Assembly: GCF_026151205.1 (NCBI RefSeq)
Contig: NC_087078.1
Coordinates: forward strand, 9,502,675-9,566,674
Reading direction: 5' to 3'
DNA: 64,000 bases
Origin: Bolinopsis microptera
Taxonomy: Eukaryota > Ctenophora > Tentaculata > Lobata > Bolinopsidae
Below the pieces are notes generated by a model. That model was not told the origin of the DNA. It saw only the letters and a program-made list of their open reading frames with translations, and searched no databases. Below are positions 1-64,000 of this stretch, piece by piece. Within the stretch, counting starts at the first letter, position 1. Every line of letters begins with the position of its first letter. A program made the position numbers and the translations under genes.

Positions 1-140
1 TTAACTGCGTCAAGATTAGCAAAGAATTGACTGAAGAGTGCGCTCCTAGGAACAAGTTGTCGGACATCTTCAACCATTGAGATGTAGAGTGAGTGGTTGT
101 CAGGTTCCTCGTCGGAGTCGAGGTTCACAACTTCGACCAT
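1..140 (-). CDS. Partial 5' coding exon of an unrecognised gene
   Basis: An open frame starts at an ATG at 140 and runs leftward off the window, giving about 46 residues. It opens MVEVVNLDSDEEPDNHS and is acidic at first, then more hydrophobic (residues around SALFSQFFANLDAV). The VVNLDSDEE stretch resembles a hydrophobic/acidic SUMO-interaction or casein-kinase-2-type segment, but that is only a motif impression. No family is recognised. The frame has no stop up to the edge, and no splice site is evident before it. It lies on the same strand as COPE, about 0.7 kb further left. Confidence 0.4.
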   Translation of the reverse strand, partial: MVEVVNLDSDEEPDNHSLYISMVEDVRQLVPRSALFSQFFANLDAV

Positions 141-852
141 TGCTACAAGATATTGTTATATTGAGTAAAGCTGAAGTAGGTTTGATGTCGGCCCCCAGAG
201 GGCTGGATCGCAAGATCCTTTTACAAGATATGATTAATATTAGGTAGTCAAGAATTAAGATCGTATATTTTTTGACAGCTAGATGTGTTTTTGGAATCAT
301 ACTATACTTTGAGATCCTTGAGAAATCGAAAGGGAAGTATGAATATTGTTTAACATTATATTATAGCAGATTCTGCTGGTTTTGGGTAATGCAAGTTAAT
401 GAAGATGTAGGGTTAACGTAATAAATCAATTTTCATTACCATAATTCAAAATTTATACATGCAATTCAAGTTTAGTGAAACATAAAACATTCCCTCAAAT
501 CTATTCATTTTAATATTAACTGTGGTTAAAATTCTCTCTTGACCTAAAACTCATACTGACTAATATAAGGAAGCAATTATTTACTAACACACGGGCAGAG
601 GCTGAAATGTTTAGCAAAACTTGTCTCAAATTGAATAACGTTCGAACAATGAAGCAGTGGACATCAGATCTACTATATATATTGTTAACTCGTCATGATT
701 ATATCATTATATAACCCAAATGTACAACAATTGAAAGCAAGCAATATATTTTACTACATAATTTTAGAACTCCACTGTCTACAAAGTCTCTAAAGTAATA
801 GACGAAGAAGGTCAAAAAGGGGCTGATCAGATAAGTTACATTGAGCTTTACC
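141..852. other. Short intergenic region, 3' flank of coatomer gene
   Basis: AT-rich sequence between the stop codon of the coatomer epsilon gene and the start of the partial gene at the left edge. It would hold the 3' UTR and polyadenylation site of the former and the promoter of the latter. Short open frames here have no recognisable composition. No repeat or RNA gene was seen. Confidence 0.4.
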
Positions 853-2429
853 TTAACGGTTAGACAACAAAGCTGAGGAAAATTCGTCAAAAAGCTTCTC
901 CTTCTCCTGAAGCCTCAAAACATACGGATGATCAGGATGTGAATCCTTAACTTGGGAAATGTATCGTTTAGCAGAGTCTTTAGCTCCCAAAAACTGTGAA
1001 ACTATCGACAGGTTGATCAAAGTTTCCGGATGACCGCTATCCTTATCCAAAGCCTTTTGTAACACATCCTCCGCTTGTTCAGACTTACCTTGCAGCAAGA
1101 AACAGACTGCCTGACCGTTGAGAAGTATTGGGGTGGGCCCAAACTTATCTGCAAGCTCTTGATACACGTAGTATGCTGTCTGTATGCTCTTTGTGTCTGC
1201 CATTGCGATATTGAGGGCAGCGAGAGAAAGCTGGGATACTGTCGTGTCCTCATCAATCTCCTGCATTTTCTTCACCTCTTTAGTGGCGATATCCACTCGG
1301 TTCATCTGAAGCAGGGTCTGGACTGCTAGAGCGTGACATTCCAGCGAAGAGGCGGAATTTGTGACACGGAGAGTTGACTCAAAGTCTCCAGCTAGCAGAT
1401 AAACGTTGGCACACAAAAGGGCGACGACATTCGGGCAAAGACTTGCTGCTCCTTCGTTCAACACGTTTCCTACCTGAGGGATAAGAGTCATGTTAGTACT
1501 GTAGGAAAACGTACTTTGTTAGGAGTTAACAGATGCTGTGATGCAATAAATTGGCAATATGCACAGTGCATAGGTAAGGTTGAAGGGCAGCCAATCTGCA
1601 GTTATCAATATCTTGAAATAAGAGTAGTAATAATTGAATCCCCTGCTTGCATTTGTATGTGTCACAACATCCTTCAGATAACTTACAAAACAAATGGAAG
1701 CATTTATTGCGTGCATGATAAAATAAGCCATGAACCTAAAAAGTTCTGAAACATTACGGCATCATATGCCAATAGATATACAACGGGGATTGAAAGGGGT
1801 GAGAATGATCAAACTAACCTCTGAAATAACAGCGTCTTTGTTACTAGGATTCTGCATGATCTTAGCAAGAAGTACCAGCGCTAGAAACTCTGGTCCGGAC
1901 CTTGTCTCCACCTCTCCCAACACCAAGTTATATTTACCTGCAAGGACAAACTCTAGTTTCCTGAATCAAAAATGTAAACAAACAGATCATTATCAGTGTT
2001 GCCAGCATGTGTAAGGTTTCTATTTCAATTATAACGGGCTAAAAGTGATGCTAGCAACATTGATAAGTATTCTATGTTAGATCACAGTGATTTCTCTCCA
2101 AAATTAATAAAAACTAGGTATATAACAAATGTAAGTAGGTTTCAGGTTACAATAAAGACATTCGTGTCCAACTAACTATCACATCAACGCTAATAAAACA
2201 CAACTTATTAACTATTTGTGGCAGCAGTTATTGTGCGAGAGATGTAACCAAAAACTAAAACAAGACCAGTAGCAAACTAACCTTCAGCCAGATAGGCTCT
2301 GTACATCAAGATATCACATTCCAGGTCCAAGGGTTGGTCCCCAACTTGCAACTTCTGGGCTTCCTTTACGCACTGTCTGTAATTACCTATGTAGAACGAG
2401 GTCTTCACCATAAAAAGAGGGTCCGACAT
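853..2429 (-). CDS. COPE: Coatomer subunit epsilon (COPI coat), complete
   Basis: Epsilon subunit of the COPI coatomer, a TPR-like solenoid that acts with alpha and beta' COP in Golgi-to-ER vesicle coats. The coding exons are 2282-2429, 1819-1937 and 853-1473. They have GT-AG junctions and consistent phase and give 295 residues, close to the usual ~300. The start ATG at 2429 gives MSDPLFMVKTSFYIGNYRQC, which matches the family opening (VKNAFYIGSYQQC in vertebrates, from memory). Diagnostic stretches are the MQEIDEDTTVSQL region, LADKFGPTPILLNGQA, and LDKDSGHPETLINLSIVSQ near the C terminus. The first codons follow a possible acceptor, so a non-coding 5' exon may lie upstream. No frameshift or missing region is apparent. 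Confidence 0.95.
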
Positions 2430-3878
2430 TGCTTGAACCTAGAATGATGAGAATTATGTAATGTGTAATCAATGTTCTACCGCATATGTTTTGTTCAAAT
2501 AACGAATTGGCATGATTACTGTCTAATTAGTACATGGTAACTTCACATTTGATCGGCGGTACATCAAGCTCTGCACACGTACTCGTCGACCAGTTTAACT
2601 TTCTTATTGCTAGTTTCCGATGCATAAATAGGGTACTTTCATAGCACGCAGGTAGGAAAATAGTGTACTTTTTGGCGCGCGTTTACTAGAGTGAAAACTG
2701 CCACGACCAACCCTTCCAGTTTGTTGATGTTCTATGATGCCCAAGTTTAATCTAACCGATACATTCTACATAAAAATATTCATATTCTTACCAAAATAAA
2801 TCATGGAAATAGTAATGCCAGTAAAATCTAAGGAACCATTAAAAATGCAGAGTCGTTTATAAATTTAGTATTACAAAAAGGAATCACTGCAGAGATAGCA
2901 GTAAATCCATAAATCACTGCTATGTTTATCGATAAAAGGGCACACAAAACAGTTTACCATCAAATAAACTTCAAAAACCACGAATATAATCATTATCATA
3001 CTAATGAGAATAATTTAATCGAGTAGGGGTGGTCGATCTTTAGAATAAAAATTGCCGATATGAATAACGACTTTTAAACTAGAAATTTCGTCTCTCAACT
3101 CGAACATTTCATTAAAAGTCTTTGTATGTAACATATCGTACAATGGTTTTAGAGTCGTTACGTTTTGTATAGATAAAATGATAGCATACAATACTATAAT
3201 AATGATAACAAATCCTCGGGGTAATCCTTTGCGATTACGTCAATATTTTCGTGTATCTACAGCTAGCACAAGATTCAATTTTAGCGGTTAAACACGAACT
3301 TTTTAAAAATTCAAATCATCAAAATATCGTAAATTCTTAACGTATCCTAACTATATAGCGAGGTTATGATACTGCGTAAGAAATGTGCCTTGTCAATTTT
3401 ATGTTATCAAACAAAACTATCTAGTGTTAAAAGCGGCAAACCAGTTTGGAAGTTTTATTTCATATTAATCTCATTATCATATCTAATCTCTCAAGCACCG
3501 CGAATCTAATCGAAATAACTTTTGGCAGAAACAACAGTTTCTACGAGTCCAATTCTTAACAATCTAAGAATCAAAAATGGTTGACCTCGGCGTACAAAAC
3601 GATATAACAATACCACAGCACCAATATGCCAGCCATACAAAACATGCCAGGTATTCAAGATTTGCTCTCGGAAAAGCGTCGATCAGTTTGGCGCAATGTC
3701 CAATGTCGACACAATGTTTAAAGTAATATAGTCGATTACAAAACCTTGGTTGGCCCTCGCCCGTCCTCTTGGTGTCGCTACAAAACACACTCCATCCTAG
3801 CGAGTCGTATAAATCCTCACGACTCTCTCATGGTAGCCTAAAACTGAGCAGGCGCTCGCAGCCCCGTACCGCTTTAAA
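2430..3878. other. Intergenic region between COPE and the MAP2K gene
   Basis: AT-rich sequence containing the presumed COPE promoter (right of 2429) and the 3' end of the MAP2K transcript (left of 3879). Both genes are on the minus strand. The open frames at 3564-4012 have no recognisable domain and include shadows of the kinase exon. No repeat array or RNA gene was seen. Confidence 0.4.
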
Positions 3879-6800
3879 TCATAGTTTAAAGTTCTTGGCA
3901 GCAGCCTGACCCAACACATTACTAGCCCAGCCCTCCACATCCACCTGCCTACTCTCACTCTCCAGAATAAAGGGGTGCGTGAGCAACTCGCGGTACTTGG
4001 GCCGCGCATCAACGTCCTTAATCAAACACTTCACCACAAAATCTCTGAAGTTATCGGAGAAGTCGCCAGTCTCTGGTAGGGAGGGGGGTCTGCCTTCCAC
4101 CACGCTTGTCAGCTGATCAAAGACACTGTTCCAGGGGGGAAATGGGAACTTTCCCGTTGCTAACTCTATCACGGATATCCCTAATGACCAAACATCTGAT
4201 CTTACGTCAAACCCGTCCCGACCTGGTAATGTGGTCACATTTATAACGGGCGGAATGTATAGTTTTGTCAGAAGAAGGTAGCGCCAATTATCAAAATACG
4301 AATATCAAATATATTTGACTACTTCCTTTACTTGTTATGTTACAGGAGAGGATTCAATTCAACACAAACATTATCGACAATATAATCTAAGTTCTTCCCT
4401 TATTGCATTATATTTCTTATATTACAGAAAACACAAAAGTTATATTAGGAAAACACGAAAGTTATATTAGGAAAACACGAAAGTTATATTACAGAAAACA
4501 CAAAAGTTATATTAGGAAAACACGAAAGTTAAACTCACCAGGAGCAGGGTCAATGCGTTCAGGAGCCATGTAGGGTTTACACCCGACCTCCCTGGTGGCA
4601 GCTATACTGTTAACTAGCTCCCCACTTATACCAAAATCACACATCTTGATACAACCAGCACTGTTTATCAAGATATTACTTGGCTTTACGTCACGGTGAA
4701 TGATGTTCAGCTGCGAAATTGTAGGTTAAATGTTAGTGTTAGTGTTAGTAAAAAAAAATTAATGTACACAAATTTTGCCTCAGATATATGTTTTTTACGT
4801 TTTGAATTTTTTACACTTGTTTTTAGATCATGAATACGATGTAGTTACATTGAAACGTCGAGTAAACTCCTTTCCCTAATAGAGCATTTTCACTTGTCGC
4901 AACAACCGGGATAAAGATAATTTTACACAGAATACGTTAGTGTTAGTGTTAGTGTTAGTGGTGGTGTTAGGTACCGCGACAGTTGACCCCCCGACAATTG
5001 ACCCCCGACAATTGACCCCCTATGTAATTACACTGGGGTCAATTGTCGCGAAATCTAGGGTTTAGTACGACAATTGACCCCCGACAATTGACCCCCGACA
5101 ATTAACCCCCCGACAATTGACCCCCCGACAATTGACCCTCTATGTAATTACACTGGGGTCAATTGTCGCGAAATCTAGGGCTTAGTACGACAATTGACCC
5201 CCCGACAATTGACCCCCCGACAATTGACCCCCCGACAATTGACCCCCCGACAATTGACCCCCGACAATTGTAATTAAACTGGGGTAAATTAATCGGGTTA
5301 GGGTTAGACTTAGGGTTAGGGTTAGGGTTAAGGTTAGGGTTAGGGTTAGGGTTAGGGTTAGGGTTGGGGTTAGGGTTAGGGTTAGGGTTGGGGTTAGGGT
5401 TAGGGTCAGGGACAGCTGTTCCTGGGTCAGGGTCATGGGTCAGGGTCAGGGTCAGGGTCAGGGTCAGGGTCAGGGTCAGGGTCAGGGTCAGGGTCAGGGT
5501 CAGGGTCAGGGTTAATTGTATTAAATTATATTTTCGGGGGTCAATTGTCGGGGGGTCAATTGTCGGGGGGTTAATTGTCGGGGGGTCAATTGTCGGGGGG
5601 TCAATTGTCGGGGGGTCAATTGTCGGGGGGTCAATTGTCGGGGGGTCAATTGTCGGGGGGTCAATTGTCGGGGGGTCAATTGTCGGGGGGTCAATTGTCG
5701 GGGGGTCAATTGTCGGGGGGTCAATTGTCGGGGGGTCAATTGTCGGGGGGTCAATTGTCGGGGGGTCAATTGTCGGGGGGTCAATTGTCGCCCACCCGTG
5801 GTGTTAGTGTTAGTGTTATTTTAGGTGGTGGTGATAGTGTCAAAGTGTTTCATTACATTGCTTTTCTATAATCTATATTTTAATATTTTACTCCCCTTTA
5901 CTTCTTCTCAATAAGATTACCAAGTTAACATCATAATACACCTCATGTTATTTTCCTGTTTACACAATTTTTTGTTTACATTATGTGTGAATTGTAATTA
6001 TCTCATCATTACTTTACTTTTCCCCAAGTGTAACAAGTCCTTAATGACCGTAACAATTATCTGCCAGTCAAACTAGTAAAATCATTTCTCACTAATGCGA
6101 GTGTATACTCAGCTCAAGATATTTAAGTGCTCTAATTTTCGTCATTGACTAAGTAACATGATATTTACAAAACACAGCATTCAGCAAGGATAAAGTAATC
6201 ATTATTTAAGTAAACCACCGCGCATTCCCATAACATTCACCCAAACATTAATACATCACAAGTCCACTCAAATTTACCGGTGGTCACGGTTCAAAACTAC
6301 CGGTTCAGTACTGAGTGCTTGTTAAGCTGTTATCTCATGCTGTTGTAATGAAAACACGGAACAGTATTGATTCAAACATGCTCGAACATGCCAAATGCTT
6401 GTACTTGTCAGATATCACTCTGTCAAAGAGTAACTCTACAAACAACTGCTGTTTGTAGTTATCAAGATACCGCGCAAAGAACAAGAACAGCATATTTTAC
6501 GAATATATCTAACTGCTTTTAATAATCATGATAATAAGCATAGTTTAGGGTTTATTGGTAAGTCCTATCGGTTAAATCTCCTGACAATTTGCTCATCTTA
6601 GCCGAAAATTTGCGCATCGTATCCAAACAGGGAAAGCGGAAAGTTAAACGTCAGAGAATCTTAGAACGGAAATTGTTTGAGCACACCGACATACAGACAC
6701 AAACTAAAAGGGGGGCGTGTAGTACAACAGGTAGCTTACAAAAACTCTCAAAAACAAGCCACCCTTTCATGGAGTGTTGGTGTAAACAAATTCGTGATTA

Positions 6801-9800
6801 ATTTGTGAGTTTAAAAACAAACATTTCATGTAAGGAGAGCAGAGAGAGAGCATGAGATATATAAAGTTTTAATGTTTGACTGTAATAATTTCACAATTAT
6901 GAAGAAAACGCCTGTATGTGTTTAACAGTTAACAGTTACAGTTGCCGTCAACTGTTGTGTCTTGGTTGCACTGTTAAGGAATCGTAGCCTTATGAAAAAG
7001 CTCCAGACACAAACATATAAAATGTTCTTTACTTCTGCATCTGAGTTCTAGGTATGATAAAAGCAATAACATTACCCTTGGTGTGATTATATAACAATAG
7101 TAATGAATTTAAGTTTAATAAGACCACTTTTAAGATAAAACTTATACTCAGCAGTGCAAGTGTTTAATCTAAACATCCCAGAAAAGTGCTTGAATAAGAT
7201 AAGGACTGGTAACGTATGCTTGAAAATATATAATATATATATATAAGTCTAATGACAGAAAATGAAACTAATTTTTAAAAATCGACACCAATATTGACCT
7301 AAATAAATTATCGCTAAAGTTTTTCAAGTTCATGAAGGGGCAGTTTAAACAGAAAAGTTATTGGAAGATCTTTAAATGATTCCAGTGATTGAGCCGATAA
7401 AATGGTATCAGATTGTAGATCTTTGGAGCGACCACAGAGAATATATATATAATAGCCTTAGCGATTGTAACACATACTGTTTAGTATTGGGCGTGTGTTT
7501 TTACTGTGTAGTGCGTAATGCGTATACTGTACACCCCCTGTGTTGTGTGTATACACTATACTGTATATTGTACTGAAGGTGTTTTGTTTCTAAGACTAAT
7601 TTCAGCTATTTATAAAGTACACTTTTAATGAGGTAAACGTTCTTAAAGATAAGAGATTGAAAACTACTGCTGCCAAACTAGCTTCTTCCACAGAAACTGT
7701 GATCAGAATTTGAATTATTCACATGGTTGATTCTTTGATAAACACTAGACTCATTATATTTCCTATTCTTAAGAATTTGGCGGTTATTGGAGTAATGAAG
7801 TGAATGATTTGATCAAATTAATTTGTGTAAGAACATATTGGGTCGGATTTATAACTGACCATGATAGTGTGGTGACTGTGTTAATGGTGATTGGTGAGTT
7901 ATTTTCTCAAGATCAGCAACTGAAGGTTACCCCGTTAATCGAGTGAGAATGGCAACTACTAAACTAATAAAGAACCCTATAATAAATGTCATTGAAATAT
8001 AACTTCAGATCAACTTAAAACTCAATAAGATAATAGATATATAACCTATTGAGCAGCTATGATCTCAATAAAACCAATCTGAAACTAACCTCTCTTTTGA
8101 GGTAGCTGAGAGCCTGGACAATGGACACCACCATTTTACCGAGCACATCCTCTGGTATCTTTATACTAATCGTCTGGTACACGAACCTATAGAACTTATC
8201 CAGGGACGTGTCCATACGTTCCATACATATCCACACCTGGAGGTGGGGAGAGTTAATTACATGCTAATTAACCCTAATTAGGTAATAATTGTTGATTAAA
8301 AACAGGGCTGTAACCAGGGATCTTTCTTGGGATTAACCTATAAAGCGAGTTTTAAATTGGTTCATCTTAACCAATCCTCCTGACTACAGACTAAACATAA
8401 CGTGACTTTAAAGTGAGGTGTAATCACGTGACTTGTCAGGTGTTAATCACGTGACTTGTCAGGTGTTAATCACGTGACTTGTCAGGTGTTCATGACTTTC
8501 AGGAGTAAATCACGTGACTTGTCAGGTGTAAATCACGACGCGTGAACTTGTCATTCAGGTGTAAAATCACGTGACTTTCAGTAAACACGGATTGTAGTTA
8601 AAATCAAGTGACTTGTCAGGTTTAAATCACGTGACTTGTCAGGTGTAAATCACGTGACTTGTCAGGTGTAAATCACGTGGACTGTCAGGTGTAAATCACG
8701 TGACTTTGTCAGTGCAATCAGTGTACTGTCAGGTAAATCACGTGATTTCAGGTGTTCACATTGTAGGTGTAACGTGAAGTCACGTGACTTGTGTCCTTAC
8801 CTCTCCCTCCCTGAACAGGGCTCCGTAAAACTTCACGATATACGGACACTCTGCCTTCATAATAACAGTAACATCCATCTGGAGAGTCTTCCGTTCCCTG
8901 TCGTCAACTGTAACTATCATCCTCTTTACTGCCATCTCAACTCCTGTAACATAATCATTTAACAAGACTGTGTCAGATCATGTCAGAGCTTCAATTACTG
9001 CATTATGGAGAAAAACGTATAATCTTAGACATCACAGGCCACAGCATAGCTATTTCAACAGACCACTGGAAATCTCGAGGACATTTACCAATGATGAGAT
9101 ATATTTTCGATCAACGTAAATAACCATCCCCTCCCCAATGAAAAGAAATAGATAGTGCTGAGTAAAATTACCTGAAGGTTTATGTTTCATCCGGTGAACA
9201 GAACCGAACCTTCCTCTGCCTATCTCTCCTTCGTCAATTAGATCCTCTACTTTACACGGGTATTCCACACCATTCACCTGGAGTGGTAATTGTTATTTAA
9301 TTAATTAATTGAGTATATATTATTACCTTGAGTAATTTTATTGTCTGGATAAAATGATCAGTATTGTCACTGCACTAGTTGTGTTCATCAATCATCATTA
9401 AGACTTTAAGTTAAGCAATGTGAGTCAATTTCTAACATCAGCTTCAGGCTATTAACATTGATTACAATCCTCAACATGATAAATAATACATGGTTAATTT
9501 ATGTAAGTTCAATAAGGGTCGCTATTTATAAAGTAAGTGTAAACTGTACATAGGTACATTCAGATGTATTAATCGGAGAAGATCGTGAAAAGCACTGATG
9601 AGTAGGAATCAGCGGTAGTATTATTACACAAGGGGACTCTGTCACGGGTCACCCACGGGTCACCCACGTGATAACTGTCAGCCATCACGCGAACTTTCTC
9701 ACACAGCACACAGCACACAGCACACACATTACACAGGCGCACATATACACTCAGGAACAAAAGATTTTGTCAACTGTGTTTATCTTTCTACACTTCGAAG

Positions 9801-11334
9801 TGATGATTTCATCGCAATATTTCTCACTTAAAAATGGAAACAGCAGAAACGCGGCATGTTAAGCAATTAATTCGATCATTCACTTTATCGAAAAAATGTG
9901 CATATAAATTCGATTTGATTTATGAAATTATCGAGTTTTACCGTACACAGGAGAGTATAACTTGAGAAGTAAAACGTCTTGCTCAAATTTTGTTAAAGGT
10001 AAAGTATCGGCGAGCACAGCATTACAAGAGAAAGCACTGTGCATCGACTAAAGCAAAGGAAGGCCAAGATTCAGCAAATAATTAGGATTTAATTAATGTT
10101 TTATTTTTATATAAGGTATTGTAACAAGTCAGCTCTATTAGGTAGTTCTAATTGAGACATAGCCTTAACAGTAGAAAGACAAGACAAGTTGCTTGTGCCT
10201 CGTGATATGTAGCATTGGGCCTAAGACGACAACTATTCAATTTAATCGTTTTCATTCAAAATTCAAAAATTACGATTGCGAGAATATTCTCGAGTATTCT
10301 GATCAATTTGACAGTAATTAGCAAATAAACCAAACTATCCATTCAATGGAGGCAGAAAGCGCGGGAATATTTAGGGTTAGTTGCTGAGATCAGTAACAAT
10401 CACAATATCGTACATGGTTTTAAATAATTCATACTCTGGTATGAAGATCGTTGCTGATTTTAAATAAGGAAATAAATGAAACTGATCCAAGAAACCGAAA
10501 CTAAACATTCCCTGCCCATTCCACCCCATCACACATGTGCAATCAAACACAAGAGTTTGCCGGTTGCCCATGTCAAGGTGCAGTGTGCACCAATCACATC
10601 TATAACACTACACAGCAGATAATGAGAACTCAGATTTCTACAACTTATTGGTAACATATTGGTATAGATGTGTATACGTCACCATCAGCGGTATTTCGAA
10701 CTCATCCTCCGCACTCCGAATGGTCAGATAACCCGGTCGGGACAGATAGCCGGGTTGTGGTCGCTACAAGGGATGTAGCTAAAGTTTCAGTTAATAAGTT
10801 AGTTGGTCAATAAATTAATTGATAGATTGATTAAGTAGCACGAGTTTGAAGTTTTTAATAAATCAGCATAAAAACGAACATGATTGTGGACATCCCGCCG
10901 ATATATAATTATAGATAAATTGGGTTTATTGTTAACACCTTATCAGAGAATCAAATTAAGATGAAACGATACGAACATTAAAATCATATAGCTTTATTTA
11001 TGTATATTAAGTAGTCAGGTAAAAATGCGAGTGCAAATTAGCATAGGGCTTATAATTTTTGACTAAAACTACAAATATACATAATTATACATATGGATGG
11101 CCAAGCTTATAAGTTATATATGTAGCGAAAAACAAATTCGATCAACTCATTAAAATCAATGTTTATGTGCGACAATAACAGCAATAAGCTGAAAAGATAA
11201 AGCAAGTCTTCTCTCACCTGCATAGCTTCCTTATCTCCAATGATATTCGAGGGAGGTTCCGGCTGTCTTATCACAGGCTGAGGCAAGCCAACTGGTGGCC
11301 TTATCGGCTTTATTGCTAAACGTGGCAAGTTCAT
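3879..11334 (-). CDS. MAP kinase kinase, MKK3/6/4 type, six coding exons
   Basis: Dual-specificity kinase that phosphorylates Thr-X-Tyr in p38 or JNK MAP kinases. Coding exons are 11218-11334 (or from 11336), 9172-9277, 8801-8943, 8090-8236, 4539-4710 and 3879-4222, all in consistent phase. Starting at the ATG at 11334 gives 342 residues, close to MKK3/6 length. Motifs in order are the glycine loop [16 protein letters not shown] with the catalytic lysine, YGALFREGE, the hinge [27 protein letters not shown], activation segment SIAATREVG with the Ser and Thr positions kept, [15 protein letters not shown], and [11 protein letters not shown]. The hinge and HRDVKPSN part resembles MKK3/6, while NSVFDQLT and [13 protein letters not shown] resemble MKK4, so I do not assign a single ortholog. 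A 5' non-coding exon is likely because an acceptor precedes the ATG. The long introns carry minisatellites described separately. Confidence 0.92.
4425..4532. repeat. Short tandem repeat, ~23-bp unit
   Basis: About five imperfect copies of a unit containing GAAAACACGAAAGTTATATT, sitting directly against the donor side of the kinase exon that ends at 4539. It lies inside a MAP2K intron and has no coding sense. Confidence 0.8.
4725..5850. repeat. Composite minisatellite: inverted CAATTGACCCC arrays around telomeric repeats
   Basis: Within a MAP2K intron. From left to right there are GTTAGT repeats (4733-4750 and 4937-4960), then a left array of CGACAATTGACCCCC units (about 4979-5270). Two nearly identical ~120-bp blocks with an AATTACACT spacer sit in this left array. 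Next come (TTAGGG)n (about 5296-5405), (GGGTCA)n (about 5406-5511), a right array of the same unit in opposite orientation (5537-5791, ~17 units of 15 bp), and GTTAGT repeats again (about 5801-5817). The arms form a large inverted repeat. Long open frames across it (Gly-Leu, Val-Gly-Gly-Ser-Ile and Ser-Gly-Gly-Gln-Leu repeats) come from the repeat period of 15 and are not genes. A shorter copy lies at 28906-29068. Confidence 0.9.
5296..5405 (+). repeat. Interstitial telomeric repeat (TTAGGG)n
   Basis: About 18 mostly perfect hexamers of the metazoan telomere repeat, with a few GGGGTT variants. It grades directly into a GGGTCA hexamer array, which suggests slippage from one to the other. It lies well inside a gene intron, so it is interstitial and not a chromosome end. 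Confidence 0.9.
8405..8785. repeat. Minisatellite of ~22 bp containing CACGTGAC
   Basis: About 15 imperfect copies of a unit built on AATCACGTGACTTGTCAGGT, in a MAP2K intron and ending about 15 bp from the splice donor of the exon at 8801-8943. Each unit carries a CACGTG palindrome (an E-box core). Several copies have small deletions or substitutions. Confidence 0.9.
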
Positions 11335-11336
11335 AC

Positions 11337-12113
11337 CTATAATCATTTATTTATTAGCATAAAAAGTATCTAAAAATGGAAGTGGCAAATATGTTGCAGC
11401 AAATTCACTAATTGTTCTCTAGAAATAAATTGATAAGTTGATAGTTAAATATTTCATTCTTGAATCATTTGTAGATTCATTGAATAAGAAACAATTTTTC
11501 GAACTGTTACGAAATAGCAAAAAATTCAAATTTTGTAGCTTGTAAACTGTGTTCATTATTTCATAAAAAGAAAAGGAAAATATTACACAAGATGGGACCC
11601 AATCAAATTATCATCATGTGACTAAGACAAACGGCATCTGTAGCACAAAATTTGAACTCTCGTGCAAACTTTATCACCATAGAAAAATGCCCAGGGAAAT
11701 AAAAAATACCGAAGTTTTTAAACGTTACCTGTGTTACAAATTATTGAACGATTGTAACGTTAATCTGAGTCACAAATAAATAACAAACTCGAAAACTGTA
11801 TAAAACTTCCATTAAAAATGCAAATTCTTAAACTTTGCCGCATTGCAATTGTACCCAATATAAAATTCATAAGCAATACTTAACTCACTTTGAATGCTGG
11901 GTGAAAATAAATACCTATAAATTATCATATAAATTAATAGTTAAAAATAAATTTATTGTTAAAAATATTTAAGTAATACATTATAAAATACATTTATATA
12001 GTATCATCTTAATGCAGTCAGGAGCACAAACTGTATCCATTTCACTCAATAAGTTATTTGCATATAAATATCATGCACTAAACAACACAACCTTAACACT
12101 TGATCTACAGAGT
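11337..12113. other. Non-coding region upstream of the MAP2K coding start
   Basis: AT-rich sequence between the first MAP2K coding exon and the 3' end of the next minus-strand gene. It probably holds the MAP2K 5' non-coding exon and promoter, but none can be pinned down. No repeat or domain was seen. Confidence 0.35.
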
Positions 12114-13150
12114 TTACTTTCCCAACAGATATTCATACATGTCACCTGTGATATCATTAGGATCATGAAATTTCACGCCACCAGGCCCACCACCAAGCTT
12201 AGCATTAAACATTTTAGTAAGCTTATCCAGTTGAGCAGATTGTGGGGTGGGTTTCTTTTCTTGTGCTTTTCTAACTTTCTCATGATGTGAGTGATTCCCT
12301 TGGTGCTTTATAGCCTTATTGAACATACTCCTGACTTCAGTGTGAGTTATGAGCCTATCAAAGAAGAAATCTCTCTGACCAGTTTTGGTCTGTTCAACAC
12401 CATTGACCATGAAGTGATCTTCTGGGGTGGTTCCTGTCTGATTATCACAACAGATCCTCTGATACCGTCCTCCCGTCCCGGCATGTTGACGGGCACAGAG
12501 GGACAGCATTTATCAGCAGACATAGCCGGGAAAACTAAATCTGCAAGACTGTTTACAGTCTCTTTGCTTTCACTGTCGTAATAGATGTACAAGTCTTTAT
12601 ACTTGGCATTTTCAGAACACCATGCCATGCCAACAGGACGTCTCCAACCAAATCTGAAAACACCGTTTATAGAAGATCAAGGTATATAAAAGAAAAATGC
12701 AGCAAAGGAGATGAGTGACTTGATTTCATTATGGATAGAATTGAAATGCAAATTCGGATATATTTCCTAAATCCTGATGAGAAAATCTGCAAAAAGTACA
12801 TCCACTAAAAGTACATAGCATGATGTTTAATTACACTACTATTAACATTCTTACCTTGATTTCAATTCTTGTATCTCTTTATACTCTACGAGTCCCTCCA
12901 GATATGATGTGTATATTGGTATTTCATCAGAACTGATCCCTTTATCGCATGGTCCAATAACAACACAGCTTTGACCTAGATACTCCAATTTTTCAGGTAG
13001 CAAAGAAAATGTACTTGGCTTGTTGACAATTTCAACCTCATATCTGTTACCGATTTCCTTTATAACAACACCCTCCTCTCCATTGAGATCTGCCCTTTTT
13101 ACCAGGCCCTTCACTCTCACATACTCCCCGCGGTTGAATTTCCTCTGCAT
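12114..13150 (-). CDS. Unrecognised protein with SH3/KOW-like N terminus; frame break near its middle
   Basis: Exon 1 (12855-13150) begins MQRKFNRGEYVRVKGLVKRA and continues with LNGEEGVVIKEI, a pattern typical of small SH3-like or KOW folds. Exon 2 starts at 12653 in matching phase with FGWRRPVGMAWCSE and runs through YKDLYIYYDSESKE, then VNMPGRED and GSVVIIRQEPP. In that frame it stops at 12347 soon after RQEPP. The overlapping frame is open from 12509 to 12114 and continues with plausible protein (FMVNGVEQTKTGQRDFFFDR, ending GDMYEYLLGK). The simplest reading is one protein of about 270 residues with a one-base indel near 12420, beside a CCCC run. A sequencing error, a real mutation, or a true short C terminus are all possible. 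I do not know the family. Confidence 0.65.
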
Positions 13151-14290
13151 ATCTAACAAATTAACATAATTGCATTAATGATGATGCAAGTTGTAAAATA
13201 ATAGGTTATAATTAGCATTTTATCAACAATACATGGACACGTTCATTGAAGTTTGAGGATATTACTAAACAAACAACAAAATAGCGTGCTGAGTGGAGTT
13301 GGGTTAAAAACATATAAGAGATACGATGATTTAACTTGTAGAAGCTTTCAATAAACATGTGTTAATCGTCGTCAGCTGAATGTGATGTTTTTGATTGAAA
13401 TAAATTTTCGTGCACATACAGAATGAATGGTTAATAATTTAATATATATGTAGACCAAGGTCTGTGCACGGGATGCTTCCTGGAAGAATCCAGTTCTTTT
13501 AGCGGGGCACCCTACCTAAAGCCAAATTGAGATATAATAATCATATTCCTAAGAAATAATCAGAAATCGAATACCAATCAAATAATATGATATATAGGAG
13601 TAGTAACCATATTTACTGTGCAAAATGCCCCAACCACATAGTGTAAATTTATATAGAATTCAAATTCCATATCATCATTAAACCTCAATAGTCAATATAA
13701 TAGCCCAAGCAAAATTAAATAACTTCTTATATACCTTACTGTCATACTACAAATTGATTAAACATTTGAAATCTGTTAACCAGAGAATAAATTTCTAAAC
13801 CTAATGCAAGTGAAATAATTTAGATGCAATAATGAATGCCTAATGTGAGTATCATCTGTCAATGTCCTTGTAAAACAGTCTGTACAAGAGATATGAGTAA
13901 CTAATATAGAAGAAAAAACAGGAAGTTGTCGTCTGTTGAAAAATAAATAAAATATCTAGAATATAAATTAGAATATAAAATAACATTCAGTCAATGTGTC
14001 GTCAATAAACTGTACAATTATCAAATGTTAAAACTGGGTGATACAGTCACCAAAAATAAATACTAAGTATGATAAGTTAATAAATTAAATGTGGTCTATA
14101 AAACTACCACTAGGTATAATAGGTCAATAAATTAAAAGTGGTTTATAAAACTACCACTGTGCGAATCCCTTCTCCAGTTAAAACATGTCAGTCATGTGCA
14201 AAATCAATCAGAATGGTAAGGTGGTCAAAAAGGGAATATCCTTTCGACATAAATTATATATGCCTCAGATTTAAAAGAATTAGAAGATAC
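13151..14290. other. Intergenic region, mostly unassigned
   Basis: AT-rich sequence upstream of the SH3-like gene. It contains a diverged transposon end (13226-13312) and a direct duplication of about 50 bp carrying TATAAAACTACCACT (about 14075-14160). No gene or RNA was recognised in the rest. Confidence 0.4.
13226..13312 (+). mobile_element. Remnant end of the 16.6-19.1 kb TIR element family
   Basis: Starts ATGGACACGTTCATTGAAGT and continues GAGGATATTACTAAAC. It then carries AATAGCGTG, as in the complete element at 16588-19128. Only one end is present, so it is a solo or truncated copy. Confidence 0.65.
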
Positions 14291-14683
14291 TTAGTTATCG
14301 TCGACTATGATTGCAGTGTAAAATTTGTCATATGAATTGTCGACGGTGTAATTAGGGTCTGTTGTTATAGATGAGAGTAGCTGTTTCTTATACGAATCAC
14401 TTAAGCTTTTAACATCGGGCAGATTTCGTAGATCTGTTGGAACATTATTCCAACATTTTGCCCCCAAGTATTGAAAGTTTTTATGTGATGTTGATCTATT
14501 AACATATAGGTTGCAGCTTTCGCCGCTCCTACTACCTCCTGATATGTAACTAAATTTGTTCATAAAGTTTGTAGGACAATTGTCATGGATGATTCTAAAC
14601 ATATAATTTGACAGATGGAGTTGTCGTCTAAGATGGAGCCCAGCTCAAGATTTATGCGAGATTGCGAGCCGGACTCATCGCAC

Positions 14684-15780
14684 AAAATTTGTAAATAAAT
14701 GAAGAAACAGAAAAAGTTTAACTTAAAAGTTGAGGTAATTAGGAACTTAACATGTATTTTATACTCTTAACGTGTATTTTATCACTTGTTTGTAGCGTGA
14801 AAACTTCGACGTAACGCGCGCGAGATTTTTGCCAGATTTTTGCGAGTTTCGTTAAAATCTCATAGCTAGGCTCACGATATCGTGAGATTCTCCGCGAGAT
14901 TTCGGCACCCTCTTTCAGCACTACATATTCAGTCGCGCGCTTGCATTTTCATCGCTTTTCAGCGTGTTTATTCACTGTACTGTCTAAGTCTTAAAGGATA
15001 CTAGTTGTTATAAGATCAAGATTCACAGTGGTTACTATAGTTACCATGGTTACCATTAAAGGAGGTACTATTCCTGGCTACAGTCTACTCAATCTTTCTC
15101 AGAATATACTTGATACTGCCATAGGCATAGTGAATTAAAAGTTTGAGAAAGGGTCTCTTCAACTGGAGAACTGACTTATTAATCCTAGCATGTAATTAAC
15201 TCTGGATCCTCATCACATTGATTCCATTCTAAATTCTAGCCATAAACAAAACAAACATTACCAGATAACTCCGTTTACAATAATTTGACATGTTCCAGTG
15301 TGAACGAGGCCTTCCCCGGACAAATCCTTAAATGCCAGTCTTCTCTTGATCTTAGTTCTCTAGATGAAGTACGAACAGTATAATCTATCGGATAACGTAT
15401 ATAACAAGGTGCTCTGATGATAATTTTAGTAAAATAATTAATAATTGCCAAAAGAATGACTGCTGACGAGACTCGAACCCGAATCAACTGCTTGTCGAGC
15501 GCGCCCTAAACCATCGGGCTAAGTGAGGCTCACCATCATTTACAATATGTAACATAATATAATTCATAAAAATACGCACGTAAATTTTTCGTTATTTATG
15601 GATCCAATAACAGTGACATACTTTTCGCTTACAAAGGGACTCGTGAAATCTTTTTGAATAGAAAATAATTAGTGGGGCAAGAAATCTTGCAGGCTGGAGG
15701 GGGGGTGGGGAGTACATTTCGCCACTGCATGTGACACGTGAAAATCGCACTTCTAGTGTCAAAATCCAATCTCATCGCAC
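14684..15780. mobile_element. Insertion flanked by 10-bp direct repeats inside a LINE
   Basis: The sequence CTCATCGCAC occurs at 14674-14683 and 15771-15780, directly repeated at the two borders of a 1.1-kb segment inside the LINE. This fits a target-site duplication. The interior has a tRNA-like segment (about 15463-15540, minus) and a GC-rich stretch near 14810-14900 with short inverted repeats around CACGATATCGTGAG. No protein-coding capacity was recognised, so a non-autonomous element or SINE-containing composite is likely. Confidence 0.5.
15463..15540 (-). repeat. tRNA-like sequence, probably part of a SINE
   Basis: On the minus strand an A-box-like TTAGCCCGATGGTTTAGGGC is followed about 35 bases on by a B-box GGTTCGAGTC, as in RNA polymerase III internal promoters. 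The acceptor arms pair poorly and the anticodon arm is not clean, so I read it as a SINE head or tRNA pseudogene and not as a working tRNA gene. Confidence 0.45.
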
Positions 15781-16587
15781 TTTTTTTAGAATCTTGATAG
15801 GGGAGATGGAGTGGTAACCATTTCATGTCTCTATAAACATTAAGGCTGCTCTCTGTTTGTGGAACGTTGAGAGCTATTTTGGCTACCTTTTTGTACAGAG
15901 TGTCAAGTTCAGCAAGTTTTGTCTTGCCAGCTCTACAATAGATCGTGTCTAAATAATCGAATTGTGGCAACATGAGTGCATTGGCAAACATTTTCCTATA
16001 TTTAATGGGTAGCAGTGCTTTGCTTCTATACATGGCACCAATTCTCTTCATGACCTTCCTAATAATATAATCTACATGGCTTTTGAAGCTTAATTTACTA
16101 TCTAGAATGAGGCCAAGATATTTGTCTCTTTGCACTCCTTGATTGTGAAAGTTACCTCATTACATTCAATGGTTAATTCATCATGTTGATTAACAGAATC
16201 AAACAATAGGAATTCAGTCTTCTTTTCATTGAGTGATAATTTATTAACACTGAGCCATTTAAAGATTGTCATAAGTTCTATTTTTATGTTTATAAATGTG
16301 CTTCTGCAGGTTTGATCAAAGAATAGTGCACCATCATCTGCAAATAGAAAGGGCTTAGACAGGTTACAGGCATAAATGATGTCATTTATGAAGATACTAA
16401 ATAATATAAGCCCAATGATGCTTCCTTGTGGTACACCACTCAGAACTTCTAAAAATGAGCTTATTTTGCCATTGATCCTTGTGCATTGATATCTACAAGA
16501 TAAGAAGTTCTTAAACCAGGTTAAAGCAATGCCACCAATTCCATAATGCTGGTGGACAATGCTTATATGTGGTGGACAATGCTTATA

Positions 16588-19128
16588 TGGACACGTTCAT
16601 TTGAGTTTGAGGATATTGGTAAACAAAAATAATAGCGTTTTTGACGATAGTGGCTTAATTTTGACATCTATTAACCTAGCACGTTCAGAAGTTCTGAACA
16701 TTAGCCGCGTAACCCATACTCCCATATGCACTGCTCAGAAAGAAAATCTATTGTTGTTAGGCACTGTAATGGTTCAAATGTCACATTTTGTGTGACTTAG
16801 TTAACTGCAGTTGTCTAATTATCATTCCTTGGTCTGGAACATAGTAGATTAGGTCAATCTAACAATTATGATACAACATTGGTTAAAGGGCACGGATCGA
16901 ACGGTTACAAGGCAATATTTAGGTAACTTTGTCACACTCAGAATACCATACCTCTATTCTACTGTGAGGTGTCCTCAAAACCCTTTTTACTCATTATTTG
17001 ATGGTTGATCTACCAAGTACGGAGTACCAATCATAGCCTTAAAATATGTTGCTTTGAATAGTAAGCTAATACAGGCACTTGGTTATTGGGAAATGAGGTT
17101 AATTCTGTCACAATATATGGAATTTAAAATTTTGGGCGAATTATTTATATCTGATTTTGGTTTGAAAGGCGGGAAAACTTTACATGATGACAATGTAGTT
17201 GATGCAAGTTAAGATCAGTTGATGTTTACATTGTCACAAAAAATTAAACGAAATCGTAAATAGGTTAAAAACAATGATTATATAATGAAATAGTCTCTTA
17301 TAATAAGTAATAACTCTTATAATAACTGATGTGACAAAGTAAACATGTCTTGCCCCTATTTTGAAGATCTATATATTCTATAACTCTATTAGAATTTAAC
17401 ATTCTTTCAGAAAAAATTGGTAGAATATTGTCCAGAACATCAGAGCTCAAGTTTAACAATTTTGGGTTAAATTTGTCAAAGTCACTAAAAATGTGACAAA
17501 ATTAACTTTTCCTGCCCCAACAATTTCAAGATAGTGTGTAAAAATTAGCATAGGCTGCCTTATTACCTAAATAAATCAATCCAAACTACAAAAAAATATA
17601 TGTTAATGTGATGACGATTACCTAACTGTAATAATAACTGATGTGACAAAGTAAACATGTCTTGCCCCTATTTTGAAGATCTATAACTGTATTAGAATTC
17701 AACATTCTTTCAGAAACGATTGGTAGAATATTGTCCAGAACATCAGAGCTCGAGTTTAACAATTTCAGGTTAAATTTGTCAAAGTCACTAAAAATGTGAC
17801 AAAATTAACTTTTCCTGCCCCAACAATTTCAAGACAGTGTGTAAAAATTAGCATAGGCTGCTTTATTACCTAAATAAATCAATCCAAACTACAAAAAAAT
17901 ATATTTTAATGTGATGACGATTACCTAACTCTAATAATAACTGATGTGACAAAGTAAACATGTCTTGCCCTTATTTTGAAGATCTATAACTGTATTAGAA
18001 TTCAACATTCTTTCAGAAACGATTGTTAGAATGTTGTCCAGAACATCAGAGCTCAAGTTTAACAATTTTAGATTAATTTGTCAAAGACACTGAACATGTG
18101 ACAAAATTAACTTTTCCTGCCCCAACAATATCAAGATAGTGTGTTAAAATTGGCATAGGAATTAGGATGCTTTATTGCCTATATTTATTGATCCATACTA
18201 CGAAAAAGATCGGTTAATCTGATAACGATTACCTAACTCTTATAATAACTGATGTGACAAAGTAAACATGTCTTGCCCCTATTTTGAAGAACTATACCTC
18301 TATTAGAATACTATGTAATTTTATCATCAAAAAAATGTCGATAAACTAGTTATTTTGCCAGCAAGGAGCTGACAGAGTTATGATAATTTTTTGTGACGAA
18401 ATTACCCTATTTTTGACCATGTTGTGGTAGATTAATTGTGACACTGTTAACATATTACCACACGTTAATGATTTATGTGACTGGTGCATGGTACTAGCAG
18501 TGTTGTTTGATCCATAGTACGTAATACAAAGGGTTTAAGCGGGTATATCATTATTTGTTCAATTTCACACATGTTCAGATATCATCAAGATTATGTGACA
18601 AAGTAAACTTGTCTGTGCCTTCTGTGTTTTAATTCCTTGCGACTATATGATATAATAACAATTCCTAGCACTTCCAGGCCATTAACTAAACCTACACTAC
18701 TCAGCATTGCTTATCAGGGTTCCCTAAACATTGTTCACATATTTTCTTAAATGTGTGACAGATTAAACCTGAGTGCACCATCTAACGAAAAAAAGTCGTC
18801 AAATATGTAGGTAATGGTCATATGTACACATCCAATCAACTGGACACTCAAAATTTTGGTCAAAAACGGCAGCAAGGGGTCCATATTTACTCTGTCACAT
18901 GTTTATAGTGTGACAATGTAACCATTTCCGTGCCGGCCGTATTTAAGCGATATCTTATCACCTGATTAAGATATCGTTATGTGACAAAGTTAGCCTAGAG
19001 GATGAGACGATTATCCTAACCATCAAGGGTTTGTGTAATTTCATAGTGTGACAAAGTCAACTACACTGTGCCTTTTAATAGGGTCACTTATATTTACCAA
19101 TATCCTCAAACTCAAATGAACGTGTCCA
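16588..19128. mobile_element. 2.5-kb non-autonomous DNA transposon with ~38-bp terminal inverted repeats
   Basis: The left end reads TGGACACGTTCATTTGAGTT then TGAGGATATTGGTAAA. The right end is its exact reverse complement (about 19093-19128). Both ends abut TA, as expected for a TA target duplication. No long open frame lies inside. The interior is marked by many copies of TGTGACAAA followed by GT/AT-AAC, and by a four-copy ~305-bp tandem block (17328-18290). This is a non-autonomous element. The transposase family is not identifiable beyond the TA target, which is common for Tc1/mariner but not unique to it. Confidence 0.8.
17328..18295 (+). repeat. Tandem ~305-bp repeat inside the TIR element
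   Basis: Four copies begin near 17328, 17638, 17941 and 18249, each with GATGTGACAAAGTAAACATG followed by TCTTGCCCCTATTTTGAAGA. Later in each unit come a second TGTGACAAAATTAAC and CCTGCCCCAACAAT. The last copy is truncated. Copies differ by scattered substitutions. Confidence 0.85.
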
Positions 19129-19187
19129 TATGTGATTGAGTGGTGTCAGGGATGGAGGGTGGGGGAGGTGTGGGTGGGAAAGTGAAA

Positions 19188-19935
19188 AATAGCGTGTTCG
19201 ACGATAGTGGCTCAATTATGGCATCCATTAATGTAGCGTGTTCTGAAGTTCTGAACATTAGGAAAACAAATTTAGGAAACTAAATTTAAATTTTGGTATT
19301 TATTAATAACAATCAAAACATATCATTTCATAAAAATAAAGCTGCGCGTTGGTTGACTGCCTCAGTAAGGTGAATAATATAAGCTCGAAGGTGCCCTGCG
19401 AATTTACAGAACCTCATGCGGCGATCACATGATCATGAGGACCTGTGAGCGCCAAATTTAATTTAAAGTTTTCTAGAAATCATACATCACTACGAGTTAC
19501 TCATGCTTTTTTAATTTTTATAGGAGTGTAGATTGTCAGGTATTTCACTCATTCATACTTAGTCGGTTTAAAGCTGTTATATTTATGTTTAGAACTCACT
19601 ATTGTTTAAACTAGCCACGTGACCCATACTCCCATATGCAATGCACTGCTCAGAACGAAAATTAATTGTTGTTAAGGCTGCGCTCTGCCTGTCATTCCCC
19701 CGAATGTTTATGAACATGATAGCCTGAGGTCCCCAGGTAAAGGACACCTTGCAATTGCAATTTGAACTATTGACTGCTATTATACTGCACGGCTGAGATC
19801 GTACACGTGTGGTGTCTTGTTTCACCCATGTTACAAGTTTTTGTTTGCTATCACCTGTGAAGTGTGACACATTACATACATGAGGCCCTGTGTGTAGTGT
19901 AATCGGTAGTTTGGAGGAAGCTTGGGCCGGCCCCA
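19188..19935. repeat. Dispersed repeat with a nested ~350-bp insertion
   Basis: 19188-19260 (AATAGCGTG, GACGATAGTGGCTCAATTA, TTCTGAACATTA) matches 16630-16712 in the same orientation. The match resumes at about 19614 (GCC, then TGACCCATACTCCCATATGC). Thus 19261-19613 is an insertion relative to the uninterrupted copy. The following part (19690-19930) matches, in reverse, the sequence around 26255-26310 and 46960-47080. It includes GGAATGACAGGC and ACACGTGTACGATCTCAGCC read on the minus strand. Confidence 0.7.
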
Positions 19936-20114
19936 ACTCCCCCTCCCCTCCCCAGTCCGTTGAGTTTAATTCTACTAAGTTACCGAAATGTGACGAAATT
20001 TGCTTTTCATGCTATGCCATAATATGTAGCAGTAAAAATTCAATGTGATGAAAAATTTAATTGGCATGCGAAAAAAATCATCTAACCTCTAACTTATATT
20101 ATATTATGCAATGA

Positions 20115-20245
20115 CTGATGATGCGTTACTGCGCCGCGCCGCGCACTCAATTATGCTTCTCGCAATTATGCTTCTCGCTAGATCGGTGAAATGCGCTACT
20201 CTGCCTCGCCGAGCTGCGATGAATTGAAATCGTCAATTAAGGCCT
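20115..20245. repeat. GC-rich dispersed repeat, copy 1 of 3
   Basis: Contains GATGCGTTACTGCGCCGCGC, CACTCAAT, GCTAGATCGGTGAAATGCGC and ends TCGTCAATTAA. Similar copies are at about 26515-26640 and 26985-27098. Within each copy GCGTTACTG and GCGCTACTG with CCGCGCCG occur twice, so the unit is partly self-repeating. Confidence 0.75.
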
Positions 20246-20364
20246 AAATTTCCCCAAACATTATTATGCTTTTGAAATTTTGGCTCTAGTAACTAATAAA
20301 TGTGACATGTAACTTAATTGAAGGATTAAGATTGAATAGACCTTACCTGAGGACCCCAGGCTTT

Positions 20365-20366
<2 letters not shown>

Positions 20367-20429
<63 letters not shown>
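20367..20429 (-). repeat. Poly-A tail of the LINE (poly-T on plus strand)
   Basis: 63 consecutive T on the plus strand, followed by AA and six more T. It marks the 3' terminus of the minus-strand LINE and touches the target duplication. Confidence 0.95.
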
Positions 20430-20434
<5 letters not shown>

Positions 20435-20650
20435 TTTAGAGAGGCTGGGCCAAGATAGCCCACGAGAGGATAGCATTGAGATGCTCTGCCTACCTCTGGG
20501 GTGTGGCAACCTTGGGGAAGGTTGCCGGTGAAATCAGAGTGATTGGTGGAGGATGGTGTAAGATGTTATTATATGAGTCAAAATGATACGCTTAATGCCA
20601 GCTGGGTTTGTAAAAGTTAAACGAGACGAGACAGCATATGAAATAATACT

Positions 20651-23600
20651 TTAAGTCACCCCGGTCTGATCCAGCTCCTCCGGCACAATTAAGCGTTTGG
20701 TGCGGTTTGCGAAATTGACAATTGTGGTGATGTGTTGGTTGTCGAATATGTCATTGACAGAGAGGTAGTAGTCCTGGAAATATTGACCTCTAATTTGGGC
20801 AATAGCCGGACACTGTCCAAGAAAGTGTGAGACAGTTTCCTCTCCGTCGCCGCACATAGGACAAGCACTGGTGTTTGATTTGCAAATGGTGTGAAGGTGT
20901 TTGTTTAAGCCGCAGTGACCCGTGATGAGGTGAACTGCAGTTCTGTAATCTTGTCTGTTTTTGCTGAGTGTAGTGTTGAGGTTTTTGATGATTTTGGCAT
21001 GCTTGTGGCCGAGTGTCAGTTTGGTGTGTCTGGGACCGTCAGTTAACCAAGTTTCCTGATTCAGTCTGTTGACTTTGTTGTCGATTTGACGCTTGATGTA
21101 GGATTGAGGAATTGGACACTTCAAAGTGGATTCACTGATTGTACCAAGCTTGGCCAGCTCATCTGCTTTTTCGTTCCCCCACAATCCGATGTGTGCTGCA
21201 ATCCATCGTATCTCTAGCGTGTTGTTGGATCCGAGTGCATTAAGAGAGTCGTAACAGTCTCTTGTAGTTCTACTCCGCGTTGAAAGCGCAGAGATAGCTT
21301 GTATAGATGAGAGACTGTCAGACCATATGATGATGTGTGTGTTGGTATAGGTAGAGAGATATTTGCAAGCTTCAATGATGGCGGTGAGCTCTGTTTGGTA
21401 AACAGTGCAATAATCAGGGAGCTTGAATGATCTTTCTTCAAGGGTGGTGTTATTGTTGTCAGTTGTGATGATATAGCCAGCCCCGCATCCTGAGTCAGTG
21501 AGTGACCCGTCAGTGTAGCAGGTGATCGTTTCACTGGTAATGTTGTCAATGGTGTTTTGAAGTGAATTTCTATATTCAGTGTTATCGGCTCCAGGAGTTG
21601 TGACGGTGAAGTGCCGTCCCAGCATCATGGTTGGTGTTGTTAGGTCTCTCGTTGCTCTAGGTGGGATAATGAGGTCTGCCATGAATTGTTTGTTGATAGT
21701 GGTATGATTTTTGATAGTTCCCTTCCTGAAGGCGATAGTTTCAAGAGTGAGGCTGCCATAAGCTTGTAGCCTGGCCGCACCCTTTGCTGCTTCGCCTTGC
21801 AGGAACAGTATGATGTCAGAAGTGTCGGTGAGGTGATTCAATGCGATAAAAGGTGTGCTTGGCATGGCACCAGACATCATTCTGAGTGCCAATGCCTGCA
21901 CACGTTTGAGTTTCTTCGCGTTATAGTCCGTTTGAGTGGCCCTGATCCATATACTACAGCAGTAGGATAGGATTGGACGGATGACAGCCGTGTACATCCA
22001 TTTGCATGTTTTAGGGCTCATACCCCATGTGGGGCCGACAGCTCTTCGACATTGCATGAGGGATGCCGTGGCTTTTTTGGTGGTGTTGATGATATGTTCA
22101 TTGAAATTGAGTTTGCTGTCCAAGGTGACTCCTAGAAATTTAGCAGACTTGGAAAGACCTATAATGTTGTTGCCAACTGTTATAGGTCTTAGAGTCCACT
22201 TACTATTCCAGGTAAACATGACTATCTGAGTTTTAAGGGCGCTAATAGATAGCTCTTTGGTTCTGCACCAATTTTCTATCGTTTTAATAGTTTTGCATGT
22301 TCGGTCCCAGATGATGTCTAAATCATCCCCTTCCGCTAGAGACAACAGATCATCCGCAAAGGCTTGCAGGTAACCCGGGATGTCTTTTGCGGTAAAGGAA
22401 AGGAGATTGTCGACTACCAGATTCCAGAGAAAAGGAGAGAGAATGCCTCCTTGGGGGCAACCTCGCCTGATCCGTACCCTTCTCGACTTATCCTTATGAT
22501 TTAGTGTGATGAATCGATTGGTTACCATGTTGATGATCCACTGTGCAGTAGCCAAGTCCACTTTCGTAGCCTTGACTGCTTCAGAGATAGCCTTGAACGA
22601 GACATTGTCGAAGGCACCCTCTATATCTAGAAAGACACCTAGGACATATCCTTTCTTGGCTATTCTGCGCTCAATGGTGTGAGTAACTTTATGAAGTGCC
22701 GCTTCTGTGGAGCAGCCCTTCTTAAAGCCGAATTGTCGTTTGTTGATATCATTAGCTATGTTGAGGTCATGTTGCATATGCCATAAGATCACTTTCTCCT
22801 GCAACTTTAACATCACGGGCGAAAGAGTGATCGTTCGAAATGACTTAGCTTTGTTGTAGTCGGTTTTTCCAGGCTTAGGGAGAAAGATTCCAAGAGAGTC
22901 CCTCCACAAAGTTGGGATGTGTTGCGTTTCATGGTTTTTTGTCATAATGTTTTTTGTTATGTCTTTGATATGAGCCCAGGCTTTCTGGAATATGATAGGT
23001 TTTAGAGTGTCAGGTCCTGCAGCCTTCAAGGGATCGAAGGATAGGAGAGCCTTTTCGATTCTTTCAGGGCTGTAGATTTTGTCTAGTAAGTCTGTGGAGA
23101 TCGGTAAGGGGCAGAGAGGCGGAACTGGCGGATCAGTAACACTCTCCTTGAAGTGGGTTTGTGTCATGACCTCCAGTGTCTCCTCTGCGTTTATGGTGAG
23201 TTCGCCATTTGGTTTATAAACGGCTTCAAGTTTGTTATTGGTGTCAGTACAGGTTTTCAGAATCTTGTTCATCCTTCCAGATTCCTTAACCGATTCTGTG
23301 TCTGCGCAGAATTTCCGCCACGCATTGCGCTGGGAGTTGGACAGGATCTTGTTGTATTGCTTGTTGCTTTCTCTAAGAGCGAGCCACGAAGCATCAGTTT
23401 TGGTTCGACGAGCTGTGATGAGTTTGCGTCTTATACCCCTCTGTGCTTCCTCAACTTCTCGAGTTAGCCAGGGTGGTTTTCTGACAGCGCTGGAGATGTA
23501 AGTAATGGGACATGCCTCCTCGAAGGCAGCTCGGAGAGTAGTATTAATGGTGTTAACTTTGTGATCAATGTCGTGTGGTGTGTTAACGCAGGTGTTGTGG

Positions 23601-24370
23601 AGATCATTGTTGTTGTAAAGAATCTCGTCAAATTTCGCCCAGTCAGTGTTCTTGACTAGGCGTATTTGTCTTGGTTCTTTTTTGGGACCAGAAGTAATGT
23701 CGAACATGATATATCTGTGATCGGAGTTTGAGTAAAGATCACTAACGTGCCAGTTACTGATCAGTTCCGCCCCCAGTTGGTTGGTAATAGTGAGGTCAAT
23801 GATGGAATTATGACCTCGTGAGTTGAGGAATGTTGGAGTTGAACCTTTGTTGGAACAGGAGAGCCCTAGCGACGAGAGGAAATCAAGTAGTTCCTCTCCT
23901 CTTCTATTGCACAACTTGTTACCCCAAAGAGTGTGTTGGGAGTTGGTGTCAGAGCCTATTATGAGTGGTATTTTGTTGTCTATAGCGTATTTGGCTAGAG
24001 GTGTGGTTTCGTGGGATGGAGCTGGTCCATTAATATCCATGTACGAAGCTGCCAGAATTACTTCTGTCGAGCTAAGTTGAATCTTAATAGCAACTTGATC
24101 CGGGGTTGTGAATTGCGATAGTTCCCAACTTTTTTCAGCTAGGTTTTTGTGTATTACTATGGCGGCACGGGGCCTAATGTCCCCAACTTTGTAGTAATAC
24201 TCGGTTAGTTCTTTGCTTATTGGTGGAATTAGGTGTTTGTTATTAGTGTATGGTTCAGTCGCTAGTACAATAGGATTTTTCCTGCCATGAGTGTTCACCA
24301 GCAGGGTTTTCCAAGCGTTGTACTTGCGTTTAATATATAAGGTTGATTTGAGTAACAGAGTAATATTCAT
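20651..24370 (-). CDS. LINE ORF2: endonuclease, reverse transcriptase, RNase H
   Basis: About 1239 residues from the first ATG at 24370, and the frame is open somewhat further upstream to 24418. The N-terminal APE-type endonuclease shows ATEPY, GSDTNSQHTLWG, STPTF, SIIDLTITN and SDHRYIMFD. The central reverse transcriptase shows FLPKPGKTDYNKAKSFRTI, FGFKKGCSTE, FLDIEGAFDNVSF, RGCPQGGILSPFLWN and catalytic FADDLLSL. RNase H follows with CYTDGS, YQTELTAI, WSDSLSSI and HIGLWGNEKADELAK, covering the D-E-D-D/H set. A C-terminal Cys/His motif CPMCGDGEETVSHFLGQC follows. The order endonuclease-RT-RNase H is known for the I group of LINEs. There is no stop or frameshift, so the protein could be functional. 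Confidence 0.93.
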   Translation of the reverse strand: MNITLLLKSTLYIKRKYNAWKTLLVNTHGRKNPIVLATEPYTNNKHLIPPISKELTEYYYKVGDIRPRAAIVIHKNLAEKSWELSQFTTPDQVAIKIQLSSTEVILAASYMDINGPAPSHETTPLAKYAIDNKIPLIIGSDTNSQHTLWGNKLCNRRGEELLDFLSSLGLSCSNKGSTPTFLNSRGHNSIIDLTITNQLGAELISNWHVSDLYSNSDHRYIMFDITSGPKKEPRQIRLVKNTDWAKFDEILYNNNDLHNTCVNTPHDIDHKVNTINTTLRAAFEEACPITYISSAVRKPPWLTREVEEAQRGIRRKLITARRTKTDASWLALRESNKQYNKILSNSQRNAWRKFCADTESVKESGRMNKILKTCTDTNNKLEAVYKPNGELTINAEETLEVMTQTHFKESVTDPPVPPLCPLPISTDLLDKIYSPERIEKALLSFDPLKAAGPDTLKPIIFQKAWAHIKDITKNIMTKNHETQHIPTLWRDSLGIFLPKPGKTDYNKAKSFRTITLSPVMLKLQEKVILWHMQHDLNIANDINKRQFGFKKGCSTEAALHKVTHTIERRIAKKGYVLGVFLDIEGAFDNVSFKAISEAVKATKVDLATAQWIINMVTNRFITLNHKDKSRRVRIRRGCPQGGILSPFLWNLVVDNLLSFTAKDIPGYLQAFADDLLSLAEGDDLDIIWDRTCKTIKTIENWCRTKELSISALKTQIVMFTWNSKWTLRPITVGNNIIGLSKSAKFLGVTLDSKLNFNEHIINTTKKATASLMQCRRAVGPTWGMSPKTCKWMYTAVIRPILSYCCSIWIRATQTDYNAKKLKRVQALALRMMSGAMPSTPFIALNHLTDTSDIILFLQGEAAKGAARLQAYGSLTLETIAFRKGTIKNHTTINKQFMADLIIPPRATRDLTTPTMMLGRHFTVTTPGADNTEYRNSLQNTIDNITSETITCYTDGSLTDSGCGAGYIITTDNNNTTLEERSFKLPDYCTVYQTELTAIIEACKYLSTYTNTHIIIWSDSLSSIQAISALSTRSRTTRDCYDSLNALGSNNTLEIRWIAAHIGLWGNEKADELAKLGTISESTLKCPIPQSYIKRQIDNKVNRLNQETWLTDGPRHTKLTLGHKHAKIIKNLNTTLSKNRQDYRTAVHLITGHCGLNKHLHTICKSNTSACPMCGDGEETVSHFLGQCPAIAQIRGQYFQDYYLSVNDIFDNQHITTIVNFANRTKRLIVPEELDQTGVT

Positions 24371-24444
24371 GATGAGTTTTACCTGTTTTTTTGGTATTGG
24401 GGACGTGGCGTGCAGCACCTGCAGTTACCCTCACCGGACGGGTA

Positions 24445-24873
24445 CTAGGACCTTTTGGATTGGGCACTGTGTCGGGGGGCTGGTCGAAGTCGAATAGCAG
24501 CAACCAGCGTCTCCGGGAGAAAACTGTGTTTCTCTAAGAATGTCTCACCCGAAGGTGAGACATCCACCCAGATCCGCTGCCTCTGTTTAAACTCCGTCGA
24601 CGGGCCCCCACCTTCATGTAGCTGCACAGCCACTGCCTCCCAGATGTTGGTGATCTGTATCCTATTCCACGGTGGGGTAGGATTGATAGATAATGTTGTT
24701 ATCAGTATATGGGAGATTATGTGCGCGTTCCCGCGCAATGTTGTTGAAATAGGTCCTTTAATCACAATAATGTCTGATGTTAAGCGTAAATCAGGAAACC
24801 TGATCCGCTCTGCGAAAATCAATGTCTCATCTGTGTTACGCAGTTGATACATCTCATTACCGCTATCAGTCAT
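24445..24873 (-). CDS. LINE ORF1 candidate
   Basis: From the ATG at 24873 the frame encodes 142 residues (MTDSGNEMYQLRNTDETLIF, then PDLRLTSDIIVIKG and FKQRQRIWVDVSPSGETFLE) and stops 74 bases before the ORF2 ATG. The same frame is open further upstream to 25536, through three 54-residue repeats, giving up to 363 residues. The alternative frame over the repeats is also open, so openness alone is not proof of translation. It has no clear CCHC knuckle or coiled coil. By position it should be the ORF1 (RNA-binding) protein. Confidence 0.6.
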   Translation of the reverse strand: MTDSGNEMYQLRNTDETLIFAERIRFPDLRLTSDIIVIKGPISTTLRGNAHIISHILITTLSINPTPPWNRIQITNIWEAVAVQLHEGGGPSTEFKQRQRIWVDVSPSGETFLEKHSFLPETLVAAIRLRPAPRHSAQSKRS

Positions 24874-24889
24874 GATTGTTTTGTAAATC

Positions 24890-25390
24890 CGGAGTTGTAG
24901 TATAGGGGTAATAGTGGTGGATTCCTTGGTGGTTGCTGAACGAGCACAGCCCCGATTGAAACCAGCACCCTCGCAACAAGGCTGTGAAGCCTGTGCAAGT
25001 GTGCCAATCCCACACGAGGCCGGCTCAGTCCCGCCTCCTCCACTGGTAATCCGGTGTTGTAGTGTAGGTGTAGTAGTGGTGGATTCCTTGGTGGTTGCTG
25101 AACGAGCACAGCCCCGATAGGAACCAGCACCATCGCAGCAAGGCTGTGAAGCCTGCGCAAGTGTGCCAATCCCACACGAGGCCGGCTCAGTCCCGCCTCC
25201 TCCACTGGTAATCCGGTGTTGTAGTGTAGGTGTAGTAGTGGTGGATTCCTTGGTGGTTGCTGAACGAGCACAGCCCCGATAGGAACCAGCACCATCGCAG
25301 CAAGGCTGTGAAGCCTGCGCAAGTGTGCCAATCCCACACGAGGCCAGCTCAGTCCAGCCTCCTCCACTGGTAATCCGGTGTTGTAGTCCA
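24890..25390 (-). repeat. Three 162-bp tandem repeats upstream of LINE ORF1
   Basis: Each unit carries GGTGGATTCCTTGGTGGTTG, GAACGAGCACAGCCCCGAT, and ATCCGGTGTTGTAGT on the plus strand. Copies two and three are nearly identical and the first is more diverged. The unit length is a multiple of three and two minus frames are open through it. The position just 5' of ORF1 fits promoter monomers of a LINE 5' UTR, or alternatively an internal protein repeat of a long ORF1. Confidence 0.85.
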
Positions 25391-26241
25391 AGTGTATTAG
25401 TGAGAGTTTTAACACTTTCTGCGAATCGTAGAAAGATGTTTGTTTTACTACCGCGACAGTAATGATATGCCGCTAATAAGGTAAAGGTAAAACGGGTGCT
25501 AATGATCGGTATTAAGGGCCCGACCTTGAAGTACACACCCTGAACTTCTAAAACCCTATATGCTCAGGTGTGAGTGAACGCTGTGAGAGCTCCAAAAGAA
25601 AAAGGGATCAAATGAGGTAAAGGAAGACGGTTGGCACGTGCGACCTACGTTCAGTTTTGCTCAGCTGAACAGTACAGCTTAGTCTCGGCTGGTCTTGTGA
25701 TACCGATTAAGCCCCCTTACCACGGCAAGGTCATTTGCTTTGGATAAAGCACCATTACCAATCACTATAGGTGAGAGAAACAGGATAGGATTGGGTCCTG
25801 GGCAGTAACTCCAGAGCAAATGGGCAGAGTCATAGGTGGTGCTCTAGTGCTCAGGATTGACTCTGCCGCTGTACTTTAAATCAATAAGTACCTACACGTG
25901 TGACAGACGCCCCAGCCGACAAGCCCCCTGACGCGATGCATGCGAGCCCAGAACAGAGTGCCTACACCCAGTGGCACGCCATGCTAAGACAACGCCGCCA
26001 GCTATCGACCCGGATGCTATCCCCACGAGCTACCTAGCGACTTTCGTCGCTTGGGTGCTCAATGTGGACTGCCTCCGTTACGACCACCAGCTTCGCCACC
26101 CAGCCCAGCGGTCCCCTGGTTTCAGCCATCCACCCCAGTCTCAGCACACACCACACCGGGAACCGCCAACCAGCACATCCAGACCCACATGCCAGGCCTC
26201 ATCGAAGCTACCTGGTCTTTTGCCCGGAACCAGACAAAAGG

Positions 26242-26490
26242 GGCTTTAATGTTGGTAATAGAGATTAGGCGGAATGACAGGCTGAGCGCGGCCCAGTAAA
26301 ATAGACCCTGCGCGCGGCACTTACGCCCGCACCTGAGGATTACTCAACAGTGTGTGGCTGTGTGCGCACGCAGTGGGCTGTGTCTATATGGTTGAATTTT
26401 CAACTTTATCTATAAATATAACATTGAACATAATATGCATTAATTGTTTTGTGGTAAATAAAATGTTTGTTTTTCTTTCATTAATTACTA
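26242..26490. repeat. Right half of the dispersed repeat split by the LINE
   Basis: Begins with the target duplication GGCTTTAAT, then GAGATTAGGCGGAATGACAG and GCTGAGCGCGGCCCAGTAAA, matched near 27770-27810 and, in reverse, at 19690-19710. From about 26328 a second segment (TCAACAGTGTGTGGCTGTGT, later AATTGTTTTGTGGTAAAT) matches 44480-44550 and 45480-45535. The left half lies at about 20343-20367. Confidence 0.75.
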
Positions 26491-26514
26491 TACAACATCT
26501 AAGGAATTTGTAGC

Positions 26515-26640
26515 GCGATGCGTTACTGTGCCGCGCCGCGCACTCAATGAGGCTTCTCACAGCGACATCGGCTAGATCGGCGAAATGCGCTACTGTGCCG
26601 CGCCGAGCTGCCATGAATTGACATCGTCAATTAACTAAGG
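26515..26640. repeat. GC-rich dispersed repeat, copy 2 of 3
   Basis: TAGCGCGATGCGTTACTGTG through GCCATGAATTGACATCGTCA. Close to the copy at 26985-27098, from which it differs by a ~9-bp insertion (CAGCGACAT region). Confidence 0.8.
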
Positions 26641-26984
26641 AATTAATTTTTGGGATCCAACTGAGCGGGTGCGGACTCTGGCACATGTTTTGAACTCGTT
26701 ACTGTATGCTTCTTGCCACACGCGTACGTTGTATTGGTATGACCCGCCGAGCACTCGTGTGTGGCTCCTCTGTATTGTGTATCGTAAGAATGAAGAACGA
26801 CCGTGGATGTCAACTGTCACGACGTGCTACAAACAACAAAGATTTGTCAACTACAACGAACAAATATAACCTTCGTCCATGATCATGATCTCACTTTTGC
26901 ATCAATAAAATTGTTTTCACAAGTCATCAGTCGACAGTCCCCATAACTGCTCCAAAATGACGCTATGATAGACGGCGCACGTTG

Positions 26985-27098
26985 TAGCGCGATGCGTTAC
27001 TGTGCCGCGCCGCGCACTCAATGAGGCTTCTCACTCTAGATCGGCGAGATGCGCTACTGTGCCGCGCCGAGCTGAGATGAATTGACATCGTCAATTAA
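26985..27098. repeat. GC-rich dispersed repeat, copy 3 of 3
   Basis: The same unit as 26515-26640, with CACTCTAGATCGGCGAGATG in the middle. It ends TCGTCAATTAA. The two copies are about 470 bp apart in the same orientation. Confidence 0.8.
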
Positions 27099-27129
27099 GT
27101 TGCACGTTATGTCTCCGCCAAAAGCACAC

Positions 27130-28165
27130 CCAATTTGATATGAATGAAATATGTCTATAACTTGCTTGATTATGCAATTAGTTGGCGGTCCTAGACTAAA
27201 ATTAAACGGGGAATCGTTTAAAAACACTTTAGAGGCACCTTGACAAAAGATTATTAGCTATTGTGCTTTTTATGGACAAATACGTCAGTAGCGTTTTTGA
27301 GCATGTTATTTTCTTTCAAAAGTATTCCAAGTGATTTGTATTAGTGCATATGTTAAATCTGAATACATTCCAAAATAATTTATCTCGATTCATGAAGTTT
27401 GAAAGAAGTTACAGCAATGCGCGCAATTTGGGGAGTGTGCTTTTGGCGGCGATATAAACTGCGCCATGATAGATATACTGTGTTTTATTTGACTTGACGG
27501 ATGTTACTCGTCTAAATTTTTTTGAAGTAGCGCGCGCCGCTTTCTTCTCGAAATGGCCCGATGGCCAGTGCTACGAAGTAGCGCGCGTCGGGCCAGACCA
27601 TTAACAATGGTCAATGCAATTGCATCTATCATTTCGAGAAGAAAGCGACGCGCGTTACTTCGAAGAAATTTAGTTACCTGGGGACCTCTTGTCATACGTT
27701 GTATGACCCGCCGCGCACGAAGTGCGCGGCTCCCCCTGTAGCGTCTATTATATTCATAAACAAACGAATAGAGATTCGGCGGAATGACAGGCTGAGCGCC
27801 GCCCAGTAAAAATTTAGACGAGTTACATCTGTCAAATACTGTGTGCATATTATTCAGATAATAGCAGACGATCGGTCTTGTTTAGCTTCATAATTGATAA
27901 TTGTTTGACATACGTTGCATGCCACTTTTCGCGCGCGCCGCCGAAACATGTATCAAATAATTGTTTAAAAAACTTAAAAACTTTTCTGTCTTTAATTCCT
28001 CCATGAAATGCACATTAGCGTAAGTAGCTTAAGCTTTTGTCCAAGTGCATTAAAAATAAAAGTGATTTTAAACGATTTCCCGTTCAATTTTGATCGAGAA
28101 ATAACAATCAAGTGTGAATTGCAAAATCAAGCATGAAATTATAAACCTATTTCATACATGGAATG
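27130..28165. mobile_element. Old element with ~150-bp degenerate inverted repeats, host of a nested MITE
   Basis: 27130-27275 and 28002-28165 are imperfect inverted copies. For example, CGTTTAAAAACACTTTA at left pairs with TAAAAGTGATTTTAAACGA at right, and GAATGAAATATGTCTATAAC pairs with the reverse of TTATAAACCTATTTCAT. The interior holds a younger TIR element (27483-27835) and no coding sequence. Beyond the right arm, 28283-28330 repeats a hairpin motif (CCGCGCACGAAGTGCGCGG) also present at 27709-27730. Confidence 0.6.
27483..27835. mobile_element. ~350-bp MITE with terminal inverted repeats
   Basis: The left end contains TTGACGGATGTTACTCGTCT then AAATTTTT. The right end is its near-exact reverse complement (AAAAATTTAGACGAGTTACA then TCTGTCAA). 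ATACTGTGT occurs just outside each end (27474-27482 and 27836-27844), a candidate 9-bp target duplication. Inside is a second inverted pair with arms at about 27515-27553 and 27630-27671 (core TTCTTCTCGAAAT / ATTTCGAGAAGAA), plus the dispersed GGCGGAATGACAGGCTGAGC segment. Confidence 0.75.
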
Positions 28166-28905
28166 TGAGCTGTACAGCGGACACTTCTTATTATACTAAG
28201 CCCTAAGGATGCCGCTGGTTCAGGCGAAACTAGCACGGATAACGGCAAGAAAAATAACAATATTCGAACACAACGGACGGGTCTTGTCATACGTTGTAAG
28301 ACCCGCCGCGCACGAAGTGCGCGGCTCTCCCTGTATCGTCACCATAGTGAAACGACCGTGGGGGTCGCAACGTGATACAAGACGGGTCTACGTCGAGGAG
28401 GCATACAATTGAAAACAGATTAGCTCTCTTTAACGGCTCCCGCGACAGAGTTATTTTATTGGACATCCAGAATTTCTATTTTATTCTGTGGAAGTACTAA
28501 GAAATAGTACAAATAAATATTGCTGTTTAACTTTAAGGGATCCAATCAAGCTAATGTAGATTTTAGTAAATAGCACGTTTATGTCTCGGTAAAGGGTTTT
28601 ATAAGGGGTATTAAACTTACTCCATGCACCCTACCAGTTATATTACTAGCAGAACCAGTAAGAAATACAAAGATTGAGAAACGTAAGAGCTATCCACTTA
28701 CAGAATTATAGTTATACCCTTTCTCTAGAACTCTAGGGGATATTATGCTGCACGGTGAATGGTAGCAAAGTGTGGCGGCATGCGGTAAAGACTATGAACG
28801 TGTGACAGTGAAGCAGCGTAAAAGCTAAGTGTCTATTGAGACTGTTGAAAAAGCATGCTTATTTACGTAATAATGGAGCCACAACGCCTTTACCACACCG
28901 TACCG
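28166..28905. other. Unassigned non-coding sequence
   Basis: Apart from the hairpin motif at about 28283-28330 (GCGCACGAAGTGCGC), nothing is recognised here. Short open frames have no domain-like composition. Confidence 0.35.
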
Positions 28906-29068
28906 CGACAATTGACCCCCTATGTAATTACACTGGGGTCAATTGTCGCGAAATCTAGGCCTTAATACGACAATTGACCCCCCGACAAGGTTAGGGTTAG
29001 ATTTAGGGTTTGGGCTAGGGTTAGGGTTTGGGTTAGGGTCAATTGTCGGGGGGTCAATTGTCGGGGGG
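28906..29068. repeat. Second copy of the CAATTGACCCCC / TTAGGG composite
   Basis: Has the same order as 4973-5791 in miniature. It starts TACCGCGACAATTGACCCCC, then the AATTACACT hairpin block and CGACAATTGACCCCCCGACA. A degenerate TTAGGG tract follows (about 28988-29035), then GGGTCAATTGTCGGGGGGTC in the opposite orientation, twice. The shared left block of ~80 bp is almost identical at the two loci, which lie 24 kb apart. Confidence 0.9.
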
Positions 29069-29514
29069 ATCTAAACTTACAGAATAATTAGTGTCAAAGA
29101 GTTGAAATAAATGAGACTTCTTCGTTAATTCTGCCAAAATTTCCGGACGTCCAGATTTTCAGAAACCACCCCCTCCCCAGTCCCCCTGTCCGAAATTCCA
29201 AAACCACCCCCTCCTTATTTACCGGACGTCCTAAGTAGATGGCCCCTAAGCTCATGCAATAAACGCCGCCGAAGTTAATAATTTATAAACTCGGCCCAAT
29301 TTTACTGCTTTTAATATCCCGTATGTTGTTTATTTGGCAGGAATATCGAAGAGAACATTTAAATTCCTGTATGTGTTCTTAATCTTAGATCAATGATCTA
29401 TTGCAATTGGCCATTGGGGCAGGAAATTCCAAAAAATATATGGGATAGGAATGTGTTGTGAATCGACAAAAACTGTCAGACATCGACAAAATTTGTCAGA
29501 ATTGTCAAATTTGA
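29069..29514. other. 3' flank of the INO80-N-like gene
   Basis: Non-coding sequence downstream of the stop at 29515. It includes a short duplicated C-rich segment (ACCACCCCCTCC twice, near 29166 and 29202). It probably holds the 3' UTR. Confidence 0.4.
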
Positions 29515-32500
29515 TCATCTTGAACTTTTTCCATTAGATTCAATAGCATTATCATTAACTTGTTCAACATTTTCTATTTCGACAACTTTACTCGATGAAT
29601 TAATATTATCAAGCGCATTTAAATCGGATTCGATTTTGACAGATGCTTGCAGTTCTTGCGATTTCTTCTCCAGGTTTAAGTCGCCATCTGCATCGGGTGT
29701 GGGGACTTTGGCTTCTTCAAACTGCTTCTCAGAGTTTGACGAAACTCGATCTGCTTGATTCAATGTGTTTGTGTGTTTCAGATTTTGGAGGAGATCTTCA
29801 GACTTCAGCTTTATCTCGTCACACAACTGAAAGATAATTAATTTCCAGTTAATGATCAAATTGGGAAGTATATCAAGTCTGGGGATCTACTGAAAATTTG
29901 CATTTGAACCAAAAATAAAACACAACAAGATATCATGACAATGATGTACAGTAAACCCCGATATATAGCGGAGTTATGACTATAAGCGGAGTTTTTTTAT
30001 AGGGAGAAAGGAAAAGCCGCGGTAAATCGGGGTTTGAGGAAAATCGGGGTATTACTGCACTTAGCCAATGTTACATGAAATAAGAACCATGGATGTGGAG
30101 GATTGCTGCTGGTCGAGTCTCGAGAGTCGCTCCTCAGCTTTTTTGACCACCTGACCGATAGCTTCTCTCCATATTTGTGAGGTGGTGCGGGAGTACCTGG
30201 GTTTCTTCAGACACGGTCCATCACACTCAATCAACCTGTCATGGTTTGTTATTGTTCAGGAGATTTTCAATGATACATTTACCACAGAGTTTTTCTATAA
30301 AATAGGTATTATAATACTCATTCGTTAACAGTTAATGGATTTAAGCACGAAGAACTAATATTCAGCGGAGAAAGTAAATAAAAACAAATATCTTTCCCAT
30401 TATTCCCAGCTTAACAAATAAACTTTACGGGAAATTTCAGTATTTCGGCAATAGCAGGGGAAAAAATCTATGCCAACTCATGGCGCTTATTATATTATAT
30501 TACATAGACTAATTTAAGTTATTACATAGACTAGTTTATGTTATTTGTTTAAAGTTTTTAACTACTCACAGTTGCGGGGGTGTAATTCCCGTTTCTTCTG
30601 ATACCTGAAAGTTTTACGTGAATATACTTTATTTTGGATGTTTAAAAACACTTAAAAACCACAAATTTGTAGTGATTAAGTGGTTGATCAAAACAGTGCA
30701 CCAATCTTGAATCTCAATTGTCATTTATTTTCACTCCCCGATTTAATAGTTTAATCTTAAAGTTACTTATTGAAGTCAGTTAGTTCGTTTAGCTCGTATT
30801 AATAGCTAGCTTTTAATGGTTTTGTATCAGACTGTAAAGCGTAAAAGTTTCGTTCGTAAGCTTAAAATACAAAGTTTCGATATTGCTGCCTTGCGCTAAC
30901 GTTTAGAAATATTTGTTGACAAGTATTTCAATATTTGGGGAAAATGTATACTTATAGTTAATTTAGATAATTTATACACCATGTGTTTTAGCATAACATG
31001 AATTAAACAGGAATTAAACTATTAAACAGAATTTAACATGAAATGACCAAGGAGAAGACTAACGAGCTCGTCTTACATCAATTCATAAAGACGATCAGAA
31101 CTGAAATTCTGGAGATGTGCATAAAAGCAAGTCCATGGAGATGAGTTAGAGACCATGATAGGTTGATCATTGATGCGACGTTCATGAAGATAAGTAGGGG
31201 ACGTGAAGTGATGACTAGGACTTCTTCTTTGGAGGATTTCAAAGGTGTGAGGAGTCTGTGAGGTAATTTCCAAATTCTTTTGCATGGAATGAGTTCATGA
31301 TGGCCCCATATTCTTTGGGAATTATGAGGCTTTTAAGGTTGTCTGAGAGGTCCAGACGCCATCATTTCATTTTCATTGCATAAACTCGGTGTAGTTATTG
31401 ACTACTGATTAGTGATTAAGACTAATGTCCCAGAAGTGGGGAGATACTGGACGTAATACAGTAATAGTTCGGCCGATCGATTAATCAAGTTGAGTAAATG
31501 TTGGCGCGCGCGCCCTAATTGATGTAAGCGCGCTATTGCATCTACAATGTTTTGAATCGTCGTCGCGTTTGCCGTCTCCAGAAGACGTTTCCCTGAATTT
31601 CAGAGGATGTTTTCACTGAGTTGTATCGTTGCCCCCATCCTGAATCTGCCTTCATATATAGGTTGCGCATGCGCGTTCCCTACAACATTTGGTTTATATT
31701 ATATTTTAGGATAGTTCACGCCCTATACTAGTTCAATATCTCACCACAGCTTCACACCCTAATTTAATTAATTCACAGATGATTAGATGATACCTGAATG
31801 TGTTCGGGGTATTGAAGTATAGTCGGGCCTGTATCCGCCATCAAATTCTCCAAATTTTGACAAAGGAAATCGCCTTAATACTTTAATATAATGTACATAA
31901 TTCAATATAAGGTGGTTTGAGGTGGTTAAGTTAGTGCATTTGTTTTGAAATACTTTTAGTTGTTAATGGAGTAGTTGTAAAGATTATTTTATGGTTTATT
32001 TCACCATAACGTAATTAAAATTTCTGCCCCCATTTAGTAAGATGTAATGTAAGGTGATTTTCAGTATTTTTATCAGTGCAAGTATTCTGTAATACTGTTA
32101 GTAGTTACTGGAGTAGTGTGAACAACAATATAAACTATCAAATAAACCATTTGGAAACCATTTTAGGGTTTTTTTGATCGAATGTATCGTAATTAAAATT
32201 TCTGCCCCCATTTACTAAGATGTAATGTAAGGTGATTTTCAGTATTTTTATCAGTGCAAGTATTCTGTAATACTGTTAGTAGTTACTGGAGTAGTGTGAA
32301 CAACAATATAAACTATCGAATAAACCATTTGGAAACCATTTTAGAGTTTTTTTGATCGAATGTATCGTAATTAATTTTGTTGCCCCCATTTGCTAAGATG
32401 TAATGTAAGGTGGTTTTCAGTAGTTTTATCAGTGCAAGTATTCTGTAATACTGTTAGTAGTTACTGGAGTAGTGTGAACAACAGTATAAACTATCAAATA

Positions 32501-35500
32501 AACCATTTGGAAACCATTTTAGGGTTTTTTTGATCGAATGTATCGTAATTAAAATTTCTGCCCCCATTTACTAAGATGTAATGTAAGGTGGTTTTCAGTA
32601 TTTCTATCAGTGCAACTATTCTGTAATACTGTTAGTAGTTACTGGAGTAGTGTGAACAACAATATAAACTATCAAATAAACCATTTGGAAACCATTTTAG
32701 AGTTTTTTTGATCGAATGTATCGTAATTAAAATTTCTGCCCCCATTTACTAAGATGTAATGTAAGGTGGTTTTCAGTGGTTTTATCAGTGCAAGTATTCT
32801 GTAACACTGTTAGATATTACTGGAGTAGTGTGAACAACAAGGTAAACTATCAAATAAACCATTTGGAAAACATTTTAGGGTTTTTTTGATCGAATGTATC
32901 GTAATCAGTGCAAGTATTCTGTTTATTAATACTAATATAAACCAAATGGTTTATTTGATACTTTATATTGTTGTCCACACTAGTCCAGTAACTACTAACA
33001 GTATTACAGAATAGTTGCACTGATAAAACTACTGAAAACCACCTTATATTACATCTTAGTAAATGGGGGCAGAAATTTTAATTACGATACATTCGATCAA
33101 AAAAACCCTACAATGGTTTCCAAATGGTTTATTTGATAGTTTATATTGTTGTTCACACTACTCCAGTAACTACTAACAGTATTACAGAATACTTGCACTG
33201 ATAAAACTACTGAAAACCACCTTACATTACATCTTAGTAAATGGGGGCAGAAATTTTAATTACGATACATTCGATCAAAAAAACCCTAAAATGGTTTCCA
33301 AATGGTTTATTTGATAGTTTATACTGTTGTTCACACTACTCCAGTAACTACTAACAGTATTACAGAATACTTGCACTGATAAAACTACTGAAAACCACCT
33401 TACATTACATCTTAGTAAATGGGGGCAGAAATATTAATTACGATACATTCGATCAAAAAAACCCTAAAATGGTTTCCAAATGGTTTATTTGATAGTTTAT
33501 ATTGTTGTTCACACTACTCCAGTAACTACTAACAGTATTACAGAATACTTGCACTGATAAAACTACTGAAAACCACCTTACATTACATCTTAGTAAATGG
33601 GGGCAGAAATTTTAATTACGATACATTCGATCAAAAAAACCCTAAAATGGTTTCCAAATGGTTTATTTGATAGTTTATATTGTTGTTCACACTACTCCAG
33701 TAACTACTAACAGTATTACAGAATACTTGCACTGATAAAACTACTGAAAACCACCTTACATTGCATTACATCTTAGTTTATGGTTTCTTGATGGTTTGTC
33801 TTGCGGTTCTTATCGTCCTTTCTACTATTCCACTAACAGTATTACAGTATAACAGAATAAATGGTTTCAAGATGGTTTATTTCACGGTTTGTATTGTTGT
33901 TTGCACTAACCTGTGGACCTATGGACTACAGTCACTGGTATGCATAATTCGATTACGTATATCCGACCGAGCAAGAAATCGTATCACCAAGGAAACTTAA
34001 TTAGATTGGCACGGTCAGATCATGATGGGGGCAGACGATACAACGTGGGGGCAAGAAATGGGGGCATGATACAAATACGATACAAATTCAGCGAAAACAT
34101 CGCCTCCTGAATTTTGTAGTGGATTTTGTAGTGGATTTTGCGCGCCTCACGTACGTTACAATATTTATCATTGCAGAATCTACGACGCGACGGTAGAAGT
34201 CAGAAGTCTCAATAAACTGCTCGTACTTATACTTTTATATACACTTATAAGATATGAAAATCTAAGTAACACATCAACCCCACTCAGGCCGCCCATCCCA
34301 AATAGCTTGAAATCTGTGACAAATCCCTAAAAATCCAGAATGAGAATCTTTACCCCTGGGCCCTGAAGGGGATTTGTGTTGCTGTATATTTGAAACATGA
34401 TTGGTGGTTAAATAGAGAGTACATATCCCTAACCATTACAAAGACCAAGTTTTAAGCTCTTGAACCACTCAAGCCATTCTTAGAAGCCATGCCAATCCCA
34501 AAATGACTGAAATCCTCGTAAAATCCAGATCGAGAATCTTTACCCCTGTAGTGCTTTTATGTTCCGGGGTAGGTGAAACATGTTTTAGTTTAAAAATGGG
34601 TTCTACCTGTCCCAAACCATCATAAAAATCAAGTTTCGACCTCTCAACCCACTCAGGCCACTCCCAGGGGCCACGCCCATCCCAAAATGACCGAAATCCA
34701 GCTAAAATCCAGACTTTAAAATCTTTACCCCTGTAGTGCTTTTATGTTCCGGGGTAGGTGGGACATGTTTTAGTTTAAAAATGGGTTCTACCTGTCCCAA
34801 ACCATCATAAAAATCAAGTTTCGATCTCTCAACCCACTCAGGCCACTCCCAGGGGCCACGCCCATCCCAAAATGACCGAAATCCAGCTAAAATCCAGACT
34901 TTAAAATCTTTACCCCTGTAGTGCTTTTATGTTCCGGGGTAGGTGGGACATGTTTCAGTTTAAAAATGGGTTTTACCTGTCCCAAACCATCATAAAAATC
35001 AAGTTTTGACCTCACAACCCACTCAGGCCACTCCCAGGGGCCACGCCCATCCCAAAATGACCGAAATCCAGCTAAAATCCAGACTTTAAAATCTTTACCC
35101 GGCCCCTGTAGTGCTTTTATGTTCCGGGGTAGGTGGGACATGTTTCAGTTTAAAAATGGGTTTTACCTGTCCCAAACCATCATAAAAATCAAGTTTCGAC
35201 CTCTCAACCCACTCAGGCCACTCTCAGGGGCCACGCCTAACCCAGAAAAGCTACAGGAAGTGGGGTGGGGCAAAACTAACGTTACATACGTTGAGTCTTA
35301 TACAGGGGTGTAGGAAGCGGGGGGCAGGGGGTGCCATCGCCCCCCATGAAATCTGGGGAAGTGGCCAAAAAGGGCCAACTTTTTAATATAGGTTTCTAAA
35401 AATTTTTGGGAAAAACAATTTTTTTCCGAACATTTTTAAGTCAAAAATCTTTTCAGTCAAAAATTTTCAAAGTTTTCTTGGAAACTAGTTTTGTTCATGT

Positions 35501-38500
35501 TTCATGCTACCCTGATCATTATGAGCCAAAAATATTTTTTTCGGTTTTCGAAGTTCGATATACGATCGAGGGATCCCCTTTGTAATGCGATCTCGTAAGG
35601 CAGGCCTCCCCTTCGCAATACGACCTCGGAAGCGGGAGCTCTGCTTTCAGAGGTACGTATCGGCCAGGTAGCGTAGTTGGTTGATCATCGGATTTGTAAT
35701 CGTAAGATTGCGAGTTCGAATCCCACTGCCTGCCTAGTCGTGGGGTGAGCGTCGTTGACGCTCTGCTAAGGATCCCGAGTGGTCTATGTAGCCCCACGGT
35801 TCACTCAGCCGAATGCTCGAGAAATCGGGTGTGAGGGTTAAATGAGGAGCTGTGCTTGATCAACACAGCGAAGCCTCGGGCGAAGAAAGTGTGGCATAGT
35901 GCCTTAACCGTTGCTGGCCTTAGGAACGATCCTTCGGCTTCTTGTAAAGCTCTTCCTTGAAAGTGCTGGTTTACATTGTAATGCAGGTAATGCCGAAGTA
36001 AAATAACAAAGGTGGTCGACTCATTCGATGGCCTTGTTGCGTCGCAACGAATCCTCATAAGATAAGATAAGATAAGATATCGAGAATGACTCGGACCGAA
36101 AATTTTCTAAGTCAAAGATTTTCAAAGTTTTCTTGGAAACTACTTTTGTTCATGTTTTATGCTACCCTGATCATTTTGAGCCAAACATATTTTTTTTCGG
36201 TTTTCGAAGTTCGATACACGATTTTGGACTCGAGGGATCCCCCGATCCCCTTTGTAATACGATCTCGGAAGGCAGGCCTCCCCTTCGTAATACGAGCTCG
36301 GAAGCGGGAGCTCTGCTTTCAGAGGTACGTATCGAGAATGACTCGGACCGAACATTTTCTAAGTCCAAAATTTTCAAAGTTTTCTTGGAAACTAGTTTTG
36401 TTCATGTTTCATGCTACCCTGATCATTATGAGCCAAAAATATTTTTTTCGGTTTTCGAAGTTCGATATACGATCGAGGGATCCCCTTTGTAATGCGATTT
36501 CGGAAGGCAGGCCTCCCCTTCGCAATACGACCTCGGAAGCGGGAGCTCTGCTTTCAGAGGTACGTATCGAGAATAACTCGGACCGAAAATTTTCTAAGTC
36601 AAAGATTTTCAAAGTTTTCTTGGAAACTAATTTTGTTCCGAATGTTTCATGCTACCCTGATCATTAGGAGCCAAAAATATTTTTTTCGGTTTTCGAAGTT
36701 CGATATACGATTTTGGACTCGAGGGATCCCCTTTGTAATGCGATCTCGGAAGGCAGGCCTCCCCTTCGCAATACTAGCTCGGAAGCAGGAGCTCAGCTTT
36801 CAGAGGTACGTATCGAGAATAACTCGGACCGAAAATTGTTTAAGTCAAAATTTTTCAAAGTTTTTCTAGAAATTACTTTTGTTCATGTTTCATGCTACCC
36901 TGATCATTTGCATTCTGAGCCAAAAATATAGTTTTCGGTTTTTTGAAGTCCGTACCTTTCATTCGGTAGGTTGTGGATGTGATACTGATTGGTTTCATAT
37001 ACTAATTATATATATATATAGACTCTTATACCACCACCGTGTTTCATATTATGGACCTGCAACTTTGCAGATGGCATGCTAACTACTCATTCGAGGATTT
37101 CGTCGCCAATGCTCGAAAATTTGAATATTTAGACTACGTCCATATAATATTAAATCACCTATATTGTTCTTTCCGGACATGCTAGACGCCCATTTATTTC
37201 AGATTACTGCAGATAATTAATTGTTGCATCTGATCTGAAAAATTGAGGCCAAACGTATTTGAAATGACGAAGTTATCAAGCATTTAATGTATCTCGTTAA
37301 CAAAATTGATTGGGTGATTATCTGATAGGTCACCTTAATTGGGTTCCCTTGCAATTTGACGGGGCCATCTAATCACCTGTACAGGTAATCGAATCACCTG
37401 ATCACACGTAATGGATAAACTCGTCATGCCTCGTATGAGTATCTCGGTCATCTGAGAAGCTACAACTCTCATTTTTTTTCAGATCAAACGTAATTTGAAT
37501 GGCCAAATACAATCCTATAAAATCTGGCTCGATCTGATTATCAAAACTATCAAATAAATGCGATCATGAACCTTCATTAAAAAAAATGAAAATGAATATT
37601 CTTTGATTTAATATATTGCTCGAATGAGTGGTGATAGTAAGTCATACCAAAAAGAATACCCCGGAACATAAATCCCTTACAGCATACAGGTGTAAAGATT
37701 CTCATTCTGTCTGTCTGGATTTGATTTTACCCCGGAACATAAAAGCACTACAGGGGTAAAGATTTTACAGTCTGGATTTTAGCTGGATTTCGGTCATTTT
37801 GGGTTGGGCGTGGCCCCTGGGAGTGGCCTGAGTGGGCTGAGAGGTCAAAACTTGATTTTTATGATAGTTTGGGACAGGTAGAACCCATTTTAAAACTAAA
37901 ACATGTCCCACCTACCCCGGAACATAAAAGCACTACAGGGGTAAAGATTTTAAAGTCTGGATTTTAGCTGGATTTTGGTCATTTTGGGATGGGCGTGGCC
38001 CCTGGGAGTGGCCTGAGTGGGTTGAGAGGTCGAAACTTGATTTTTATGATGGTTTGGGACAGGTAGAACCCATTTTAAAACTAAAACATGTCCCACCTAC
38101 CCCGGACCATAAAAGCACTACAGGGGTAAAGATTTTAAAGTCTGGATTTTAGCTGGATTTTGGTCATTTTGGGATGGGCGTGGCCCCTGGGAGTGGCCTG
38201 AGTGGATTGAGAGGTCGAAACTTGATTTTTATGATGGTTTGGGACAGGTAGAACCCATTTTAAAACCAAAACATGTCCCACCTACCCCGGAACATAAAAG
38301 CACTACAGGGGTAAAGATTTTAAAGTCTGGATTTTAGCTGGATTTTGGTCATTTTAAGATGGGCGTGGCCCCTGGGAGTGGCCTGAATGGGTTGAGAGGT
38401 CGAAACTTGATTTTTATGATGGTTAGGGACAGGTAGAACCCATTTTAAAACCAAAACATGTCCCACCTACCCCGGAACATAAAAGCACTACAGGGGTAAA

Positions 38501-41500
38501 GATTTTAAAGTCTGGATTTTAGCTGGATTTTGGTCATTTTGGGATGGGCGTGGCCCCTGAGAGTGGCCTGAGTGGGTTGAGAGGTCGAAACTTGATTTTT
38601 ATGATGGTTAGGGACAGGTAGAACCCATTTTAAAACCAAAACATGTCCCACCTACCCCGGAACATAAAAGCACTACAGGGGTAAAGATTTTAAAGTCTGG
38701 ATTTTAGCTGGATTTCGGTCATTTTGGGATGGGCGTGGCCCCTGAGAGTGGCCTGAGTGGGTTGAGAGGTCGAAACTTGATTTTTATGATGGTTAGGGAC
38801 AGGTAGAACCCATTTTAAAACCAAAACATGTCCCACCTACCCCGGAACATAAAAGCACTACATGGGTAAAGATTTTAAAGTCTGGATTTTAGCTGGATTT
38901 TGGTCATTTTGGGATGGGCGTGGCCCCTGGGAGTGGCCTGAATGGGTTGAGAGGTCGAAACTTGATTTTTATGATGGTTTGGGACAGGTAGAACCCATTT
39001 TTAAACCAAAACATGTCCCACCTACCCCGGAACATAAAAGCACTACAGGGGTAAAGATTTTAAAGTCTGGATTTTAGCTGGATTTCGGTCATTTTGGGAT
39101 GGGCGTGGCCCCTGGGAGTGGCCTGAGTGGGTTGAGAGGTCGAAACTTGATTTTTATGATGGTTTGGGACAGGTAAAACCCATTTTTAAACTAAAACATG
39201 TCCCACCTACCCCGGAACATAAAAGCACTACAGGGGTAAAGATTTTAAAGTCTGGATTTTAGCTGGATTTTGGTCATTTTGGGATGGGCGTGGCCCCTGG
39301 GAGTGGCCTGAATGGGTTGAGAGGTCGAAACTTGATTTTTATGATGGTTTGGGACAGGTAGAACCCATTTTTAAACCAAAACATGTCCCACCTACCCCGG
39401 AACATAAAAGCACTACAGGGGTAAAGATTTTAAAGTCTGGATTTTAGCTGGATTTCGGTCATTTTGGGATGGGCGTGGCCCCTGGGAGTGGCCTGAGTGG
39501 GTTGAGAGGTCGAAACTTGATTTTTATGATGGTTTGGGACAGGTAGAACCCATTTTTAAACTAAAACATGTCCCACCTACCCCGGAACATAAAAGCACTA
39601 CAGGGGTGAAAAGCACTACAAATCCACTACAAAAATCAAGGAAACGTGCTCTCGCCGTCCTATCCGGGAACATAGATCGCATACGGGGGTAAAGATTCGG
39701 GGGGTTTGGTTTTTTACCCTCTAGAATAATATCAATTTTAATTTTAATTCAAATTCAATTTCACTCTGTTAGTGATACAATTTAGAAATTGATCGAATAT
39801 CTGGCTATAATAGTAAGTAGTTTAGAAAGTGCTTGGCCGGATTAGATATCATAACAATGATTTAGGCTCATCATGATAGCATGATGAGGGTAGCATGAAA
39901 CGTAGGGAAAAGTGTTTTCTAGGGAAAAAATTCAAGGGCTGTAAAACACTTTAAAACAGCTAACACTATGAATAGAATTGAAAAACAACAAAACTTTTAA
40001 ATAACCATAAACATACATAAATATCTATGTCCTATACCTATTTTGAAATCGGAGGGAACAATAGGTATTTATGAGGTTGATGCCTATTATTATTAGCATT
40101 AGATATAAAAAGATAATGAGTATACTGACACAGTGAGAATGTAGCGCGTCTATCATGTCTGAGATTGTGAGAGGTTCCCCCTCCTTGCTGGGTCTCTTCC
40201 TGCAAACTGGTCTCTTTTCTCTCCGCGTCTTATTAGAGTAGTCGAGTGAGGGGAACTCTGTAGTGTTAGGGTGAATTAGAAACAAATTTATAACAGTTAG
40301 CTTGTTTACCAATAATCTTATTTAAGATTTATAATCATTATTATGTTCATTTTTATGTTCATAGTTTTACTAGAAAAGCGAACTTTACATTTACATTAAA
40401 ATGACATTTTACTTTATAATGATAATGTAAATTACACAAATTGCATGGTTCGCACAGTTAATTTACCGAAATGAAAAGCTGGGTTGTCCGAGGCAAGGAT
40501 AGACGTACTGTAGCCGGAGTAAGTACCCTGATAAATTGAGTGTTAGTTACCATGGTAACCAGTGTTAGTTACCAATAGTTACCAATAGTTACCGATGCAA
40601 TATGATATCTTTTTAAATTCTAGTGGCTCAAGCTCAGTTTGAGGGGTTAAAATGGTAGCTCAAATTAGTACAGTAAAACCGGGCATTACCGCGTAGTCAT
40701 TCCCTTATCCCAAATAGGGCTTAATATCCATAATATAAACAAACAATACCCCGATTTACCGCGAACCCTGATTAGGGTTTACCGCGGCTGTTCCCAAAAT
40801 CTGCAGTAAAATTTGGTTTTACCGCAATTAATTACTAGGCTTCGTAGGAAATAATAAGCTTATGAAGATGAAATGTTTACAAAGTTCTCACAGATTGTTG
40901 TCGTGTTTTCTCTCTTATCTTCTTCATCTGCTTGTGCTTCTTCAGCATCCGCTTCATTTCTTCCTCGCTCATCTCTTCTTCATCGCTGCTATCTGAACTG
41001 AAATTTCGGGAATTATTTTAATATTTCGCCGAATTCCATCACTCTACGTCCGAAACCGATGAAAATAAACTAAAATTGATTTTTTAAGGAGATTACTTCT
41101 GTAAGGGCAAAGGCGAACTATAAGTTATCTGACTAATAAATACAGAAAATTAAATAGTTGAAATAAACACTGTGTAAGTTAGAATATTGTCACACGATCC
41201 TCTCAATGACACTGTCTTGTGACTTAGTCCTACTGGAAGGGGAGTAAGCAGCTCTGATACCTCTAGCTTTCTACTTATTGCTTATTCGCTAAACATGACA
41301 TGTCACATGACGTCATGACATGTGTCACTGGTCACATGACGTCATGACGTGTCACATGACGTGTCACATGGTAACTGGTAAGTTGACAGCACCTGTCTGA
41401 AAGGAGGATGTCTTTTAGCCACATGTTCTCTTCAGTTAGCTCACTTGTGTCGTACATAAACTTCTCGTCAGGCTTCAGATCTGAAGAAAACATGTGTTTT

Positions 41501-43133
41501 ATATACAAAAAACTCTGGGAAAACTGTGCAGTTTTGCGATATAATTATTATGTAACTATAACATGCACACTGACGTAATCAACAGCTCCATTTAAATTAA
41601 CAATTCTTAATCGTATTTTGAATTGAGCATAAACCTAAATTGTGAATAATCATTAATTATTAGTGAATATTTCATATTTTAAAGGATGAGGGGACCTTAG
41701 AATTTACTTTCAAATATTCGCGTTTAAGTCCTGTGAAAGTGTGTAGAATCAAAAAATACGCCGGACTGTGAAATCGATAATTCGTGCAATATCACGCCGC
41801 GCTCCTATTGGCTGATAGCAATTTTGGGCTGTGACGTCAATTATGTGTAAGACCAACGTGCGTGCGCGCACACCCTTCGCTCGTGTCAACATTTTGTCCT
41901 GTCCTGTTTTACTTGCGTCGTGTTACCTTTGGCGTTTGCGAGAGCGGTATCTTTGGTTGCACTGAATTAGTCTAAGTTACGAATAATTCTCTTTAATAGT
42001 TAAATGTAACTCAGAAAGGCTTTCTTGTAGTTGTAGTAGGTATTTCTATTTATAAATAGCTAAGATAAGTAGCATCCGCTAACTAAACCACAAACTGCTA
42101 TTTTGTTTTGACTTGTTTGAAACCCGATATGGACACAATTAAAAATCGGCATATTTCTTTATACAAGAATAAAGGAATGTATTTTCATATGCTTGTCCAA
42201 CTGGAATGAAGACATGCATTTCATACCTACCCGATCCGTTTTTATTAGGACCGTGTTGTGTTGATATGACATGTTGATATATCAACTGTGGTACGATACA
42301 GGGAGTTGCTAGGTGTTACGTTGGGAGCTATAAATATACATAATTTACATGCCTTTCTGTGTGACTTCAATCTTATTTCAGGTGTATCTCGGCTCATGGT
42401 TATCGTAGGGTGATAATTCTTTTTTCAACCGGTCATAAAAAGTCTCCTCTCCATTGGTTATAGGCTTGTTAGTATTGTAAATTGTTTATGTATTCTTAAT
42501 TAGTAATTTAGTCAGCCCGCACGCTCATTTTACCTGTATTTCTATATGCGCGGATCAGAGCAACTCACATAATTGACGTCACAGGTTCAAATTGTTTTGG
42601 CTGGATATCTCGGCGCGCGAATGAAATACAACTTTGCGGATTTCACTAAAGTGGTTTATACGATTAATGTAATAATATGATTTGCACGAGAAAAAAACTT
42701 TTTCTAAGGTCCCCTCATCCTTTAACCCTACCTCTATCAAGAAGCAATGAATCAGGATTCGAGGTATTTTCGTCGTTAACATTCCTGTTAATTCATATTG
42801 TTAACCACAACTACAAATACAAAATAGCGGTTAGATAAATTTATGACTGATAGTTTTATAAACTAACCATTTGTGAAAGATACACGGAATAATTGTCGTT
42901 TGAAAAAATCGGGAAAGTAAAATGAATGAAATGAGAGCAAGAAATCTTATCAGATTCAATTTATAATTTTGATAATTACAAAATCAGCTCAATTCCCTCA
43001 TGATTTACCAAGAATATTTGAAAGTGGGTACGGGATCCACCATCACATTTTCCACTTCAGAGAGCAGACGTGATATGTTGAGGAATCTCTCCAGTGCTTT
43101 GACATGATGAGGAACGCTCAGATCTCTCTCCAT
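29515..43133 (-). CDS. Gene with INO80-like N-terminal motifs but no ATPase region
   Basis: Exons supported by splice sites and phase: 41393-41480, 40892-40997, 40130-40255, 30570-30604, 30088-30235 and 29515-29826 (stop). A likely first exon is 43009-43133, starting MERDLSVPHHVKALERFLNI. Its phase does not join 41480, so an exon there is missed or the donor is misplaced. The second and third exons give ENMWLKDILLSD, then SSDSSDEEEMSEEEMKRML and KKHKQMKK. From memory, human INO80 has WLKSILLSDESS, an acidic run, then a HKxxK motif in the same order. The later exons (LTISDMIDALHSH, SQIWREAIGQVVKKAEERL, and an acidic Ser/Asn-rich tail) are not recognised, and no Snf2 ATPase follows. The total is only about 310 residues. 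The protein is probably nuclear. The 9.5-kb intron 30605-40129 is full of foldback and satellite DNA. Confidence 0.6.
29951..30056. mobile_element. Short MITE with pogo/Tigger-like ends
   Basis: Starts CAGTAAACCCCGATATATAG and ends AATCGGGGTATTACTG, which is the inverted counterpart. It lies in an intron of the INO80-N-like gene. Related ends are seen at about 40671-40830 and at 58523. CAGTAAAACC-type ends are known from pogo/Tigger MITEs. The assignment is by end similarity only. Confidence 0.55.
31601..34106. mobile_element. Foldback element: opposed ~180-bp tandem arrays, 2.5 kb
   Basis: The left half (about 31908-32906) has five or six tandem copies of a ~180-bp unit (AAGGTGGTTTTCAGTAGTTT, TAAACCATTTGGAAACCATT, AATTTCTGCCCCCATTTACT). 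The right half (about 32938-33920) has the same unit in reverse orientation. The two arms meet at a short centre (about 32907-32937). Outermost units are more diverged on both sides. The ends are inverted: CAGAGGATGTTTTCACTGAG at left, and the reverse complement of GAGGCGATGTTTTCGCTGA at right. CTGAATTT flanks the element directly on both sides (31593-31600 and 34107-34114), an 8-bp target duplication. No coding sequence. The layout matches foldback transposons such as Drosophila FB or Galileo. Confidence 0.85.
34116..35245 (-). repeat. 184-bp satellite, left array (reverse orientation)
   Basis: About five copies of a unit with CCCCTGTAGTGCTTTTATGT, TCCGGGGTAGGTGGGACATG and CACTCAGGCCACTCCCAGGG. 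The leftmost units (34270-34560) are diverged. The copies are in opposite orientation to those at 37650-39625. Open frames of ~60-85 residues here are repeat artefacts. Confidence 0.9.
35400..36960 (+). repeat. ~235-252-bp tandem repeat block, interrupted by a SINE
   Basis: About five copies, starting near 35400 (partial), 36081, 36333, 36567 and 36814 (partial). Each carries GAGAATGACTCGGACCGAAA, TTCAAAGTTTTCTTGGAAAC, ATGCTACCCTGATCATTATG and AAGGCAGGCCTCCCCTTCGC. Open frames running through it follow the repeat and are not supported as genes. The block sits between the two opposed 184-bp satellite arrays. Confidence 0.9.
35663..36077 (+). mobile_element. tRNA-derived SINE, 415 bp, with GATAA tail
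   Basis: The head GCCAGGTAGCGTAGTTGGTT carries an A box, and GAGTTCGAATCCC is a B box 37 bases later. The anticodon-loop sequence TTTGTAA suggests descent from tRNA-Thr(UGU). A ~340-bp unrelated body follows, ending in repeated GATAA (about 36056-36077). It interrupts a tandem-repeat unit cleanly: TATCG lies at 35658-35662 and again at 36078-36082, a 5-bp target duplication. The intact neighbouring units give the empty-site sequence. Confidence 0.88.
36961..37649. other. Unassigned sequence between repeat blocks
   Basis: Single-copy-looking AT-rich sequence inside the large intron. It holds only short matches to itself (CACCTG/AATCACCTG near 37370-37400). No gene or element was recognised. 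Confidence 0.3.
37650..39625 (+). repeat. 184-bp satellite, right array (forward orientation)
   Basis: About eleven copies, period 184 (for example CCTACCCCGGAACATAAAAG at 38281 and 38465). Copies are highly similar, and the first (37660-37740) is truncated and diverged. It has the same unit as 34116-35245 but reversed. Both arrays lie in the long intron of the INO80-N-like gene. Confidence 0.92.
40668..40830. mobile_element. Second pogo-like MITE
   Basis: Begins TACAGTAAAACCGGGCATTA. It carries ACCCCGATTTACCGCG inside, and the right side has GGTTTTACCGC. It shares the CCCCGATTTACCGCG core (reverse: CGCGGTAAATCGGGG) with the element at 29951-30056. Confidence 0.5.
41294..41374. repeat. Short palindromic tandem repeat with TGACGTCA
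   Basis: Repeated ACATGACGTCATGACATGTG-type units of about 20 bp, three to four copies, each with the palindrome TGACGTCA (a CRE core). It lies 19 bp downstream of a donor site of the INO80-N-like gene, in its intron. Confidence 0.75.
41683..42721. mobile_element. 1039-bp TTAA-flanked MITE with 20-bp terminal inverted repeats
   Basis: Left end AGGATGAGGGGACCTTAGAA, and the right end is the exact reverse complement. TTAA abuts both ends (41679-41682 and 42722-42725), the target duplication of piggyBac-type transposases. A second inverted pair lies further in: CTGTGACGTCAATTATGTG (about 41829-41847) and its complement (about 42564-42582), each with a TGACGTCA core. No coding sequence. It is inserted in the first intron of the INO80-N-like gene. 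Confidence 0.85.
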
Positions 43134-43560
43134 TTTGATACCTTATAAAAAAAATTAAGTTTATAAACAGTATTGAAATCGAGCTCTATACTAACTTTCA
43201 GTACCTAAATCATGAACAATGTCTTGTTTAAAAATAAACAAACACTGAGACTTGATTTCTCAATACTTTTTTACCGCATCAATTATCAGCAAACCAATAA
43301 CCACGATTAGGATAATAACAATTGTGAGACAATTTAAATAGTAACTTCCCTTATTATACATACATTGTGTGATTGTGTGAACAGATTGTAGATTTATATC
43401 TTTATACTGAAGTTTTATAAACTATTAATTTAAGATAACGAAACAAAACGAAACGAAAAGAAACGAAATGAAATGAAACGAAAAGAAACACAGTATTTAC
43501 TACCCTGCCACTATGTAACTAAGATATTGTATAAAAAGTCGGGCCCCCTTCCCCTGTATC
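43134..43560. other. Upstream region of the INO80-N-like gene
   Basis: Probable 5' UTR and promoter side. The only visible structure is a GAAAC/GAAAT pentamer microsatellite at about 43438-43490. Confidence 0.4.
43438..43490 (+). repeat. Pentanucleotide microsatellite (ACGAA/ATGAA type)
   Basis: Ten or so imperfect units of ACGAA, with AAGAA and ATGAA variants. Confidence 0.8.
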
Positions 43561-43579
43561 TCATGGAAATCTCACACAC

Positions 43580-43820
43580 CTAACTCTGTTCTTTACGGAA
43601 ATATTCCACTGCTGACAGATACCATAAAGACACGACGACTTCATATGGCCATCGGTATAGAGGACGACCTCATAAGACCTTTCCGGACGTCCTACAAGAA
43701 GATACTGGATTGGATCCTGATAAGTTATGGCTCATGAGTGAGATAGAGATAAATGGAGAGAAGCGCTGTCACGAAACTCGTTCCAGACTTTATCTGGATC
43801 GACCTAGGCAGGGTAGGCAG
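43580..43820 (+). mobile_element. 3' end remnant of a LINE polymerase
   Basis: The plus frame reads GHRYRGRPHKTFPDVLQEDT then GLDPDKLWLMSEIEINGEKR. This is the typical C-terminal stretch of LINE polymerases with a RGRP-x-T-F-x-D motif followed by D-T-G-L. Compare the intact copy at 58345-58400 ([19 protein letters not shown]). Frames are broken outside this stretch, so it is a relic. Confidence 0.65.
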
Positions 43821-44058
43821 GTAGGCAGGCTTTATCTAGACCAGTACTAATATACAACTTTTACTAAGCTGCTGTTTGTATGAACAATACTGTAAAGCAT
43901 TTTGGGTACATTATTTTACTAAGCATAGAATGATCACAGATCAATGAGACTAAAATCGTACAAAATTGGCAGAATGCCTGACTTATTGAGTAAATTTTCA
44001 TGTAAGAGGTCGCTCACATAGGTATGTTTTGCAACTGATGACAAGAAATTATTCCATG

Positions 44059-44129
44059 CCTGTATTAAATCACTTTATTGGTCTACTTTCTCGAAAAAAA
44101 AGTAGACCAATAAAGTGATTTAATACAGG
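44059..44129. repeat. Perfect 31-bp inverted repeat with a ~9-base loop
   Basis: CCTGTATTAAATCACTTTAT continues TGGTCTACTTT, then CTCGAAAAA, then the exact reverse complement. It would form a stable hairpin. No terminator or RNA gene context is seen. Confidence 0.9.
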
Positions 44130-44439
44130 TTACGTTTTTAGAACCTGAGTAGTTCTCACAAAAATTTTATATGCTGCTCCAATACCGCTCAAAAACAACC
44201 TTAACATTTTCAAAAACTTTTATAAAAGTATAAATACCATCCTCCCAGGATCTGACCTCTGTCACGCTAGGGATCCCATTTCTTGAGATATGCTACAAGA
44301 TGCCATTTAAGCAAGAGCTCATCTAGCAGCTAGAGGAGGCAAAGTCCCACCGATATCAACACCATATTCCCCATATATTGACAGATACTTTGACAGCAAT
44401 CAAAATAGACCTTTTGAATAGTGTTCATTGTCCAAAACA

Positions 44440-45540
44440 GTCTTGTCAGCTACTCGAAGGAAAAAATGACAGCCACACCTAAGGATTTCTCAACAATGTG
44501 TGGCTGTGTGCGCGGCGGGCTGTATATATGGTTGAAATTCAAATTTAAATTTATTTATGTCAGGGGACTGGCCCGTGGTACCAGCCAATGTTTACTCAAA
44601 AAATATATATAATATCAATGGTAATAAGAAATTCATCCCCGTGGGGCACATGCATAAATATAAAATGTAAAGGAAATCTCAAACTATTCAATTTAGATTC
44701 TACCGGTAAAGTATGCAATGAAGGTTTATAATTTAAAGTTTTATTTTCCAATGGTTAATAGGTAAAGATAAGAAAAGTAAAACAAGACTGAGCACTTCAA
44801 AATTTGTAGAATTTGTAACTTGATTTGAAATCGCGGCGATAAAAAAGAATGTCCTATGTTGGCAGTGTAATTGATGAGATATGCGACGTTTATTGAGTGA
44901 TGCATAAGTGTGTGCATATAATCTAAGATGTAGAGACAAGGTTATTATCGGCATTTTGGTTTATGTTACGCTTTGATTTTCTTAGTCCTGTTATACAATA
45001 TAACATGAAATTAGGCCAATCGTCTTCGATGTTTTCATTTTGCTGATCGATGAGCATAGTTTTTATACAAGTTTTGTAAATGTTCAGGTTAAATAGACTA
45101 GGCGGGGAAGTTGCTGCAACATTATATCGGTTTATTGCTAATAATGGACCTTTAAAAAATACTGAGTTGTTGTAAGGGTGTTGACCATACTTTTCTGACC
45201 ATTGTGTAGTGAGAATAGAATCCAGGTTAGTATTAAATAATGGTGCACTTTTGGGAATTGTTTTCTTGAGAGACAATGGTACTAGATTAGGAAAGTTTTT
45301 CAATTTATGCATTAAAATGAGTGCGTTCTTTACAATGATACTGTGTACTGTCAATATTTTATGTGAATAAAAGCCAGACTTGGTACTTGCTGGGGGGATA
45401 CCGTCCTTGTACCAGTAATTGACGAAACCAGGTAATACTGCTCGAAGGCCCATTTTCTGTTTTACAAAAAAAAAAATATAACATTATGTATTGATTGTTT
45501 TGTGGTAAATACAAATTTTGTTTTTCTTAAAATTTTATTT
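44440..45540. repeat. Dispersed repeat split by a LINE fragment
   Basis: 44478-44550 matches 26328-26400 (CAATGTGTGGCTGTGTGCGC, TATATGGTTGAA). 45477-45535 matches 26405-26490 (ATTGTTTTGTGGTAAAT, TTTGTTTTTCTT). In the 26-kb copy these halves are adjacent, so roughly 0.9 kb including the LINE fragment at 44923-45453 was inserted here. Confidence 0.65.
44923..45453 (-). mobile_element. C-terminal LINE polymerase fragment
   Basis: A 176-residue open frame, MGLRAVLPGFVNYWYKDG onward, with KILTVHSIIVKNALILMHKL and FPNLVPLSLKKTIP. The style is that of the domain after the reverse transcriptase in CR1-like LINEs. It ends GPLLAINRYNVA, then a variable tail. The catalytic part is absent. Assignment is by family resemblance and is tentative. 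Confidence 0.5.
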
Positions 45541-45544
45541 TTCT

Positions 45545-45960
45545 CAATTAAACCCGCTTCATGGACTCATCCATCAGCTTCAACTTGTTGAAAATGCTGC
45601 TGCTAAAGCTATTGTAGGACTTTACAAACATGATCATCCTGGAGATACTCCGAAAGACCTTCATTGGATGCCTATCAGTAACATAATTCAGTAAAAGTTA
45701 TCACTCCTTGTTTATAAGTGTCTTAATGGTATGGGACCAGATTATTTAAGTACTATGTTAAAATTTGCAAACTATAATCATCTTATCTATTTGACTGAAC
45801 CTAGGCCAGACCAGGGTACATACACAATGTGGAGAAAGATCTTTTCAGAAAGTTGACCCTAAATTATGGAATGAACTGCCATTTGAAATTAAGAATTGCT
45901 CAACATAGGACTCTTTTAAAGTGTTTCTGAAAACATTTCTTTTCAAACGTGCTGATAATA
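45545..45960 (+). mobile_element. Decayed LINE polymerase 3' fragment
   Basis: The broken plus frames read LIHQLQLVENAAAKAIVGLY, then LHWMPISNIIQ-stop-KLSLLVYKCLNG, MGPDYLSTML, LWNELPFEIKN and SFKVFLKTFLFKRA. These are the usual LQxVQNAAA, LHWLPI, ARLWNxLP and FKxxLKTxLF positions of CR1/Rex-like LINEs. At least two stops and one frameshift show it is dead. Confidence 0.85.
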
Positions 45961-46894
45961 TTGCATCTAGTTTTTTTAGTTTGCTGCCATAATCAATCCT
46001 AGTTTATCCCTAAATGTTTCTACTGGAAAATGCATACACATTAACGTTTATTTAGTGCATCAAGTTTAATACCCTTGTTTGTATCCTTGTATCCTTGTAT
46101 CCTACATACAATTAAATCAAGTGATACAATCGGAGGAGCACAATCAATTCAAGTGTTGCAATTAGCAGAGCACAATAAATAGGTTACGGAAATGGTCCAT
46201 TAAGTAAAATACAATTTTAAGTAAAATTTTCCACAGAAGAATCAATACATATTGAATTATAAATATCCGATAATTCCATTAATAATCATTAAAAGTTGTT
46301 TTGTCATTTGTAAAATCAAAAACGAAAAGCCGTACGCTGAACTGTGAACGCGCGCGGCGCCTTTTCTGCAGCTGCCTAGCTTCAAGCTTGTAGCCGCTAA
46401 CATCAAAGCCGCCGCGCGCGCCCAGTGCTGGGGTGCATTCTCATTAACAATTAAACTTGGTCAAAGATAGTCATATACAATTCCTAAATTAAATCAATAA
46501 TCATGTTAATATGAGTATTCAACACTACTCGACAACAAATATTTGCCGGCCCATCAACGATTCAGTCGCCGAAACAAAAATCAAATGTTTGCTTTTTCGT
46601 TTCAGGGACTGTTTGAACTCAGTACTATATCCGACTAATCATACTTTATAATGGTTAAAATTTCACTTTAAACAATCACATATAATATACATACAATTAT
46701 TATTTTATTAATTTGGAATAAATATCTCCAGCTCGACCCAAGAATAAATCCTTCAGAGTGTTTTGCTAACATAAACAAATCTAGTTGAATAGAAGATAAG
46801 TAGCAACACATTAACTTGCCCTCACTTAGTATGAGCAGTAGTATTTATAGGACATCAATGGGAAATATCGGGTAAATAAACAGCTCAGGTCTTG
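45961..46894. other. Unassigned intergenic sequence
   Basis: AT-rich except for a GC-rich patch at about 46345-46425 with GCGCGCGGCGCC and CCGCCGCGCGCGCCC. No gene or recognised element. Confidence 0.3.
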
Positions 46895-46959
46895 GGAGCC
46901 GGCTCAAGCTGATCCCTCCACATTACACACAGGGCCTTGTAAATGTAATGTGTAACACT

Positions 46960-47085
46960 TTACAGGCGACAGCAAACAAAAACAAAAACTTATAACATGG
47001 GTGAAACAGGACACCACACGTGTACGATCTCAGCCGCGCAGTATCATATAGCAGTCAAATTGCAAAGGGTCCTGGACCCCCAAAT
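46960..47085. repeat. Dispersed repeat copy
   Basis: CGACAGCAAACAAAAACAAA, then AACATGGGTGAAACAGGACA, then ACACGTGTACGATCTCAGCC, and TATAGCAGTCAAATTGCAA. It matches, in reverse orientation, 19745-19870. Flanking sequence beyond it is not shared. Confidence 0.75.
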
Positions 47086-47934
47086 CGAGGCAAATCATAA
47101 GAGATTACCTGTAGTGGGATGCGCACGATGTGCTTTGTAACGTTTACAATTAACTATGTGTTAAAACTGCGCGGCTGAGTAGTCCAGAGGTAGGATTGGA
47201 CTCCCTACAACACAAAATTTCACGAAGATCATGCGTGCGCTTACATTAAAACGCATGATAGTAAATGAAGACCTTTATATTGCGATTTGTTATTTCCTAA
47301 CACTATTACTAATTACTATTTCTATTTTAAGCACCAGCCACCAGATAATAATTTTAAGGCGTCCACAGACGCCTGGACGCCCTCAATAGCCGCCTCTGCC
47401 AATTATCACAGACTCTTCTACTGTCCACTGTGCAGCTGCTCTTTAAGCATTCCTTTAATGACCAACCATCATGGTCTATCTTAAGAGATGATAGTGATAA
47501 CAGCATCACTGTCTTCCGCTCTCTAGCACAAATTGCTATTGGCGAACTATCATAAAGATGATTATTCTCCTTGTGATATTTCTTCTCCTTCAGCTTCTAC
47601 CACTCACTAGTCACTCTACTGCCTCATCTTCTGGATGTCATTATCTTTAGTTTAGTTGAGGATTCTCAACACCCACTTTCAAGTCGAGTTCTCTCTACCC
47701 ACTTAGTCCACATACCTTGCAAACTTACAGTACGGTATTTTTAATGGTCTAAGTTCCTAATACTCGCCAAAGATGGTCCCACTAGTCAATCGTAGGAGGA
47801 GAGAAAGCTTAACAACAAATTAGGAGGCTGCATTTTGTTTTGATTTTTTTAGGTCTTAGTATTTATCCCCATTGTTTTACAGTTTTAAGAGAACTCTCCT
47901 TAAATTATTTTTATGCAGTCACTCAGATAAGTTT
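47086..47934. other. Unassigned intergenic sequence
   Basis: Contains a weak tRNA-like stretch near 47170-47215 (GGCTGAGTAGTCCAGAGGTA) whose arms do not close. No gene recognised. The plus open frame at 47287-47484 has no domain. Confidence 0.3.
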
Positions 47935-48380
47935 ATACCAGTTGGGACCTCATAGAAGCTTTTAAAGTAACAAGTGGTTTGACTGATTATGGATCGGGGA
48001 TGTTTAGAATTGGCAGAATCTTGTTTCAAGCAATAGATGTAGTAGAAGTTTAACTAAAATCAAGAATATCCAGAAGTCTCCCGGAGCGAGTTATTCCATA
48101 TTGGAACAAACTCCCTCCGGACGTCAAGAACTCTGTGACAGTTTTAGGCTTTAAAATTAAATAAGAAGGATTTAAGAAAGATATGATTTCTAAAAGAAAT
48201 ACAAATGATTGCTTTTTTTGGGATGTTTCTAATGAAGTTTTAGTAAGAATTGAGGGAGCCAGTTATGTCAGTAATAAAGAGAAACATAACGATTATCTTT
48301 GGTTTCATCCTTATGTGGCAAAGAAGCGTTTCATAAATCTTTATTCCACTGGGAAGTTTGATAAGGTTTTTGAAATAGGA
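47935..48380 (+). mobile_element. Probable LINE C-terminal relic
   Basis: The frames read WDLIEAFKVTSGLTDYGSGM, then RSRSLTKIKNIQKSPG-like and LEQTPSGRQEL. This resembles the RDLIxxFKxxxG and WNxLPxxVV region near the 3' end of some LINEs. It has several frame breaks. The downstream 66-residue frame (48183-48383) is not recognised. Confidence 0.35.
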
Positions 48381-49251
48381 TAATGTTTTGATTCATTTTT
48401 TAAAAGATATTGTTTTTGATAAATAATCAATGTTGATGGGGAAATATTCATTATACTAGTGTAACCCGGCCTTTGGCCGGGATTTCATTGCTGCAGTTAA
48501 AAAGGGTAGGAGTATTTACCCACTGAGTCAGTAACACATAATCGTATAATCAGTTCTTTCTCGTGGATAATTAAGTCATTATTAGACACCACCTTCCATG
48601 ATCATAAGGTCCGGTACACCCTGTACCACGACTATTACACCTCATCACTCCCGTCTTGAACCGCTTTCCATTTTGATTTAAATCGTTTTAGAAATTAACC
48701 CTTACTAGCAGGAACCTGTCTAATCTAACCCTAAAGTTTTGTCAAGATTCAAGAGACTAAAATAATTATACTTGTTCATCTCCAGTAGCTCAATAAAATA
48801 TTATGCGAAAACTGGAAAAAATGATTTGTACCCCCTGGCCCCCCCCCCCCTGGCCCCCGCCCCGATATATATATATATTTGTTTTATTACAATGATTATA
48901 TGCCTAGACTGTTGCTTTGCAGAAATTTGTTGTTTTACCGATTGGCCAAGATGATGGTTACTCAACGTTATATTAGGTGTAAGGAAATTATGGTTCACCT
49001 CTCAACAACTATCCAGAATCCAAATCTATAAATTTACTTTAATCTCATTTCTAGGGCCCGATGTAATTGCTATGATCAGTTTACTGGTCAACTGGTGTTT
49101 CGGTGTCCCTTATTTTGTTTACACTCGGTCACTTGTCAAGGCATGTAAGGTCATTCGGCGATATTTTCTTTGAAATAAAATGATGTATTTGTGTAACAAT
49201 TTGAAAGTTTATTGATAAAAAAAAGCATTATCTTTAAACAGCTGTGTCAAA
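48381..49251. other. Region upstream of KIF6
   Basis: Presumed promoter and 5' UTR side of KIF6. It has a 17-base hairpin CCCGGCCTTTGGCCGGG at about 48466-48482, and a C-rich run followed by (AT)n near 48840-48878. No TATA or other promoter element can be assigned with confidence. Confidence 0.35.
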
Positions 49252-52200
49252 ATGGTGAAAGAGGGTATAAAGATTTTCCTAAGGGCCAAACCGTCCAAAA
49301 AACTGAAAGGGGTACGTTTTTAAAACTTTTCATCTTCGCTTTTATTTTATTGTATTTGTATTTGTTCGAAATCGTTGTGTACTGTTTACCAATAAAGTAC
49401 ATCAAAGTATCTGTTTTCGGATACTAAATAGAACACAACCTAAGTAAAAGGTCTTGTGACTTATTACAACTTCTTGTGATAGATTTATTACATACAGCTG
49501 CTACTATAAAGTTAAATTTCAAATTCTGGAACAGATAAATAAATAGAAGCGGATGTTAGAAATAATCTTTTCTAATTTTTTTTGAAGATATAATTTAACT
49601 GCTCCTAATTTAAGAACTGGCATTTGTTCTTAAATAAAGTCATCATTTTCCTTCTCTTCCACAGCACACAGAACTAGACGATGATGGGATTGTAACATTT
49701 AACATACCTAAAGAAGACAGTGAGGGTTATGTAAACAATAAAAAAGATTTATACAAGTTTAAATTTGAGGAAGTATTTCCAGAGAAAACTCAACAAGATG
49801 AGATTTTTGAGAAGGTAAAGTATTATCACTTGAAATAATATTCTCACAACTAAAGAACATGACATGATCAAATGTGCAAAATGAACATGATGATAACTAA
49901 TCTGTATTGCATATAATATGAAATAGTGCACCAACCTCCAATTTAATTATTGTTCACTGATCTCTGCTCAAGGTGTGTAAAAATGCTGCAGAGAGTGCAC
50001 GTAGTGGATACAATGCTACAATATTCGCTTATGGACAAACTGGATCAGGTTATTATCCAAAGAATTTGTTCGCTTTTGCATATATTTTTCAATTTATCAG
50101 GCCTATCTTTACACAATGTCATATAACTTTGTAATTGTTTAATTATAACTTTGACACATATTTAATTATAAATTTGCCCAGGAAAAACGTTCACAATCAC
50201 GGGAGGAGCCGAGAAGTACAAAGACAGAGGGATGATACCAAGATCTATTAGCTATATCTTCCAGTCTTTCGAACAGGTAACCAATACCAAGATCTATTAG
50301 CTATATCTTCCAGTCTTTCGAACAGGTAACCAATACCAAGATCTATTAGCTATATCTTCCAGTCTTTCGAACAGGTAACCAATACCAAGACCTATTAGCT
50401 ATATCTTCCAGTCTTTCGAACAGGTAACCAATAAAATTAATAAATTTTGTTTAAAATCAAATAATTATTTGATCAAAGTATCGTTTCACATAGTATTACA
50501 TAGTGAGCAGCGTTCTGTCAAGTTGTCCATAATAAGTAAAAGACACGTGAACAGTTTAGCGCAACATCAAAAGAGAACAGTTCATTGACAGCGCTAAGTT
50601 TGCTGCTTAGAGACACGTGATGCCCATATAAGGAGCTAATCTTCGTCGTGTTCTGCCTCACACCGAGAGTTAGCTTTAGCTGTGAAGCAAACAGTTCTCC
50701 GCGGAATCATCCCCTGCACCTCCTCCTCTGTAATCTTGTCATTACTCTCCTGTAATTATTACTGTAGACACAAGTCATATATGTATATAAGGAGATTTTA
50801 TGGCTAGTACCCAACCGCTAACAATAGTTTAGAAAAAATTACAAATTTCTCTAAATAACCTGGCTCCACATAAGGAGGGATTTAGCAACGTTAACCTCCT
50901 CGTGCACCACATCTGCTTCGTCCCCGTTAACAGTCACCACTATATCCCTTACTAGCTCCTGGTGTACCAGTGTGTTAGCAGTGTGGTATTTGGTATGGTA
51001 TTTAGTATGGTTAGCAGTGTGGTATTTAATGTGGTATTTAATGTGGTATTTGGTGTGGTATTTGGTGTGGTATTTGGTATGATTAGTTGTGTGGTATTTG
51101 GTGTGGTATTTGGTGTGGTATTTGGTGTGGTATTTGGTGTGGTATTTGGTATGGTTAGCAGTGTGGTATTTGGTATGGTTAGCAGTGTGGTATTTGGTGT
51201 GGTATTTGGTGTGTTAGCAGTGTGTTATTTGATGTGGTATTTGGTATGGTTAGCAGTGTGGTATTTGGTGTGTTAGAAGTGTGGTATTTGGTGTGGTATT
51301 TGGTGTGGTATTTGGTGTGGTATTTGGTGTGTTATTTGATGTGGTATTTGGTGTGTTAGCAGTGTGGTATTTGGTGTGGTATTTGGTGTGGTATTTGGTG
51401 TGTTAGCAGTGTCGTATTTGGTATCAGGTATGGCTAGCAGTGTGGTATTTTGTGTGGTATTTGGTCGGTGTCATCACAATATTATGACAATATTTACTTT
51501 GCTTGTGCAGTAAAAATTCTTATTGTCTAGGTTGACATGTGAACTCGAAACAGTTATTTAATGTAATTTCAGAATTTTATATTTCTATATTGTGTAACTC
51601 CCACCGAGATTTCCTCGCCGTCAACATATCCGTTATCATCCTGGTCGTAATGTTTGAACAGGTCGTGATGTCTGCTCTTGTTAACTCCTGTACTGAGCAT
51701 GTGCCTGAAAAAGAGGAGTATTAGAGTTACTTTCCAAAACTTTTAAGTACTTCAGTTTTAGTCAAGTAGATAACATCTCTAAACATATAGGATGTCCACA
51801 TTTTGTTTGACTTGTAGAATTCTGGAGTTTTTAATACAAAGGAGATTTTGACACATACTTGTTTAGAAAATTCTGCTGAATGTTGAGGAAGTGGCCTAGG
51901 TCTGTTAAACTGACGGTATTCTTCCCAAAGCAAGTGAACAGTGCCTGACAATTATTTTACAGTTTCGTAGTGGTTTAATACCAAATTATGATCACGTTAA
52001 ATATTTAGTGTTGAGGTCTTTATTGATGATAAATAGGCATTTTATAAGCATGCGTTTCTTCATAACTTAAAATAACAGCCATCATAACTTACACTAATTA
52101 ACTAATTAATTAACTAATGAAATAACCTGTACAACAATACAAGCAGTGGCTTGTAGATTAACCAGTAGCTCAGGAGAGAGAGATTTGCGTCTTGTACTGT

Positions 52201-55200
52201 AAATGGAGGAGTTAGCTACTGAGTTTTCTAGCATGTCTTTTATCATCTTCAGGGCTTCCTCGCTATCCATGTCTCCTGAGGTGGATCAGTTCTTTTCAAA
52301 TAGTACTAAAAAATAGTACTTAATATTACTAAATGCAATTTAAGATTAAATTTAATGTATTATTTTCACTTTTCTGATATCAAATTCTTCAATCTCCGCT
52401 TATAAATGTACCGTGCAGTGGCCGGCTTATTTCAACCCTTGTTGTTCTCAAAATACTTTATTTCAGCATTGTTAATTTAAACTTATTTTCTGCTTGTCCC
52501 CCCCTGCTCCGCTCTACGAACCAGAGTCGTCAGCATCGTAGGTCTTGAAGAGGTTCATGAAGAAGTGCCCCGTGATCGGTGAGAAGAGCAGCGAGAATGC
52601 CTCGTACAGTGGTTCGTCCAATGGGAGGGCTAGGATCAGCTCGCATATCTTAATTCTCTTCTTAAAGGGGTTCTCTGAAAGTAGTAGCAGGGCTAGGACC
52701 AGCTTAAGATAAACAGATATTTTAAGTGATTAGATTATATTATTCAATATTGTATACAAAATGTTTTAAGTAAATGTAACTGTAGTGAGAAGAGCTAGGA
52801 CCAGCTGTAGCAGTTAGTCCACAATCTCGGATCTCCACCAGGGCTTCAAAGAACGGTTTCAGCTCCGTCACATCCACCAAACCCTTGTCGTTCGGTCTAA
52901 AATGAGCTAAGATCTCGATGAGAGCATTGCCAAATATAGGGGGGTCGGTTAGGTACGGGTAGAGGAAACTAATCCGGAAGAGTGTTAAACTCTCCCCTGT
53001 TTGGAGTCCTTGAGATTGTGAGAAGTATCTGAGAACGGGGATTAGTAACTATTATTCCGAGTTAATAGGTTAATAATTAGTTAATAATTAGCTAATTGGT
53101 GTGCCCGTATAACTTTTTAACCCTGCACGAAAAACATGAAACCGTTTGGGGCCTTAATCTCTGGTCTCCGAATCATCTTTGCTGAAATTTTTCAAGTCTT
53201 ATGAAACTCTGAGGAAATATAATATAGAATGTAACCATGGTACCAGTATTGGAAGATCATGTCTCACCTCCTAAGGGCCTCAGTTCTTTTAGTTATCTTG
53301 GGTCTGTTACTAAGCACAGGACAAGGTTTAATAGGCTCTGTTACCTGCTGTACCTTATCAATAACACCTGCATAGGGTTAAATCTTACTAACAATATTGT
53401 TTGTTTTTATTCTACAATCTGCGACTAGATTAATCTTTTTTAAGCAATTAAAATATCTACAAAACATGATGTCAGTTTGTCGAATATGATATGAGACTGT
53501 ACTTGCCTGGTTTACAGTATAGTACGTTGATGATAGTCCCAGCTGATAAGTGTTCGGGTTCGTTAACACATCTAAACAATAGAGCAACGCATGCTTTAAC
53601 CGCATCTGACAAGGCCTTCTTACTGGCTAGTGGGTGGGAGGCTTTCTTTTTCTGTCCTGCTACCTGTAACACATAGCTGTTACACTGTAACACATAGCTG
53701 TGTAACACTGTAACACATAGCTGTACCAGTGTACCAGTGTAACACATAGCTGTACCAGTGTAACACTGTAACACATAGCTGTACCAGTGTAACACTGTAA
53801 CACATAGCTGTACCAGTGTACCAGTGTAACACATAGCTGTACCAGTGTACCAGTGTAACACATAGCTGTACCAGTGTACCAGTGTAACACATAGCTGTAC
53901 CAGTGTACCAGTGTAACACATAGCTGTACCAGTGTAACACTGTAACACATAGCTGTACCAGTGTACCAGTGTAACACATAGCTGTACCAGTGTAACACTG
54001 TAACACATAGCTGTACCAGTGTACCAGTGTAACACATAGCTGTACCAGTGTACCAGTGTAACACATAGCTGTGTAACACTGTAACACATAGCTGTGTAAC
54101 ACTGTAACACATAGCTGTACCAGTGTACCAGTGTAACACATAGCTGTACCAGTGTACCAGTGTAACACATAGCTGTACCAGTGTAACACTGTAACACATA
54201 GCTGTGTAACACTGTAACACATAGCTGTGTAACACTGTAACACATAGCTGTGTAACACTGTAACACATAGCTGTGTAACACTGTAACACATAGCTGTACC
54301 AGTGTACCAGTGTAACACATAGCTGTACCAGTGTACCAGTGTAACACATAGCTGTACCAGTGTACCAGTGTAACACATAGCTGTGTAACACTGTAACACA
54401 TAGCTGTACCAGTGTAACACTGTAACACATAGCTGTGTAACACTGTAACACATAGCTGTACCAGTGTACCAGTGTAACACATAGCTGTACCAGTGTAACA
54501 CTGTAACACATAGCTGTACCAGTGTACCAGTGTAACACATAGCTGTACCAGTGTACCAGTGTAACACATAGCTGTGTAACACTGTAACACAGCTGTTACA
54601 CTGTAACACATAGCTGTACCAGTGTAACACTGTAACACATAGCTGTGTAACACTGTAACACATAGCTGTGTAACACTGTAACACATAGCTGTGTAACACT
54701 GTAACACATAGCTGTGTAACACTGTAACACATAGCTGTACCAGTGTACCAGTGTAACACATAGCTGTACCAGTGTAACACTGTAACACATAGCTGTACCA
54801 GTGTAACACTGTAACACATAGCTGTACCAGTGTACCAGTGTAACACATAGCTGTGTAACACTGTAACACATAGCTGTTACACTGTAACACATAGCTGTGT
54901 AACACTGTAACACATAGCTGTACCAGTGTACCAGTGTAACACATAGCTGTACCAGTGTTACACTATAACACATAGCTGTACCAGTGTAATACTGTAACAC
55001 ATAGCTGTACCAGTGTAACACTGTGTCTGTAACACATAGCTGTACCAGTGTAACACTGTAACACATAGCTGTAAGAGTGTAACAAAATATTTATACTTTA
55101 ATTGGCAAGCTTGTCTGTAAGATTTTGAATTATTCAAAGAATTTCAAGTCTAAATGGAGACAATATAAACACGATATATTATAACACAACATAAACAAAC

Positions 55201-58200
55201 CAATCGGTTCAACAGTTGCTGAGTTTGTCTTTTATTGAAGGTTAGTGCCTGTAACTCCGGGTAATATACATTTATCAAATACTTGAGATGCCTATCTGTT
55301 ATCCCAAGTTGGACTATATCCTGGATCAACTTCAGTCTGGGGTTCAGTCTAAAGTTCTTCAGTATCTTCTTCAGGGACACTTGAGATTGGGACTGCGTGG
55401 AGGGCTGTTCCTCTCCCAGCTCAACTATTACCTGCAATTAGATCATAACCTTCAACCTTGATTCTTTCAATTTGTTGTTAATCTTCTTTATAATATCTAT
55501 GATTTCGACATTTATTTAGAGTCGATTAATTAGGAGAAGGCACGAGATTTCTCTTATATCTGTAACGTGACGACCACAGTACCTTGCTACTAGCAATTAT
55601 CATCTCCTGCTCGAATGTCTTATCACACGAGTTAGGAACCGGAATCAGATCACGTGACCCTCCAGTTACTGAGACTGTATAGTATAGTTGTAGTATCTTC
55701 ACTGCCCCCTCTATATTGAGATATTCCCGTGTACGGGCCTCCTCCAGGGTAACTATTCTCTTTATGTAATTTTTATCTTCCTGCGAATATGGGTTAGGAA
55801 GTGGTCTGATAATTGTGCTTATAATTGTGGCAAAATGGAAAGGTTCTTCTTGTTTTCCTGCTAGATCCATCAAATGAGCGAATAAATAAACACTGTGATC
55901 ACTGATTTCCTGAGCTTGCTAATGGAAACCGATATTGTTCATACTATGGTATCTTTGTCAAACTACGAGGCAGCCGATACAATAAGAGTATTGACTCACC
56001 ATGCCAGCCGTGTACACGTGACTAGAAGTCCCCGCCATTACCTCTGACTTGAACAGTCTGACACCTCCCTTATCTGACATCACGTTCACAGGAAAAATAG
56101 TAATAACGCGTAGGAATGTGTAAGGTTGTGTAAGGATGTGCAAGATGTGTTAGCAATAACTCACAAACAAACAGTCATAGCAGATACAGATACTGATGGT
56201 GTTTAGTGACCCTTGTGAACTTTTAGTAAATCATGATAATCACACGTGAGGGATAATCAAATTTGGTGTGCTTGTCAGGCATGATAATCCTCCTCGCTAC
56301 TCAGAGAGCTTGCTGGGGAACATGATTAATTTGAGTTGATTATCAAATTGTATCTGGTTTAAGTAAACCTCGTGTTATATTTGACTGTGTCTGTATTGCG
56401 ATAGTGATCTGTGACTGAGTAACTCTGACCCAGCACAATATTCGACACTGTTTTAATGGTGAAACTGTTCTGGAGGGTAGTTTTGGTTAAAATGTAAATA
56501 AAGAAATAAAGAGCCATTTCTCCAGGGTCAGGCTAGAGACAAGGATAGAACTATATAGTATATACTTTTGTAATTTAAAGTTGACGATTGTCACTTGTTT
56601 TTATATTTTTAGTCCTCACAACGTATTATATGTGAGGAGAAGAGAGAGGAGGAGAAGAGAGAGGAAGTCGCCACTAAAAAGGATTTGTTAAAGGCCTGCT
56701 ACAAAGAGGTAGAGGAGGAGATCCTGAAAGGAAAGATCAGGAAAGTTGAGGATACTGCTGATTGTTGTAAGAACAAGGAAAGCTGGAAGCTTGTCAACGA
56801 TATTTCAGGGAGGACAAATCCCAGCTGTGGACTCGTGGAAGGGGGCAGCTTAACAGAACGTCTTGAGAACTGGAGGAAGCACTTCTCTGGGTTACTTGGA
56901 ACGCCACCCACAGTCCCTGACAATAGCATTCCGATCAGGAATATACACCCTCCACTGAATATAGAGGATGGCCCGTTCACCATTGAGGAACTACGTCTTG
57001 CCAAAAAGCAGATAGTAGAAGGCAAAGCTTATGGTGATGATGGTATCTCACCTGAAGTGATGAAGAGGGTGGACATCGATGACGTCATCCTGAAGTTCTG
57101 CAACGATGCATTATGTGATGGTCTCATGCCCGATCAATGGAAGCTCAGCAATATTGTTCCTGTGCCAAAGAAAGGGGACCTCACTAAGACCGACAACTAC
57201 AGAGGAATATCTCCGACATCGATAGTCAGTAAAACTCTGAACAAAATGTTGCTGAACAGGATGAAGCCAAGTCTTGAGGAAGTTTTAAGGGACAACCAGA
57301 ATGGCTTTAGACCTGGGCGCTCTACAACATCGCACATCCTTGCTCTACGAAGAATTATGGAGGGTGCTAGAGCCAAAAATCTTAAGGCCACCATGGTTTT
57401 CATTGATTTCAAAAAGGCGTTCGATAGTGTGCATAGAGGTTTGCTCATGAAGATATTGAAAGCATATGGCATACCAGAAGCCATAGTGCGGCTCATTGAG
57501 GGTATCTATACGAGCACAAAGGCTAAAGTAGTTACAGCTGATGGTATAACAGAAATTTTTGATATCCTGGCTGGAGTACTGCAAGGAGACAATCTTGCCC
57601 CGTACTTGTTCATTATCGTGATTGACTATATCATGACAGTGACTATAGACGATGATGACTCGGACTCTGGGTTCACTCTCAGGCCTGCACGGAGTAGGAG
57701 GATTGGTGCCGAGAAGATCGCAGACGTCGAGTTTGCAGATGATGTTGCCCTTATCACTGATACCATTGAAGTGGCAAAATTACTCCTGGACAGGCTTGAA
57801 AAAGCAGCACTGACTGTTGGGCTAGCCATGAACGGCACTAAAACTAAGTTCATGACACTGAACATGACAGAGGAGGCGAGCAGTCTTAATAGCTGTTCTG
57901 GAAACCAGCTGGAAAAGGTGACAGACTTTGTTTACCTTGGAGCTTGGATAGCAACAACAGAGAGGGACCTGCGGGTCAGAAAAGCTAAGGCTTGGGCAGC
58001 CTGCCACAAGCTAAAAAAGATGTGGAAGTCTGACCTTAGAAGAGGACTAAAGATCCGTCTATTTGTTGCTACTGTGGAGTCAATACTTCTTTATGGTTCT
58101 GAGACGTGGACGTTGACAGAGCAATTGAAGAAACGCATTGATGGCTGCTACACTAGAATGCTAAGGATGGCACTTAATGTGGATTGGAAGCAGCGAAAAA

Positions 58201-61200
58201 CCAACAAAGAAGTCTATGGCAACCTACCGAGAGCAACCATGAAGATCCAAGAGCGCAGGATGCGACTAGCAGGCCATATCCACCGGTACCCAGAACTAGT
58301 CGCAAACCGCTTGCTACTCTGTGAACCAACTCATGGGGTGCGGAGTAGGGGGAGACCAGCCATGACCTATGTTGATAGCCTACGAGCTGACACGGGTCTC
58401 AACGACACTGGGGAAATGGGCGGACTTATGGCGGATAGAGTTTTATGGAGACAGCGCATCAATACTCGGACGCTGAAGCCGCCTTAAGTCAAAGTCAGTA
58501 AGTCAACGTATTATATAATATACAGTAAAACCTCTCTATACCGTGCCTCTCTTTTCATCCCCCGCCCGATAGACCCGGATTCACTTTAGTCACTGTAGTC
58601 ACTGTAGTCACTTTAGTCACTGTAGTCCCTGTAGTCACAAAGTTATTAAACACGTGACCATGTTTACCCATTTCAGAACCCTAACTGTCAGTACACGATG
58701 CACATTTCCTACCTGGAGATTTACAACGAGAGTGGGTACGACTTACTGGATCCTGCTAAGGAAGTCACACGATTAGAAGGTATTTTGCTTTCTTGTAACT
58801 TGCGCTTAACATAAATAATATTTACATTTAATCATGCTGCAGTAATTAACGGGTTAACGCGAGAATTTATGTACTCAAAAGAACTCCTGAGATTTATAAG
58901 ACAAAATCATAAAGTATGTTATTATGCACATAATATAGAACAAAACATGTGAATAATGTTTAATAATGTCTATTATCTCAGTGTTTCTAGTTTCAATAAG
59001 TCTGTAACGAGAATTGTATCTAAGGGGCAGGTAGGGCATCAAAACAGTAAAACATGATGTCATAATAATTTCTACAGGACTGGATATGTCTCACCGCTTT
59101 TCAAGAAAGGTAGTAGGTGTGATGCTGCTAACTTCAGACCGGTTACTCTGACCTCACATGTAGTCAAAGTCTATAAAAGAGTGGTTAGGAAACACATGGT
59201 TCAGCATCTCGAAACCAACAATTTGTTATCTGACAAACAACACGGCTGCTTGACCCAAATGCTCGATCACTTTGACGACATCTTTGAAGGGTTTACTCAG
59301 GGGAAAGACACAGACTCTATTTACCTTGACTTCGCCAAGGCTTTCGACAAAGTCGACCTGGACCTTCTTTTGTTAAAGTTAAAGAGGTACGGATTTCAGG
59401 GCAAACTTCTAAGTTGGATCCAGTCATTTCTCTCTGACCGTGAACAAATTGTAGTCCTAAACGGTGTTCATTCGGACAGTGCCAGGGTTCTAAGCGGTGT
59501 CCCTCAGGGAAGTGTGTTAGGACCACTATTGTTCATTTTGTTTATTAACGATCTAGAGCTAGCTGTTGCCTTTTCTAGGGTAAGCTTCTTTGCTGACGAT
59601 ACTAGGGTCTCCAAACGTATCGGTTGCTTAAATGACTGTCTGCTGCTTTATGCTGATCTGTACGGTTTTCTCGACCTGGTCACACTGAAACAACATGAAA
59701 CTCCACGAACAGAAGAAGTTTGAGCTCCTGAATCATCTCCATAACAGAAAGAGCCACTTTTCTGAACTCCTTTTTAACGTGGAAACTCTACTTTACAAGG
59801 TCACTTACAACTTGTTACTTGCCACCTGGCAAATAGATATTAACCAGGTCTTTATATTTACAGATTTGCCGAGGGTGCGGCTACAAGAAGATGCTGAAGG
59901 TAACTTCCACACCCGTAACCTGACAATACATCAAGCAAACTCGGAGGAGGATGGTATGTGATAAATATTTGCAGGAGTAAGGCTTATATCCGCTAGAAAA
60001 TTACCAAATCTAAAATATAGGATAAATTGAAAAATGTTGCTACTTGCTTCATTCATAAGACTTAATAATTTTACTAAACCAGTCGCAGCCATTCCACACC
60101 CTGGTTCCATTATATTATGAAAAACTTGTTTTAATTCTAAATAAAATGCTCGAATATAGACTACCTATTTTATAGACCGTTGTCTCCGCTCATTTTTATT
60201 GAATAACCTTTTTATCGACTTACCTATTTGGTATTTATAAGGTTAGATAATTAGTTTTAAACAAGTATATTCTTTACTCGACTTAATCAAGAAAAATTTG
60301 TTGCGAGCGTATTTGAATGCATAATAACTGGTATAATTCGTTCTAAAGTTCTCATGTTTGAACATCTCATCTAAAGTTACATGTTTCAGCTCTGAATCTA
60401 CTTTTTATGGGCGATACTAACCGAATGACGGCAGAAACACCAATGAACATGGCTTCCACTCGGTCCCACTGTATATTCACCATCTATATTAGTTGTAAGA
60501 GTGAGGATTCTCCTACAATACGGCGCGGAAAACTCCATCTTGTTGATTTAGCCGGGTAATATTTCTAAAGAATTACCTGTTTTGAAATGAAAATGTTATG
60601 CAGGGGGAGGGAGGGATGGAAAATAAGAGAGGCGTGGAAAAGGAGATTAACACAATGAAAGTATGAATGTTACAATTTCGCTTACTAGATTAATTACCAT
60701 ATTTTGATAGAGTTTGATTATACATAAGAACGAGTAACTCGTATCCTCAGTTCTGAGCGTGTATCAAAGACCGGTGTTTCTGGGACAATACTCAGCGAAG
60801 CCAAATACATCAACATATCTCTGCACTTCTTAGAACTGGTTAGTCATTACTTGATGATTAAGTTCATCACTCATCAGCAACATCGCATTTCGCTTCAATA
60901 TCATAATTTTGGTTAACTTTTAGACAACGGTGTAAAAAGGTTGTATTTTCGGAAAATACACATGTCAGGAATCCGCGTGTCTTGAGTAGTTAAGAAAGCT
61001 TTTTAAACCCCACACTGTTCAAAATACATTTATTATTATATACATGTACAGGAAACAGAGTACAATCTATCTTTAGAGTACAATCCTTAAAAGTCTTTAG
61101 CTATCTAACTTCACGTCCTTTTCAATTTGTATACTTTGTAAACTTTCTTAAATAATTTACTCTTAACAAAATTCACTTAAATCTTATTGGAGCCATAATT

Positions 61201-64000
61201 TTGTATAATTTCAGCATTTTATTTTCGTGTTCAGCATTATTATGATTATGTCATAGTCATAGAATTTCTATATATAGTCATACACAAAGCTATCACATTA
61301 TGTGTCAGGCAGTTAAGTCATACGCATAAGTTAGTATAAGCAAATCATTTTTTATGTTCAGACATTAAATTTCGACAATCTGTTGGTACTAAATGATAGA
61401 AGGTAACACTTACCAATATCATTTCCAACATTTTGGACGATTTAATAATAAAAGTTAATAATTTATCAATTTATTAGGTGATCACAGCACTAGGTGAGAG
61501 GTCGAGAACCCACATACCTTACCGTAACTCTATGATGACAAGTATGTTACGTGACAGTTTAGGTGGTAATTGCCTTACAACTATGGTGGCTACAGTGTCC
61601 CTGGAAAAGAAAAATATTGATGTGAGTTAGACCTGTACGGGGATGTTTAAAGTTCCTTGTTGGTAATTCTTGGGAAATTTGTGCTAAGTGCTTCACTGCT
61701 GGTATGAAATTATGAAGAAATGACATTTAACACTGTTTAGGAGTCAATATCGACGTGTAGGTTTGCTCAGCGTGTGGCGCTTATTAAAAACGATGCTGTA
61801 CTCAATGAAGAAGTGGATCCCAAGTTAGTTGTAACTCGACTGAAGAAGGAAATACAAAACTTACGAGACGACATTGCTTTAGCCGGGAGGGAAGTTTCTA
61901 CTGACCCCTTGAGTGACGAGGAACTTTTAATGTAAGTTCTAATTTCTCACGTTAACCTGAGATTGGAAACAGAGCATCGCGTCCGCGCCATTTTAAATGT
62001 TTTTGCTGAACGATTTTGTTATAAATAAAGTTTTAATTTTATCACTGTGTGTGTCGAAAATAAATGCGCGTTAGCGCGCATCGCGTGTGATTCAAACCCA
62101 CGCTTGTTATTTAGCAACCCCATTCGTAACAACAAACCATTCATCGTACCTATGGAGAAACTCTTCCCAGTTCCCTATTCCATCTTAATTTTGTTATTGA
62201 TAACCAAAATTTGTTTAAAAAACGCCTGATATTCTTTTCATTCTCAATAATAGAACGGCTAATAAAGCACTCAAATACCAGTTACCACACTTTCCCAACA
62301 GGTGCCGAGAACGTGTTAACAAATACATAGAGTGCACTGATCCGGAAGAGCGGCTGGATATAGACGCAGATGTCAGGAAGATTCACTTTTGTTATCAGTA
62401 CTTCAAACATCTGCTGAAGCAGGCTGCAAACTCGCGACCTGCTTCTAATCGCACTGTTACTTCGGCAACTTCGCAAATACTACCCGAACAGGTTTGAAAC
62501 GAAATCACCATTTAATTAGATGTCAGCTGGGGTTTGTTTATATTTTCTGGTTCACGCGTTAAGACGTCATTTCAGCAGCAGTTTTCATCAGTCAGCAATT
62601 CGATTGACTCCCTCAATTTACTACTGTTTTACTTAATCGTAACACATTTCTTTGATTGGGGCGACATCTGTCCGACAGCGACATCTGTCCGACTCAGAAA
62701 ATAGGTTATTCGGACAATAGTTTATATCAGATCCTACCGTATGATTTTCTTGAAACTTTCCATAAAGTATGGTGGTTATTATAGGACGGATAATCTGTGT
62801 AAGTTTGAGCGAGTTTCTATGTGCCAAATTTGAGATATCACCGTAAACACAAAAATATATCTCCAATTCGGTGGTTTGCAGTGGTTCCAAGGCATATATC
62901 TGGAGATCCAACGATACGATTTTCTTGAAAATTTCTAGATAGTAAGATAGCTTCAACAGTGAACTGAACCACGTGACTTAAATAAATAAATGTAATCTCC
63001 AGATGTCGCTGTCGGACAGATGTCGTGTTACCGAAAGTCAACAGTGAGCTGCTTTAAATAAAGAAATGTGCATCACTAAATTAAAATGTCACTATTTTTA
63101 AAATAATTTAGTGTGCGAGCAAAATACTAACCTAAAAAGGCGAAATAAGTTTCACGTTAACATTATATCATCTAGTGTTCCGTCCCTCGCATGTTTATAA
63201 ATCCTCACCACTGCACTTGTCAGGTGGACAAAGAACTGAACAAGCTAAAAGAGCTCCTCGCTCAGAGGGACACAGAGATAAATATCCTGGTTAACCTGTT
63301 GAAGAAAGAAAAAGCTAAGATAAAAGGAGGAGGAGGAGGCGGAGGTGTTGAGAAGCCTATCTCTCCTCCGCCGGTAAAACCTCATCATCAGACACAGAGG
63401 AATGTTAAAACACTGTCAAAAGTTAGTTCAAACTTAAAATTATGGTTGTTTCTTACAATCTGGTATTTGATAAACAGTATTCACTAATTAGAACATATTG
63501 TAACGGTTGTAAATTAATATTTCAAATGGTCTAGCTTTTTGCTTGTTTAAGGGACGCCAGGAAGCGTTTGACATATTCAGAAGGGACTACAAGAACAACT
63601 CAGCTATCGAGCAGAACAAGTCCGAGCTAAAGACTAAGATGAAGGAAGCAAAACAAATCGGCGGGCTTGTTAACAAATCCCGGGAAAAAATCAGTGAGTA
63701 TTTTGACGTAAGAGTGGGCTGGACGTTGTTCTTTAAAAAACTGTTTGATGTAGATTGTAGACCACATCATGTGGTATATGTTCGTGCTACTGCAGTAACT
63801 ACATGTATTGCCATGGTGATGTTTTAATAACTATACCTCCTCCAGACTCGTTAAAGAGTTCGATAGAACAGCGCCGTATTGCCATGGCAGTACAGGGATT
63901 GGTACACTCTGATGTTGCTGAATTCGATCCCAAAGAAGAGGAATTGAAGAAACTGATAGAGTCTGAGAAAGAGAGGTTGGTGAAGATAAAGCATATACCG
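49252..64000 (+). CDS. KIF6: Kinesin-like protein KIF6, 14 exons, continues past right edge
   Basis: Microtubule motor of the kinesin-9 group, linked to motile cilia. Exons in consistent phase: 49252-49311, 49665-49814, 49973-50048, 50182-50276, 58677-58779, 59864-59953, 60390-60555, 60751-60838, 61478-61621, 61741-61931, 62302-62491, 63224-63421, 63552-63693, and 63846 to the edge. It starts [20 protein letters not shown]. Diagnostic motifs are [19 protein letters not shown], the P-loop GQTGSGKT split across exons 3 and 4, [27 protein letters not shown] (switch I), HLVDLAGSE (switch II), [16 protein letters not shown] and the neck [12 protein letters not shown]. The later [16 protein letters not shown] and [13 protein letters not shown] segments are KIF6-specific by memory of the human protein. 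A seven-glycine run precedes PISPPPVKP. Intron 4 (8.4 kb) contains an antisense gene and a LINE. Confidence 0.95.
50228..50423 (+). repeat. Four tandem copies of an exon end plus splice donor (49-bp unit)
   Basis: The last ~43 bases of KIF6 exon 4 and its donor (TTCGAACAG then GTAACCAATA) are repeated three more times with almost no change, ending at 50325, 50374 and 50423. The unit is 49 bp, not a multiple of three. Reading through from the first copy meets a stop after about seven codons (VTNTKIY-stop), so only the first donor keeps the frame. Confidence 0.95.
50636..56080 (-). CDS. EF-hand protein of 578 residues, nested antisense in a KIF6 intron
   Basis: Eleven exons join in consistent phase from ATG 56080 to stop 50636: 56000-56080, 55583-55918, 55201-55431, 53503-53663, 52802-53028, 52522-52674, 52127-52275, 51859-51944, 51605-51704, 50860-50958 and 50636-50749. 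The protein starts [20 protein letters not shown]. Two clear EF-hand calcium loops are visible: [12 protein letters not shown], created by the exon 6/7 junction, and [12 protein letters not shown] in exon 9. [12 protein letters not shown] (exon 5) looks like a degenerate third loop. The N-terminal ~300 residues, helical with [20 protein letters not shown] and [20 protein letters not shown], are not recognised. No signal peptide or membrane segment is apparent. A calcium-sensing role is inferred only from the EF-hands. The exon 5 donor is weak. Confidence 0.75.
50955..51475 (+). repeat. Minisatellite of ~12-bp GTGGTATTTGGT units
   Basis: About 40 units of GTGGTATTTGGT, with interspersed GTTAGCA and GTATGGTTAGCAGT variants. 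It lies in the intron between exons 9 and 10 of the nested EF-hand gene and touches the edge of exon 10. The plus-strand frame rich in Val, Phe and Gly is a repeat artefact. Confidence 0.92.
53664..55076. repeat. 1.4-kb minisatellite made of two interchangeable 8-bp modules
   Basis: Every unit contains TGTAACACATAGC, followed by zero, one or two TGTACCAG modules and/or one TGTAACAC module. This gives 21-bp and 29-bp units in irregular order, roughly 50 units. All three minus frames are open over long stretches, so the long [16 protein letters not shown]-type frames are artefacts. It fills most of an intron of the EF-hand gene, and its last unit supplies the TTACAG acceptor of exon 4 at 53663. 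Confidence 0.95.
56619..58516 (+). mobile_element. Recent 5'-truncated LINE with 13-bp target duplication
   Basis: CAACGTATTATAT lies at 56619-56631 and again at 58504-58516, bounding an insertion of 1872 bp (56632-58503). The 3' end lies only 16 bp after the stop codon and consists of short AGTCA-like repeats instead of poly-A. The endonuclease region is missing. It is inserted in KIF6 intron 4 in the sense direction, just right of the nested EF-hand gene. Confidence 0.9.
56632..58487 (+). CDS. Truncated LINE reverse transcriptase, open to its stop
   Basis: The frame is open from the insertion boundary to the stop at 58487, about 610 residues with no natural start. Reverse transcriptase motifs are [74 protein letters not shown], catalytic [10 protein letters not shown] and [12 protein letters not shown], then FVYLGAWI. 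The C-terminal part has [20 protein letters not shown] and [18 protein letters not shown]. The AGVLQGD-type motif is common in RTE/BovB- or CR1-related elements of marine invertebrates, and I do not fix the clade. The acidic start (repeated GAGGAG, Lys/Glu-rich) follows the target duplication directly. Confidence 0.88.
58521..58645 (+). repeat. Pogo-like element end followed by a 10-bp tandem repeat
   Basis: TACAGTAAAACCTCTCTATA resembles the left end of pogo/Tigger-type MITEs and has no matching right end nearby. About 60 bases on, TAGTCACTG/TAGTCACTT units repeat six to seven times (58586-58640). Both lie in KIF6 intron 4, about 30 bp before the acceptor of exon 5. Confidence 0.55.
59079..59840 (+). 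mobile_element. CR1-like LINE fragment in KIF6 intron 5
   Basis: The plus frame reads [20 protein letters not shown], then [63 protein letters not shown] and catalytic FADDTR. The frame then shifts: the following [19 protein letters not shown] and [10 protein letters not shown] continue the polymerase in another frame (from about 59695). N-terminal and C-terminal parts are missing. The ~25 bases left before exon 59864 form the intron acceptor. Confidence 0.88.

What the first reader, a model, noticed from the sequence alone, without database searches (positions are those of the whole stretch)
31593..34114. A 2506-bp foldback transposon built from opposed ~180-bp tandem repeats, with an 8-bp target duplication
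The left arm is a tandem array, and the right arm is the same array reversed. The terminal motifs are inverted (ATGTTTTC followed by CTGA near both ends), and CTGAATTT flanks both sides. Outer units are the most diverged and inner ones the most alike, as if homogenised from the centre. Nothing inside codes for protein. FB and Galileo elements of Drosophila have this plan, and an 8-bp duplication also fits hAT or P-type transposases. The left end begins CAGAGG, which is hAT-like. The family may be undescribed.
Basis: partly seen in the sequence, partly recalled or inferred. Interest (0 to 1): 0.75.

Follow-up and report, generated by a model that had tools for sequence, protein, structure and literature searches.

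The report
Foldback transposons carrying matched end codes
This is a real jumping DNA element made of back-to-back repeats, sitting inside a larger cousin, and well-preserved members of each family repeat the same short family-specific "address" at both tips and through their repeats, as if each had been tuned to its own moving enzyme.

Summary
Window 31601-34106 (2506 bp) is a foldback transposon flanked by an exact 8-bp duplication, CTGAATTT. A joined-flank query aligned across the insertion point at 40 other rows; five were read and are empty sites. Relatives in the same genome share the tips; 13 of 18 tabulated have exact 8-bp duplications.

It lies 22 bp inside the left tip of a second foldback ("C", 31579-39653, opposed 185-bp arrays) of the same clade; C's right-end 20-mer has 88 exact copies.

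New result: a motif TGT[NNN]G starts 22-23 bp from the tips, with a family triplet (ATC, AAC, GGC, AGT or AGG) that recurs in that element's tandem units. In 14 counted elements or pieces, inward-facing terminal sites are 49 of 49 own-type, internal sites 190 own against 10 other. A1/A2 and C/C' changed tips and arrays in step. Ten older or very short copies, counted apart, mostly lack the motif at an end, and one (L013) has unlike ends.

Best reading: non-autonomous cut-and-paste elements whose arms multiply transposase-binding sites, with repeated specificity switches. No transposase was found; superfamily undecided. "Homogenised from the centre" is not supported. New variant of a known kind.

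The parts
31601..34106 (+). Foldback transposon, family A1, 2506 bp
31593..31600 (+). Left copy of 8-bp target duplication CTGAATTT
   Evidence: single copy in the empty sites read
34107..34114 (+). Right copy of 8-bp target duplication CTGAATTT
31601..31614 (+). Left tip CAGAGGATGTTTTC, shared by dispersed copies
34093..34106 (-). Right tip GAGGCGATGTTTTC (reverse complement), shared by dispersed copies
31622..31628 (+). Left terminal motif TGTATCG, starting 22 bp from the tip
34078..34084 (-). Right terminal motif TGTATCG, starting 23 bp from the tip
32010..32905 (+). Left arm: 178-bp tandem array; TGTATCG on the plus strand, TGGGGGCA on the minus strand
32942..33766 (-). Right arm: the same array reversed; TGGGGGCA on the plus strand
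31579..39653 (+). Host element, family C foldback, interrupted by the A1 insertion; tips CAGAAGACGTTTCC and (reverse complement) GAGAGCACGTTTCC
34426..35244 (+). Left arm of host element C: 185-bp array with TGTAGTG
37728..39607 (-). Right arm of host element C: the same 185-bp array reversed
31571..31578 (+). Possible left target duplication of C, GCCGTCTC (right counterpart 39654-39661 GCCGTCCT, 6 of 8)

Best explanation
31601-34106 is a non-autonomous cut-and-paste DNA transposon of foldback type. A transposase supplied in trans recognises the two tips plus a site TGT[NNN]G placed 22-23 bp inside each tip, and joins with an 8-bp stagger. The arms are arrays of the same site, about one per full tandem unit, acting as extra transposase-binding sites that help synapsis or titrate the enzyme. 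When recognition changed (ATC/AAC in family A, AGT/AGG in family C), tips and arrays had to change together. SHOWN: transposon structure, 8-bp duplication, empty sites, multi-locus family, placement and family-matching of the motif in well-preserved copies. INFERRED: that the motif binds a transposase, that arrays help transposition, and that switches were driven by recognition.
For: Structure and duplication. Empty sites: one search gave 42 rows; two are the window's own two flanks, and the other 40 span the junction (between query positions 121 and 122; starts 87-109, ends 194-226). Three of the 40 are one tandem cluster. Five were read with one CTGAATTT (L047, L048; L049; L053, L054). Family: 13 of 18 A/B-type insertions have 8/8 duplications, two 7/8; family C has 8/8 at 2 of 5. 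Motif match: terminal inward-facing 49 of 49 own-type, internal 190 own against 10 other, in 14 elements or pieces. Eight further single ends carry only one type each. A1 (window) versus A2 (L010): all 5 homologous motif copies (1 left, 3 right, 1 array unit) differ A/T at the same base, while 31 of 379 other columns differ. C versus C': L049, fetched to look at a nearby hAT fragment, has AGG at both left terminal sites and in four array units; L054, fetched for its duplication, has AGG at both ends and inside. TGGGGGCA: 13 in the element against 2 in the rest of the window, changing strand at the centre.
Against: No transposase gene was seen in any copy read that belongs to the element itself (ORFs by eye). 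No binding was measured. The 14 counted elements are the better-preserved ones. Of ten others with both ends in hand, L013 has ATC left and AAC right, L016 and L036 have no motif, and the other seven show it inward-facing in the first 60 bp at one end only. Motifs do not always face the nearest end: in six elements held whole 49 of 63 do, but only 2 of 9 in L011 and 1 of 6 in L012; B at C9 is 3 to 59. Units homogenise, so internal counts are not independent; the firm concerted switches number two. L053 and L054 lack duplications (0/8, 3/8), as do L033, L034, L045. L011 and L012 reach 8/8 only after the left boundary is moved by 1 and 6 bases. The second right repeat of L054 reads ATCGGGG. TGGGGGCA is absent from C.
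Confidence: 0.62

Rival explanations
1. The match between tips and arrays is inheritance only: arrays grew by tandem duplication from the element's own subterminal DNA and are homogenised by unequal exchange and gene conversion, with no binding role.
For: B units resemble the B right end over more than the 7-bp motif (GGGGGC ... CGCCACAAATTT ... AAAAC; by eye). Full units within the window element are 94-99% alike. Array orientation is not kept in L011 and L012.
Against: A1 and A2 arrays are homologous to each other, so the array predates the split; yet the A/T difference is also at four terminal sites in different contexts. C and C' behave alike. Conversion tracts would have to be only a few bases long.
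Confidence: 0.25
2. The arrays are bound by a host protein (chromatin, silencing or replication factor), and the elements adapt to it.
For: Unit lengths of 167-185 bp are close to nucleosome spacing (recalled). TGGGGGCA shares GGGCA with the THAP1 site (THABS AGTACGGGCAA, passage of PMC13077089).
Against: The triplet motif also sits at a fixed 22-23 bp from both tips in the counted elements, where end recognition is expected, and differs between sister families.
Confidence: 0.1
3. Two unrelated satellites with chance inverted blocks, no transposition.
For: The 178-bp and 185-bp units form tandem arrays.
Against: Fixed ends, 8-bp duplications and empty sites.
Confidence: 0.02

Closest known systems
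Tetris / DAIBAM, Drosophila virilis group (PMC4079207; abstract and two sections read)
   Same: Non-coding foldback with ~220-bp tandem repeats in long inverted ends, a short MITE-like relative sharing the tips, no autonomous copy found, 8-10 bp duplications.
   Different: Family-specific motifs matched between tips and arrays are not mentioned in the parts read; host is a fly; here every exact duplication found is 8 bp.
Galileo, P superfamily (PMC3688188: abstract, introduction, section 2.6, discussion, figure legends; PMC3573991 and PMC4168063: passages)
   Same: Long internally repetitive ends; [quoted passage not shown] several subfamilies in one genome.
   Different: Duplication mostly 7 bp with a GTANTAC-type target; sites found in two of four repeats of one subfamily; transposase remnants known. 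Here no transposase and no evident target consensus.
Tm1, Mutator/foldback of root-knot nematodes (PMC3169594: passages)
   Same: Composite repetitive ends, unequal 7-bp terminal motifs, MITE-like forms.
   Different: Mostly 9-bp duplications and a ~14-bp repeat motif; some Tm1 copies encode a putative transposase.
TU elements of sea urchin (recalled; the Tetris paper mentions foldbacks from sea urchin)
   Same: Foldback with tandem outer domain and, as recalled, 8-bp duplication.
   Different: As recalled, 15-bp repeats; no sequence compared here.

Membership tests
Foldback-type DNA transposon (structural class) | Long inverted ends made of tandem repeats | tested here: met
Foldback-type DNA transposon (structural class) | Dispersed copies with fixed ends and target duplications | tested here: met
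hAT superfamily | 8-bp target duplication (usual for hAT: passage of PMC12730594) | tested here: met
   13 of 18 exact; 2 of 5
hAT superfamily | hAT transposase in an autonomous member with these ends | tested here: inconclusive
   150 of 365 candidates scored; none within 16 kb of 70 entered A/B-type positions; none inside 28 paired C elements (0.13 expected by chance); closest 5.7 kb from a C' left end, no matching right end in the 2 kb read. End lists were capped.
hAT superfamily | Both tips CAG-type (recalled) | tested here: not met
   Left CAGARG, right GAGR without CA
P superfamily (incl. Galileo) | P/THAP transposase | tested here: inconclusive
   PF12017 and PF21787: 0 hits, no control genome rang
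P superfamily (incl. Galileo) | 7-8 bp duplication | tested here: met
   8 bp
Galileo | GTANTAC-type target | tested here: not met
   No such consensus in the base counts of 15 sites
Mutator/foldback (Tm1-like) | Mostly 9-bp duplication | tested here: not met
   Every exact case found is 8 bp
Mutator/foldback (Tm1-like) | MULE transposase | not tested
   PF10551 search did not complete
KDZ (Zisupton etc.) | KDZ transposase | tested here: inconclusive
   PF18758: 0 hits, no control genome rang

The most novel reading that the evidence does not exclude
A clade of foldback transposons in one eukaryote genome has diversified by repeated switches of transposase recognition. Each switch is written as one triplet at a fixed place in both tips and through the arm arrays, so each well-preserved copy carries a readable record of which enzyme it answers to. 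Arms would have been built to multiply enzyme-binding sites, which would explain why foldback structure evolves.
Probability: 0.47. Interest if true: 0.75.

Novelty: new variant of a known kind. Interest (0 to 1): 0.6.

Why it matters
The use of the long repeated arms of foldback elements is unsettled; the Galileo work (PMC3688188) proposed secondary transposase-binding sites from one subfamily. Here five matched variants within one genome give natural swaps in which terminal and array sites differ in step. That makes the binding-array idea directly testable and shows how transposon families may separate from each other's enzymes. The nested insertion also gives a clean empty-site proof.

Tried and rejected
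Satellite-only reading: rejected by empty sites and fixed ends. LINE in copy L015 and piggyBac at L035 as movers: rejected, both look like nested insertions. L035 encodes DDE_Tnp_1_7 and by eye the insert is bounded by TTAA; the L015 ORF reads as a LINE by eye. RT ORF in the 10.8-kb B copy as cargo: thought unlikely, because sequence flanking it recurs at window 16.6-19.1 kb and at L036, and the ORF recurs at L044. hAT fragment at C9:12535978 as the C' transposase: no matching right end in the 2 kb read. Target-site consensus: none evident. 'Homogenised from centre': not supported. THAP link: motif resemblance only.

Dropped or set apart: from the duplication table, L017 (same flanks as L018) and L015, L019, L020 (one end only). 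L046 counts as 7/8 but is doubtful, both 'duplications' resembling internal B sequence; L033 and L034 have near-identical flanks. From the 14-element triplet count: L013, L016, L017, L018, L030, L033, L034, L036, L045, L046 and eight single ends, all reported. One search used 70 positions that I chose, not every row. One search used 37 of the 40 other rows (three tandem rows left out) plus the window, and 100 of 124 right ends (one search lists 100). One search lists 100 of 119 matches.

Full report
CHECK OF THE OBSERVATION. Tandem Repeats Finder gives a 178-bp array at 32010-32905 and another at 32942-33766. The two arms are 825 nt, 97% complementary, with 75 nt between them. CTGAATTT stands at 31593-31600 and 34107-34114, so the element is 31601-34106, 2506 bp. 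The longest open stretch is 98 aa. One detail is wrong: units are not most alike at the centre. The outermost left unit is diverged (67-71%), but the innermost units are not the most alike, and the two outer right units are 99.4% identical.

PROOF OF INSERTION. The sequence right of the element is a repeat (43 rows; 40 of 214 candidates scored). A query made of the two flanks with one CTGAATTT was searched in the genome (40 of 114 candidates scored). Of 42 rows, two are the window's own separate flanks. The other 40 span the junction between query positions 121 and 122, with starts at 87-109 and ends at 194-226; three of them are one tandem cluster. Some alignments contain gaps of up to about 20 bases, whose place I did not see. 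Five of the 40 were read and carry one uninterrupted CTGAATTT: L047 and L048, L049, L053 and L054. So the element inserted into a copy of another repeat, 22 bp from that repeat's left tip at 31579, and duplicated 8 bp.

THE FAMILY. A whole-element search of the window's genome (264,652,675 bases, 232 contigs, organism not named) gave 65 matches at 13 places by my grouping. Terminal patterns then led to a related family B with tips CAGAGGGTGTTTTC and GAGGCGATGTTTTCT, three pairs 10.1, 10.8 and 12.5 kb apart, with units of about 167 bp. Duplications were tabulated for 18 A/B-type copies: 13 are 8/8, two are 7/8 (one doubtful), three are 3/8 or less. In L011 and L012 the left boundary had to be moved by 1 and 6 bases from the first alignment to reach 8/8. 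The duplications show no evident target consensus. Short, MITE-like members with the same tips occur (195, 233, 289, 480 bp).

THE HOST ELEMENT IS A THIRD FAMILY. The repeat that was hit has opposed 185-bp arrays at 34426-35244 and 37728-39607, and tips CAGAAGACGTTTCC at 31579 and, reverse-complemented, GAGAGCACGTTTCC at 39653. These tips follow the same plan as A and B. The right-end 20-mer has 124 matches at up to 3 mismatches against 13 for the reversed pattern; 88 of the 100 listed rows are exact. Of 38 left ends entered, 28 face a listed right end within 25 kb, 0.3 to 20.8 kb apart. Duplications of C: 8/8 at C1:25451763 and C5:1880244, 6/8 in the window, 0/8 and 3/8 in two short copies.

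MATCHED MOTIFS. In the counted elements TGT[NNN]G starts 22-23 bp from the tips that were printed. The triplet is ATC in A1 (window, L009, L011), AAC in A2 (L010, L012, L014), GGC in B (C3, C2, C9, L027), AGT in C (window, L053) and AGG in C' (L049, left end only; L054). The same triplet appears in the tandem units. Over these 14 elements or pieces, inward-facing sites in the terminal 90 bp are 49 own-type and 0 other (40, 9); internal sites are 190 own-type and 10 other (189 and 10, 1 own). In family C one AAC-type site near the left tip faces outward and is not in the inward count. The rest of the window outside C (56 kb) has 29 sites of the five types together. Units share descent, so these are not independent events.

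RESULTS AGAINST. The 14 are the better-preserved copies. Ten others with both ends in hand were counted afterwards (first and last 60 bp). L013 has ATC on the left and AAC on the right. L016 and L036 have none. L017, L018, L030, L033, L034, L045 and L046 show the motif inward-facing at one end only. Eight further single ends carry one type each: L015 AAC, L019 and L020 ATC, L044 GGC, L047, L048, L051 and L052 AGT; in L020 the motif is at 47, not 22-23, behind what looks like a duplicated tip. Orientation is not strict either: among six elements held whole, 49 of 63 internal own-type sites face as the nearest end does; window 8 of 9, L009 10 of 11, L010 14 of 14, C window 14 of 14, but L011 2 of 9 and L012 1 of 6. 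B at C9 is lopsided, 3 to 59. Lowering my odds from 0.66 to 0.62 reflects this.

THE CONCERTED SWITCHES. A1 and A2 have homologous arrays and tips. In a window-L010 comparison all five homologous motif copies (one left, three right, one array unit) differ at the same base, A/T; 31 of 379 other columns differ. Counting both core bases gives 5 of 10, Fisher p = 0.0009. The position was chosen after seeing the data. C' at C9:12530258 was fetched to ask about a nearby hAT fragment and has AGG at both left terminal sites and in four array units, none of AGT. A second C' copy, L054, fetched for its duplication, has AGG at two left sites, two right sites within 90 bp and one internal site; its second right repeat reads ATCGGGG.

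A SECOND SHARED MOTIF. TGGGGGCA occurs 13 times in the window element and twice in the other 61.5 kb, on the minus strand in the left arm and the plus strand in the right arm. It is in B too and absent from C. In the A and B elements, 138 of 149 internal copies are followed within 45 bp by the own-type site, 11 by none and 0 by another type. It shares GGGCA with the THAP1 site (THABS AGTACGGGCAA, passage in PMC13077089), which is only a lead.

MECHANISM. Galileo's THAP domain binds a site near the tip and sites in the tandem repeats (PMC3688188, parts read), and its authors proposed that many sites supply specificity. The present elements fit such a plan: a terminal site at a fixed place, the same site repeated in the arms, both differing together between sister families. 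Binding itself is not shown. The main rival is descent plus homogenisation without function, which explains agreement within arrays but less easily the parallel differences at separate terminal sites.

WHICH SUPERFAMILY. Undecided. An 8-bp duplication fits hAT and Zisupton (passages in PMC12730594) and P (passage in PMC4168063). The genome has at least 150 scored hAT dimerisation hits of 365 candidates, but none within 16 kb of 70 entered A/B-type positions and none inside 28 paired C elements, where 0.13 is expected by chance. P and KDZ models found nothing, without a working control. The MULE search did not complete. The two tips differ (CAGARG and GAGR), unlike ordinary hAT ends as I recall them; unequal terminal motifs are described for the Mutator/foldback Tm1 (PMC3169594, passages), whose duplications are mostly 9 bp.

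NOVELTY. Foldback elements with tandem repeats and MITE relatives are known (Tetris, PMC4079207). The listings of searches showed nothing that I recognise as these families or as matched switches of tip and array sites, but the organism is unknown to me and no repeat database was available. I file it as a new variant of a known kind.

Noticed in passing
window 31579-39653: A second foldback element (family C, 185-bp opposed arrays, high copy) is the host into which the reported element inserted; a 246-bp array lies between its arms at 36078-36942.
   Followed up: yes
L017:1-1917: A 54-bp tandem array of 35.5 copies whose unit, by eye, contains the right junction of the MITE copy seen at L018 (duplication AGTTTGGG plus GAGGC of the tip): possibly a satellite grown from a transposon junction.
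   Followed up: partly
L013:1025-1778: A member with unlike ends, ATC left and AAC right, and a 7/8 duplication: a possible hybrid of A1 and A2 or a decayed copy.
   Followed up: no
window 17311-18309: 303-bp tandem array related to sequence nested in the 10.8-kb B copy (L026, L041) beside an RT ORF; likely part of another retroelement.
   Followed up: partly
window 20651-24424 and 56613-58487: Retrotransposon ORFs with RVT_1; the first also has endonuclease and RNase H domains.
   Followed up: no
window 4977-5790 and 28989-29068: GGGGGTCAATTGTCG-type 15-bp arrays next to telomere-like GGGTTA tracts.
   Followed up: no
L035:806-7356: piggyBac-type transposon (DDE_Tnp_1_7) inserted, by eye at TTAA, in an old member of the clade.
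   Followed up: partly
window 53657-55084: Long open frames made of a 29-bp GTGTAACACTGTAACACATAG-type array; open by composition, unlikely to be a gene.
   Followed up: no
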